Shown here one piece after another: positions 1 to 38,322 of a stretch of 38,322 nt of DNA. Where the stretch lies: positions 1 to 38,322 of IMG/VR virus record IMGVR_UViG_3300013102_000777; one strand, written 5' to 3'. The notes beneath the pieces were generated by a model. The model searched no databases, had not been told where the DNA came from, and saw nothing but the letters and a program-made list of their open reading frames with translations. Origin of the DNA: a virus. Position numbers and translations under genes: made by a program. The number at the start of each line of letters is the position of its first letter. Position 1 is the stretch's first letter.

Positions 1-94
1 CGCCTGGCTATACAGCGCGGCCAGGCCCGCACCACCCTTGGGCTGGGTACCGAAACCCTGGGCGCGCAGGGCCAGGCGTCGCGCTTCGCGCAGG
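1..94 (-). pseudogene. Host gene fragment, YcaQ-like winged-helix protein, cut by prophage insertion
   Basis: Read on the minus strand from base 93 to base 1 this stretch is open for 31 codons and contains LREARRLALRAQGFG. That string resembles the N-terminus of YcaQ-type (crosslink-repair DNA glycosylase) winged-helix proteins. The reading frame runs off the left edge of the window, and its 5' side is interrupted where phage-like sequence starts near base 95. The simplest reading is that the prophage inserted into or just before this gene. The family call rests on a short motif only. Confidence 0.4.
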
Positions 95-284
95 TGTGAG
101 TTAGTGATCTCTTTGGCACAGAGGGAAGGAAGGAGGAAGAAGCAGGAAGAAAATGGAAAAGCCAGGACTGGCGCGGGTTTCCATTGATAGCTTCGAAAAC
201 GGGAATGCCAAATAGGCGCAAATTGCTAGGAAATCAATATTCGACTAAACAGCCCGCTTTCGGCGGGCTGTTTGGCATCTGTCT
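95..284. other. Left prophage end (attL side), non-coding
   Basis: No gene is seen here. Mu-like genomes start with 5'-TG; the host-like reading frame stops making sense at about base 94 and a TG occurs at 95 and again at 97, so the boundary is good only to a few bases. A long purine-rich tract covers about 119-162 (GAGGGAAGGAAGGAGGAAG and on), followed by A/T-richer sequence up to the terminator at 247. By analogy with Mu, transposase end-binding sites should lie here, but I cannot define convincing repeated end-type sites by eye. Confidence 0.4.
247..273 (-). terminator. Rho-independent terminator of the repressor transcript
   Basis: AAACAGCCCGC and GCGGGCTGTTT form a perfect 11-bp stem around the loop TTTCG. 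It lies 11 bases past the repressor stop codon in the direction of repressor transcription, so it most likely ends that message. On the minus strand the stem ends in TTT. The GCCCGC-TTTCG-GCGGGC style is common in Pseudomonas genomes. Confidence 0.8.
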
Positions 285-950
285 CTAAATCATCCAGCCA
301 CCGGCCCAAACGACACGGCCAATAATATGCAAAGAGTCGAGCTTGTCTTGCGGGACACGCATAGGCGCATAGGCTGGATTGGCGCTCAGGATGGAAATGC
401 CGCCATCAAACTGGCGCTGTAGCCGCTTCGCGTACAGAAGGTCGTCAAGGCGCATGACGTAAAAGCCTTCACCCTGAAGCTGATCACGGCTCAAATCCAT
501 CATCACGGTATCGCCATCGCTGAGGATTGGCTCATTTGAGTCACCATCGACCCTCACAGCTGCCAACTGTGCAGGCTCAAGCCCCTTGCGCCTCAAACTA
601 TGACGGGTAAATGCCAACATGGTTAGAACCCGCGCGCCCTCGCTCCATGCGCCATGCCCTTGACTGATGCGAGCGTCGTACAACGGGATAAAGGCATAGA
701 CCGAAGCGTCAACTGTCGCCTCTGCCATAGGCATGGCAGCTGATACACGCTCGCCCTCCCCTGAGGCCAACCAGTTGAGATCGACTTTAGCCGCCTTGGC
801 TATGTCAACGCATTTAGTGATTTTCGGCTCGCTCTTTCCCGTCAGGTAGTACTCCAGGGTGCGCCTGGGGATGCCAGTCAACCGGGCCAACTCGTCCCCA
901 CTGCCTACCAGCTCGGCGCACTCGCGAATGCGTTCTGCAAGCGTGCTCAT
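285..950 (-). CDS. c: Phage repressor, N-terminal HTH plus S24 (LexA-like) peptidase domain
   Basis: Lysogeny repressor of 221 residues transcribed away from the early operon, as c is in Mu-like phages. Residues about 15-37 form a helix-turn-helix (DELARLTGIPRRTLEYYLTG). The C-terminal half is an S24/LexA-type domain with nucleophile Ser138 in GDSNEP and general base Lys175 in LLYAKR. The usual Met after the catalytic Ser is Asn here. Such repressors dimerise through this domain and may self-cleave on RecA activation, so SOS induction is possible but unproven. I chose ATG 950 because AGGA lies 10 bases upstream and the HTH follows directly; an in-frame ATG at 986 would add 12 residues. The family assignment is firm; the induction behaviour is inference. 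Confidence 0.88.
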   Translation of the reverse strand: MSTLAERIRECAELVGSGDELARLTGIPRRTLEYYLTGKSEPKITKCVDIAKAAKVDLNWLASGEGERVSAAMPMAEATVDASVYAFIPLYDARISQGHGAWSEGARVLTMLAFTRHSLRRKGLEPAQLAAVRVDGDSNEPILSDGDTVMMDLSRDQLQGEGFYVMRLDDLLYAKRLQRQFDGGISILSANPAYAPMRVPQDKLDSLHIIGRVVWAGGWMI

Positions 951-952
951 AG

Positions 953-981
953 CTTCGCTTTCCTGGATTGAGAAAGCGAAG
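953..981. promoter_or_regulatory. Inverted repeat CTTCGCTTTC / GAAAGCGAAG, candidate operator
   Basis: A perfect 10-bp inverted repeat with a 9-base spacer lies directly upstream of the favoured repressor start at 950. TTCGCTTT recurs at 1105-1112, and related TTTCGC/GCGAAA half-sites lie at 993-1010. This suggests a set of repressor or Ner binding sites. If transcribed from further upstream it could also form a leader hairpin over the repressor ribosome-binding site. Confidence 0.5.
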
Positions 982-992
982 TCCATCTGTCG

Positions 993-1010
993 GCGAAAAC
1001 GAAATTTCGC
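993..1010. promoter_or_regulatory. Inverted repeat GCGAAA-N6-TTTCGC, candidate operator
   Basis: GCGAAA and TTTCGC form a 6-bp dyad with six bases between. It shares the TTCGC core with the repeat at 953-981 and the half-site at 1105, and lies between the divergent repressor and Ner genes. This is where operators are expected in Mu-like phages. Confidence 0.45.
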
Positions 1011-1056
1011 ATTCTAAAAAAAGCCCTTGTAAATCAATGAATTGAGCGAATCTTAG

Positions 1057-1077
1057 CCAAATGCAGCGTGCATTTGG
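1057..1077. promoter_or_regulatory. Perfect 21-bp palindrome CCAAATGCA-GCG-TGCATTTGG, candidate operator
   Basis: Two 9-bp arms match perfectly around GCG. The element is in the middle of the 247-bp region between the divergent regulator genes, and its sequence is unlike the TTCGC family of repeats next to it. Two different dyad classes fit two different regulators (repressor and Ner) sharing this control region; which protein binds which is not shown by the sequence. Confidence 0.55.
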
Positions 1078-1109
1078 TCGATCTACGAAAAAGAAAAGCC
1101 ATTTTTCGC

Positions 1110-1138
1110 TTTACCACCAAGCCACTTATGGCTAACAA
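1110..1138 (+). promoter_or_regulatory. Possible early promoter Pe
   Basis: TTTACC at 1110 and TAACAA at 1133 are spaced 17 bases and point toward the Ner-like gene. Both hexamers match the sigma-70 consensus only partly. The TTCGCTTT half-site at 1105 overlaps the -35 region, which would suit repression. A weak candidate. Confidence 0.35.
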
Positions 1139-1197
1139 TCTCCTAAACCGGCAGTTAGCTAGCCAAAAAAAACCACCTAGGAAGATGGTCCACAATT

Positions 1198-1584
1198 ATG
1201 GAAATGCTCGATGTACCGCTCGATTTAGATCGTCGGTGGGAGTGGATTAAGTACCAATTGCGCGTCCGGGGCACCTCTGGAGCTGTTATAGCTCGGGAGC
1301 TGAGCCTCAACGACCGCGCCATCCGCAGCACCAAGCGCAACGCCTACCCGCGTGTCGAACGTGCCATCGCGTCTGCACTGGGCCTTCAGCCGATTCAGGT
1401 CTGGCCGGAGCGCTGGAACACGGATGGCACCCCAAAAAGGCAGCGACCAAATCGCGCGGAATCTAACGCGAATTCCATACGCGAGAATACCGGATATTGC
1501 CCGGTTAGTGACTTTAACGATCCTAAGGACGAACTTGATAAAGCCAAAAATGGCCAGGTAAATCCGGAGAGCGGCCATGATTAG
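1198..1584 (+). CDS. ner: Ner-like DNA-binding regulator
   Basis: Protein of 128 residues. The first 75 resemble Mu Ner/Nlp: a helix-turn-helix within RRWEWIKYQLRVRGTSGAVI and the following IARELSLNDRAIRST, ending with the typical VWPERW. Ner is the early negative regulator that turns down the early and repressor promoters during lytic growth. The C-terminal 50 residues are polar and unrecognised, making it longer than Mu Ner (75). The ATG at 1198 lacks a close Shine-Dalgarno (AGGA lies 15 bases upstream); an in-frame ATG at 1204 is an alternative. The end overlaps the transposase start by 8 bases, so the two are translationally coupled. Confidence 0.75.
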   Translation: MEMLDVPLDLDRRWEWIKYQLRVRGTSGAVIARELSLNDRAIRSTKRNAYPRVERAIASALGLQPIQVWPERWNTDGTPKRQRPNRAESNANSIRENTGYCPVSDFNDPKDELDKAKNGQVNPESGHD

Positions 1585-3616
1585 CTGGTTCACCGCCCAA
1601 GAACTAGCCGGGCTTCCTGGAATGCCTGGCTCTGCGAGAGCAATACAACTGAAAGGCAAGGAACACTGGCCGGGCCGAAAACGCGTGGGCACCAAGGCAA
1701 CTGAGTACCCGCTAACTGTGCTTCCAGCAGAAACACAGGCTGCTCTGATTGCGAAGGCTCTCCATGTCGATTCCGAAAAAGCCACTGAGGTATCCCCCTC
1801 GGGTCCCGCGAGCGGCTGTGACTGCAAATCAACGTCACGCTTAAACGAAAAGCAAACTCGCGTGATGCTCGCTCGACTCGCGTTCTGTCGGCATATCGAG
1901 CGCATGTGCGCTGTCATGTCTCAGAAAGATGCCATCTCAGAACTGGTACGGCAGGCAGTGGACGGCTCGCTCGACCCGTACCTGCAAGATCGCGTATCAC
2001 TTGCCAACGACCGCATATCTATTGACCGCTCGCTATCTGAAAGAACACTTAAGCGCTGGCTTTCGGTTTGGCGGGCAGCTGATCGAGATGAGATCGCCCT
2101 CGCCCCGCTGCGTCAGCGAGCGAGTCTCGACATGCCAGATTGGTCGATTGCGTTTTTGCGTTGCTACCAACGTCCTACTAAGCCGTCGGTTGCTGCAAGT
2201 TACGCTGAATTTGCCACCGCGTGGACTGGCACGGTGCCGAGCATTCACGCCGTGCAACGCTTCCTTAAAAAGCTGAGCCCAGACGCGCTTAATCGGGGGC
2301 GCATGAGCCTGCAGGACCTCAAAGCGCTGCAACCGTTCCGCCGCCGCTCGACCAAGAATCTCTTTCCGGGGGACGTCTACACAGCCGACGGTCACAAGTT
2401 CGATGCCGAGGTGATCAACCCCATCACCGGCAAGCCGTACCGACCCGAAATCACCACCATTTTGGATGTCGCGACGCGTCGCGTAGTCGGCTTTTCGGTA
2501 GGCGAAGCGGAGTCAGCTATTGGCGTGCTGGACGCGCTGCGAGGAGCCGTTCGCGAGTGCATGTTCGCAATCTTCTACGTCGACAACGGATCGGGCTTCG
2601 CAAACGAGTCTGTTAGAGAGGTCGTGGATCGCCTAGGCGGCACCATGACGCATTCTCTCCCCTACAACAGCCAGGCGCGGGGTCTCTCTGAGCGTGGCCA
2701 CCAAACGATATGGGTGCGAGCTGCAAAGAAAGTGACGAGCTATATCGGCGCCGACATGGACAAGCACGCAGGAACCAAGGTGCATCGGATCGGCCGCAAG
2801 CAGCTTCGGGAGAACGGCAGCACCCGCTTGATACCAGAGTTTGTGGTCTTCATGGATGGCGTTGAGCGCGAGGTGGCTGAGTACAACCAAACACCTCATA
2901 GAGGCCTAGAGAAGATCCGCGACCCGCTGACGGGCAATCTTCGCCATCTTAGTCCCGACGAAGCTTGGCAGCAGGCTATCGACGAAGGCTGGACGCCCAT
3001 GAAGGCATCCGACCGGATGGTCGAAGCATTGATCCGCCCTCAAACCACGCGAACCACTCGACGCGGAGAGATTCAATGGGCTGGAGCCACCTATTTCCTA
3101 AGCGATCTAACGGCCTTTCACGGACAAGAAATTCGCATGGCCTACGACGTTAGAGATGCTGGCCGTGTGTGGGCGTACAGCATTGAAGGCGAGCTAATCG
3201 GAGAAGCCCTGCTCGACGGCAACAGCACTGACTACATGCCAATGACCATGGTTGAGCAAGCGCGTGAGAAGCGCCTGCAAGGTCAGTACAAAAGGGCCAT
3301 CGACAAAGTGGAAACACTGACCGGCAATCGCGTGGAAATGATAGCGCCAACGACCTCGCCAAGCGCAAATCTACCCGCATCGGAGCTTACCGCCGCGCTT
3401 GAATTTGCGAGGGAGATGCAGGCGCAACAGCCCATATTCGAGATCCCTGGAAATGACGTGGAGCGCTACCGGCTCTGGAAAAAGCTAGACGAGCGTCAAG
3501 CTGCGGGCGAGGTATTGAACGCGGATGAGGCTAGATGGTGGGAGCGGTACGCCACTCACCCAGACCTTATTTATCAGCGCGAGCTGATGGAAGGATTCGA
3601 AAAGCACGCGGGCTGA
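1577..3616 (+). CDS. A: MuA-type DDE transposase
   Basis: Transposase of 679 residues (Mu A is 663) that pairs the phage ends, nicks them and joins them to target DNA for integration and replicative transposition. Residues 1-70 form the winged-helix Mu-A N-terminal domain (WFTAQELAGLPGMP). The catalytic RNase-H-like core shows Asp271 in YTADGHKFD, Asp336 in YVDNGSGF and Glu372 in GLSERGHQT, which is a complete DDE triad. The Mu-type beta-barrel domain and a C-terminal tail (MuB/ClpX-interacting in Mu) follow. It starts inside the end of the Ner-like gene. The stop codon lies in the loop of a strong hairpin. The region is less GC-rich than the late genes. Confidence 0.95.
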   Translation: MISWFTAQELAGLPGMPGSARAIQLKGKEHWPGRKRVGTKATEYPLTVLPAETQAALIAKALHVDSEKATEVSPSGPASGCDCKSTSRLNEKQTRVMLARLAFCRHIERMCAVMSQKDAISELVRQAVDGSLDPYLQDRVSLANDRISIDRSLSERTLKRWLSVWRAADRDEIALAPLRQRASLDMPDWSIAFLRCYQRPTKPSVAASYAEFATAWTGTVPSIHAVQRFLKKLSPDALNRGRMSLQDLKALQPFRRRSTKNLFPGDVYTADGHKFDAEVINPITGKPYRPEITTILDVATRRVVGFSVGEAESAIGVLDALRGAVRECMFAIFYVDNGSGFANESVREVVDRLGGTMTHSLPYNSQARGLSERGHQTIWVRAAKKVTSYIGADMDKHAGTKVHRIGRKQLRENGSTRLIPEFVVFMDGVEREVAEYNQTPHRGLEKIRDPLTGNLRHLSPDEAWQQAIDEGWTPMKASDRMVEALIRPQTTRTTRRGEIQWAGATYFLSDLTAFHGQEIRMAYDVRDAGRVWAYSIEGELIGEALLDGNSTDYMPMTMVEQAREKRLQGQYKRAIDKVETLTGNRVEMIAPTTSPSANLPASELTAALEFAREMQAQQPIFEIPGNDVERYRLWKKLDERQAAGEVLNADEARWWERYATHPDLIYQRELMEGFEKHAG

Positions 3617-3627
3617 GCGGCCCGCGT
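3606..3627 (+). other. Hairpin over the transposase stop codon
   Basis: ACGCGGGC and GCCCGCGT form a perfect 8-bp stem with loop TGAGCG; the loop TGA is the transposase stop codon. It is followed by TTTA, too short for a convincing terminator, but it could attenuate transcription or protect the message end between A and B. Confidence 0.6.
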
Positions 3628-3638
3628 TTATAGCAGTC

Positions 3639-3656
3639 GGCGTGTGAGCGCACGCC
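3639..3656 (+). other. Second hairpin in the A-B gap with the same TGAGCG loop
   Basis: GGCGTG and CACGCC form a 6-bp stem around TGAGCG, the same six-base loop as the hairpin 11 bases upstream. It ends just before the AAGGAG ribosome-binding site of MuB at about 3659, so folding could affect MuB translation. Confidence 0.5.
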
Positions 3657-3671
3657 AGAAGGAGAAGCAAA

Positions 3672-4394
3672 GTGAGTGTAACTAAAGTCGTTGCGTTAAC
3701 CAATGTTGGGCTGCTAGGAGGCGCATTGCAGCGCGCACAGGCGCGCCCAGCGGGCCTGCCAGGCCTGGTCGTCATGTACGGTGCCAGCGGGCTTGGAAAG
3801 TCGGTCTCCGCTTCCTATGCCGCGAATCTGCACAGAGCGTATTACGTCGAGTGCCGCGATACCTGGTCCAAGAAAGCCTTTCTGCTGGCCGTCCTGAAAG
3901 ATATGGCCATCGCCCCTGGCCGCACACTGAGCGACATGATGGACCAGATCGCAGAGCAGCTTTCCCGCTCTATGCGCCCTCTGATTGTCGATGACGTTCA
4001 ATACATGCTCGATAAGGCCATCGCCAACGTCCTGACGGATCTCTATAACGCGAGTCAGGGGACCATCGTGCTGATCGGTGAAGAGCGGGTGCCAGGATCG
4101 CTGGCCAGGCTTGAACGACTACACAATCGCGTTCTCGAATGGGTGCCCGCACAACCTGCATCGCTTGACGATCTGCGGCAACTGGCGACTGCCAACTACC
4201 CACAGCTCAAGGTGACCGATGATCTGCTCGAAGACCTGGGACGCGCTACTGGCGGCTGTCTACGTCGAGCAGCGGTGAACCTTTACAAGGTGAATAGCGA
4301 AGCCTCCGCCATGATGCTTGAGCGAGTGGATTTGGCGGCTTGGGGTAAGCGCGGCTGGTTTACCGGCGAAGCTCCTGTTCGGAGGGCTCGCTGA
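3672..4394 (+). CDS. B: MuB-type AAA+ ATPase, target-DNA activator
   Basis: ATPase of 240 residues that in Mu coats target DNA, delivers it to the transposase and gives target immunity. Walker A is GASGLGKS at residues 37-44 and Walker B is LIVDD at 103-107. Compared with Mu B (312 residues) it lacks the N-terminal HTH domain and begins almost directly with the AAA module. Start is GTG 3672, with AAGGAG at a good distance. The last base of its stop is shared with the next gene (TGATG). Confidence 0.9.
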   Translation: MSVTKVVALTNVGLLGGALQRAQARPAGLPGLVVMYGASGLGKSVSASYAANLHRAYYVECRDTWSKKAFLLAVLKDMAIAPGRTLSDMMDQIAEQLSRSMRPLIVDDVQYMLDKAIANVLTDLYNASQGTIVLIGEERVPGSLARLERLHNRVLEWVPAQPASLDDLRQLATANYPQLKVTDDLLEDLGRATGGCLRRAAVNLYKVNSEASAMMLERVDLAAWGKRGWFTGEAPVRRAR

Positions 4395-5128
4395 TGGGCA
4401 AATCAGTACGCCTTCGACTGGTTGGTGGCAAAGAACCTCGTCAGCTTATGTGGGAGGCCATCCGTGATCGGCGCGAAAGCTTTAGCGGCGAAGAGGTTGC
4501 CCAAAGCACCGAGCAAGAGCTGGGCACAGTGATGGCCTACATTCGCGCGATGGGGAAAGCCAAGATCATCAAAGCGCTGGATCGAGCAGCCCGTGACAAA
4601 CAACGCTGGGCGCTGATCCTAGACGAAGGTTTAGAACACCCGCGCCTGAATGTTAGGGGTCAGCGCCACGTGCATGGCCAGGCTCTGGAAAACCTGTGGC
4701 GAACGTTGCGCATCATGGGCGAATTGACCGCTGCCGAAGCGGCAGAGGTATCGAGTGTTGGAGGCGTACGTGTCACCCAATCGTATGCAACCAACTACTA
4801 CTCCACGCTTGCCCGTGCTGGTTATGTGATCGCTCGATCCTACGACCACCAGCGCGCTGTCACCTACCGACTGGCACCCAATGGCTATACCGGCCCACGT
4901 CATCCAGTGGTACAGCGCCATGAGTCTATACAGGTCTTCGATCCGAACAAGGATGAGGTGGTCTTCTCCAGAAGACTGGCGGGCGGTGTACCCGTTGAGT
5001 CGGAACCTACTAACGACATGCAGCAAGAGAACCTGCGTATGCGGGCGCTACTAACCGAATTGATGGAGCAACGTGGAGTTACCAGCACTGGGCTACTTCA
5101 ACGAATCCAACTGGAGCTAGCGGAATGA
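4394..5128 (+). CDS. Early protein of unknown function with possible winged-helix segments
   Basis: A 244-residue protein that I do not recognise as a named family. Residues about 10-65 (EVAQSTEQELGTVMAYIRAM) and 90-155 (ELTAAEAAEVSSVGG, then an aromatic SYATNYYSTLARAGYV) look like two winged-helix-type units. The C-terminus (QQENLRMRALLTELMEQRGV) is a probable coiled coil. Proteins of this kind commonly follow MuB in Pseudomonas transposable phages, so a DNA-binding role in replication or regulation is plausible. Its start overlaps the MuB stop and its stop overlaps the next start, so it is part of a tightly coupled early operon. Confidence 0.7.
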   Translation: MGKSVRLRLVGGKEPRQLMWEAIRDRRESFSGEEVAQSTEQELGTVMAYIRAMGKAKIIKALDRAARDKQRWALILDEGLEHPRLNVRGQRHVHGQALENLWRTLRIMGELTAAEAAEVSSVGGVRVTQSYATNYYSTLARAGYVIARSYDHQRAVTYRLAPNGYTGPRHPVVQRHESIQVFDPNKDEVVFSRRLAGGVPVESEPTNDMQQENLRMRALLTELMEQRGVTSTGLLQRIQLELAE

Positions 5129-5496
5129 CCCACGTTGACCTGACCGCCTGGGGCTCGACCCCACCTCAATTCGTCGTACTGCTCGCCGCAGAGGTCCGGG
5201 CCACTGACCGCACCCGCGCCGCGTCCCGGATCGGCATGAGCCGTACCGCCGTCAGCCTGGTGCTGGCCAACAAGTACTCGAGCCCGAGCACGGCTGGTGT
5301 CGAACGTCGCGTGATGGATGTCCTCGGCCGCATTGACTGCATCGCCCTGGGCGAGACCCTGACGGTGGCGCAGTGCCAAACCTTCCGCGACCGGTCCGCG
5401 CCGACGCACAACCCGATGCAGATGCAGCACTGGCGTGCTTGCCAGCATTGCCCCTTCAACCCGAATTGCGCAGGTGCCACCCATGCAACTCACTGA
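5125..5496 (+). CDS. Small HTH regulator with C-terminal Cys cluster
   Basis: A 123-residue protein with a Cro/LacI-like helix-turn-helix at about residues 27-50 (RAASRIGMSRTAVSLVLANK). A Cys-rich tail follows (CQTF, then RACQHCPFNPNC), with four Cys spaced to bind a metal or Fe-S cluster. HTH plus this Cys tail recurs in transposable phage early operons; its targets are unknown. It starts in the overlap with the preceding stop (ATGA), and the next gene starts inside its 3' end. Confidence 0.7.
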   Translation: MTHVDLTAWGSTPPQFVVLLAAEVRATDRTRAASRIGMSRTAVSLVLANKYSSPSTAGVERRVMDVLGRIDCIALGETLTVAQCQTFRDRSAPTHNPMQMQHWRACQHCPFNPNCAGATHATH

Positions 5497-5989
5497 GAAT
5501 CGCTGTGTGCCTAAGATCCAGATCCACATCGCCGGTCGCGGCATGATCCAGTTGCATCGTGAGGGCCAGTGCGTGGGCTTTGCTAAGTCATATCGCAACG
5601 CTGAGCAGCGTGCGGAAGTGCTTGAGCTTTTTTTCGCCAGAAAAGAATCGCTGGGCAGAGCTACGGTAGTTATGACGCTAGATGGCGAGTTTTGTTCAGC
5701 TGATGGGCAATCTAACGCGCAATCTGAGGCGCAGTTCGCAAACCAAGAATGGCTAGTCGAAGCGGTCAGCATCAACCTGTTTCCGATCAAATGCTTTGCT
5801 CGATTGGCTGAGGCGGAGTGCTTTGCTGGACACCTCCGCGCCTACAACCTTGCACGCCCTGCCAGCGGTGATGACGGTCAATGGACGGAGGCACTGATCG
5901 AGTGGTGGGAGAAGCATCCCGCCCAGGCGGCTGCCGACTTCCAGTCGTTCCGCATCCGGGCCGTCCCGGTCCTGGAGGGTTTGCACTGA
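5483..5989 (+). CDS. Early hypothetical protein
   Basis: Unrecognised protein of 168 residues. ATG 5483 is preferred over an in-frame ATG at 5435, because the latter would lie deep inside the upstream gene and would add 16 residues with no recognisable domain. The N-terminal half looks like a beta-rich domain (IQIHIAGRGMIQLHREGQCV) and the C-terminal half is helical and Trp-containing (WTEALIEWWEKHP). It overlaps the upstream gene by 14 bases and shares the TGATG junction with the next gene. Confidence 0.6.
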   Translation: MQLTENRCVPKIQIHIAGRGMIQLHREGQCVGFAKSYRNAEQRAEVLELFFARKESLGRATVVMTLDGEFCSADGQSNAQSEAQFANQEWLVEAVSINLFPIKCFARLAEAECFAGHLRAYNLARPASGDDGQWTEALIEWWEKHPAQAAADFQSFRIRAVPVLEGLH

Positions 5990-6474
5990 TGCGCACCCGC
6001 TGCCCGAACTGTGGCACCACCCTGTCCCTGGATGCGCTGATCGCGCACGACGGCGCCCGTGAGGCCCTGGGCGTGGCCTTCAAACTGTCCGGTCCCGTGG
6101 GTAATGCCTTGATCCGCTACCTCGGCCTATTCCGGCCGGAGTCGCGCGAGCTGACGATGGATCGTGTGGCCAAGCTGCTCGCCGAACTGCTGCCGGACCT
6201 GCAAGCCCAGCGCATTGAGCGCGGTGGCCAGGTGTTCGAAGCGCCCCCGGCCTGCTGGGCCTGGGCCATCGAGCAGGCCCTAGCTGCGCGTGAGGCGGGA
6301 CGACTGGTAACGCCGCTCAAGGGGCATGGCTGGCTGTACCAGGTCATGACCCAGTACCAACCCCAGGCCGGCGCGGCGGTGGTGGTTCGCGAGGATGCCT
6401 CGCGTCTGCCTATCCGTCCCGTGAGCCAGACCACGGCGGCTATGGCGGCGCTGGAGGGGCGTCTCCGTGGTTGA
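5989..6474 (+). CDS. Early hypothetical protein with N-terminal CxxC knuckle
   Basis: A 161-residue protein starting at ATG 5989 in a TGATG overlap. It opens with MRTRCPNCGTTLSLDALIAH, a half zinc-knuckle, followed by a helical domain with a conserved-looking aromatic stretch (LKGHGWLYQVMTQY). I do not recognise the family. Its place between replication and regulatory genes suggests a replication accessory role, but this is position-based inference only. Confidence 0.6.
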   Translation: MRTRCPNCGTTLSLDALIAHDGAREALGVAFKLSGPVGNALIRYLGLFRPESRELTMDRVAKLLAELLPDLQAQRIERGGQVFEAPPACWAWAIEQALAAREAGRLVTPLKGHGWLYQVMTQYQPQAGAAVVVREDASRLPIRPVSQTTAAMAALEGRLRG

Positions 6475-6853
6475 AGAGTGGTTAGAGCGGGCCGTCGTTC
6501 AGGGTTTAAAGGGCCTGGTTGCCCTGCGACTGGACGGTGCCCCCGCCGCCGATGCCATCACGATGACTCTCGACGTCTGGCTGGTGGCCCTGGAGCGGGG
6601 CCGGAGCTGGGAGGAGGACCGCGACGCCTGGCGCATCCAGGCCGCTTTTTCGACGCTGTTCGCCACCTGCGAGCGCTGGCCGGCACCGGCTGCGCTGCTG
6701 CGACAGATGCCGCCGCCGAAGGGCTGGGCGACGCTGCCCAAGCCAGAAGTGAGCGAAGCGCAACGTATCAATGGGCGGCGCCACATCGCCGACATCACGG
6801 CCCGGCTCAAAGGCCTGGCCCCCACGACAGAAACGGAGCAACAACCGCAATGA
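6467..6853 (+). CDS. Early hypothetical protein
   Basis: A 128-residue protein beginning at GTG 6467, inside the end of the preceding gene. It is mostly helical with RWPAPAALLRQMPPP at about residues 70-84, a Trp-Pro pattern seen in some phage replication accessory proteins. No firm family assignment. Its stop overlaps the start of the DUF3164 gene (ATGA). Confidence 0.6.
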   Translation: MVEEWLERAVVQGLKGLVALRLDGAPAADAITMTLDVWLVALERGRSWEEDRDAWRIQAAFSTLFATCERWPAPAALLRQMPPPKGWATLPKPEVSEAQRINGRRHIADITARLKGLAPTTETEQQPQ

Positions 6854-7494
6854 ATACCCCCATCCCGGAAGGTTTCCGCCAAGACGCCAAGGGCCGCCTG
6901 GTGCCCGAGGACATGATCAAACCCATCGACCTGGCTCGCGACGCATTGGTGGCCGAGCTGGTCCAGAAGGCCCAGGCCGTTGCCCAAGTGCTGGCAGAGT
7001 TCAAAGCAAACGCATTCGGCGACATCAAGGCCTTCGTGGATCTGTCAGCCGAGCAGTACGGCGCGAAGTTGGGCGGCAGTAAGGGCAACGTGACCCTGCT
7101 GTCGTTCGACGGGCGTTACAAGGTAGTGCAGGCCGCCCAGGACGCGATCAAGTTCGACGAGCGTCTCCAGGCGGCTCGCGCCCTGATCGATGAATGTCTG
7201 GCCGAGTGGACACAGGATGCCCGGAGTGAGGTGCGGGTGATCGTCAACGAGGCTTTCCGTGCCGACAAGGAGGGTGAGATCAGCACCGGCCGCGTGCTGG
7301 CCCTGCGCCGGCTGGAGATCAGCGATGCACGTTGGCAGCGGGCCATGGCCGCAATTAGCGATGCGGTCCAAGTCGTGGGCTCCAAGAGCTACATCCGCGT
7401 GTATCAGCGCGTGGGGGACTCAGACCAGTACGTTCCGATCCCGCTCGACATCGCCAGCGCCCCCGTGGCGCAGGCCGCTACCACGCTGCACTGA
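6850..7494 (+). CDS. DUF3164 family early protein
   Basis: A 214-residue protein with the DUF3164 layout. It has a polar N-terminus (EGFRQDAKGRLVPEDMIKP), a long helix with LSAEQYGAKLGGSKGNVTLL, a strand pair around SFDGRYKV, then a helical tail ending in SKSYIRVYQRV. Members are standard in the early operons of Mu-like phages of Pseudomonas and relatives. Some database entries carry a misleading sulfate-transporter label. Function is unknown; position suggests replication or host takeover. ATG 6850 starts within the overlap with the gene upstream. Confidence 0.85.
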   Translation: MNTPIPEGFRQDAKGRLVPEDMIKPIDLARDALVAELVQKAQAVAQVLAEFKANAFGDIKAFVDLSAEQYGAKLGGSKGNVTLLSFDGRYKVVQAAQDAIKFDERLQAARALIDECLAEWTQDARSEVRVIVNEAFRADKEGEISTGRVLALRRLEISDARWQRAMAAISDAVQVVGSKSYIRVYQRVGDSDQYVPIPLDIASAPVAQAATTLH

Positions 7495-7535
7495 TTCAGC
7501 ACGTCGCTTACAGAATACGAGAGAGAGAAGTACTC

Positions 7536-7769
7536 ATGTCCAAGTTCACCCTGACTGTCGAAGACACCCCCACTGGCGTCGTTGTCGTTTGCGACAACGA
7601 GCCCCTCATGCACGAGTCGGCCGCTGGTCGGGTTGCTCACTCGATGATGATCAATGCCCGCTTGTTGGACCGTATCCCGCTCCCTGTCACCGCTGGCCGT
7701 CCCGGCTGCGACTGCGAAGCGTGCAAGGCCTACAACGAGCTGCTGGAAACCAATCCCACTATCCACTAA
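7536..7769 (+). CDS. Small hypothetical early protein with CxCxxC motif
   Basis: A 77-residue unrecognised protein. A predicted beta-rich N-terminus (KFTLTVEDTPTGVVVVCDN) is followed by PGCDCEACKAY at about residues 57-67, which could bind metal. A GA-rich ribosome-binding site (GAGAGAGAAG) precedes ATG 7536. Its final His codon and stop form the 5' edge of the first hammerhead ribozyme: the CCAC that can pair with ribozyme loop I lies in the last codons, so translation termination and ribozyme folding compete for the same bases. Confidence 0.65.
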   Translation: MSKFTLTVEDTPTGVVVVCDNEPLMHESAAGRVAHSMMINARLLDRIPLPVTAGRPGCDCEACKAYNELLETNPTIH

Positions 7770-7826
7770 TGCGAAACCGCCCGAGTGGGCGGTCTGCTCG
7801 GCGTGGTGGCCGGGTACTGATGAGCA
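7763..7826 (+). ncRNA. Type II hammerhead self-cleaving ribozyme, copy 1
   Basis: All conserved hammerhead positions are present. CTGATGA lies at 7817-7823 and GAA at 7773-7775, with the A15.1-U16.1 pair at 7776/7793 and cleavage base C17 at 7794. Stem III is 7776-7782 with 7787-7793 (7 bp, GAGT loop). Stem I is 7795-7802 with 7809-7816 (8 bp, two of them G-U, loop GTGGTG). Stem II is open: TGC 7770-7772 pairs with GCA 7824-7826. CCAC 7763-7766 can pair with GTGG 7803-7806 of loop I, like the loop I/II contact known for natural hammerheads. Predicted cleavage falls between 7794 and 7795. An open stem II makes it type II, a class known mainly from bacteria and phages. Confidence 0.88.
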
Positions 7827-7839
7827 GCCGGAGACGGGG

Positions 7840-8247
7840 ATGGAAGAAGCAGATTGGGATGCGCTGAAAGAAATGATGACCATGCCCTGGGGTTCGATGA
7901 AGCTTCAGTGCGATGAGTACGAGCTGACTCTCTGCCAGGAACTGGACGGCAAGCGTAAGCGCTGGGCGACCATGGTTTACGTGAATGGCGTTTTCAATGG
8001 CAAGTGGTCCGCTGCCGAAGACAACAAGCCTACCCATGAAGAGGCCCGCCGATTCCTACGCCCAGTCACCTCGGCGCTGTACTCGAAGAAGGAAATAGAG
8101 GCGACTCGGAAGGTCTGGGGGAAGAGAGAGGCAAACAGACTAACGGAGAGACGGTGGACGTATTTCTCGCCCGTCTGGACCAACTTCAACTCCCTGCGTA
8201 AGCACCTGGTTTCCAATAACACCAGTGTTTCGAGGGTGCTGCACTGA
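7840..8247 (+). CDS. Hypothetical protein encoded between the two hammerhead ribozymes
   Basis: A 135-residue unrecognised protein starting at ATG 7840 with GGAG six bases upstream. The N-terminal half looks beta-rich (SMKLQCDEYELTLCQELDG and WATMVYVNGVF); the C-terminal half is basic and helical (SALYSKKEIEATRKVWGKRE), then WTYFSPVWTNFNSLRKHL. It is the only gene within the 485-nt RNA that would be released by cleavage at 7794 and 8279. A second, out-of-frame AUG in the core of ribozyme 1 (7820) opens a 15-codon ORF that overlaps its start, which could tune translation. Its last codons (CAC TGA) are part of ribozyme 2. Confidence 0.7.
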   Translation: MEEADWDALKEMMTMPWGSMKLQCDEYELTLCQELDGKRKRWATMVYVNGVFNGKWSAAEDNKPTHEEARRFLRPVTSALYSKKEIEATRKVWGKREANRLTERRWTYFSPVWTNFNSLRKHLVSNNTSVSRVLH

Positions 8248-8311
8248 GCGAAACCGCCCCGGCCTGGCCGGGGATGGTCTGCCGGGCGTGGTGGTCCGGT
8301 ACTGATGAGCA
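8241..8311 (+). ncRNA. Type II hammerhead self-cleaving ribozyme, copy 2
   Basis: CTGATGA lies at 8302-8308, GAA at 8250-8252, A15.1-U16.1 at 8253/8278, C17 at 8279. Stem III (8253-8263 with 8267-8278, one bulged A at 8274) is longer and differs in sequence from copy 1. Stem I is 8280-8287 with 8294-8301, 8 bp, again with loop GTGGTG. Relative to copy 1 it carries a compensatory C-G to G-C change (7799/7812 versus 8284/8297) and two half-compensated changes. Stem II is short, only C8249-G8309 and G8248-C8310. CAC 8242-8244 can pair with GTG of loop I. Cleavage is predicted between 8279 and 8280. The AUG of the next gene (8305) lies inside the catalytic core. Confidence 0.85.
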
Positions 8312-8601
8312 GCCAAACGATGACGCAAGAAACTCCAGCCGACCGCAAAAAGCGCCTGGCCCGCAACCGCCAGCAAGCCCGGCGAGACCGGATCAAGGCG
8401 CGCCGCGTGGCCATAGGAGCCGAGCGGTTCACGCTGGAAATGGGTGCCGGCACCCGCGCCGCCCTCAAGCGGATCTGCGAGGCCGGTCAATTCGAAGAGG
8501 ACGCCGAAGCCCTGACGTTGCTGATCCACGGCGCGGCCACCCTGGCCCGTCGTGATCCAGCGGCGTTCGCGGCACTGGTGGATGGGAGGCGGCATGAATA
8601 G
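8305..8601 (+). CDS. Putative ribbon-helix-helix protein whose AUG lies in the hammerhead core
   Basis: A 98-residue protein. The basic N-terminus (RKKRLARNRQQARRDRIKAR) is followed by a likely ribbon-helix-helix fold: strand RFTLEMG, then helices AGTRAALKRICEAG and EEDAEALTLLIHGAA. This suggests a small DNA-binding regulator. ATG 8305 is part of the CTGATGA core of ribozyme 2 and has no good Shine-Dalgarno; an in-frame ATG at 8320 is the only near alternative and also lacks one. Initiation at 8305 therefore excludes the folded ribozyme, while cleavage leaves this AUG 25 bases from the new 5' end. The 3' end overlaps gemA. Confidence 0.6.
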   Translation: MSSQTMTQETPADRKKRLARNRQQARRDRIKARRVAIGAERFTLEMGAGTRAALKRICEAGQFEEDAEALTLLIHGAATLARRDPAAFAALVDGRRHE

Positions 8602-8998
8602 ACGTAACCAGCAGTTGAGCAAGATCCACATTGCCAAGAAAGAGCTGGCCATGGATGACGACAGCTATCGGGCGATGCTGGCACGGGTAGCGGGCGTGAC
8701 CTCGGCCAAGGATCTCGGTCCACGCCAGGTCGGCGCGGTACTCAGCGAGTTCGAGCGGCTGGGCTGGAAGCCGAAGCCCGGCCGGGCCAAGCCGAACGCG
8801 GCGGCAGACCGGCAGAAATTGGTCGGCAAGATCGAGGCGCAACTCGCCGAGGCCAAGCGCCCCTGGGACTATGCCGATGCCCTGGCGCAACGGCTCTACA
8901 AGGTCGAGCGATTGGAGTGGCTCGATGCCAAACAGCTCGGCGGAGTTGTCACGGCCTTGGCCAAAGATGCAGAGCGGCATGGGAGGCCAGGCAAATGA
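8594..8998 (+). CDS. gemA: GemA-like protein (Mu gp16, DUF1018)
   Basis: A 134-residue protein of the Mu GemA/gp16 family. In Mu it affects host gene expression and DNA topology. It shows the usual IHIAKKELAMDDDSYRAMLA opening, a basic linker (KPKPGRAKPN) and WLDAKQLGGVVTALAKDAE near the end. ATG 8594 has GGGAGG at good distance and overlaps the upstream gene by 8 bases. The Mor-type gene starts in its stop codon, which is the conserved gemA-mor order of Mu-like phages. Confidence 0.88.
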   Translation: MNRRNQQLSKIHIAKKELAMDDDSYRAMLARVAGVTSAKDLGPRQVGAVLSEFERLGWKPKPGRAKPNAAADRQKLVGKIEAQLAEAKRPWDYADALAQRLYKVERLEWLDAKQLGGVVTALAKDAERHGRPGK

Positions 8999-9438
8999 GC
9001 AATGGTGAGCTGTTCGAGAACGATGCGGACAAACTGGACCCGGCGCGAGTGCTGGCCAATATGGACGACCCGGCAATCAAGCATCGCTGGGAGGGCACGC
9101 TCAAGGAGATGGTGGAGATCGCCGAGGCCGAGCTAGTCCAGCGACTGGCCGACAATCCTGAGCAGGCAGCGGAACTGGCCCGAGCGGTCGTCTTCGCTAT
9201 CTGCAATACCATGGGGGGCTCGGTGCTTTACCTGCCACGCGGGACGGCTTTACAGAACGCTATTCGTGACGCTGCACTGTTCCGGGACTGGCGGGACCAC
9301 AACATAGGGCCGCTAGAATTGGTGCGTAAGTACAAGATCACTTCCCCGACCGTTTATGCGATCATCGCCCGCCAACGGGCCTTGCATAGACGCAATGAGC
9401 CTGACTTGTTCGGGTTCGGTGAAGGGACTTTACATTGA
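8995..9438 (+). CDS. mor: Mor/C-family transcriptional activator
   Basis: A 147-residue activator. Mor and C of Mu are dimeric proteins that bind imperfect dyads upstream of a poor or missing -35 box and recruit RNA polymerase to middle and late promoters. The central part matches the family (AICNTMGGSVLYLPRGTALQ), as does the C-terminal HTH at about residues 113-132 (LVRKYKITSPTVYAIIARQR). GGGAGG precedes ATG 8995. No second Mor/C gene is seen, so this one protein probably activates the late promoters directly through the three CTTAA-N4-TTAAG dyads. Confidence 0.92.
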   Translation: MSNGELFENDADKLDPARVLANMDDPAIKHRWEGTLKEMVEIAEAELVQRLADNPEQAAELARAVVFAICNTMGGSVLYLPRGTALQNAIRDAALFRDWRDHNIGPLELVRKYKITSPTVYAIIARQRALHRRNEPDLFGFGEGTLH

Positions 9439-9974
9439 AGGGACGATTGCTTTTCGTTGCTGTGGTCATGGCCTACAGCCTGACTACGGTAGGCGCTACC
9501 AGTACGGCGGATGTCGAAAAGGCGGTTAGCGATAAAGAGGCCGCTGTCGAAGCGAAAAGCAATCGAGCCCTGGCCATCAAGTTGGTTGAGAAGTCGCTGA
9601 AGGCATGTCGCGCGCAGGACTGGGCGCAACAATCCGAGGTGATGCATGACATCGACAAAGCGTTGGACCGCCAGCCGGTAAACCATCTCAAATACCGCGC
9701 ACGGTTCGTGTACTCGGCCTGCCGACAAATGCTTCTGGACGTCAACTCTATCAACGCCTCTTGCTTCAACAAGCAACCCTCAGCGAGGGAGCTGGCAGAG
9801 GCAAAGCGCATCCTGAAAGAAGACGCCAGTGAGTGCGCCGCTAATATCCGCAACCCGGATTTGGGTTACGACGACCCGCAGCCAGAAACAGACGAAGAGA
9901 TAACGGACGCGCTCAGGAAGGAAGGGAAGTCGGAAGAGGATATAAAATTTATTCTCGAAGTTAGAAAACTCTAA
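9435..9974 (+). CDS. Secreted hypothetical protein, probable moron
   Basis: A 179-residue protein with a signal peptide (MKGRLLFVAVVMAYSLTTVG, likely cut near residue 21 after GA) and an acidic, helical, Cys-containing mature part. The four Cys of the mature part (in KACRAQD, SACRQM, ASCFNK and SECAAN) could form disulfides. It starts at TTG 9435 inside the mor stop; a later ATG at 9468 would remove most of the signal peptide. It has no counterpart in Mu and ends at a strong terminator just before the first late operator, so it looks like lysogenic or periplasmic cargo at an operon border. Function unknown. Confidence 0.65.
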   Translation: MKGRLLFVAVVMAYSLTTVGATSTADVEKAVSDKEAAVEAKSNRALAIKLVEKSLKACRAQDWAQQSEVMHDIDKALDRQPVNHLKYRARFVYSACRQMLLDVNSINASCFNKQPSARELAEAKRILKEDASECAANIRNPDLGYDDPQPETDEEITDALRKEGKSEEDIKFILEVRKL

Positions 9975-9996
9975 GCCCGCGCAATGCGGGCTTTTT
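9974..9996 (+). terminator. Rho-independent terminator of the early operon
   Basis: AGCCCGC and GCGGGCT form a 7-bp stem with loop GCAAT followed by a T run. It begins at the stop codon of the preceding gene and directly abuts late operator A, so early transcription stops exactly where late transcription control begins. Confidence 0.9.
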
Positions 9997-10016
9997 CTTA
10001 AGCCTTTAAGAAACTC
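9997..10016 (+). promoter_or_regulatory. Late operator A (Mor/C-type dyad), lysis and packaging block
   Basis: CTTAA-GCCT-TTAAG is followed by AAACTC. The same dyad plus AAACTC occurs at 20612 and 33854, each time before a late gene block. Position and dyad design match sites bound by Mor/C activators in Mu; the binding protein is inferred. No good -10 is visible downstream, consistent with an activator-dependent promoter. By analogy this is Plys. Confidence 0.75.
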
Positions 10017-10032
10017 AACCAACTCCCTCCCA

Positions 10033-10071
10033 GCGCGACTCTAGCCCGGTAGTTCTCAACCGGGGTCGCGC
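10033..10071 (+). other. Long leader hairpin next to the first late start codon
   Basis: GCGCGAC 10033-10039 pairs with GTCGCGC 10065-10071, and inside it CCCGGT 10045-10050 pairs with ACCGGG 10059-10064. A 5-base bulge and an 8-base loop remain. It ends one base before ATG 10073, leaving no room for a Shine-Dalgarno. Similar start-site hairpins follow the other two late operators. Confidence 0.6.
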
Positions 10072-10072
10072 A

Positions 10073-10402
10073 ATGTCCGCCACCACTTCCGCAACACCCA
10101 CATCGCCCCGTGCCTGGGCCAGCTTGATTCTTGAAGCTGGCCCCGCCATGCGGGAACAACTGCTGGCGCAATGCCCGGCAGCCTGGCGCGAACTCGTCCT
10201 GGCTCATGTGCGGGCAGGCGATCAGCGCGTCAGTGAGTTCGTCGCAACTCGCGAGCAGTTGCGCCCCCAGGCCAAGCCGACCGCACCCGTGACCATCCCC
10301 TATCGAGAACTACCGCGTCATCGCGGCAACTCGTCCGCTGCGGCGGCCGGGCTTGCTGCGGCCCGTGCCGCCCTCAATCACACCCGCGAGGTTCGCCCGT
10401 GA
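10073..10402 (+). CDS. Hypothetical protein, first gene after late operator A
   Basis: A 109-residue unrecognised protein, Ala- and Arg-rich and probably helical (PRAWASLILEAGPAMREQLL), with a Pro-rich middle. Its ATG follows directly on a strong hairpin and has no Shine-Dalgarno. It overlaps the holin-like gene by 4 bases, so it may be mainly a translated leader for the lysis genes or a regulator of lysis. No signal peptide or membrane segment is seen. Confidence 0.6.
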   Translation: MSATTSATPTSPRAWASLILEAGPAMREQLLAQCPAAWRELVLAHVRAGDQRVSEFVATREQLRPQAKPTAPVTIPYRELPRHRGNSSAAAAGLAAARAALNHTREVRP

Positions 10403-10686
10403 ACTACACCCCTCGGCGTCCCCGCACGCCACGCCTGACTAACTGGAGCCTGATCACATTGGTTCTGCTGGTGCTGCTCTATTCGATTGCCCCGAGCAAG
10501 TTGCCGGTTGTCCTCTATAAGGCCAGCTTGGTCATTGGCGGCGGTGTGCTTGGCTACTGGCTGGATCGGGCGCTGTTCCCCTACGCCCGGCCGGATCGCG
10601 TCATGCGCGTACACCAGCCGTGGGCGGGCATCCGTCGGGCACTGGTCGTCTTGGCCTGCGTCCTCGGCCTGACGCTGGGGCTCTGA
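10399..10686 (+). CDS. Putative holin
   Basis: A 95-residue membrane protein with three hydrophobic segments, at about residues 17-31 (SLITLVLLVLLYSI), 36-52 (VVLYKASLVIGGGVLGYW) and 80-95 (ALVVLACVLGLTLGL), and basic ends. Its size, topology and position directly before the endolysin and spanin genes indicate a holin, which would form the inner-membrane hole at lysis. Start is GTG 10399. The call rests on context and topology rather than on a family signature. Confidence 0.65.
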   Translation: MNYTPRRPRTPRLTNWSLITLVLLVLLYSIAPSKLPVVLYKASLVIGGGVLGYWLDRALFPYARPDRVMRVHQPWAGIRRALVVLACVLGLTLGL

Positions 10687-10688
10687 CC

Positions 10689-11336
10689 ATGCGCCGTCGG
10701 CTAACGCTTCAATCTGCCCTTTGGCTGCTCGCCGCGCCTGTGCTGACGGTGCTTTGCAACGCCATGCCCAGCCCGGCCTACGCCGAGATCCCGGACGACG
10801 CCCAGCAGTACCGCCGCGACCTGACCCGCATTGCACAGGCCGAGTGGGGGCTGGATGCTCCCGTGGCGACCTTCGCCGCACAGGTGCATCAGGAATCGCG
10901 CTGGCGGTTCGACGCCCGGAGCCCCGTGGGTGCGCAAGGCTTGGGCCAGGTGATGCCCACGACCGCCACCTGGCTCGCCGGGCTGTTCCCGGAAACGCTG
11001 GGCGACGTCGAGCCCTACAACCCAGCCTGGTCGCTGATGGCGCTGGTCAGCTACGACCGCTGGCTAGCCGACCGGATCAGGGCACGTACCCCTTGCGAGC
11101 AAGGGGGCATGTTTCTCTCTTCATACAACGGCGGCCTCGGCTGGCTGATCCGCGACCGCAAGTTGGCCTCGGCAAAAGGCGCCGATCCGTTGATCTGGTT
11201 CGGATCGGTCGAGCGACACAACGCGGGACGTTCGGCCGCTGCATTCCGAGAGAACCGGGGCTATCCCCGCCAGATCCTCAAGCGCTGGGAGCCGCTGTAC
11301 GTGGCCGCTGGCTGGGGCAAGGGGCTGTGCTCATGA
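10689..11336 (+). CDS. Endolysin, SLT-type lytic transglycosylase
   Basis: A 215-residue protein with an N-terminal signal or signal-anchor segment (residues 8-24, possible cleavage after AYA at 32), followed by a soluble lytic transglycosylase domain. The catalytic Glu is Glu69 in VHQESRW, the motif GAQGLGQVMP is at 81-90, and a SSYNGGLGWL motif comes later. It would cleave peptidoglycan between MurNAc and GlcNAc at lysis. The N-terminal hydrophobic segment suggests Sec export or a SAR-type endolysin, making a pinholin-like partner possible. ATG 10689 lies just after the holin stop, and its end overlaps the Rz-like gene. Confidence 0.9.
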   Translation: MRRRLTLQSALWLLAAPVLTVLCNAMPSPAYAEIPDDAQQYRRDLTRIAQAEWGLDAPVATFAAQVHQESRWRFDARSPVGAQGLGQVMPTTATWLAGLFPETLGDVEPYNPAWSLMALVSYDRWLADRIRARTPCEQGGMFLSSYNGGLGWLIRDRKLASAKGADPLIWFGSVERHNAGRSAAAFRENRGYPRQILKRWEPLYVAAGWGKGLCS

Positions 11337-11983
11337 GAGACCTGCTCAAGCCCCTGGTGCCCCTGCTGCTCTGGCTGGCCCTGCTCGCACTCATCGTGCT
11401 GGGGCTCCACCTCAACCACCGCGACGGCTACGCCCAGGGCTATGCCGCCGCCTTGACCCAGGGCGAAGCCGACTTGGCCGACCTCAAGCGACAGCACGCC
11501 CAGGAACGGCAGTCCCAGGCCGAAGCAGGCCAAGCCGCTGCCGAGCAGGCTGCCCAACGCCTAGCCGTCGAGGTCCAGCGCGGCAACGACCTGGCTCTGG
11601 CGCTCGATGCCAAAAAGACCGAATTGCGCACCACCGCCGAACGCCTCACCGGAGAAATCGCCCGTGTCACTACCCTTTATCGGCGCGCCCTGGATGCGTC
11701 GCCCGAGCCGCTGCCTGCTGCTGTGTTCACTCTCGGTTTTGGCCGGCTGTGGAACCAGGCCCTCGGCGTCGCCCCCACCAGTGGCGCCGATCTGCCTACC
11801 GGCGCCGCCCCCGGCCGAGCTGATGCGCCGGCCAGCGGAGCCGGCGCTCATGACGATCTCGCCAGCACCCTGACCCCAGCGCTACTGCTCGCCAATCACA
11901 TCCGCAACGCCGAGGCCGCCTCGGCCTGCCGCGCCCAGCTCAACGCCCTCATCGACTGGAACACCACCTATGGACGTCACTGA
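11333..11983 (+). CDS. Rz: Inner-membrane spanin, Rz-like
   Basis: A 216-residue protein with one N-terminal membrane anchor at about residues 5-25 (LLKPLVPLLLWLALLALIVL), then a long Ala/Gln/Glu-rich coiled coil to about residue 125, and a globular tail. This is the architecture of an i-spanin, which joins with an outer-membrane lipoprotein (Rz1) to disrupt the outer membrane. A second frame within it encodes a matching lipoprotein. It is longer than lambda Rz (153), with an extra C-terminal part. The end overlaps the TraR-like gene. Confidence 0.8.
   Translation: MRDLLKPLVPLLLWLALLALIVLGLHLNHRDGYAQGYAAALTQGEADLADLKRQHAQERQSQAEAGQAAAEQAAQRLAVEVQRGNDLALALDAKKTELRTTAERLTGEIARVTTLYRRALDASPEPLPAAVFTLGFGRLWNQALGVAPTSGADLPTGAAPGRADAPASGAGAHDDLASTLTPALLLANHIRNAEAASACRAQLNALIDWNTTYGRH
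11694..11873 (+). CDS. Rz1: Outer-membrane spanin lipoprotein, Rz1-like, nested in Rz
   Basis: A 59-residue protein in a different frame, wholly inside the Rz-like gene. ATG 11694 gives a short basic start, a hydrophobic stretch and a lipobox LAGC with Cys19, followed by a Pro-rich mature chain (PSASPPPVAPICLPAPPP). This is the classic Rz1 design: a small Pro-rich lipoprotein bridging to Rz across the periplasm. The same open frame extends upstream to 11607, but that start would spoil the signal peptide. Confidence 0.85.
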   Translation: MRRPSRCLLLCSLSVLAGCGTRPSASPPPVAPICLPAPPPAELMRRPAEPALMTISPAP

Positions 11984-12182
11984 CTACGCCTCCGACCTGG
12001 AAGAAGCCCGCCGCGAGGCCGCGCTCGATGCCCACCGTGCCGCCCAGGCACTCCACGCCGGCCCGTCGGCGACCCACTGCGAAGGCTGCGGCGAGGCCAT
12101 TCCCGAGGCGCGCCGGGTCGTAGTGCCAGGTGTGGTGCGCTGCGTCGCCTGCCAGGGCTATCAAGAGCGGATGGCGCGCTGA
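11970..12182 (+). CDS. TraR/DksA-type C4 zinc finger protein
   Basis: A 70-residue protein with an N-terminal helix (EEARREAALDAHRAAQAL) and a C4 finger: Cys37, Cys40, Cys58 and Cys61 in CEGCGEAIPEARR and VRCVACQ. TraR-type proteins bind the RNA polymerase secondary channel and mimic DksA-ppGpp. Such genes are common between the lysis and packaging genes of Mu-like phages. It overlaps both neighbours, so it is late-expressed with lysis proteins. Confidence 0.88.
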   Translation: MDVTDYASDLEEARREAALDAHRAAQALHAGPSATHCEGCGEAIPEARRVVVPGVVRCVACQGYQERMAR

Positions 12183-12514
12183 TGACGACCATTGAGATTC
12201 CGGTGTGGCAGCTGGCCTTAGGGGGCGTGAGCCTGCTGGGCTCGTTCGGCGCCCTGTTCCGCCTGCTGCTGCTCCAGACCGAGCGCCGGCTTGATCAGCG
12301 CTTCGCCGCCATGGACGAGCGCTACAAGGCCGTGGCCTTGGACTCCGAGCGCCTGCGCCAGGTTGAGCTAGGGGTGGAGCGCCTGCGCGGCGAGATGCCG
12401 CTGCACTACGTCCGCCGTGAGGACTACGTGCGTAACCAGACCGTCATCGAAGCCAAGCTCGACGCTGTGGCCCTGAGACTTGAAAACGCCCAGTTGAAAG
12501 GAGCGCGCCAATGA
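12182..12514 (+). CDS. Membrane-anchored coiled-coil protein
   Basis: A 110-residue protein with one N-terminal hydrophobic segment at about residues 8-30 (WQLALGGVSLLGSFGALFRL) followed by a charged coiled coil (ERLRQVELGVERLRG). It occupies the position of Mu gp25 before the gp26- and gp27-like genes. The function is unknown; a membrane role in lysis or assembly is only a guess. Start overlaps the previous stop in TGATG. Confidence 0.6.
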   Translation: MTTIEIPVWQLALGGVSLLGSFGALFRLLLLQTERRLDQRFAAMDERYKAVALDSERLRQVELGVERLRGEMPLHYVRREDYVRNQTVIEAKLDAVALRLENAQLKGARQ

Positions 12515-12825
12515 ACATGATTGACCCGGCCAAGACGCGGCGCGAATCCCTGCGCTGGTATTTGCTGCTGACCCTCAACACCAGCCGCCCCGTAGACCCT
12601 CATGAGGCGGTGGTGCTGTCTACCATCCAGGGCATCTATCCCGATGCCACCACCATGGAAATTCGGCGCGAGCTGGACTATCTGGCCGACCGCTCTCTAG
12701 TGACGCTGAACAAGCAGCCGAACGGCGTCTGGATCTGCGGGCTCACCCACTACGGCGTGGACATCGCGGAGTACACCATCGAATGCCGGCCGGGTATCGC
12801 CCGCCCGGAAAAGTATTGGGGCTGA
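12511..12825 (+). CDS. Mu gp26-like winged-helix protein
   Basis: A 104-residue protein with a winged-helix look: helix RESLRWYLLLTLNTSRP, recognition-like helix ATTMEIRRELDYLADRSLVT, then a beta wing VWICGLTHYGVDIAEY. It sits where Mu encodes gp26, ahead of the small terminase. Likely DNA-binding; the role in packaging or regulation is not established from the sequence. Confidence 0.65.
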   Translation: MNMIDPAKTRRESLRWYLLLTLNTSRPVDPHEAVVLSTIQGIYPDATTMEIRRELDYLADRSLVTLNKQPNGVWICGLTHYGVDIAEYTIECRPGIARPEKYWG

Positions 12826-12826
12826 C

Positions 12827-13339
12827 ATGCCGCCCCGCTCAAAGGTGGCCGGCCTCCCGGCCCAGGTGAAAGCCTGGCTCGATCAGGCGCTGGTCGAGTC
12901 GAACTTTTCCGGCTACGAGGCCCTGTCGGCCGAGCTGGAGGCGCGTGGCTACCAGATCGGCAAGAGTGCTTTGCACCGCTATGGGTCCGGGTTCGAGGAC
13001 AAGCTGGCCGCGCTCAAGCTTTCGTCCGAGCAGGCCAAGGCGGTCGTCCAGGCCGCACCCGACGACGAGGGCGCCGTCAACGAAGCGCTGATGCGCCTGG
13101 TCCAGGAACACCTGTTCAAGCTGCTGATGGCCGAGGGCGGCAAGATCGATCTGCCCAAGGTGGCGAAGGCGGTCGCCGAGCTGGGCCGGGCGAGCGTCGT
13201 CCAGGCCAAATGGAAAGCTGAGGTCCGTGCCCGTGCCGAGGCGGCAGCGGCCAAGGTTGATCAAATCGCCAAGAAAGGTGGGCTGAACGCCGAGACCGTG
13301 GCCGAGATCCGCCGCGAGATCCTGGGGGTGGCCTCGTGA
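12827..13339 (+). CDS. Small terminase subunit-like protein (Mu gp27, DUF3486)
   Basis: A 170-residue protein with a typical DUF3486 start (RSKVAGLPAQVKAWLDQAL) and a predicted HTH including ELEARGYQIGKSALHRYG at about residues 40-57, followed by a long Ala/Lys-rich helical region. In Mu this gene precedes gp28 and is thought to recognise the phage pac end. Here it is separated from the large subunit by a methyltransferase gene that overlaps both. Confidence 0.85.
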   Translation: MPPRSKVAGLPAQVKAWLDQALVESNFSGYEALSAELEARGYQIGKSALHRYGSGFEDKLAALKLSSEQAKAVVQAAPDDEGAVNEALMRLVQEHLFKLLMAEGGKIDLPKVAKAVAELGRASVVQAKWKAEVRARAEAAAAKVDQIAKKGGLNAETVAEIRREILGVAS

Positions 13340-14085
13340 GCCAGAGCCCCAATGCATTGCACCAGGGCGATGCTATGCAGGTGCTGCGGTCGCTGGAGAC
13401 CAATTCACATGATGCCCTGATTACCGACCCGCCGTATTCCAGCGGTGGCTTGCACGTTGGGGCGCGTCAGCAGGCGCCATGCACGAAGTACATACAGAGT
13501 GGCGGCCAGACGCGGCACGCTGAATTTACAGGCGATAACCGTGACCAGCGCTCCCAGACGCTTTGGTGCACCCTCTGGTTGCTGGAGTGCTTCCGCATCC
13601 TGCGCGAAGGCTCGCCGGTCTGCCTATTCACCGACTGGCGCCAGCTGCCCATGACGACTGACGCGCTCCAGGCGGCCGGCTTCACCTGGCGCGGAATCGC
13701 AGTATGGGACAAGACAGAAGGCGTTCGGCCACAGAAGGGCCGCTTTCGCGCCCAGGCGGAATACATCGTTTGGGGCAGCAAGGGTGGGCTGCCGATGGAT
13801 CGCCCAGCCCCCATCTTGCCGGGGGTCTTCCGCGAGCCGATACGCCGAAACGACAAGTTCCACATGACCGGCAAGCCCACCGATCTGATGCGCCAGGTGG
13901 TGAAGATCTGCGAGCCGGGTGGCCGCATCCTTGATCCCTTCGCCGGAAGCGGCACGACCTTGGTCGCGGCTGGCCTGGAAGGCTACGCCTGGACCGGAAT
14001 CGAACTGACGGAGTATTACCACCAGGTCAGCGGCCAGCGCCTGCAGGAGATCGTGGCCCCCTTCGAACTGGAGGGTAGCCAGTGA
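13336..14085 (+). CDS. DNA adenine/cytosine-N4 methyltransferase
   Basis: A 249-residue Type II-like DNA methyltransferase. Catalytic motif IV is TDPPY at residues 30-34 and comes first; the SAM-binding motif I is DPFAGSGTT starting at Asp200. This order is that of beta-class amino-methyltransferases (N6-adenine or N4-cytosine). No cognate endonuclease is seen, so it is an orphan enzyme, likely protecting phage DNA from restriction before packaging. It sits between the terminase subunits, with 4-base overlaps on both sides and a GTG start, so it is co-translated with packaging. Mu instead uses the Mom modification, encoded at the right end. Confidence 0.9.
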   Translation: MSQSPNALHQGDAMQVLRSLETNSHDALITDPPYSSGGLHVGARQQAPCTKYIQSGGQTRHAEFTGDNRDQRSQTLWCTLWLLECFRILREGSPVCLFTDWRQLPMTTDALQAAGFTWRGIAVWDKTEGVRPQKGRFRAQAEYIVWGSKGGLPMDRPAPILPGVFREPIRRNDKFHMTGKPTDLMRQVVKICEPGGRILDPFAGSGTTLVAAGLEGYAWTGIELTEYYHQVSGQRLQEIVAPFELEGSQ

Positions 14086-15665
14086 CCGCCACCCGCTCCG
14101 CCATCCCCTACCAGCGCTCCCCCCTGGCCGACATCACCAGCGTCGGCCAGATCGTCGACGTGCCAGCGGTGCTGCTCGACTATCAAAAGGGCTGGATCGG
14201 CATTCGTGCCCCGCTCAAGGTTGGTGAAAAGAGCCGCCGAATCGGCCTGACCTGGGCCGAGGCCGCCGATAACGTCCTGGTCGCCGCCTCGGCGAAGTCG
14301 GCTGGCGGGATGAACGTCTATTACCTGGGCTACAACCAGGACATGACGGTTGAGTACATCCAGGCCTGTGCCATGTGGGCGCGGGCCTTCAACTACGCGG
14401 CCGGCGAGATAGAGGAAGGCATATGGCCGGACTCCGACCCGGATAAGCACATCAAGACGTACACCATCACATTCCCCAGCGGCCAGCGCATCGTGGCGCT
14501 GACAAGCCGGCCAAGCAACCTGCGCGGTCGCCAGGGTATCGTCGTGATCGATGAGGCGGCCTTCCATGCCGACCTGGCCGAGCTGCTGAAGGCGGCCTTG
14601 GCGCTACTGATCTGGGGTGGTGAGGTCCATGTGATCAGCACCCACGATGGCACCGAGAACGCCTTTAACGAGCTGGTCGAGGAGATCCGCGCGGGTAAGC
14701 GTAAGGGCGTGGTTTTCCGTTGCACCTTTCGCGAAGCCGTGGCCGATGGCCTGTACACCCGCGTGTGCCTGCGCAAGGGCATCCCCCACGTCCAGGCCGA
14801 GGAAGACGCCTGGGTCCAGGACGTCTACGGCTTCTATGGCGAGGCGGCCAGCGAGGAATTGGACTGCATCCCGAGCCAGGGCGGCGGCGCCTATTTGTCC
14901 CTCGCCCTGGTCGAGTCCCGCACTAGCCGCGAGGTGCCGGTGCGGCGCCTTGCGTACCCCCAGGGCTATGAGACGGCGCCGGAGTACAGCCGCCTGGCCG
15001 ACTCCCTGGAGTGGTGCGAGCGCGAGCTGCGGCCGCTGCTGGATGCCCTACCAACCCAGGGCGTCCAGTCGTTCTATGGGATGGACTTCGCCCGCTCGGG
15101 CGACCTGTCGGTCATCTGGCCGCTGATCAAGGCCCAGGATCTGCGCAAGGGCACGCCCTTTACCGTCGAGCTGCGCAACGTGCCCTTCAAGCAGCAGGAG
15201 CAGATCCTCTTCTACCTGGTCCGCCGCCTGCCTAACTTCCTCAAGGGCGCCCATGACGCCCGAGGCAACGGCCAGCAGATCGCCGAGAGCGCGGCGGTGG
15301 AGTTCGGTCACAACCGCATCGAGCAGGTCATGCTCACCGAGGGCTGGTATCGCGACAACATGCCCCCGTTCAAGGCCGCGCTTGAGGACGACACCTTGCA
15401 CGGCATCCCGGCCGACCAGGACGTCACAAGCGACATCCGCGCTTTCCGGGTCGTGAAAGGTGTCGCCCGCATCCCCGAGCAACGCACCACGGAGAAAGGC
15501 GGCGCCAAGCGCCACGGTGACGCCGGGGTGGCCCTGGTGCTGGCCGACTTCGCCAGCCGCCAGGAAGTGGAAATCTTCGAACACCACCGTGTTCCGCCCA
15601 ACGCCGTGCATGATCGCCAGATCAAGCGCGGGGCCGGCTGGAACCAACAGAAAGGCATCTGGTAA
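14082..15665 (+). CDS. Large terminase subunit (Mu gp28)
   Basis: A 527-residue packaging motor and nuclease. The ATPase part shows Walker B VVIDEAAF with Asp157 and Glu158 and a downstream HVISTHDGTENAF motif. The Walker A near residues 46-54 (LKVGEKSRR) is non-canonical, as is frequent in this family. The C-terminal nuclease domain begins at YGMDFARSGD with Asp335. GTG 14082 overlaps the methyltransferase stop. In Mu, gp28 with gp27 packages headfuls starting in host DNA left of the phage. Confidence 0.9.
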   Translation: MTATRSAIPYQRSPLADITSVGQIVDVPAVLLDYQKGWIGIRAPLKVGEKSRRIGLTWAEAADNVLVAASAKSAGGMNVYYLGYNQDMTVEYIQACAMWARAFNYAAGEIEEGIWPDSDPDKHIKTYTITFPSGQRIVALTSRPSNLRGRQGIVVIDEAAFHADLAELLKAALALLIWGGEVHVISTHDGTENAFNELVEEIRAGKRKGVVFRCTFREAVADGLYTRVCLRKGIPHVQAEEDAWVQDVYGFYGEAASEELDCIPSQGGGAYLSLALVESRTSREVPVRRLAYPQGYETAPEYSRLADSLEWCERELRPLLDALPTQGVQSFYGMDFARSGDLSVIWPLIKAQDLRKGTPFTVELRNVPFKQQEQILFYLVRRLPNFLKGAHDARGNGQQIAESAAVEFGHNRIEQVMLTEGWYRDNMPPFKAALEDDTLHGIPADQDVTSDIRAFRVVKGVARIPEQRTTEKGGAKRHGDAGVALVLADFASRQEVEIFEHHRVPPNAVHDRQIKRGAGWNQQKGIW

Positions 15666-17209
15666 TGGCCCGCTCCGCTATCGTCGATCAATTCGGCCGC
15701 CCCATCGAATACGACCAGCTCACCACCGAAGTGGCCGCCCCGCGGCTGACCGGCGTGCGCCAGGTTTGGCACCAGTCGGTGGCCAGTGGCCTCACGCCGG
15801 GTCGCCTGGCCAGTCTGCTCCAGGCGGCTGCCGAGGGCGACGCCCGCGACTACCTGACCCTGGCCGAGGAAATGGAAGAGCGCGACCTGCACTATGCCTC
15901 GGTGCTGGGCACGCGCAAGCTCGCCCTGGCCGGGCTGAACATCCGCGTGGAGGCCGCCACCGACGACAAGGAAGACATGCGCCGCGCCGATGCCCTGCGC
16001 GAGGTGGTGGACGCTCCCGAGTTCGGCGAGATGGCCACCGATCTGACTGACGCCCTGAGCAAGGGCTACAGCGTGGCCGAGATCATCTGGGACAGATCCG
16101 GCGCAACCTGGATGCCCGAGCGCTTCGAATGGCGCGACCCGCGCTTCTTCCAGTTCGACCGCGAGACCGGCCAGGAGCTACGTCTGCAAGACGAAGCCGA
16201 CGTCATGAACGGCATCGCCCTGGCGCCCTATAAGTTCGTCGTCCACCGGCCGCGCCTGCGTACGGGCCTGCCGATTCGGGGCGGCCTGGCCAGGCTCGCC
16301 GCTGTGGCCTACATGTGCAAGGCCTGGACCTGGAAGGACTGGATGGGCTTTGCCGACATCTACGGCATCCCCATGCGCGTGGGCCGCTACGGTCCGAATG
16401 CCAGCAAGGACGACATCGGCGTGCTGATGTCGGCGGTGGCCAACCTCGGCAGCGATGCAGGCGCGGTGATCCCCGAGTCCATGCGCATCGACTTCCAGCA
16501 GGCGGCCAACGTTAATGGCGCGGGAGACTTCTTCAAGGGTCTGGCCGAGTGGTGGGACAAGCAGATGTCCAAGGCCATCGTGGGCCAGACCATGAGCGCC
16601 GACGACGGCGCGAGCCTCGCCCAGGCCAAGGTGCATAACGAGGTGCGCCTGGATCTGCTGGAGGCCGACGCCAAGGCCGAATCCAACACCCTTAACCGCC
16701 AGTTCGTACGCCCGTTCTGCGATCTGAACTTTGCGCCGGGCCGGCCTTATCCGCGCCTGGTGATCGATGTCCCGCAACCGGAAAATTTGGAGTTGCTGAT
16801 CAAGGCCGTCAGCGCCTTCGTGCCGCTGGGTCTGCGCATTGAGCAATCGGTGATCCGCGACAAGTTCGGCCTGCCGGAGCCGGGCAAGGACGCCGAGATC
16901 CTGGGCAAGCCGGCCGCGGCTGCCGTGGCCACCGCTGCTAACCGTGAGCAGCCGGGCAAGGCTGTGGACGTGCCGGACATCGTGGACGCCCAGGTCAAGA
17001 CCCTGACCCAGGCCACGGCCGCACCGTTGGACGACATGGTGGACGCCCTGCGCGAGCTGCTGGATTCAGTGAGCAGCCTGGGAGAGTTCCGGGATCGGCT
17101 GATCGAGGCCTATCCCGACATGAGCGCCAACCAGCTCGCCGACGCCATGGCCGATGGGATGGCGGCGGCTAGTCTGGCTGGGCGATATGACGTGCTGAGG
17201 GGGCTTTAG
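15665..17209 (+). CDS. Portal protein (Mu gp29, DUF935)
   Basis: A 514-residue portal protein that forms the dodecameric ring at the head vertex for DNA entry and exit. It has the DUF935 hallmarks: an N-terminal region ending AEEMEERDLHYASVLGTRK, the conserved KGYSVAEIIWDR, then WLVHRP-like FVVHRPRLRTGLP and YGIPMRVGRYGP in the core. The size agrees with the family. The start overlaps the terminase stop. Its stop codon overlaps that of a minus-strand gene. Confidence 0.93.
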   Translation: MARSAIVDQFGRPIEYDQLTTEVAAPRLTGVRQVWHQSVASGLTPGRLASLLQAAAEGDARDYLTLAEEMEERDLHYASVLGTRKLALAGLNIRVEAATDDKEDMRRADALREVVDAPEFGEMATDLTDALSKGYSVAEIIWDRSGATWMPERFEWRDPRFFQFDRETGQELRLQDEADVMNGIALAPYKFVVHRPRLRTGLPIRGGLARLAAVAYMCKAWTWKDWMGFADIYGIPMRVGRYGPNASKDDIGVLMSAVANLGSDAGAVIPESMRIDFQQAANVNGAGDFFKGLAEWWDKQMSKAIVGQTMSADDGASLAQAKVHNEVRLDLLEADAKAESNTLNRQFVRPFCDLNFAPGRPYPRLVIDVPQPENLELLIKAVSAFVPLGLRIEQSVIRDKFGLPEPGKDAEILGKPAAAAVATAANREQPGKAVDVPDIVDAQVKTLTQATAAPLDDMVDALRELLDSVSSLGEFRDRLIEAYPDMSANQLADAMADGMAAASLAGRYDVLRGL

Positions 17210-17400
17210 TCAGCCAGTTTAGTAGCCGTCAGGCTACAGCCTAGGAAGGTTTTGCAATCGTTGCAGTAGACGACCTCATATGGGCCGTTGCATCCGTGAA
17301 GATGGTCGTCTATTGCCACCTTGATGTCTTCTAAGCCGCACTTAGGGCATTTCGGATAGAAGCCAAGAGAGCTGAATTTGACGGGCGGTTCTACGTGCAT
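17206..17400 (-). CDS. Small zinc-ribbon protein on the opposite strand, probable moron
   Basis: A 64-residue protein with two CxxC pairs, Cys18-Cys21 (CPKC) and Cys46-Cys49 (CNDC), forming a likely zinc ribbon, plus Cys37 and Cys55. A strong AAGGAG lies at good distance before its ATG on the minus strand, which supports it as a real gene. It is inserted tail-to-tail against the portal gene inside the late head cluster and is more A/T-rich than its neighbours. Opposite orientation means it escapes late control and may be expressed in the lysogen. Function unknown. Confidence 0.7.
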   Translation of the reverse strand: MHVEPPVKFSSLGFYPKCPKCGLEDIKVAIDDHLHGCNGPYEVVYCNDCKTFLGCSLTATKLAD

Positions 17401-17460
17401 GTCTTTCTCCTTACGTCATGGCTTTGTCGCTAGATGTACACCAAATAAAAGGTATAGCAG

Positions 17461-18744
17461 ATGGCTGTAAGCCATGGATCGCTTCCATTCAAAGAACAGA
17501 TCGACTTCTTTCGCGGCAAGACGGACCTGCCGACCCGCGCCTGGACTGACGTCTATACGGCTGAGCACGACTGGGCCTTCGTCGTGGCCGGCGCGACTAA
17601 GCGGGATCTGCTGGCCGATATGCGTGGCGCCGTCGAGAAGTCCATCGCGGCAGGCGGCACCCTGGAGCAGTTCCGTACCGACTTTGACCGGATCGTCCAG
17701 CAGCATGGCTGGCAGTACAACGGCGGGCGTGGCTGGCGGACCCAGGTCATCTGGGAAACCAACCTGCGCCAGTCCTACAACGCGGGTCGGGAGGCGCAGA
17801 TGGCCGACCCGGAGTTGCGCAAGCGTCGTCCCTATGGACTCTACCGTCACGGAGACAGCGCGCACCCGCGTCCACAGCATCTGGCCTGGGACGGCACGGT
17901 GCTGCCGCTCGACGATCCGTGGTGGTCCAGCCACAGTCCCCAGAACGGCTGGGGCTGTAAGTGCAAGAAATACATGGTTAGCGAGCGCGACGTGGAGCGC
18001 CAAGGCCTAAGCGTCGGCCCCGCGCCCGAGGTCGAGTACGAAGACCGCACCATCGGCGTCACCAGTCCCAACGGGGCGCGCACGGTGCGCGTGCCCAAGG
18101 GCATTGATCCGGGGTTCGAGTACGCGCCCGGTCAGTCTCGCCTGTCCTCGGCCGTGCCGCCGTTGCGTGCACATGACCCCTTGCCCGAGCCGGGCACCCG
18201 CTCCAGTTCGGCCCAGGGTGCTGGCTTGCCCAATCGTCGCCCGCCGGGGCCGCTGCCCAAGCCTCGCTCGGCCAGCGCCGACCGGCTGCTGCCCAGTGGC
18301 CAGACCGACGAGCAGTACATGGCCCGCTTCCTGGAAGAGTTCGGCGCGACCGAGGCCGCTCCAGCAGTGTTTCGCGACAAAACAGGCGATGCCGTGGTTA
18401 TCGGCCGCGAGCTGTTCACCAATGCCAAAACCGGCGCACTCAAGGTCAGCAAGCGCGGTCACGCACGCGAGCTGCTGCTGCTCGCAGATGCGCTGAAAGA
18501 GCCGGACGAGATCTGGGTGCGCCTTGAATGGCAGTACGCCCAGAGCAAGGCCGTGGTGCGGCGCCGCTACATCAGTCGCTTCCAGGTAGAGGGTGAGTCC
18601 GTCCCCGCCCTGGCGGTCTTTGAAGTAGGTAGTGACGGCTGGGCCGGTATCACTACCTTCGCACCGGACGCGGGCAATCCCGAATACCTGGAGCAGCTGC
18701 GCCTCGGCGTGCGGATCTATAGAAGAGGCACGCTCGATGACTGA
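17461..18744 (+). CDS. F: Head morphogenesis protein F (Mu gp30) with C-terminal PBECR-type nuclease domain
   Basis: A 427-residue protein. The N-terminal two thirds are Mu F-like: PFKEQIDFFRGKTDLPTRAW at the start, then QVIWETNLRQSYNAGR and the Cys-bearing NGWGCKCKKYMVS. F is a minor head protein brought with the portal. Residues about 281-420 form an extra domain (DKTGDAVVIGRELF, LKEPDEIWVRLEWQ, RRRYISRF) that fits the PBECR2 group of phage nuclease-like domains related to Barnase/EndoU/colicin E5/RelE. Such fusions are regarded as effectors injected with DNA. A low-complexity Pro/Ser linker (about 225-280) joins the parts. ATG 17461 is preceded by AAAGG. Confidence 0.88.
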   Translation: MAVSHGSLPFKEQIDFFRGKTDLPTRAWTDVYTAEHDWAFVVAGATKRDLLADMRGAVEKSIAAGGTLEQFRTDFDRIVQQHGWQYNGGRGWRTQVIWETNLRQSYNAGREAQMADPELRKRRPYGLYRHGDSAHPRPQHLAWDGTVLPLDDPWWSSHSPQNGWGCKCKKYMVSERDVERQGLSVGPAPEVEYEDRTIGVTSPNGARTVRVPKGIDPGFEYAPGQSRLSSAVPPLRAHDPLPEPGTRSSSAQGAGLPNRRPPGPLPKPRSASADRLLPSGQTDEQYMARFLEEFGATEAAPAVFRDKTGDAVVIGRELFTNAKTGALKVSKRGHARELLLLADALKEPDEIWVRLEWQYAQSKAVVRRRYISRFQVEGESVPALAVFEVGSDGWAGITTFAPDAGNPEYLEQLRLGVRIYRRGTLDD

Positions 18745-18772
18745 CGATTACGAAGGCTTCTGACAGGCAAAG

Positions 18773-18800
18773 AAAAACCCCGCGCTGCCACACGGGGTTT
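18773..18800 (-). terminator. Hairpin with T run on the minus strand
   Basis: AAACCCCG and CGGGGTTT form an 8-bp stem around a 10-base loop between F and G. On the minus strand it is followed by more T residues (TTTTTC), on the plus strand it is not. It could therefore stop antisense transcription entering the F gene, or be a leftover of a lost gene in this 133-base gap. A perfect 12-bp palindrome ATGGGCGCCCAT lies at 18848-18859 in the same gap, of unknown meaning. Confidence 0.45.
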
Positions 18801-18877
18801 CCGCCCTGGTCGTAGGCTTGGAGGTCCTGGCAGGGACAGCTCAACCAATGGGCGCCCATCAATAGTAGGAGCCTGAC

Positions 18878-19444
18878 ATGGCCGGTGCAATGCTTGACGT
18901 GGTGATCGACGACAGCCGGACAGGACGGGCGCTGGCCCAACTGGCCGAACAGTTGGAGTCCCTGCACACGCCCTTGCTCGACATTGCCGAGTACTTGCAC
19001 CAATCGACCGGAGATCGAGCGCGCCGCCAGGTCGGCCCGGATGGTTCGCCCTGGGCGCCGCTGTCACCGCGCACCCTGGCCCGTAAGAAGAGTGGCGGCA
19101 AGATCCTGCGCGAAACCGGCGCGCTGCTCGATACCCTGCGCCATCAGGTCAGCGACAACGAGTTATCGTTCGGCACCGACCGTCCCTATGGCGCCATCCA
19201 CCAATTCGGCGGCAAGGTCGAGCACGCCGCCCGTTCCCAACAGGTGCACTTCAAGATGTCGGGTGGGATGGTGGGAAATCGCTTCGTGAAGAAGAAGCAT
19301 GCCAAATTTAGCCAGTGGGTGACCCATGGCGCCCGGTCGGTCGAGATGCCAGCCCGTCCTTATCTGGGTCTGTCGGCCGAAGACGAGCCCGAGGTGTTGG
19401 CAATCATCGCCGAGTACCTGATTGGGCCTATTTCAGCGCATTGA
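18878..19444 (+). CDS. G: Virion morphogenesis protein G (Mu gp31-like)
   Basis: A 188-residue member of the phage virion morphogenesis family that contains Mu G. It has the family pattern DRARRQVGPDGSPWAPLSP, then ILRETGALLDTLRH, RPYGAIHQFGG and a C-terminal PARPYLGLS. It is thought to act in head-tail joining or tail completion. AGGAG precedes ATG 18878. It is the last structural gene of the first late block; a non-structural gene and a new operator follow. Confidence 0.88.
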   Translation: MAGAMLDVVIDDSRTGRALAQLAEQLESLHTPLLDIAEYLHQSTGDRARRQVGPDGSPWAPLSPRTLARKKSGGKILRETGALLDTLRHQVSDNELSFGTDRPYGAIHQFGGKVEHAARSQQVHFKMSGGMVGNRFVKKKHAKFSQWVTHGARSVEMPARPYLGLSAEDEPEVLAIIAEYLIGPISAH

Positions 19445-19562
19445 AAACCCGGCTTTTTAAGAGGCTTCCAAGCTCCATTGATACCTTGGTCGCGGGTATG
19501 ATGCGGAAGGCGCGTTAGACCCGCGTTAGATCAGCGATGGCGCTTATTGATGGGAGCGGTGC

Positions 19563-20624
19563 ATGGACAAGTTGACTGGCAAAACCGCAAAGGTTGCGAA
19601 TAGCCCCCTGGTTTCGGGCCTTATAAAGGCGGCTGACGTCGGCTCGGGGCTGATAACAGGACCGTATGGGGCTGTAGGCTTGTCAGCCGCTGCAGCAGTC
19701 ATGGAGAAGATGCAGGGTTGGGTGAGCGAGAGGAACGAGCGCCGTCTTTTGGAGTTCCACAGTCGATTGCTAAATCGACCAGACCCTATAAATCTAGAAA
19801 CAGGTGAGGATGCTGCTTCAGTCGTTGAAAACGCCGACTTTCACGCCTTGCTGGCCGCCTGCGTTCGGGACATTGAAGAGGAGAAGACTGGGGCTTATGC
19901 CGAACTTACGCACTCGATTGCGAGAGGTCATGTCAAGCAGCAATGGAGGAGGCACTTTATTCTGTCTTTGAGCGATCTGAGCTGGGAGTATCTGGATTAC
20001 TTGAGACGGGTCTACGTGGTAACGAAGAATAACTTGATGGCTGAAGGTAGCGGTTCACTTAAAGCAGAAGACTTTCTGACCGGATACGAGGCGGGAACCG
20101 TTCAGCACCTGGCCGTTGTGTCCCTGAACGCTAAGAGTTTCGTAGATGGTGTGAGGCTCTCCCAGCTTGGCGAACTTTTCGTAGAAGCCTGCTCATCACC
20201 TGAAGAGCTGTCCCCAGAGCCCTACGGCTATCAACGGTGGTCAAATCATTGCTGTGAGGTAATGGACTTAGGATCTGATTTTGGCTCCAGCACATCAATG
20301 CGCATACAAAACTTGATCCGGGCTCAACGGATCAAGCTGGGTGCCGGAACGACTAGAGCGGTCTTGCAGATGCCGCTAGGCCACCTGCGAATAGGCGTAA
20401 CCTGTTTTCTTGTGATCACACGCGGAGGCGCGTTAACTCCTGATGAGGTGGCTCGCCTGGCCGAGCACGTAGACAACAAAAAGGTGTTCCACGTGAATGT
20501 CACAGATCAGGGCTTGGGACATCCTGAGCCATTGTTCCCTAAGCACTATGAGGTAAGCTCTTTTGGCGATCCGCAATGGGAAGAAATCGTCAGAGCTTTC
20601 GCAAGGTACGTCTTAAACTCTTAA
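19563..20624 (+). CDS. Cargo protein of unknown function before late operator B
   Basis: A 353-residue protein that I do not recognise. Residues about 15-50 are glycine- and alanine-rich and hydrophobic (GLIKAADVGSGLITGPYGAV), suggesting membrane association. The middle is helical with SDLSWEYLDYLRRVYVV; the C-terminal half looks mixed alpha/beta. Base use is more A/T-rich, with AGA, ATA and TTA codons, unlike the flanking head genes. A possible own promoter is TATGAT at 19497 with TTGATA at 19478, but the spacing (13) is short. Its stop overlaps operator B. The traits fit a moron expressed in the lysogen; exclusion or defence is speculative. Confidence 0.65.
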   Translation: MDKLTGKTAKVANSPLVSGLIKAADVGSGLITGPYGAVGLSAAAAVMEKMQGWVSERNERRLLEFHSRLLNRPDPINLETGEDAASVVENADFHALLAACVRDIEEEKTGAYAELTHSIARGHVKQQWRRHFILSLSDLSWEYLDYLRRVYVVTKNNLMAEGSGSLKAEDFLTGYEAGTVQHLAVVSLNAKSFVDGVRLSQLGELFVEACSSPEELSPEPYGYQRWSNHCCEVMDLGSDFGSSTSMRIQNLIRAQRIKLGAGTTRAVLQMPLGHLRIGVTCFLVITRGGALTPDEVARLAEHVDNKKVFHVNVTDQGLGHPEPLFPKHYEVSSFGDPQWEEIVRAFARYVLNS

Positions 20625-20631
20625 GAAACTC
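20612..20631 (+). promoter_or_regulatory. Late operator B (Mor/C-type dyad), head and tail block
   Basis: CTTAA-ACTC-TTAAG is followed by AAACTC, matching operators A and C. The dyad overlaps the last codons and stop of the cargo gene. By position it corresponds to Mu PI in front of protease gene I. Confidence 0.75.
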
Positions 20632-20639
20632 CCTCCTCT

Positions 20640-20669
20640 GTTCATGCCGCCGACACTGGCGGCATGAAC
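20640..20669 (+). other. Perfect 12-bp hairpin containing the protease start codon
   Basis: GTTCATGCCGCC 20640-20651 and GGCGGCATGAAC 20658-20669 are perfectly complementary with loop GACACT. ATG 20664 and the only purine-rich bases upstream of it lie in the 3' arm, so a message containing both arms would have its start sequestered. By analogy with Mor/C promoters (start about 36-44 bases after the dyad centre), transcription should begin at about 20655-20662, after the 5' arm. Confidence 0.7.
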
Positions 20670-21713
20670 ACACTCCGCCGCGCCTTCAACTCCGAACGTC
20701 AGCCCCAGGCCCCCGGCCAGGGCGCGACCCTCGTCGCCCTCAACACTGACCTTTCCACGCAGCCCCAAGCCGAGGGCGCTGCGCCGGAGTGGGTGGAGCT
20801 GATTCCAGCCGGTCCGGCGATCACCGGGCGCGACGGCCGCTTCTGGCTGTTCGATGAGCTGAGCCAAGGCCTGGTGGTCGACGCCTTCACCACCCGTGGC
20901 ATCGACCTGGCGGTGGACTGGGAGCACGCCTCCGAGATCAAAGCGCCCAATGGCGAACCAGCGCCGGCCGCTGGCTGGATCGACCAGCTGGAGATCCGGG
21001 AGGGCGCTCTTTGGGGCCACGTCCAATGGACCCCGCGCGGTGGCGCGCAAGTCGCCACCAAGGAATACCGCTTTCTCTCCCCCGTCTTCGACTACGACCC
21101 GACGTCCCTGCGCATCGGGCGCTTGGTCTCTCTCGGCCTGACAAACAAGCCGAATCTCTTTCTTACTGCCCTCAACCATGAACAACCCACCCCGGAGTCC
21201 ACAGACGTGAAGATTTCCGCTGCGCTATTGGCGCTACTCGGCTTGCCCGAGACCGCCACCGAAGAACAGGCCGTCTCGGCTGCCACCCAGCTCAAGGCCA
21301 CCGCAACCGCCAAGAACAGCGAGCAGCCGAGCCTGGACCGTTACGTCCCGCGCGCCGACTACGACGCTCTCACCACGCGCGCTGCCAATGCCGAGCAAGC
21401 CCTTGCCACCCACCAAAAGGCCCAGCATACGGCCACGGTGGAGACCGAGATCCAGGCGGCGCTCACGGCCGGCAAGATCACCCCGGCCACCGCCGACTAT
21501 CACCGTGCGGCCTGCTCCGAACAGGGCGGCCTGGACCGCTTCCGTGCCTTCGTCGCTGCCGCTCCGGTTGTAGGCGACGCCTCCGGCCTGGAAAACCGCA
21601 AACCCAACGAGGCAACCGCCACCGCCCTTAATGCCGAACAGCAGGCCGTCTGCGCCCAGTTCGGCATGGACCCGGTGGAGTTCGCCAAGACCCTCAAGAG
21701 CCAGGAGGCCTAA
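20664..21713 (+). CDS. I: Capsid maturation protease with C-terminal scaffold region (Mu I-like)
   Basis: A 349-residue Mu I-type protease. The N-terminal domain (residues 35-165) has EWVELIPAGPAITGRDGRF, the VDWEHAS motif with a likely active-site His, and EYRFLSPVFDYDP, all typical of the Mu-like protease. The C-terminal part (about 180-349) is Ala/Gln/Glu-rich and helical, like a scaffold (Mu Z), and includes VSAATQLKATATAKNS. It would process scaffold and capsid during head maturation. It is the first gene after operator B, and its start codon is inside a hairpin. Confidence 0.9.
   Translation: MNTLRRAFNSERQPQAPGQGATLVALNTDLSTQPQAEGAAPEWVELIPAGPAITGRDGRFWLFDELSQGLVVDAFTTRGIDLAVDWEHASEIKAPNGEPAPAAGWIDQLEIREGALWGHVQWTPRGGAQVATKEYRFLSPVFDYDPTSLRIGRLVSLGLTNKPNLFLTALNHEQPTPESTDVKISAALLALLGLPETATEEQAVSAATQLKATATAKNSEQPSLDRYVPRADYDALTTRAANAEQALATHQKAQHTATVETEIQAALTAGKITPATADYHRAACSEQGGLDRFRAFVAAAPVVGDASGLENRKPNEATATALNAEQQAVCAQFGMDPVEFAKTLKSQEA
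21207..21713 (+). CDS. Z: Probable internal-start scaffold protein (Mu Z-like)
   Basis: GTG 21207 lies in frame within the protease gene with GGAG nine bases upstream. It would give a 168-residue protein consisting only of the helical scaffold part, as Mu makes Z from an internal start of gene I. The supporting sequence is the well placed ribosome-binding site and the domain boundary. Use of this start is inference. Confidence 0.45.
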   Translation: MKISAALLALLGLPETATEEQAVSAATQLKATATAKNSEQPSLDRYVPRADYDALTTRAANAEQALATHQKAQHTATVETEIQAALTAGKITPATADYHRAACSEQGGLDRFRAFVAAAPVVGDASGLENRKPNEATATALNAEQQAVCAQFGMDPVEFAKTLKSQEA

Positions 21714-21716
21714 GCC

Positions 21717-22112
21717 ATGGCGCTCACCGCTGATCGCAACACCCCTATGCGCGGCATTGGCCTTTTGGCCCTGGCCGTTGCAGCCGGCACCCGCATCTAT
21801 GCCGGCTCCCTGGTCGTGGTCGACGCCACCGGCTTTGCCACCCCCGGCAAGGTCGCCACCGGCCTGAGCTACGTCGGTCGCGCCGAGGAATCGGTGGACA
21901 ACGCCACCGGCGCTGCGGGTGCGGTACGCGTCCCGGTACGTCGTGGCGAAGCCTTCAAGTGGGCCAACGACGGGACCATCACCCAGGCCCAGCTGTTCAA
22001 GACCGCCTACATCGTCGACGACCAGACCGTCGGCGCCACGGACGACACCGGCAAGCGCTCCGCCGCTGGCCGTATCACCGGCATCGACGCCGACGGCGTT
22101 TGGATCGAGTAA
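21717..22112 (+). CDS. Putative head decoration protein (DUF2190-like)
   Basis: A 131-residue beta-rich protein directly between protease and capsid genes. The pattern IYAGSLVVVDATGFATPGK and the later GRAEESVDN and RRGEAFKWAN resemble capsid cement proteins of the DUF2190 type. It would bind the outside of the capsid in many copies. The position is the usual one for decoration proteins. The family match is by impression of short motifs. Confidence 0.65.
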   Translation: MALTADRNTPMRGIGLLALAVAAGTRIYAGSLVVVDATGFATPGKVATGLSYVGRAEESVDNATGAAGAVRVPVRRGEAFKWANDGTITQAQLFKTAYIVDDQTVGATDDTGKRSAAGRITGIDADGVWIE

Positions 22113-22134
22113 CCCACGAAGGAGCGCCCCGCGC

Positions 22135-23043
22135 ATGTTGGTCAATAAGTCTTCCATCCAAGCGGCTTTCGTCGCCCTGAAAACACTGTTCAATAATGCC
22201 TTCGCGGCTGCGCCCAGCACCTGGGACAAGATCGCCATGAAGGTGCCGTCGTCCACCGGCAGCAACCTCTATGCCTGGCTGAGCGCCTTCCCAAAGATGC
22301 GTCGCTGGGTCGGTGAAAAGCACGTCAAGAACCTTCAGGCCTACAGCTATTCAGTCGTCAACGAAGACTGGGAAGCCACGGTCGCCGTCAACCGCAACCA
22401 CATCGAAGACGATCAACTGGGTATCTACCAGCCCCAGGCACAGATGGCGGGCTTCTCGGCCAAGCAGCTGCCGGACGAGATCGTCTATGAGCTGGTGAAC
22501 AACGGCTTTACCGCCCTGTGCTACGACGGCCAGTACTTCTTCGATGTCGACCACCCGGTGGCCGGTGCGAGCGTCAGCAACGTGGGTACCAAGGCGCTGA
22601 GCGCCGCGACCCTGGCCGCTGCTCAGGGAAGCTATGGCGCCGCCCGTACCGCCATGCGCCGCTTCAAGGACGAGGATGGCCGCCCGATCAACGTCAGCCC
22701 CACCGTGCTGCTGGTGCCCCCGGCCCTGGAAGACACTGCCCGTGCACTGTTGACCGTGGATCGCCTGGAAGACGGCAAGCCCAATCCGTACAAGGGCACC
22801 GCCGAGCTGGTGGTCGAGTCGCGCCTGACCTCGGACACCGCCTGGTTTCTGCTGGACACCAGCAAGCCCGTGCGCCCCTTCATCTATCAGGAGCGTAAGG
22901 CGCCGGTCTTCGTCCAGCAGACCGACCCTGAGGCCGACGACGTCTTCAGCCGCAAGGAATACAAGTTCGGTGCGGAAGCGCGGGCAGCGGGTGGCTATGG
23001 CTTCTGGCAGATGGCCTACGGCTCGACCGGCACGGTGGCCTAA
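22135..23043 (+). CDS. T: Major capsid protein (Mu T-like)
   Basis: A 302-residue Mu T-family capsid protein. The hallmark NEDWEATVAVNRNHIEDDQL is followed by LGIYQPQAQMAG, then FFDVDHPV and a C-terminal GGYGFWQMAYGS. About the length of Mu T (305). ATG 22135 has GAAGGAG upstream; the frame is open further upstream, but the family N-terminus begins here. The protein forms the icosahedral head shell. Confidence 0.94.
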   Translation: MLVNKSSIQAAFVALKTLFNNAFAAAPSTWDKIAMKVPSSTGSNLYAWLSAFPKMRRWVGEKHVKNLQAYSYSVVNEDWEATVAVNRNHIEDDQLGIYQPQAQMAGFSAKQLPDEIVYELVNNGFTALCYDGQYFFDVDHPVAGASVSNVGTKALSAATLAAAQGSYGAARTAMRRFKDEDGRPINVSPTVLLVPPALEDTARALLTVDRLEDGKPNPYKGTAELVVESRLTSDTAWFLLDTSKPVRPFIYQERKAPVFVQQTDPEADDVFSRKEYKFGAEARAAGGYGFWQMAYGSTGTVA

Positions 23044-23742
23044 ATGGACGGGGTCACTATTACCGCGAAGATCGATGGCTTCCGCCGGGGTGGCATCGCC
23101 CACTCGGCCGCCGGCACCCACTATCCCGAGGGCTACTTCTCCGAGGCGCAGCTGAAGGCGTTCCGCCAAGAGCCGCAATTAGTAGTCGTCGAAGGCGTTG
23201 TCGACGTGTCAACCGAAGAGCTGAGCTTGATTGCGGCCGACCAGCAGCATGAGTTGCTGAGCAACATGGTCGACTCGCTGAAGGGGCGCCTGGTCGTGTC
23301 GGAAGAGCTGGTCGAGACCCTGACCAGCCGCCTGGCCGACTCCGAGGACGTGGTTCAAGCGCTGCTCCAGTGCGTGACCGAGGTCAATGCCAAGTACGTC
23401 GGCATCCCCGAGCTGATCCTGCTCGACCTGCGATCCCTGGAGCGGGCAGACCCCGCTCAAGAGGGCGTGCTGTGCCTCAAGGAAGAGGACGTCCTCGGTC
23501 TACTCAAGCGCTTCACCCTGGCTCATCCCTTGACCCTGGAGCACGGCAATGCAGGCACTTCCACGGCCGGCGACGCTGCCGGGACTTCTGAAGCGGCGGC
23601 GGGCGCGGCGTCGGCTGCGCCAGTTCCTCAAGCACCTGGTGCTGACCCACAGCCTGTGAAGGCCGAGCATTCGGCTGGAGGCAGGGCGGCACGTGGTAAG
23701 GCCAGCAAGGACGCTAGCAAGCAGGAAGGCGACAACGCATGA
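23044..23742 (+). CDS. Mu gp35-like protein (FluMu-type N-terminal domain)
   Basis: A 232-residue protein. Residues 1-55 match the gp35/FluMu N-terminal domain (GFRRGGIAHSAAGTHYPEGY, then a short strand QLVVVEGV). The middle is helical (coiled coil around QQHELLSNMVDSLKGRLVVS), and the C-terminus is a long Ala/Gly/Lys low-complexity tail ending in KASKDASKQEGDNA. It starts immediately after the capsid stop. The role is probably structural at the head; the exact function is unknown. Confidence 0.8.
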   Translation: MDGVTITAKIDGFRRGGIAHSAAGTHYPEGYFSEAQLKAFRQEPQLVVVEGVVDVSTEELSLIAADQQHELLSNMVDSLKGRLVVSEELVETLTSRLADSEDVVQALLQCVTEVNAKYVGIPELILLDLRSLERADPAQEGVLCLKEEDVLGLLKRFTLAHPLTLEHGNAGTSTAGDAAGTSEAAAGAASAAPVPQAPGADPQPVKAEHSAGGRAARGKASKDASKQEGDNA

Positions 23743-24230
23743 ACCTCTCGCTGCCGAGCGCCATCGCCCTCATCACCCGCTTTGGAGCCAGGGAACTGGC
23801 GGACCTGTCGGTGCCGGTCACCCGTGATCCAATTGAACCGGAGCTGCTGGAAGCGGCCGCCACGGGTGCAGACCTGTCTGGCTGGGATGCCGAGGACGTC
23901 AAGACGGCGGTGGTGGCATTGGCCCGGATTGCCGATGCCGCGACCCGCGCTCGCAGCGAGGTCCAGTTCTACCTGCGTTATCGCAGACCCGGCGAGGACG
24001 CGCCGGAATGGGTCAAGGATGACCTGCCGGAGCTGACCCGGTTTCACCTGTATGGCGAGAAAGCCAACGCCGAGTCGGCGGTGCGCCTGCGCTATCGCGA
24101 CATCCTAAAACGGCTAGAGAACCTAGCCGCTGAAGACTCGCAACGCGGCGCTGCCGAGTCGGGCCAGTCTGGCCTACAGGTGCGCCATCAGCCTCGGTTG
24201 TTCAACCGTAACAGCCTGGGACGGCTGTGA
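23739..24230 (+). CDS. Head-tail connector protein (Mu gp36, DUF1320)
   Basis: A 163-residue DUF1320 protein with the expected helical pattern: ALITRFGARELADLSVPVT at the start, VKTAVVALARIADAATRAR, then a surface-charged C-terminus. In Mu, gp36 is an adaptor between portal and tail. Overlaps at both ends indicate coupled translation with gp35 and gp37. Confidence 0.85.
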   Translation: MNLSLPSAIALITRFGARELADLSVPVTRDPIEPELLEAAATGADLSGWDAEDVKTAVVALARIADAATRARSEVQFYLRYRRPGEDAPEWVKDDLPELTRFHLYGEKANAESAVRLRYRDILKRLENLAAEDSQRGAAESGQSGLQVRHQPRLFNRNSLGRL

Positions 24231-24799
24231 TGCTGGGCGTACTGGAAGACGCCATCCAGGCCAGGCTCGCGGAGCTGCGCAATCAGCTCCCGCGCCTGGC
24301 TCTGGACAGCTACGGCGGCGAACTGAGTGATCCCGATCAGTTGGTGGAGATGCTCAAGCGTACTCCCCTGATCCTGATTACCACGCCCAAGGTGGCCTTC
24401 CGCCCCAAGGGCGCCCGGCGCTATCAGGCCGCTGTGGTCTTCCGCCTAGTCATCGCCAGCAAGTCCGTTCGCGGCGAGCGTGAGACCCGACGGGGTACGG
24501 ACCTAAAAAGTGACCCCGGAAGCTACTGGATCTGGGAAAGCACCCTGCGCCTGCTGACCGGTTGGCAGCACAAACCAGATGGCGCCCGCGTGGCACCGAC
24601 CGAGTTCGCCAACCTGGTCAACGGCAAGTTCGAGTCAAGCCATCTGTCGGTGCTGGGCCAGAGCTTTGCCATCGACCTGGACTGGGAAGTGCCCGAAGAG
24701 CCATTGCCACTGCTGGAAGGGGTGGATCTTGCGTTCCACGTGCCTACCGGCAATCCCAACCCCACTGCTCAAGACACCATCGATCTGAGGAATCTTTAA
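24230..24799 (+). CDS. Mu gp37-like protein (DUF1834)
   Basis: A 189-residue DUF1834 protein with the typical ILITTPKVAFRPKG, YQAAVVFRLVIASKSVRGE and a late LNGKF-like LVNGKFESSHLSVLGQSFAI. It probably acts in head-tail joining or tail termination. The ATG at 24230 overlaps the gp36 stop (TGATG); a GTG one codon earlier is also possible. Confidence 0.83.
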   Translation: MLGVLEDAIQARLAELRNQLPRLALDSYGGELSDPDQLVEMLKRTPLILITTPKVAFRPKGARRYQAAVVFRLVIASKSVRGERETRRGTDLKSDPGSYWIWESTLRLLTGWQHKPDGARVAPTEFANLVNGKFESSHLSVLGQSFAIDLDWEVPEEPLPLLEGVDLAFHVPTGNPNPTAQDTIDLRNL

Positions 24800-25066
24800 A
24801 TGCGCGTGATCGCAACCGAACACCCGGTCCCGGTGCCGCCCACGGCGGAACATCCCGAGGGCAGCTTCATCCAGCCCGCACCGGCCGAGCCGGTGGTGGT
24901 GCCCGAGAACGCCTATTTCCTGCGCCGCATCGCCTCTGGCGAGCTGGCCCGCGTGGATGAGCCTGTCGAAGCTGCGCCTGCGTCTGCCGATGAGGCGCAG
25001 GCCATCTCAGACATCAGCGCCAAGTCAACGCGCGGTGCCAAAGCCACCACCAAGGGAGTTGAATAA
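24800..25066 (+). CDS. Mu gp38-like protein (DUF2635)
   Basis: An 88-residue protein with the DUF2635 N-terminal region (VIATEHPVPVPPTAEHPEGS, then YFLRRIASGELARVD) and an Ala/Lys-rich tail. It lies directly before the sheath gene as in Mu-like phages; its stop is shared with the sheath start (TAATG). Function unknown. Confidence 0.8.
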   Translation: MRVIATEHPVPVPPTAEHPEGSFIQPAPAEPVVVPENAYFLRRIASGELARVDEPVEAAPASADEAQAISDISAKSTRGAKATTKGVE

Positions 25067-26163
25067 TGCCCGTTTCCTTCGACACCATCCCCGGCAGCAT
25101 CCGCAAGCCGGGCGCCTATCTCGAATTCAACACCAGCCTCGCGGTGCGCACCCTGCCCACCAACGCGCAAAGCATCTGCCTGGTCGTGCCGTTGGATGCC
25201 GGCGCCACCGTGGCGGCTAACGTTCCCACCCAGGTCTACAGCGCCGATGAGGCCAAGACCAAGTTCGGCGCAGTCGCGGCCGAGATGGTGGCTGCTTCTA
25301 TCGCCACCTACCGCTATGTGGCCATCTCCTGCGTCGGCGTGATCGTCAGTGGCAGCACTGAGCCGGACCTGACTGCCGCACTGGCCGCCACCGCTCAGGG
25401 CGGTTTCACCATCATCGTTCCCGCCTGGTTCAGCCAGACCGCGTTGACGGCAGTGCGCACCCACATCGCGACCTGGACCAGCTCAATGGAGCAACAATCC
25501 ATCCTCGGTGTGGGCGCAGTCACCACTACCCTGTCGGCGGCCACCGCGCTAGCGGCGAGCCTCAACGCCGGAGCGATCACCATCGCGGCGCTGCCTGGCA
25601 CTGCTGCCACCGCCCGCCAGGTCGCCGCTGCGTACGCTGCCATGATCGCCTCCGAGGAAGATCCGGCACGTCCCCTCAATACCTTGGTGCTGACCGGCAT
25701 TCCTGTTCCGCCCATCGCTAGCCGTCTCGGTCGCACCGAGCAGGAAGCTTGCCTGGCCAACGGCGTGACGCCGCTGGAGGTCGGGGCCGGAGACGTGGTG
25801 CAGATCGTTCGCGCGGTCTCCACCTATACCAAGAACGCGGCCGGTGCCACCGACGTGTCCCTGCTCGATCTGACCACCATGCGTACCTTGTACTACGTGC
25901 GCCAGGCCTGTCGCGCCCGTATTCGACTTCGCTTCCCGCGCGCCAAGCTGTCGAGCAAGACCCCGGCCGCCGTGCGGGGTGAGCTGCTGGACGTGCTCAA
26001 AAAGTGCGAAGAGCTGGAGATCGTCGAGAACGTGGACGACAACGCCGACGCCCTGGTGTGCGAGCGCTCAGGCCAAGACGTCAACCGGATCAACGCGGCG
26101 ATTCCCGCCGATGTCGTTAATGGCCTGCATGTCTTTGCCGGCCGCATCGATTTGCTGCTGTAA
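25066..26163 (+). CDS. L: Contractile tail sheath protein (Mu L-like)
   Basis: A 365-residue tail sheath protein. The C-terminal core has the family pattern ARPLNTLVLTGIPVPP, RTEQEACLANGVTPLEVG, VQIVRAVSTYTKN and the final GLHVFAGRIDLLL. The presence of a sheath makes this a myovirus-type Mu relative. It is clearly shorter than Mu L (495 residues): the surface-exposed insertion domain is reduced. It contracts to drive the tube through the host envelope. Confidence 0.9.
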   Translation: MPVSFDTIPGSIRKPGAYLEFNTSLAVRTLPTNAQSICLVVPLDAGATVAANVPTQVYSADEAKTKFGAVAAEMVAASIATYRYVAISCVGVIVSGSTEPDLTAALAATAQGGFTIIVPAWFSQTALTAVRTHIATWTSSMEQQSILGVGAVTTTLSAATALAASLNAGAITIAALPGTAATARQVAAAYAAMIASEEDPARPLNTLVLTGIPVPPIASRLGRTEQEACLANGVTPLEVGAGDVVQIVRAVSTYTKNAAGATDVSLLDLTTMRTLYYVRQACRARIRLRFPRAKLSSKTPAAVRGELLDVLKKCEELEIVENVDDNADALVCERSGQDVNRINAAIPADVVNGLHVFAGRIDLLL

Positions 26164-26175
26164 GGAGCCCTAAGC

Positions 26176-26547
26176 ATGTCGGATAAATTCGTTGGGATGA
26201 TCGTGCTGGAGATCAACGGCACTGAGTACGAGGTGACCAGCGTCGAGCCATCCCTCAAGACCGGTCGCAAGACGGTCAAGACCATGAACCGTACCGGTCG
26301 CGCCACGGGTTCGGCCAAGGGCATCGAGGAGCACGACCTCAAGATCTCCGTGGCTATCCCCAAGACTGGCGAGCCGGATTGGCGCGCCCTGGTTGATGCC
26401 AAGCTAACCGTGTATCCCCAAGACGGCGGTGGCAAGCGCGAGACCTGGACCGGTTGCAGCCTGACTGAGCTGGGCAGCAAGTATCAGGTGGAAGGCGAAG
26501 CCACGCGCGACCTGACCATCTCCGCGCTCAATTACTACACGGAATAA
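26176..26547 (+). CDS. M: Tail tube protein (Mu M-like)
   Basis: A 123-residue tail tube protein with the family features EINGTEYEVTSVEPSLKTGR at the start, DLKISVAIPKTG in the middle and a closing strand region. It follows the sheath gene as in Mu and has GGAG before ATG 26176. Polymerises to the inner tube inside the sheath. Confidence 0.9.
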   Translation: MSDKFVGMIVLEINGTEYEVTSVEPSLKTGRKTVKTMNRTGRATGSAKGIEEHDLKISVAIPKTGEPDWRALVDAKLTVYPQDGGGKRETWTGCSLTELGSKYQVEGEATRDLTISALNYYTE

Positions 26548-26550
26548 GCC

Positions 26551-26943
26551 ATGAGCGAACAAGAAAGGCAGGACAAGCGCTGGGATGGCTTGACCATCAC
26601 TCGCGACTTGGCGGTCGGCGTCTACTTCGCCGGGATGCGGCACAAGCGCTTCACTTTGCGCACCGGGGTAACGGGCGACTTCATTGCCGCTCAGGAAGAG
26701 CACCCCAATGGCCCGATGCAGCTGATCACGCTGGAGGTCTATCGTCGTCAGCTGCTCAGCCTGGGTGAGATCCCCGGCGACCAGCTCACTACGGCGTTGC
26801 TGCGTGAGAACCTGCTCGAAGCGGATCTAGCCCTCGTCGCTGACGCGGATGCTGAGCTGGAAAAAAAGCTGGCGCCGCCGAGCGCGGCAACGCCGTCTGG
26901 CGACGCATCGAACATGCCCTCGTCCGACATGGCTACCGACTAG
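26551..26943 (+). CDS. Tail assembly chaperone, unshifted product (Mu gp41)
   Basis: A 130-residue Mu gp41-type chaperone (FTLRTGVTGDFIAAQEEHPN and QLITLEVYRRQLLSLGEIPG) that binds the tape measure and guides tail tube assembly. Its 3' part contains the slippery heptamer A AAA AAG at 26862-26868, in the correct reading phase for -1 slippage. The unshifted tail after it (PSAATPSGDASNMPSSDMAT) is low complexity, as expected for the short form. Confidence 0.88.
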   Translation: MSEQERQDKRWDGLTITRDLAVGVYFAGMRHKRFTLRTGVTGDFIAAQEEHPNGPMQLITLEVYRRQLLSLGEIPGDQLTTALLRENLLEADLALVADADAELEKKLAPPSAATPSGDASNMPSSDMATD

Positions 26944-27062
26944 CCGAGATCCGGCAGATGACCCGGCCGGAGATCGAGGCACGGATGGATCTACTCACCG
27001 GGCAATCGAGAACAGCGGGCACCCGCTACGTCAGCACGCGAAAGGGAAGAAAGAAGCCATGA
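26551..27062 (+). CDS. Tail assembly chaperone, -1 frameshift product (Mu gp41-gp42 type)
   Basis: Joining 26551-26868 to 26868-27062 by a -1 slip on A AAA AAG gives a 170-residue fusion. The added 64 residues (GNAVWRRIEHALVRHGYRLA, then EIRQMTRPEIEARMDLLTG) have the helical, Trp-containing look of the second chaperone half in contractile-tailed phages. They have no start codon of their own near the beginning. GCCGC and GCGGC downstream (about 26873-26887) can form a stimulatory hairpin. The TGA of the fusion overlaps the ATG of the next gene at 27059. Confidence 0.8.
26862..26868 (+). promoter_or_regulatory. Slippery site A AAA AAG for programmed -1 frameshift
   Basis: The heptamer is read GAA AAA AAG in the zero frame, the same arrangement as the efficient E. 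coli dnaX site. A hairpin-forming GC-rich stretch starts about five bases downstream. Tail assembly chaperones of many long-tailed phages use such a site. Confidence 0.85.
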
Positions 27063-27301
27063 CCTCAACCCACGAGATCCCGCTCGATCTGCCGACCTTC
27101 GAGGCGCTAGATTGCGCACTGCGTTACCACCGGACGGAGGCGCTGTTGTCGCCAGTGGCGCCAGAGCCCATGACGGCCTTCCAGGCTGACTTGGCAGGCG
27201 TCGCGAATCGTCTGGGCTTCAATCCGACTGAACCCGGCGCGTTTCGCATCCAGGTCCAGCCAGGCGGACGCAATTTGCTGCGGTGGAAAGTTGAGGACTA
27301 A
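27059..27301 (+). CDS. Small hypothetical tail-region protein
   Basis: An 80-residue protein starting at ATG 27059, overlapping the stop of the frameshifted chaperone (ATGA); AAGGGAAG gives a ribosome-binding site. It has a helical N-terminal half (DLPTFEALDCALRYHRTEA) and a C-terminal half with LGFNPTEPGAFRIQVQPG. Unrecognised. Its coupling to the chaperone suggests a tail assembly role or a small insertion. Confidence 0.6.
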   Translation: MTSTHEIPLDLPTFEALDCALRYHRTEALLSPVAPEPMTAFQADLAGVANRLGFNPTEPGAFRIQVQPGGRNLLRWKVED

Positions 27302-27325
27302 AGAAGCGTTATTAGAAATTCGGTT

Positions 27326-27592
27326 CTAGAGCTTTCCTGTGATCGCGGCAAAAACTGCTATCGCAAGCGGATGCTTGATAAACCTTCGAAACCGACCTGT
27401 CTTGTCGTTTTGGGAGCCTTGGGGATTCGGATCGATGTAGGACCTATTCCCTTGGGCAACCAGACCCTCAACGTCGCCATCTGCATCAAGAAGCGTCATC
27501 CCATAAGTTTGGTTATCGATCAGCGTGATGTTCTTTGCCCCTCCCCGTATGCGAATTGCGGCAGGTAGAGACACATCAGGGTCTTCTTTCAT
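27326..27592 (-). CDS. Small opposite-strand protein, probable moron
   Basis: An 88-residue protein on the minus strand between the chaperone and tape measure genes, where no gene is needed for tail assembly. The N-terminal two thirds read like beta-strand turns (AAIRIRGGAKNITLIDNQTY, then GMTLLDADGDVEGLVAQGN), with a polar linker and a hydrophobic C-terminal segment (HPLAIAVFAAITG) that could insert in a membrane. The base composition is more A/T-rich than the tail genes. I see no convincing promoter or Shine-Dalgarno, so the start is uncertain. Function unknown. Confidence 0.55.
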   Translation of the reverse strand: MKEDPDVSLPAAIRIRGGAKNITLIDNQTYGMTLLDADGDVEGLVAQGNRSYIDPNPQGSQNDKTGRFRRFIKHPLAIAVFAAITGKL

Positions 27593-27647
27593 CTCACTTC
27601 ATCTCGCTCAGTGGCCACTCATATCTAAGTAGCATTAGGGCATATAC

Positions 27648-30302
27648 ATGACTAGTGATTTGCGCGTTGCGTTGCGCATCCAGGCCCATGCCGGTGATAG
27701 CCGCCGTGAGATTGGTCAGCTAAATCGCGACCTGCACAAAGCGGGCAAGGAAGGCGCCAAGACGTTGACTACCGAGGCTGGCAATGCCGGTACGGCGCTC
27801 ACCCAGGCAGGCCGCGAGGGCGCCGCAACTTACAAGATCATCCGTCAGGCCATGCGCGAAGCGGCGACGGAGGGTAACGGCGTCTTCCGCCAGGGGGTTC
27901 GGGCCTCCTACAGTGACCTCCGCGAGGTCGGCCAGGCGGGCGCGGCAAGCTACAAGATCATTCGCCAGGCGATGCGTGAGGCCGCCACCCAAGGCAACAG
28001 CGTCTTTCGTCAGGGCGTTGCGCAAGCCGCAGCTGAGCTTAAGCACCTCGGCGACGTCGGCAAGGCGGCTGGGCAGACCACCAAGTCCGAGCTGGCCAAG
28101 GCCGCGCGCGAAGGCGCTGACCCGCTGCGCCAGTCCGTGGACCGGACGGAAACGAGCCTACGCCGCATGGTGCAGAGCGGTAGCACGCAACTACGGATGC
28201 TCAAGAGCATTGCCGCGAGCGTGCGCGAGGAATTTAACCGTATCAGGGCGCTGGGCACCTCAGCTCAAGGGCAACTGGCGGGCCTAGGCGTGGGCATCGG
28301 TGTCGCGTCTGGCCTGACCGGCAGTGCCAAGCTGGATCGTCAATTGATCCGCACGCAGCAAACAGCGGGTATGTCCTATGAGCAGCGCGACGAGTGGCGC
28401 GGCGAGCAGTGGCGGCTGGCCAAGACCTACGGCGTGGACCGTGAGCAGGTCCAGACCGGCTTCGATACGCTCATCGCCAGCGGTCTGTCCTATGACAAGG
28501 CCAAGGCGAGTTCCGAGGCCATCGCTCAGGCAACGGCCGTGACCGGTGCGGACTCCGGGATCTTGGCCAAGGCCCTGGTGACCGGCGCCAGTGCCTTCGA
28601 CATCGATCTGTCAAAGCCCAATGCAGCCGTGGACATCCTGCAAAAGATGATCGTCGCGGGCCGCTTGGGTAACGCCGAACTGAAGAACCTGTCGAGCATT
28701 TTCCCGAAGGTGGGCCAGGACGCGAAGTCGGCCGGCATGAGCATGGCCCAGTCGCTGTCCTTCGTGGAGACCTTGTCGCTGATCGAGCTGGAGCCAGATC
28801 GCCTGGGCACCCTCGCGCAATCCACGCTGCGAGCCTTCAACAATGGCAACTACCGTAAGGAAGTCACCAATGCTACGGGCGTTCAATTCTTCAACAAAGA
28901 TAAGAGTGTCCGAAATACTCAAGACGTTTTTGTCGATCTGCAACGCAAATACAAGGGACTTAAAAGCGATCAAGCCCGTGCCCGCTTTATGGATGTCGTC
29001 TTCGGCAAGATGGACCAAGACACTCAGAAAGGCGTTAAAGCTTTCCTGACGGGTGATCGTCTAGAGAAGTTCGCGAAGAGTACGGGCGACATCAATAACG
29101 CTAAAGGCGTGATTGAAAAGGATCTGGCCGATAACGTTTCCAGCGCCACCGGCACGGCGGGCCGTATGAAAGCCACCCTCGGCGAGGCCATTGACCGCAT
29201 GGCCGGCCCGCTGAACAAGGGCTTTGCCGATTTCGGTAGCTACCTGCTCGATGACTTGAAGCTCTCTGGCGACCAACTGTTAGGCGGCGGCATCGCCACA
29301 GGCGTCGGCGGCTATCTTGCAGGTCGTGGATTGAAGGCGGGAGGCGGCGCACTACTGAACAAGTTCCTCGGCGGACCAGAGACACTTAAGAAAATTGCCG
29401 TGGGTAAAGTGCTGGAAGAGGCAGCGGGTGTTACCTCTGTCTTTGTTACTAACTGGCCAGCTCCAGGTACACCATCGGTCAATTTGCCAGACACTCCAGC
29501 CGCCACTAAGAACGGCGGCAGTGGCGTTGGGGTATTGCCCATCGGATTACTCACTATTGCAGCGGCCTCAACTCAACTGGGCGGCTCCAGCGAAAACACC
29601 GATGAGGGTCGCCTACGCGCGGCCGAGCAATCCAAGCTACTGACGCCCGACCAGCGCACCTATTACAGCGCCTTTTATCGCAACCGGATGAGCCTGGCAC
29701 AAGCCAATCCCGATGCCACGGATGCCTGGGTCTCCGACCAGTCGCAGCGGCTCACCCAGCAGCAAACGGGTCTGACCCCCCAGGGCGTGGCCATCACCCG
29801 TGCGCAGGCATGGGCACAGCACGTGGCCACAGCCGGCCTTACCCAGCCCGCTCAAGGTCTGACCCTGCTCCAGAGGGCTCAGCCAGGCAGAAGCGCGGTG
29901 GGCGTGGCGCCCATCACGGCGAGCGAACAGCCGGGCTCTGGCCCTCAGCGGTGGGCATCGAGCACCGCCGCGCGCGCGGCTGTGACTGCCCAAAGCGAGT
30001 CCAGCCCCGAAGCGTCCACTCGCAATGCTGCGCGAGCGCCTGCTGATCGGACACCCACCGCCCAGTGGGCACTGGGTTTGGCCAGACGCCTCGATCCTAC
30101 TGCCGCCAGCCCAGCAGCGCTCGCGCCTCAGGGCCAAGGCCAACTGACGGTTGATGCCCTAGCAGAAGCGTTGCGCCAACACGTCGCCCAGCTCCAAGCC
30201 CTGGTCGGCAGACCCCTGGTTGTCGAGATCCGTAGCGACAGTGACCACATTTATGCCGACGTCGAGCGACGGGTCGGCATCGAAGCGAGGCGCGGCCGAT
30301 GA
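27648..30302 (+). CDS. Tail tape measure protein
   Basis: An 884-residue protein that sets tail length and is ejected ahead of DNA. The N-terminal 170 residues are a charged helical repeat region. Residues 200-480 carry the TP901-type tape measure core (DTLIASGLSYDKAKASSEAI, LSSIFPKVGQDAKSAGMSMA). A Gly-rich hydrophobic stretch lies near residues 540-570, and the C-terminal third is Ala/Gln/Pro-rich. The size implies a moderately long contractile tail. The start ATG 27648 follows a minus-strand cargo gene; no good ribosome-binding site is seen close by. The end overlaps gene N. Confidence 0.9.
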   Translation: MTSDLRVALRIQAHAGDSRREIGQLNRDLHKAGKEGAKTLTTEAGNAGTALTQAGREGAATYKIIRQAMREAATEGNGVFRQGVRASYSDLREVGQAGAASYKIIRQAMREAATQGNSVFRQGVAQAAAELKHLGDVGKAAGQTTKSELAKAAREGADPLRQSVDRTETSLRRMVQSGSTQLRMLKSIAASVREEFNRIRALGTSAQGQLAGLGVGIGVASGLTGSAKLDRQLIRTQQTAGMSYEQRDEWRGEQWRLAKTYGVDREQVQTGFDTLIASGLSYDKAKASSEAIAQATAVTGADSGILAKALVTGASAFDIDLSKPNAAVDILQKMIVAGRLGNAELKNLSSIFPKVGQDAKSAGMSMAQSLSFVETLSLIELEPDRLGTLAQSTLRAFNNGNYRKEVTNATGVQFFNKDKSVRNTQDVFVDLQRKYKGLKSDQARARFMDVVFGKMDQDTQKGVKAFLTGDRLEKFAKSTGDINNAKGVIEKDLADNVSSATGTAGRMKATLGEAIDRMAGPLNKGFADFGSYLLDDLKLSGDQLLGGGIATGVGGYLAGRGLKAGGGALLNKFLGGPETLKKIAVGKVLEEAAGVTSVFVTNWPAPGTPSVNLPDTPAATKNGGSGVGVLPIGLLTIAAASTQLGGSSENTDEGRLRAAEQSKLLTPDQRTYYSAFYRNRMSLAQANPDATDAWVSDQSQRLTQQQTGLTPQGVAITRAQAWAQHVATAGLTQPAQGLTLLQRAQPGRSAVGVAPITASEQPGSGPQRWASSTAARAAVTAQSESSPEASTRNAARAPADRTPTAQWALGLARRLDPTAASPAALAPQGQGQLTVDALAEALRQHVAQLQALVGRPLVVEIRSDSDHIYADVERRVGIEARRGR
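27810..28049 (+). repeat. Tandem 40-residue (120-bp) repeat in the tape measure gene
   Basis: Residues 55-94 and 95-134 are near copies, sharing YKIIRQAMREAAT and VFRQGV at the same spacing. A degenerate third unit follows (residues 135-174, ending in REGADPLRQSV). Tape measure proteins often change length by such in-frame repeats. Confidence 0.75.
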
Positions 30303-31771
30303 GCTGGAGCGAAACCCTACTGGATGCCTCTTTCCGAGGCGTACCGCTGCAAGTCATGGCCGAGAACTTGACTGGCCAGCGGGCTCTTGCCCAGCACGGC
30401 GTGCCCTATCGCGACGGCGATGACGTGGAAGACCTCGGCCGGACGGCGCGGCTCTTTGCCATGACCGTCGTCCTCTTTGGTCCTAACTACGAGATCGCTC
30501 TGCAGAACCTCCTGGCCGCCCTGGATACGCGTGGCCCTGGTGAGCTGATCCACCCCATCTATGGCCGACTCGACGTCGTCACCCAGCAATGGAAGGTTGA
30601 CCATTCGGCTGAGCGACCCGATTACGCCGAGGTCGCCCTGCAATTCCTGGAGCGCTCCGCCTCCGAGCCCTTCTTCGCTCGTCAGTTCGAGTTCGTAGAC
30701 GTTGGGGTATTGACCGAAGAGGATGCCTGGCGCTGGCAGGATGGCCTTTTGGATCTGCTTGGCCAAGTCGATGCCTTGGTGGCGTTGGTCCAGCAGTGGA
30801 TCGGTGGTGGGTGGGTCGGGCTGCTGGAGAATTTGCTGGGCCTGCCGGGTATCGGGCTGCGTCTAATGCAACTGCGCAGCCAGATCCTCGGCATCGTCTC
30901 GGGCCTGGCGAGCCTGCTGGGCAAGACGGCGGGGGCTCAATTCGATCCGCTGCTGGACCTGCAACGTACCCCCACCGAGATCCGCGCCGCCATCTCGGCT
31001 CATACCGATCCGGCAACATTGGACGGGGCCAGCACCAGTGCCTTTGCCATCGGGACGTCGACGACAGCCATGGACACCAGCGCTACCGGTACGGTGATCG
31101 AGGCGTCTAGCGTAACCCTGAGCCTCATCACCCAGCGGCTGCTCGCCCAAGATAATCTCTTGCTCACTCTGCCCGGCGCAGAAGCCATAGAAGCTCAGCC
31201 CGCCCGTACCGGCACAGCCGTCCTGGCCGCTGCTCGGTTGGGTTTGGCACCTACCGCCGAGATGCTGGCCAATGTCCCCGAAGGTGGCTTGATCGTCGGC
31301 AGTGATACCCTATTGCCGCCTGCGTCGGCAGTAGCCTGGAACCTGGTGTTGCTCATCGTCACCGAGGAAGCATTGGCCCAGGCCTCGGCGGTCATTGCGG
31401 TACTGGATACGCAGCGCCAAACGCCGACGCTCACCCCTGAGCAATTAGAGGGTTTGGTGGATAGCACCCGCGCCCTGACTCAGGCCGCTATCGTGCTCCA
31501 TCGTCGACTCCTTGGTGTGGAAGAGGCCCTGCGCATCATCGAGCCGCTGAGGGCCATCGCCGGCATCGTTCAAGCCGCTGCTCGCCAGGTTCTGCTGCTG
31601 CGTCCTCCGTTGATCCAGCGCACTGTGGGCAGCGAAACCAATCTGCGGCTGCTGGCCCACCGATGGTACGGCAACCATAGCCGCGCCCTGGAGCTGCTGC
31701 GCCTTAACCCGCGTCTGCGGTCGCCGCAAACCATCGCGGCTGGAGAGGTCTTACGTGCCTACGCCCAATGA
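30299..31771 (+). CDS. N: DNA circularisation/tail hub protein (Mu N-like)
   Basis: A 490-residue Mu N family protein. The N-terminal domain (residues 5-130) has LLDASFRGVPLQVMAENLTG, RDGDDVEDLGRTARLF and GPGELIHPIYG, which are typical of the DNA-circulation N domain found in virion hub proteins of Mu-like phages. The long helical middle ends in a LysM-like C-terminus (LLAHRWYGNHSRALELLRLN). It is injected or hub-located in the tail. Start overlaps the tape measure stop. Confidence 0.87.
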   Translation: MSWSETLLDASFRGVPLQVMAENLTGQRALAQHGVPYRDGDDVEDLGRTARLFAMTVVLFGPNYEIALQNLLAALDTRGPGELIHPIYGRLDVVTQQWKVDHSAERPDYAEVALQFLERSASEPFFARQFEFVDVGVLTEEDAWRWQDGLLDLLGQVDALVALVQQWIGGGWVGLLENLLGLPGIGLRLMQLRSQILGIVSGLASLLGKTAGAQFDPLLDLQRTPTEIRAAISAHTDPATLDGASTSAFAIGTSTTAMDTSATGTVIEASSVTLSLITQRLLAQDNLLLTLPGAEAIEAQPARTGTAVLAAARLGLAPTAEMLANVPEGGLIVGSDTLLPPASAVAWNLVLLIVTEEALAQASAVIAVLDTQRQTPTLTPEQLEGLVDSTRALTQAAIVLHRRLLGVEEALRIIEPLRAIAGIVQAAARQVLLLRPPLIQRTVGSETNLRLLAHRWYGNHSRALELLRLNPRLRSPQTIAAGEVLRAYAQ

Positions 31772-32879
31772 GACCCTAGAACAGATCCGCCTGGCCATCG
31801 GCAACCATGCGCACGAGTTGTGGGACGGCTGGTCAGTGGAAAGCGACCTGCTGACCCCTGCTGATGCCTTCCACCTTGAGCTGTTCACCCGCGACACCGT
31901 GGCGCTCCCGGCGCAATTGCAAGAGGGATCGCCTTGCACCCTGAGCCTGGGAAATGATCGCGTGCTGACGGGCGTGGTGGATGAGGTGGAGCTAGACGTT
32001 TCCCGCCAAGGCCGCACCATTCGTATCAATGGCCGGGACCGCGCGGCTGTCCTGGTGGACTGCTCGACGCCCTTTGTAGCCATGCGCGAAGCGAGCCTTG
32101 CGGACATCGTCGAGCAGGTGGTCAAGCCGCTGGGTATCAGTCAGATCGAGATACGGGCCGACAAGGCCGCGACGCGCCGGCGCATCCAGATCGAGCCGGG
32201 CCAAAGTGCCTGGGAGGCGCTGCTGCAAGTTGCCGAGGCCAATGGGCTATGGCCGTGGATGGAGCCAGACGGCAGGCTCGTGGTGGGTGGCCCGGATTAC
32301 ACCGCAACACCCGTCGCCACGTTGATCCTGCACGAGGACGGCCAGGGCAACAACGTAGAACGTCTTTCCCTGCGCCGCTCGATGCCTGGCCGTTACAGTC
32401 AGGTCACCGTGCTGGGCCAGCACGGCCAGTTCGATGGCGACGGTTATGACACCACGCGCGCTCAGCTACGCACCATCGTCCAGGACACCGCCCTGGCCCA
32501 GCGGGGCATCTTCCGGCCAAAAGTGGTGGTCGATACGGCGTGCGAGAATCAGGACATGAGCCAGGCGCGCGCCCGCAAGCTGCTCGCCGATAGCCGCCTG
32601 GAAGGCCTGGAGATTCGCGCCGTGGTTAAGGGGTATCGCGCAGGCAATGGCGCGGTGTGGACGCCGGGTCAACGGGTCATCGTCCGTAGCGAGCCGCACG
32701 GACTGGATGGCACCTACTTCCTCATGGCGCGCTCGTTGCGCCTTACCCGTCGTGAGGGGGCTACCTGTGAGCTACGGCTGCGAGAAGACAAGACCTGGGT
32801 GCTCGATGGCAACAAGCTCAAGAAGAAGCGCAAGACCGATCCCAATGCCGACTTCATCAAGGAGCTACACGCGCTATGA
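31755..32879 (+). CDS. P: Baseplate hub protein (Mu P/gp44, late-control D type)
   Basis: A 374-residue hub protein of the gpD/gp27 type that caps the tube and holds the spike. The family motifs are visible: GRTIRINGRDRAAVLVDCST, SAWEALLQVAEANGLWPWME and the final RLTRREGATCELRLRED. GTG 31755 is within the end of N. The Arg/Lys-rich stretch LKKKRKTDPN near the end is common in the family. Confidence 0.9.
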   Translation: MPTPNETLEQIRLAIGNHAHELWDGWSVESDLLTPADAFHLELFTRDTVALPAQLQEGSPCTLSLGNDRVLTGVVDEVELDVSRQGRTIRINGRDRAAVLVDCSTPFVAMREASLADIVEQVVKPLGISQIEIRADKAATRRRIQIEPGQSAWEALLQVAEANGLWPWMEPDGRLVVGGPDYTATPVATLILHEDGQGNNVERLSLRRSMPGRYSQVTVLGQHGQFDGDGYDTTRAQLRTIVQDTALAQRGIFRPKVVVDTACENQDMSQARARKLLADSRLEGLEIRAVVKGYRAGNGAVWTPGQRVIVRSEPHGLDGTYFLMARSLRLTRREGATCELRLREDKTWVLDGNKLKKKRKTDPNADFIKELHAL

Positions 32880-33400
32880 GTCTGCTTAACACGATGCGTC
32901 ATCAAGCGGACCGCGCTGGTCGTGGCATACGCCAGGCCTTCCGGGCTATTGCGGCGCGTAACAACCACTCCGGCGCTCAGATTGGAGTGGAAATGGAGGG
33001 CCTAGCCGGTGAGCGCGTCAGCGGGGAGCTGATGCAGCACTACGGCTTTACTTCGGCACCCCTGGCCGGGGCGGAGTTCGTCGTGCTGCCCCTGGGCGGA
33101 AGCACCAAGCACTCGGTGGTCGTGGCCACCGCCGATGGCCGGTATCGACTGCCGTTAGTGGACGGCGAGGTAGCGCTCTATACCGACGAGGGCGACTGTA
33201 TCCACCTCAAGCGGGGGCGCTTGATTGAGGTCGTGACCGATACCCTAGTGGTCCGGGCCAAGACCAAGGTGCTGCTGGATACCCCTTTAGTGGAAGCCAC
33301 CGGTGACATCCAAGATAAGGTACGTGCCATGCAAGCCGACCGCGAGCTGTACAACTCTCACGTGCATGGCTCTGGACCTAAAGCCACTCCACAGCAGTAA
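32876..33400 (+). CDS. Baseplate spike protein (Mu gp45, gpV-like)
   Basis: A 174-residue membrane-piercing spike. An OB-like region (MQHYGFTSAPLAGAEFVVLP) is followed by beta-helix repeats (VVTDTLVVRAKTKVLLDTPL) and a tip with His162 and His164 in SHVHGSG. In Mu gp45 and P2 gpV such His residues hold an iron ion at the apex. Overlaps the hub gene by 4 bases. Confidence 0.92.
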   Translation: MSLLNTMRHQADRAGRGIRQAFRAIAARNNHSGAQIGVEMEGLAGERVSGELMQHYGFTSAPLAGAEFVVLPLGGSTKHSVVVATADGRYRLPLVDGEVALYTDEGDCIHLKRGRLIEVVTDTLVVRAKTKVLLDTPLVEATGDIQDKVRAMQADRELYNSHVHGSGPKATPQQ

Positions 33401-33450
33401 ATTTGCAGCTACTATCAAGGTTCTAGTGATGGTTTATCAAGGAGACAGCC

Positions 33451-33858
33451 ATGGCTCAATACGCGATCGCTTTCGATTTGGACACAGCTGCAATGGCGGC
33501 CAATGGAGTGTCGGCTGCCGGGAAAACTCGGATCTACCAGACTGAAATCCCGCAGGCTTTGTCTAGCTGTGGCTTTACCGCACACCCTCAAGGTTCTCTG
33601 TACCATACTGAGAGCGAGCAAGATCCAATTACGGCCCTTATGAAGCTCCAGGGCGCCCTTAAAACCCTTGCACCCAGCTTCTGCGTTTACGTTAAGCGAG
33701 TTCATGTCTTCCGTATGGAAGAATGGAGCGATGTCACAAGCCTCATCGCAGAGCGTCCGGTCCGCGCAGCGGGGTCTCCAGATGCAGAAGAAGAAATTGC
33801 CGAGCAGGAGGACATGCAGCTGGCATCTAGCGCCTACTTTGCGAGTATCAATTCTTAA
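33451..33858 (+). CDS. vapD: VapD-family protein (Cas2-like fold endoribonuclease family), cargo gene
   Basis: A 135-residue protein whose first 95 residues match VapD: QYAIAFDLDTAAMAA at the start, LSSCGFTAHPQGSLYHTESE in the middle and VHVFRMEEWSDVTSLI at the end. VapD of Haemophilus and Helicobacter has a Cas2-like ferredoxin fold and cuts RNA, in some cases as a toxin. The extra 40-residue acidic tail (AEEEIAEQEDMQLASSAYFA) is unusual. It has its own good ribosome-binding site (AAGGAG), sits between spike and baseplate genes where no assembly gene is expected, and its stop overlaps operator C. Probable moron. Confidence 0.8.
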   Translation: MAQYAIAFDLDTAAMAANGVSAAGKTRIYQTEIPQALSSCGFTAHPQGSLYHTESEQDPITALMKLQGALKTLAPSFCVYVKRVHVFRMEEWSDVTSLIAERPVRAAGSPDAEEEIAEQEDMQLASSAYFASINS

Positions 33859-33873
33859 GCGCTTAAGAAACTC
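33854..33873 (+). promoter_or_regulatory. Late operator C (Mor/C-type dyad), baseplate and fibre block
   Basis: CTTAA-GCGC-TTAAG is followed by AAACTC, as at 9997 and 20612. TATTTT at 33885-33890 is a good -10 candidate and no -35 is present. Transcription would start at about 33897, next to the first codon of gp46. By analogy with Mu PP, this serves the distal tail genes. Confidence 0.78.
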
Positions 33874-33897
33874 TCTCTAGCTGCTATTTTACCCACC

Positions 33898-33920
33898 ATG
33901 CCTGCTATGGACGCAGGCAT
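33898..33920 (+). other. 8-bp hairpin at the gp46 start
   Basis: ATGCCTGC 33898-33905 and GCAGGCAT 33913-33920 pair perfectly around a 7-base loop TATGGAC. The first in-frame ATG is in the 5' arm and the second (33907) is in the loop. Together with the promoter position this implies a leaderless or nearly leaderless message. Confidence 0.55.
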
Positions 33921-34257
33921 AGACCCCACCTCAGGCGACTTGACCGGCGAGCGCATCGACTCGCTGGCCAATGCCATCTATCTCCGACTAATGATCCCGC
34001 TGGGCAGCTATTGGGCTGACGCCACGCTGGGATCGCTGCTCTACACCCTGCGCCGTGAAAAAGATCGCCCCCGCGTTGGTCGCCTGGCCGAACAGTACGC
34101 GCGGGACGCCCTCAAGCCGTTGCTGGATGACGGCCGCGCCCTCGCTATCGAAATCGCCTACGAGCAGCTGCACGACGGCTGGCTGCGGCTTGTGATCGAA
34201 GCGACTCAGGCGGATGGCCAGGCGCGGACCTTCCAGCACAATGTCAGGGTGATCTGA
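33898..34257 (+). CDS. Baseplate wedge protein (Mu gp46, gp25/W-like)
   Basis: A 119-residue gp46-family baseplate protein (LANAIYLRLMIPLGSYWADA, then LLYTLRREKDRPRVGRLAEQ), related in role to T4 gp25 and P2 W, which link the baseplate to sheath initiation. There is no Shine-Dalgarno upstream of ATG 33898 or of the in-frame ATG 33907; the conserved part would be intact with either. The predicted transcription start lies at the first codon. Confidence 0.88.
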   Translation: MPAMDAGIDPTSGDLTGERIDSLANAIYLRLMIPLGSYWADATLGSLLYTLRREKDRPRVGRLAEQYARDALKPLLDDGRALAIEIAYEQLHDGWLRLVIEATQADGQARTFQHNVRVI

Positions 34258-35327
34258 TGGCCTTCACACCGCCCAGTTACGAGACTATTCGCGACGGCAT
34301 CCTGCGTGACATTCGCAGCCAGTTGCCGGACGCCGACATCGGCAGCGACTCGGACAACTTCATCCGTAGCGCCGCTGTGGCCGCTGCTATCGAGGGCCTG
34401 TATCAGCATCAAGCCTGGATCTACCGGCAGATTTTTCCGGACACCTCGGACGAGAACGAGCTGCTGCACCATGCGGCGAACCGAGGGCTTCAGCAAAAGG
34501 CTGCTGTCGCCGCGACTGGCACCGTGACTATCACTGGCACCCAGGGCATAACCCTCCCGCTGAGCGCAACCCTCAAGCATGTGGCTAGCGCGACTGTTCT
34601 CGTGTCGACGGCGGCGGTGACCATCGATGTGTCCGGCACGGGGCTGGTGCCGGTCATTGCCCAGACCACAGGCGTGGCTATGAACGCACTTGCTGGTGCG
34701 GTGCTTGTGACCAGCCCGCCGCTGGGTATAGATGCCATGGCGAGCCTGAGCACTGCGACCACTGGCGGGTCGGACATCGAGAGTCCAGCCGCACTGCTAG
34801 TGCGCCTGCTCGAACTCCTTCGCAACCCTCCGGCCGGGGGCGCTAGCTACGACTACAAACGTTGGGCGAAAGAGGTTGACGGTGTAGCCGATGCAACAGT
34901 GCTACCAAAGCGGCGCGGACCCGACACTGTAGACGTGGTGATCACTGGCGCCAACGGTGCGCCATCTGACCAAGTCATTGCCGCCTGTGCTGCCTACATC
35001 GACAACTTACGGCCCGCGACCGCTGAGGTCTTTGTCTATGCGCCGCTCATTCGCACCGTCAATGCGACCGCCAACATCGAGTTAGCGAGTGGTTACACGT
35101 TGGCCGATGTGCAGAAGGCCGCTCAGACCGCCTATAGCGAAGAGCTAAGCTCGCTCGCACCTGGTGCGCTACTCAAGCGCAGCCGGATTGGCACTGTGCT
35201 GGGCAACCTGGCTGGCGTAGCGGACTACAGCGTCTTGACGCCCACCGGCAATGTCGCGGCGACCGATGTCCCCGGCGCCGTTGGGTGGATTAGGCCTGGC
35301 ACCTTAACGCTCGGACTGATGTCGTGA
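34257..35327 (+). CDS. Baseplate J-like protein (Mu gp47)
   Basis: A 356-residue gp47/J-family protein forming the wedge arms of the baseplate. Recognisable parts are the start (YETIRDGILRDIRSQLPDAD), a beta-rich middle (GTVTITGTQGITLPLSATLK) and the conserved ASYDYKRWAKEVDGVADATV. Shares one base with the gp46 stop and overlaps gp48. Confidence 0.92.
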   Translation: MAFTPPSYETIRDGILRDIRSQLPDADIGSDSDNFIRSAAVAAAIEGLYQHQAWIYRQIFPDTSDENELLHHAANRGLQQKAAVAATGTVTITGTQGITLPLSATLKHVASATVLVSTAAVTIDVSGTGLVPVIAQTTGVAMNALAGAVLVTSPPLGIDAMASLSTATTGGSDIESPAALLVRLLELLRNPPAGGASYDYKRWAKEVDGVADATVLPKRRGPDTVDVVITGANGAPSDQVIAACAAYIDNLRPATAEVFVYAPLIRTVNATANIELASGYTLADVQKAAQTAYSEELSSLAPGALLKRSRIGTVLGNLAGVADYSVLTPTGNVAATDVPGAVGWIRPGTLTLGLMS

Positions 35328-35899
35328 GTAGCCTCGCTACTCAGCTTCGTCTGCTACTCCCGCCCGTGGCCTATGACGGTGCTGGACCGCTGCTGGCTTC
35401 ACTGCTCGGCGCCGAAGGTACAGCGCTTGATAGTGCGCAGAACAACGGTGACCACCTCTATGAACAGGTCTGGCCCGACTCCGGCGCCGCTTTGGCGGAG
35501 TGGGAGCGCGTGCTGGGGTTACCGGACCCCTGCGTGGTCTCGGAGGAGCTGACCGTTCGCCAGCGCATCGCTGCTGTCATGGCCAAGCTGCGTGGCCTAG
35601 GGGGCCAGTCTCGCGCCTTCTTTATCCAGCTCGCCGCTAGCCTTGGTTACGCCATCACCATCACCGAATTCCGACCCGCGCGGGCCGGCGTTGCGGTGGC
35701 CGGCGACGCCATTCACGGCGACGGCTGGACCTCTGCCTGGATGATCAACGCCCAGGCCGTGAACGTCTTCGTTGCTCAGGCGGGTAGCGCGGCGGCAGGC
35801 GAAGCGCTGGCCGTTTGGGGAAACAAGTCTTTGGAGTGCCGGCTCAGCGCTATGCAGCCGGCTCATACCACCCTTATTTTCGGCTATGGAGCCACGTAA
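35324..35899 (+). CDS. Baseplate protein (Mu gp48, DUF2313)
   Basis: A 191-residue DUF2313 protein. The pattern QVWPDSGAALAEWERVLGLP is followed by RQRIAAVMAKLRGLGGQSRA, LAASLGYAITITEF and a C-terminal MQPAHTTLIFGYG, all usual for the gp48 family (P2 I-like tail fibre attachment). GTG 35324 overlaps gp47, and the stop overlaps the tail fibre start (TAATG). Confidence 0.9.
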   Translation: MSSLATQLRLLLPPVAYDGAGPLLASLLGAEGTALDSAQNNGDHLYEQVWPDSGAALAEWERVLGLPDPCVVSEELTVRQRIAAVMAKLRGLGGQSRAFFIQLAASLGYAITITEFRPARAGVAVAGDAIHGDGWTSAWMINAQAVNVFVAQAGSAAAGEALAVWGNKSLECRLSAMQPAHTTLIFGYGAT

Positions 35900-37584
35900 T
35901 GCAGAAGATCGGTAGCAGTACCTCCACGGCCGATGCCAATGGAGAGTTCACCGAAGGCAGCGCCGCTGGGGGCGTCAAAGCCACGCAACTCAAGGCGGCT
36001 TGGCTCAATAGCATCCAGCGCGAACTGGTAGGCCTGCTCACGGAAGCAGGCTTGGCACCCAAGGCCGACGACGACACCCAGTTACGTGCAGCCGTGAAGG
36101 CCATCGCTAAGGCAATTTCGAACGCCTACGGGATCGGGGGCGCGGCCGTGGATGGCTCCAAACTCAATCTCAACGATGCGACGCTGGGGACTATCACGCG
36201 CTTCGAAGGAAGCCAGACTGACGCCTCTGCGCTTAACTACCCCGCGGTTACCAGCACCGGTGCAGTTCAAGTTGCTTTTGAGACCCTGACCTATGGCATG
36301 GCGGGTCGAATCGTCCAGGAGACCACCGAAGTATTTGGCGCGGGTGGCGTTGGGCGTGGTCGTACCCTATTCCGGGTTAAGCATGACGCCACGTGGTATC
36401 CCTGGCGTGAGGTGTCTTATCTTGATCAGTTGGCCAAGGTGGCCACGGGTGGTCGATTCGCCGATCTGGCTACTGAGATCTATCACTGGTTGGCCGGCAA
36501 GTCCTCTGCCAACGGCTGGAAAAACGTCTACCTACAGAACCAAGAGCCGACCGGCAACGTCTCGTTGGAGATGGCCAACAGCGGCGGTTATACCGTTTTG
36601 TCCTACCAAGGTGTTCAAGACGGTGCAGGCGGATGGGCCGCGCGTTTCTATTACACGCCGCCTGGCGATACCACCAAGGACCGGCGACAGGGGTGGCTAG
36701 GAATATCAACCGATGGCGTAGTGCAATTGGGTGGTGCCTCACTTCCTGCTGGCCGTACTGGTCAGATCCTTACGAGTGAAGGGGATCAGGTAGCCAACGG
36801 CGTAAAACGTTTCAATGGCGAGGTGCAAACATCTAATCCGAACGGCTGGCGGCACGTCGGTAGTAGCTATGGTTCCTTCTGGCGAAATGATGGAACCGCC
36901 CTGTATTTGCTGCTGACTGCCAAGGACGATCCCTACGGAACGTGGAGTGCCCTTCGTCCGTTCGCGGTGAGCCTGTCAAACGGTCGAGTTGCAATGTCTG
37001 CCGGTCTGGAGACCCTGACCGTAGTATCGGGGGATCGGAGTAACAACGCGGCTTCTACCCGGTGGGTCGGTAACGAGATCGGCGAGAGAGCGGGCGCCTT
37101 AGACTACTTCGCAATGAGTACACCTCCCACTGGCTATCTCAAGGCCAATGGTGCCGCTGTTAGCCGTACTACCTATGCGGTCCTTTTCGCAGCCATAGGC
37201 ACCGCTTTTGGGGCGGGTGATGGTTCGACCACGTTCAACCTGCCAGATCTTCGCGGCGAGTTCGTCCGCGGCTGGGACGATGGCCGTGGCGTGGATAGTG
37301 GGCGAGCGCTTGGAAGTTTCCAGGCCAGTCAGAACCTTAGCCACGCTCACGCCGCAAGTATGACCTCGGCCGGTGCTCACAACCACACGATGACCTGGAA
37401 CAACGACGGTGCGCAGCTGGGCGCCAGCGATAACGCTGTGTTCGGTGATGAAAACCGCTACGGCACCTCAACTATGGCGACAAGCACGGCTGGTGCCCAC
37501 ACCCACACAACCACAATTGCGGCCGACGGGGGCAGCGAGGCGCGTCCCCGCAACGTCGCGTTGCTGGCCTGCATCAAGTACTGA
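35899..37584 (+). CDS. Tail fibre protein with C-terminal collar domain (Mu S-like position)
   Basis: A 561-residue host-recognition fibre. The N-terminal 110 residues (STSTADANGEFTEGSAAGG, QLKAAWLNSIQRELVGLLTE) form the baseplate attachment part. Residues about 400-485 are a phage tail collar domain (PPTGYLKANGAAVSRTTYAV, NLPDLRGEFVRGWDDGRG). The last 75 residues are His-rich (SHAHAAS, HNHTM, HTHTTT) and could bind metal along a trimeric tip. ATG 35899 shares its A with the gp48 stop. No invertible segment like the Mu G region is seen within the window. Confidence 0.88.
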   Translation: MQKIGSSTSTADANGEFTEGSAAGGVKATQLKAAWLNSIQRELVGLLTEAGLAPKADDDTQLRAAVKAIAKAISNAYGIGGAAVDGSKLNLNDATLGTITRFEGSQTDASALNYPAVTSTGAVQVAFETLTYGMAGRIVQETTEVFGAGGVGRGRTLFRVKHDATWYPWREVSYLDQLAKVATGGRFADLATEIYHWLAGKSSANGWKNVYLQNQEPTGNVSLEMANSGGYTVLSYQGVQDGAGGWAARFYYTPPGDTTKDRRQGWLGISTDGVVQLGGASLPAGRTGQILTSEGDQVANGVKRFNGEVQTSNPNGWRHVGSSYGSFWRNDGTALYLLLTAKDDPYGTWSALRPFAVSLSNGRVAMSAGLETLTVVSGDRSNNAASTRWVGNEIGERAGALDYFAMSTPPTGYLKANGAAVSRTTYAVLFAAIGTAFGAGDGSTTFNLPDLRGEFVRGWDDGRGVDSGRALGSFQASQNLSHAHAASMTSAGAHNHTMTWNNDGAQLGASDNAVFGDENRYGTSTMATSTAGAHTHTTTIAADGGSEARPRNVALLACIKY

Positions 37585-37596
37585 CGAGAGGCAAAC

Positions 37597-38322
37597 ATGC
37601 CGAAAGAAGACATCGAATCATTGCCCGAGGCCCTTGACGACCTTTCAACCGAGATCGAGTCTCCGTCACCGCCCTGGTGGGTAGGCCTGACAGCGCCGAG
37701 CGTTTATTGCGCTCACCCCGATACTATGGAGCTGGTTGGAACCACCTTGGCAGATCCTAGCCCGCTGGAGCCGAATGTTTGGATTACACCGGCCCACGCC
37801 TATCTCGATGAGCCACCTGCCGCCGTGCCGAACAAGGCTATTGTCCGGCAAAGTGGGGCCTGGGCTGTCGTCGAAGACCATCGCGGAGCAACTGTCTACA
37901 GCACGACTGACGGATCACCTACGCAGTGGTCCAGCCTGGGGGCTCTGCCATCAACCGTGACACTGGTGGCGCCAGGGAAGTTTGATGAATGGAAGGATGG
38001 AGAGTGGCACGTGGACGAGGCTGCGAAGAATGCTTCAGCACGGGAGGCCGCGACCAATAGGCGGACGCTACTGATGCAGTTCGCTGGCACTCAAATTGGC
38101 GCGTTACAGGATGCAGTAGATCTAGAGATCGCCCAAGACAAAGAGGTTTCGCTCTTAAAGGCTTGGAAGACATACCGCGTTCAATTGAACCGCATTGATC
38201 TTACCGCCGCCATTCCTGACGCTGTGCAGTGGCCTGCGAGCCCAGATGACAGCTCAGTCAATGCGTGGTTGGCTGCCCAAGGCGTAGACATCGAGCAAGG
38301 TGCCAAAGCCGCCGCACGCTAG
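37597..38322 (+). CDS. Tail fibre assembly chaperone (Mu U/gp50-like)
   Basis: A 241-residue tail fibre assembly protein. The family features are GKFDEWKDGEWHVDEAAKNA followed by a helical domain with RTLLMQFAGTQIGALQDAVD and LLKAWKTYRVQLNRIDL. The N-terminal third is less conserved and begins with an acidic segment. It helps fold and attach the fibre encoded upstream. GAGAGG precedes ATG 37597. The stop codon is the last three bases of the window, so anything beyond it (further fibre genes, the right phage end) is out of view. Confidence 0.9.
   Translation: MPKEDIESLPEALDDLSTEIESPSPPWWVGLTAPSVYCAHPDTMELVGTTLADPSPLEPNVWITPAHAYLDEPPAAVPNKAIVRQSGAWAVVEDHRGATVYSTTDGSPTQWSSLGALPSTVTLVAPGKFDEWKDGEWHVDEAAKNASAREAATNRRTLLMQFAGTQIGALQDAVDLEIAQDKEVSLLKAWKTYRVQLNRIDLTAAIPDAVQWPASPDDSSVNAWLAAQGVDIEQGAKAAAR

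Follow-up and report, generated by a model that had tools for sequence, protein, structure and literature searches.

Genomic setting of the paired hammerheads

The window analysed here, the whole 38,322-base stretch of IMG/VR record IMGVR_UViG_3300013102_000777, is a Mu-like phage according to the phage gene families found across it, including a Mu transposase and a MuB-like ATPase (Table 1). Exactly two Rfam matches were found in the window, both to Hammerhead_II (RF02276, gathering score 37 bits) on the + strand. A preliminary description of the sequence had placed two direct-repeat hammerheads at these positions, and the RF02276 scores and the type II assignment bear this out. They belong to the early operon, where the DUF3164 and u77 genes precede them and the GemA and Mor-like late activator genes follow, and they frame a slot that here contains one gene (gene A).

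The ribozymes are fitted closely between the reading frames. The stop codon of u77 (TAA, 7767-7769) ends 1 nt ahead of stem II of the first copy (HHR1), and gene A starts 14 nt past this stem II, with a Shine-Dalgarno-like GGAG (7830-7833) adjoining the pseudoknot tail of HHR1. Gene A ends in TGA (8245-8247), directly against stem II of the second copy (HHR2), and C98 starts 9 nt past it without a clear Shine-Dalgarno sequence. With such stop-to-start spacing, each ribozyme makes up the entire intercistronic gap. A search of the interval 6400-9500 gave no consensus sigma-70 promoter and terminator-like matches at chance level, a single one of them on the coding strand (at 6626), so that the slot, the ribozymes and the flanking genes likely share one transcript. 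An internal promoter near the slot was rejected, since the same interval lacks a consensus sigma-70 site.

Table 1. Positions of the genes, ribozyme elements and predicted RNA in the window
Feature	Position	Strand	Basis or remark
Mu transposase	at 1577	+	
MuB-like ATPase	at 3672	+	
DUF3164 gene	6478..7494	+	PF11363 E 3.6e-84; upstream flank of slot
u77	7536..7769	+	phrog_3652, family of DMS3-16
HHR1 (type II copy 1)	7769..7833	+	RF02276 73.3 bits, E 1.3e-13; own type II finder
HHR1 stem II, 5' strand	7771-7772	+	
HHR1 GAAA	7773-7776	+	
HHR1 stem III	7777-7792	+	
HHR1 UC	7793-7794	+	
HHR1 cleavage site	7794/7795	+	predicted
HHR1 stem I	7795-7816	+	
HHR1 CUGAUGA	7817-7823	+	
HHR1 stem II, 3' strand	7824-7825	+	
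HHR1 pseudoknot, 4 bp	7804-7807 with 7827-7830	+	predicted; loop I UGGU with tail GCCG; covaries in relatives
Released RNA, 485 nt	7795..8279	+	predicted from both cuts; sequence and cleavage rule
Gene A	7840..8247	+	ORF, 135 aa, phrog_5671; sole gene of the 485-nt stretch
HHR2 (type II copy 2)	8246..8318	+	RF02276 65.8 bits, E 1.1e-11
HHR2 stem II, 5' strand	8248-8249	+	
HHR2 GAAA	8250-8253	+	
HHR2 stem III	8254-8277	+	
HHR2 UC	8278-8279	+	
HHR2 cleavage site	8279/8280	+	predicted
HHR2 stem I	8280-8301	+	
HHR2 CUGAUGA	8302-8308	+	
HHR2 stem II, 3' strand	8309-8310	+	
HHR2 pseudoknot	8289-8292 with 8312-8315	+	
C98	8320..8601	+	phrog_4093; 93 aa from conserved start 8320; directly 3' of HHR2
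GemA	8552..8998	+	PF06252 E 6.6e-26; downstream flank
Mor-like late activator	8917-9438	+	phrog_532

Structure and conservation of the ribozymes

Both copies score above the gathering score and retain an intact CUGANGA, GAAA and NUH core. Stems I and III are closed by loops, stem II is short and open, and loop I pairs with the tail in a pseudoknot; a pseudoknot class of type II hammerheads has been described (PMC3088659). Our own type II finder recovered the same two sites in the window, and it returned no site with a score of at least 15 in 60 first-order Markov simulations of the window. In a set of 27 different stem I halves taken from relatives, 212 of the 216 cells are paired, whereas a shuffle that ignores kinship gives a mean of 189 and a maximum of 198; position 5 of the stem varies as GC, CG, AU, UA and UG. 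Compensatory pairs also occur between loop I and the tail in relatives (UGG/GCCA, UAG/GCUA, CGG/GCCG, UGGCA/UGCC). Such compensatory variety in stem I and the pseudoknot is hard to account for except by selection, and the preservation of stems and pseudoknot through these changes suggests that the RNA structure itself is what is selected.

From the sequence and the cleavage rule, cuts are predicted after C7794 (GGUC/UGCUC) and after C8279 (GGUC/UGCCGG), and self-cleavage at both copies would leave 5'-OH and 2',3'-cyclic phosphate ends. Of 18 consensus hammerheads assayed by Perreault et al. (2011, PMC3088659), 14 were active. The same study showed cleavage in vitro for tandem prophage hammerheads and, in the Agrobacterium tumefaciens case, also in Escherichia coli. 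As a separate observation, seven Aeromonas plasmids (H46-H52) carry 39-bp matches to the stem I/core half of HHR1, ~95% identical and at places with no annotated feature.

A variable gene slot in related phages

Loci were compared across viral contigs, phage records and Pseudomonas genomes. Hammerhead_II was present in 20 of 399 sampled Pseudomonas genomes, eight of them with two copies, under strict filters that may miss weak copies. Paired ribozymes occur at 17 loci, the window included, where they frame a slot of variable content (Table 2) and lie 485 to 1170 nt apart from cleavage site to cleavage site. The preliminary description had suggested looking in related phages for the same pair around the same gene; the paired layout recurs, but the gene inside it varies and is not always gene A. 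Single copies at unrelated sites, which would have spoken against that description, are not what was observed: the single copies of the relatives occupy one and the same site.

Table 2. Slot content and ribozyme arrangement at the compared loci
Arrangement	Loci
Slot with gene A	window, L138
Slot with gene B (DUF2786/DUF7168, phrog_421)	L135, L136, L140, L191
Slot with genes A and B	L003, L139, L141, L146
Slot with another small gene and gene B	L147, L178, L180, L188, L190
Slot with gene A and another gene	L177
Slot with gene B and another gene	L185
Slot empty, one ribozyme before C98	L134, L137, L181, L183, DMS3, D3112, JBD26
Single copy before GemA	L182, L186
Slot genes with upstream ribozyme only	L179, L187, L189

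The Casadabanvirus phages DMS3, D3112 and JBD26 carry the same RNA family at the orthologous site and between the same neighbours, with a phrog_3652 gene upstream and C98 (phrog_4093), GemA and Mor downstream. However, they have no slot gene and only one copy, which is orthologous to HHR2. The geometry of the insertion is nearly constant: in 16 of the 17 paired loci the reading frame ahead of copy 2 terminates at its stem II, and in most loci the first slot gene begins 13 nt past stem II, as against 14 nt in the window and 16 nt in L185. In related loci C98 starts 7-9 nt past stem II. A ribozyme is never found between genes A and B, so strict processing into single genes is not general, and the loci with slot genes behind an upstream ribozyme only indicate that bracketing on both sides is not essential. 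The copies within one locus are 77-91% identical. The distant phages YPCBV-1 and B23 also have a gene A relative, which one hammerhead precedes by a few hundred nt.

Hybrid ribozymes at empty slots

Two of the loci with an empty slot indicate how cargo may have been lost. L134 and L135 are close relatives, and the sole ribozyme of L134 is identical to copy 1 of L135 from stem II through CUGAUGAGCA, after which it continues with the tail of L135 copy 2 and C98; by sequence comparison this is a firm case of a copy 1/copy 2 hybrid. The L137 ribozyme is probably also a hybrid, on suggestive evidence: its upstream sequence is copy-1-like (0.91 vs 0.65) and its stem I, tail and downstream sequence are copy-2-like (1.00, 1.00 and 0.83), which places the apparent crossover near the cleavage site, although its 5' half by itself is nearly neutral between copy 1 and copy 2 (0.90 vs 0.87). 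L181 fits a hybrid origin weakly. Homologous DNA recombination between the two ribozymes, with loss of the slot and one ribozyme unit, would be the simplest account. The relatives thus present, as a pattern, the gain and loss of cargo around one remaining intact ribozyme. As DNA, the ribozyme repeats would provide the short homologies for these exchanges, leaving one intact ribozyme behind.

These hybrids, together with the strong turnover of the slot, could be taken to mean that the copies matter mainly as DNA, that is, as direct repeats for cargo exchange whose RNA cutting is tolerated or makes an insertion harmless. We consider this unlikely, because compensatory changes keep the stems and the pseudoknot and so point to a selected RNA structure, the copies within a locus are only 77-91% identical, and phages with an empty slot still keep a single copy. 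If the ribozymes were nothing but recombination linkers, their presence and absence could also be accounted for, but not the covarying catalytic structure.

Proposed processing of the early transcript

The two ribozymes are probably best understood as processing linkers between cistrons, placed on either side of a slot for accessory genes in a Mu-like early operon. Each ribozyme would act in cis on the polycistronic RNA, cleaving it while transcription is still under way. The mRNA on the 5' side of a cut would be left with a G+C-rich stem III hairpin that terminates in a 2',3'-cyclic phosphate. The mRNA on the 3' side would begin with a 5'-OH and a leader of ~38-45 nt, in which the stem I hairpin and its pseudoknot form a cap just before the ribosome-binding site. 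A 5'-OH leader should resist 5'-monophosphate-dependent decay (RNase E, RppH). In this way, the mRNA stability and translation of the slot gene or genes would become independent of those of the neighbouring genes, for any cargo. The preliminary description had likewise placed the pair inside an early operon and proposed that it sets separate fates for the early mRNAs, and separate processing is the explanation that fits the sequence evidence best.

That description had also derived a 485-nt RNA carrying a single 135-codon gene, which does follow from the two predicted cuts. This RNA would consist of a 45-nt leader, the open reading frame and a 32-nt trailer with the stem III hairpin at its end, and it most likely stays linear and is translated. 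The effect on C98 may be different: it has no clear Shine-Dalgarno sequence after the copy 2 cut, so that cutting could lower rather than aid its translation. An AUG at 8305-8307, within the conserved core CUGAUGAG, is in frame with C98 here and out of frame in DMS3-type relatives; if used, it might give C98 a five-residue N-terminal extension (98 aa). It was rejected as the conserved C98 start, given that it is out of frame in those relatives and that all homologs align from 8320.

Gene A had no match in Pfam or PADLOC, and its identification as a known anti-defence or nuclease protein was rejected on this ground. Its AlphaFold model (pLDDT 90) has no match below E 1 among solved structures and one viral structural neighbour, which is unnamed. 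Gene A frequently adjoins a DUF2786/DUF7168 gene.

Each ribozyme might instead act as a regulatory leader that controls translation of the next gene, with cleavage tuned by ribosomes or another signal and the partition of the operon a by-product. The near-fixed distance to the start codon and the overlap of the pseudoknot tail with the ribosome-binding site agree with such a role, as does the HF1/HF2 hammerhead, which lies 13 nt before a start codon and matches a mapped 5' end (PMC3088659). However, the cargo after copy 1 differs in family among phages with the same leader, and no ligand or alternative fold was identified, so that this reading appears improbable. Under the processing-linker reading, a ribozyme that fills the whole gap would let a compact operon take up cargo while leaving the mRNAs of its neighbours undisturbed, and would double as homology for swapping that cargo. 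The locus bears on the purpose of phage hammerheads, since it offers a natural experiment in which the same ribozymes occur with empty, one-gene and two-gene slots, in a lineage related to the laboratory model DMS3, whose single copy is predicted to be cut between nt 8982 and 8983 of NC_008717.

Evidence bearing on a circular RNA

The preliminary description had further raised the possibility that the released 485-nt fragment, carrying gene A, is ligated into a circle by ribozyme reversal or by RtcB, in the manner of satellite RNAs and retrozymes. The predicted ends, 5'-OH and 2',3'-cyclic phosphate, would be suitable for this, RtcB is present in 25 of 59 sampled Pseudomonas genomes, and the junction hybrid can fold as a hammerhead at 1.9 kcal/mol above the free minimum. 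As that description had it, stem III at this junction would belong to copy 2 and stem I to copy 1. Stem II, which had been assigned to copy 2, would instead be a hybrid of 2 bp only, its 5' strand coming from copy 2 and its 3' strand from copy 1; it is predicted at ~2e-6 in the released RNA by folding without pseudoknots. An alternative helix at the circle junction (GAGCG/UGCUC) is not kept in relatives. Moreover, because the halves are self-contained hairpins and stem II is GC/GC in related copies, any 5' half fits any 3' half, and the hybrid formed by joining the two flanks also folds as a hammerhead, 0.3 kcal/mol above its free minimum. Reconstitution at the junction is thus automatic for any two type II halves and not diagnostic of a circle.

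The length and content of the interval also argue against a circular unit, which would measure 485 nt in the window but 490 to 1170 nt in relatives, with other genes inside, or be absent there. RtcB is missing from six of the eight Pseudomonas genomes with paired copies and present in two, and spliced or circular products were sought and not detected for other tandem prophage hammerheads (Perreault et al. 2011, PMC3088659). Circularisation was therefore rejected on the weakly held ends, the unconserved unit and the patchy distribution of RtcB; although chemically possible, it is unsupported and seems very unlikely. Likewise very unlikely is an extension of the idea, in which the paired hammerheads free the slot gene as a coding circle, and the hybrid ribozymes of the empty-slot relatives testify to cargo that travelled by way of this RNA and its cDNA instead of by DNA recombination.

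Relation to known systems

Tandem hammerheads flanking single prophage genes were reported in 2011, for example in the ardA cluster of Agrobacterium tumefaciens (PMC3088659, Fig. 3), and processing into gene-length mRNAs was proposed there, with circular products also considered; the tandem arrangement, the processing role and the circular alternative are thus already published. In addition, self-cleaving ribozymes are enriched near Mu-like phage genes and near each other (PMC10085705). Like the 2011 prophage clusters, the window has pseudoknotted type II hammerheads at a short distance from each other, all on the coding strand, and in both cases they surround one or a few genes of a phage operon, the identity of which varies. 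It differs in that the pair occupies a fixed place in a Mu-like lineage (u77, slot, C98-GemA-Mor), and the present comparison extends to the content of the slot, the relatives with an empty slot and the hybrid ribozymes. No description of a framed accessory slot in the DMS3-related lineage with hybrid ribozymes at empty slots, and no direct study of the DMS3/D3112 hammerhead, was found in the open-licence literature.

The HF1/HF2 halovirus case (PMC3088659) is similar in that a ribozyme lies a few nt before the start of an early gene (helicase) and a 5' end was mapped near the cleavage site, but it is a single copy with a core variant in an archaeal virus. Retrozymes and viroid-like satellite RNAs share the layout of two direct-repeat hammerheads around a unit-length RNA. 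However, theirs are of type I or III and belong to circular RNA replication or retrotransposition, whereas both copies in the window are type II and enclose a coding unit in a DNA phage operon, and the unit is not conserved among relatives in length, gene content or presence.

The placement of type II hammerheads next to reading frames is not peculiar to this lineage. In a pattern scan of IMG/VR, which is a sample and whose counts cover the matches listed, an ATG-started ORF of at least 50 aa lies within ~60 nt past stem II for 108 of 151 listed hammerheads, compared with 21% of random positions on the same contigs, and an ORF stop adjoins 123 of 156 listed matches, compared with 26% at random. 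After deduplication of the listed matches, 105 of 146 have a start nearby, at a median gap of 20 nt, and 77 of 146 are closely flanked by a stop as well as a start. Larger groups recur in the same collection, with 3 to 8 hammerheads at similar spacings (~285, 650, 1380 and 710 nt) in the viral contigs L027, L039, L086 and L089. An extreme array is present in a 6956-nt stretch of L076 (IMGVR_UViG_3300017605_000570), where 10-11 type II hammerhead candidates occur within ~4 kb, nearly one per small gene, with starts mostly 16-21 nt past stem II.

Follow-up and report, generated by a model that had tools for sequence, protein, structure and literature searches.

Type II hammerhead ribozymes have been described by Perreault et al. 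(2011, PMC3088659), who reported a pseudoknot in this class, shown by mutation in another member to speed cleavage, and a frequent occurrence of a stem II of 2 bp. Other tandem prophage hammerheads self-cleave in vitro, and the one from A. tumefaciens does so in E. coli. The same authors had already put forward the cutting of long phage transcripts into gene-length mRNAs, and called the precise functions of hammerheads in phages unclear. Earlier work cited in a 2023 paper (PMC10085705) found that the genes most strongly associated with bacterial hammerhead and twister ribozymes are those of Mu-like phages; the paper itself gives the reason for the ribozyme-gene associations as still unknown. 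In P. aeruginosa Mu-like phages (the D3112 group, DMS3, PaMx73 and others), variable regions and accessory early genes were described by Cazares et al. (2014, PMC4378225), in whose account ribozymes do not appear and no flanking sequence common to the regions was recognised.

The DNA analyzed here, referred to as the window, spans the whole of a virus record (38,322 bases). The phage is Mu-like as judged by its gene content, since the record carries a Mu-type transposase, DUF3164, GemA and Mor. Two matches to the Rfam family RF02276 (Hammerhead_II) were found on the plus strand, both scoring far above the cut-off of 37: copy 1 at 7769-7833 (73.3 bits, E 1.3e-13) and copy 2 at 8246-8318 (65.8 bits, E 1.1e-11). 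Copy 2 is located in the early operon, just 5' of phrog_4093-gemA-mor. A preliminary description had placed a second hammerhead at 8241-8311. The element itself was identified correctly, whereas its 3' end fell 4 nt short, because positions 8312-8315 form the pseudoknot strand that pairs with loop I. A permissive Rfam search of positions 5000-12500 yielded, beyond copies 1 and 2, only a sub-threshold snoRNA match, and an RF02276 search of 14 control genomes gave zero matches. A hammerhead descriptor returned 183 matches in the loci compared versus 2 in shuffled copies of that DNA; these counts and the Rfam scores rule out a chance origin of the element. When GTDB genomes were scanned with the core pattern, the matches were mostly due to chance, and few survived the pairing filter. 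Folding energy (z -1.5 and -1.3) is not convincing by itself. Hence, the hammerhead assignment is based on the fixed core, the Rfam score and covariation rather than on folding energy.

Table 1. Coordinates of genes and ribozyme elements in the window and of the 24-ribozyme array.
Feature	Position	Strand	Remarks
Mu-type transposase	1577-3616		
DUF3164 gene	6478-7494		
Gene 5' of copy 1, 77 aa	7536-7769	+	weak phrog_3652 match, E 0.00036
Copy 1 stem II	7771-7772/7824-7825	+	
Copy 1 GAA	7773-7775	+	
Copy 1 stem-loop III	7776-7793	+	
Copy 1 C17	7794	+	
Copy 1 stem-loop I	7795-7816	+	
Copy 1 CUGAUGA core position	7817-7823	+	
Copy 1 tail	7826-7830	+	
Gene between copies 1 and 2, 135 aa	7840-8247	+	phrog_5671, hypothetical
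CAC UGA, last (His) codon and stop of upstream gene	8242-8247	+	ORF end at 8247
Copy 2 stem II, 5' strand GC	8248-8249	+	pairs with 8309-8310
Copy 2 core GAA (G12 A13 A14)	8250-8252	+	invariant among relatives
Copy 2 stem-loop III	8253-8278	+	fold; single bulged A at 8274; outer pairs covary
Copy 2 predicted cleavage site, GUC^U	8279-8280	+	C17 (8279)/8280; hammerhead anatomy
Copy 2 stem-loop I, 8 bp	8280-8301	+	hexaloop GUGGUG 8288-8293; 98% paired, double changes at 8/8 pairs
Copy 2 loop I UGGU, pseudoknot strand 1	8289-8292	+	pairs with 8312-8315
Copy 2 core CUGAUGA	8302-8308	+	near invariant among relatives
Copy 2 stem II, 3' strand GC	8309-8310	+	
Copy 2 3' tail GCCA, pseudoknot strand 2	8312-8315	+	whole tail 8311-8315
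Gene 3' of copy 2	8305-8601	+	phrog_4093
GemA	8594-8998	+	PF06252, E 5e-26
Mor, middle-operon activator	8995-9438	+	PF08765, E 9.5e-21
24-ribozyme array, small genes alternating	L320 (G004:C1:8000-19500), contig 9932-17520	-	

The elements of copy 2 follow the order stem II-GAA-III-C17-I-CUGAUGA-stem II, with stems I and III closed by loops and stem II open. The conserved core is complete, comprising CUGAUGA (8302-8308), GAA (8250-8252), the A8253-U8278 pair (A15.1-U16.1) and C8279 (H17), and covariation was found in stems I and III. By these features copy 2 is assigned to the type II hammerhead ribozymes, an already described kind. As had been noted from the letters alone, its stem II consists of 2 bp (8248-8249 with 8309-8310), stem III still pairs (8253-8278), and stem I differs from that of copy 1, with U-G in copy 1 and C-G in copy 2 at pair 4, a full swap from C-G to G-C at pair 5 and a change from G-C to G-U at pair 7, all of them paired. 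Stem III contains one bulged A at 8274. The differences between the copies are not, however, confined to paired positions as had been stated, for loop III length, the spacer 5' of stem II and the tail 3' of it differ as well. In the structure line of RF02276 the stem II pairs look offset by a single base (model positions 3-57, G-G), unlike stem II in the relatives, which pairs C-G and G-C. For the phrog_4093 gene, one in-frame ATG (8305) falls within CTGATGA of the ribozyme core, and the family match sets in at the following ATG (8320).

The differences between the two copies had been taken to argue for selection on RNA structure, a view that would fail if stem changes in homologous loci broke pairing as often as they kept it. 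Sequences came from 53 gemA relatives and from viral contigs matching the core pattern. An alignment of 55 gapless rows, thinned at 86% identity and with loop III omitted, had 97.9% of its cells paired versus 72.2% after shuffling, with changes on both sides at 15 of 20 pairs. The covariation score was 0.669, compared to 0.187 for shuffled and at most 0.135 for slid alignments. For this alignment and for a first covariation table the descriptor had required three outer stem I and four stem III pairs, so that the outer pairs were partly selected for; it did not select for pairs 4-8 of stem I, pairs 5-6 of stem III or the pseudoknot. Stem II was 100% paired in the 55 sequences and almost invariant, and hence gives no covariation signal. 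The selection bias of the descriptor is cleared for stem I by a pairing-blind set of 147 matches to a regular expression that fixed only the core and the loop letters GTG, pairing being ignored. Here, stem I pairs 1-8 were paired in 141-147 of the 147 sequences (shuffled means 64-115). Among 75 distinct stem I strand pairs, 290 cells differ from copy 2; pairing is kept in 274 of these, 165 with both sides changed relative to copy 2, and broken in 16, the sequences sharing descent and the cells not being independent events. Relatives chosen blind to pairing thus keep it in 94% of changed stem I pairs, whereas random re-pairing gave 37% (500 trials, maximum 45%). Both this comparison and the covariation statistics, which the preliminary description had proposed as a check, support the view that the predicted hammerhead is under selection for RNA pairing. 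The core was nearly invariant among relatives, although the search pattern itself had fixed part of it.

With so short a stem II, activity had been suspected to depend on a loop contact, with CAC as the partner of the loop. The need for a contact is plausible; CAC as the partner is wrong, as loop I pairs with the 3' tail. Among the relatives, 106 combine a stem I of 22 nt with a short stem II; in these, positions 2-5 of loop I were paired with tail positions 7-4 in 91, 98, 95 and 96%, respectively, and no other register had four such neighbouring pairs. Compensatory combinations of loop and tail were observed (GTCG/GCAGCG, GTAG/GCAGCT, GTTG/GCAGCA and GTGT/GCAGAC), with double changes at two of the four pairs. 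In copy 2, UGGU (8289-8292) and GCCA (8312-8315) would form 4 bp; the corresponding strands of copy 1 are UGGU (7804-7807) and GCCG (7827-7830). The comparison shows selection to maintain a predicted pseudoknot between loop I and the 3' tail. A contact between CAC and the loop GUG was rejected: CAC occurred in 32 of 93 GTG-loop relatives versus 24 expected by shuffling, and in a register fixed at the copy 2 spacing, in which the CAC of copy 1 lies one column off, 60.0% of the positions were paired versus 58.4% after shuffling, with no covariation. In both copies CAC is the final codon of the upstream gene, adjoining its stop, rather than a conserved part of the ribozyme, and CAY was present directly 5' of a stop codon in 35 of the 93 relatives.

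We consider it most likely, with a probability of about 70%, that the ribozymes serve to divide the early transcript into separate mRNAs, each cut end carrying a hairpin. The stem-loop fold and the pseudoknot are kept by selection. Judging by the hammerhead class, the RNA would cut itself after GUC (8279). Stem I and stem III are each closed by a loop in type II hammerheads, and the cut would therefore fall between two local hairpins, the upstream mRNA ending in stem III and the downstream mRNA starting with stem I. A polycistronic transcript would in this way be split into individual mRNAs, and the hairpins at the newly formed ends could protect both pieces from exonucleases and from 5'-end-dependent decay. 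Protected ends would let the phage insert any gene at this site, its mRNA being uncoupled from the neighbours. The ribozyme lies between a stop codon and a ribosome-binding site, by which gene and ribozyme would act as a module, and related phages exchange genes with break points at the ribozyme. Against a cutting function, translation could block folding of the ribozyme. Each complete D3112-like genome searched has one ribozyme, and its transcript would consequently be cut at one place only. The Mu-like phage B3 gave zero RF02276 matches, so that the function would not be essential to Mu-like phages.

Gene exchange at the ribozyme edges is seen in sequence comparisons. The window and locus L245 are 87-88% identical on both sides of a differing gene, which between the ribozymes is phrog_5671 in the window and a DUF2786/DUF7168 gene (phrog_421) in L245. 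Homology ends at the end of copy 1 and restarts ~9 nt 5' of copy 2; copy 2 is identical in both, while the adjoining downstream sequence is 88% identical. Locus L244 (3640-3760) contains a single hybrid ribozyme, in which body and stem I match copy 1 and the sequence that follows is that of copy 2; the intervening gene is absent. Such an arrangement would be expected if the two copies had recombined, or it may represent the state prior to insertion. One type II hammerhead each, just 5' of the gemA region, was found in the laboratory P. aeruginosa phages D3112 (L308), DMS3 (L003), JBD30 (L307), JBD24 (L312) and LPB1 (L314), the records of which contain no ribozyme annotation. The upstream gene and the ribozyme of the Casadabanvirus phages D3112, DMS3, MP22, JBD30 and others are common to Meadow, HW12, JBD69 and PaMx73 and also to JBD24, but the next gene is unrelated. 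Identity between JBD24 and DMS3 stops at the ribozyme tail. Between JBD24 and LPB1 it starts at stem II, ribozyme and next gene being common and the preceding sequence not. The break points are located a few bases at most from the stem II strand or from the tail. Comparison of the exchanged genes with defence-gene models gave no match. Junctions with a ribozyme were broken in 61% of phage pairs versus 26% for other gene junctions, although the pairs are not independent, the independent break events are few and other junctions break too. These sharp breaks in homology at the ribozyme edges, the break fractions of 0.61 and 0.26 and the L244 hybrid would also be accounted for if the ribozyme persisted mainly as a site of recombination or cassette swapping at the DNA level, with little effect on expression. 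We regard this as unlikely, since the compensatory changes in stems and pseudoknot lower DNA identity yet keep RNA pairing, which selection for DNA homology would not favour, and since breaks are found at other junctions as well.

The position of the ribozymes relative to genes was surveyed in 154 elements with an upstream ORF, the genes being picked mechanically so that individual cases may be wrong. The stop codon ends 1-7 nt 5' of GAA in 92 of the 154 elements, most commonly at 2-3 nt (54/154). A ribosome-binding site follows 3' of the tail, and most starts lie 15-31 nt from the start of the tail. In the window, the stop codon of the gene preceding copy 1 directly adjoins the ribozyme. Because the ribozyme sits between the stop of one gene and the ribosome-binding site of the next, gene and ribozyme appear to behave as a module, in anatomy as observed and in function by implication. 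Some start codons and ribosome-binding sites overlap core and tail or follow them immediately, such as the AUG at 8305 in the core of copy 2 and the start in DMS3 a few bases 3' of the tail, and the tail takes part in the pseudoknot. This would fit a hammerhead-shaped regulator, the fold of which hides or exposes the downstream start site, cleavage acting as a switch or being unneeded. Such a regulator is quite improbable, however, as most downstream starts keep the 15-31 nt distance and have their own ribosome-binding site, and the core nucleotides needed for chemistry are nearly invariant, even if the search pattern fixed part of the core. That copy 2 is a decayed, inactive relic kept by descent, as its bulged stem III and an Rfam score below that of copy 1 might suggest, is very improbable given an intact core, identity with copy 2 of L245 next to downstream sequence that is 88% identical, and pairing kept in 94% of changed stem I pairs.

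A pattern in keeping with cutting of the transcript was found in another virus record (IMGVR_UViG_3300017605_000570, the record of locus L103; 57,338 bases), which contains 24 consecutive RF02276 matches, all on the same strand, and carries tail sheath and GpA-type terminase genes. In 22 of the 23 gaps one ORF is present, its start 16-23 nt 3' of the core and its end 1-7 nt 5' of the following GAA, the ORF starts having been picked among few candidates to fit the gap. This layout is the one expected if each ribozyme separates two mRNAs. Other virus records contain up to 9 RF02276 ribozymes. A search of open-licence papers gave no description of a long run of hammerheads alternating with phage genes. 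Short matches to the array (~62 nt) are present in unannotated stretches of the Streptomyces phages Marav and Salutena and the Rhodobacter phage RcWaterboi (OQ995441.1, MT708548.1 and MW677528.1), which are possibly further hammerheads. More tentatively, type II hammerheads may be the joints of RNA-defined cassettes, each comprising a ribosome-binding site, a gene, a stop and a ribozyme, which are swapped, lost or stacked (up to 24 in one phage). If so, the ribozyme would offer homology for recombination and also give any inserted gene its own mRNA with both ends in hairpins, whatever the neighbours.

Akin to the type II hammerheads of Perreault et al. (PMC3088659), the elements described here have the same topology and core, a 2-bp stem II and the pseudoknot between loop I and the 3' tail, and there is no structural difference. 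The intergenic position in prophages, the presence of several copies flanking changing genes and the proposal of transcript cutting are likewise common to both. The ribozyme family and its setting among prophage genes were thus already known in outline. Added here are the fit between stop codon and ribosome-binding site, the exact module boundary in named P. aeruginosa phages together with the break points there, and the long array of 24 ribozymes, a natural case of a gene run in which almost all genes are paired with a ribozyme each. As the same ribozyme marks the boundary of exchanged genes at one site in D3112, DMS3, JBD30 and others, the question of its function becomes testable in well-used phages. 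Compared to the associations reported in PMC10085705, gene order and exchange points are given here for the gemA-mor site, and in comparison to the variable regions of Cazares et al. (PMC4378225), one variable site 5' of gemA is now seen to be bounded by a predicted hammerhead.
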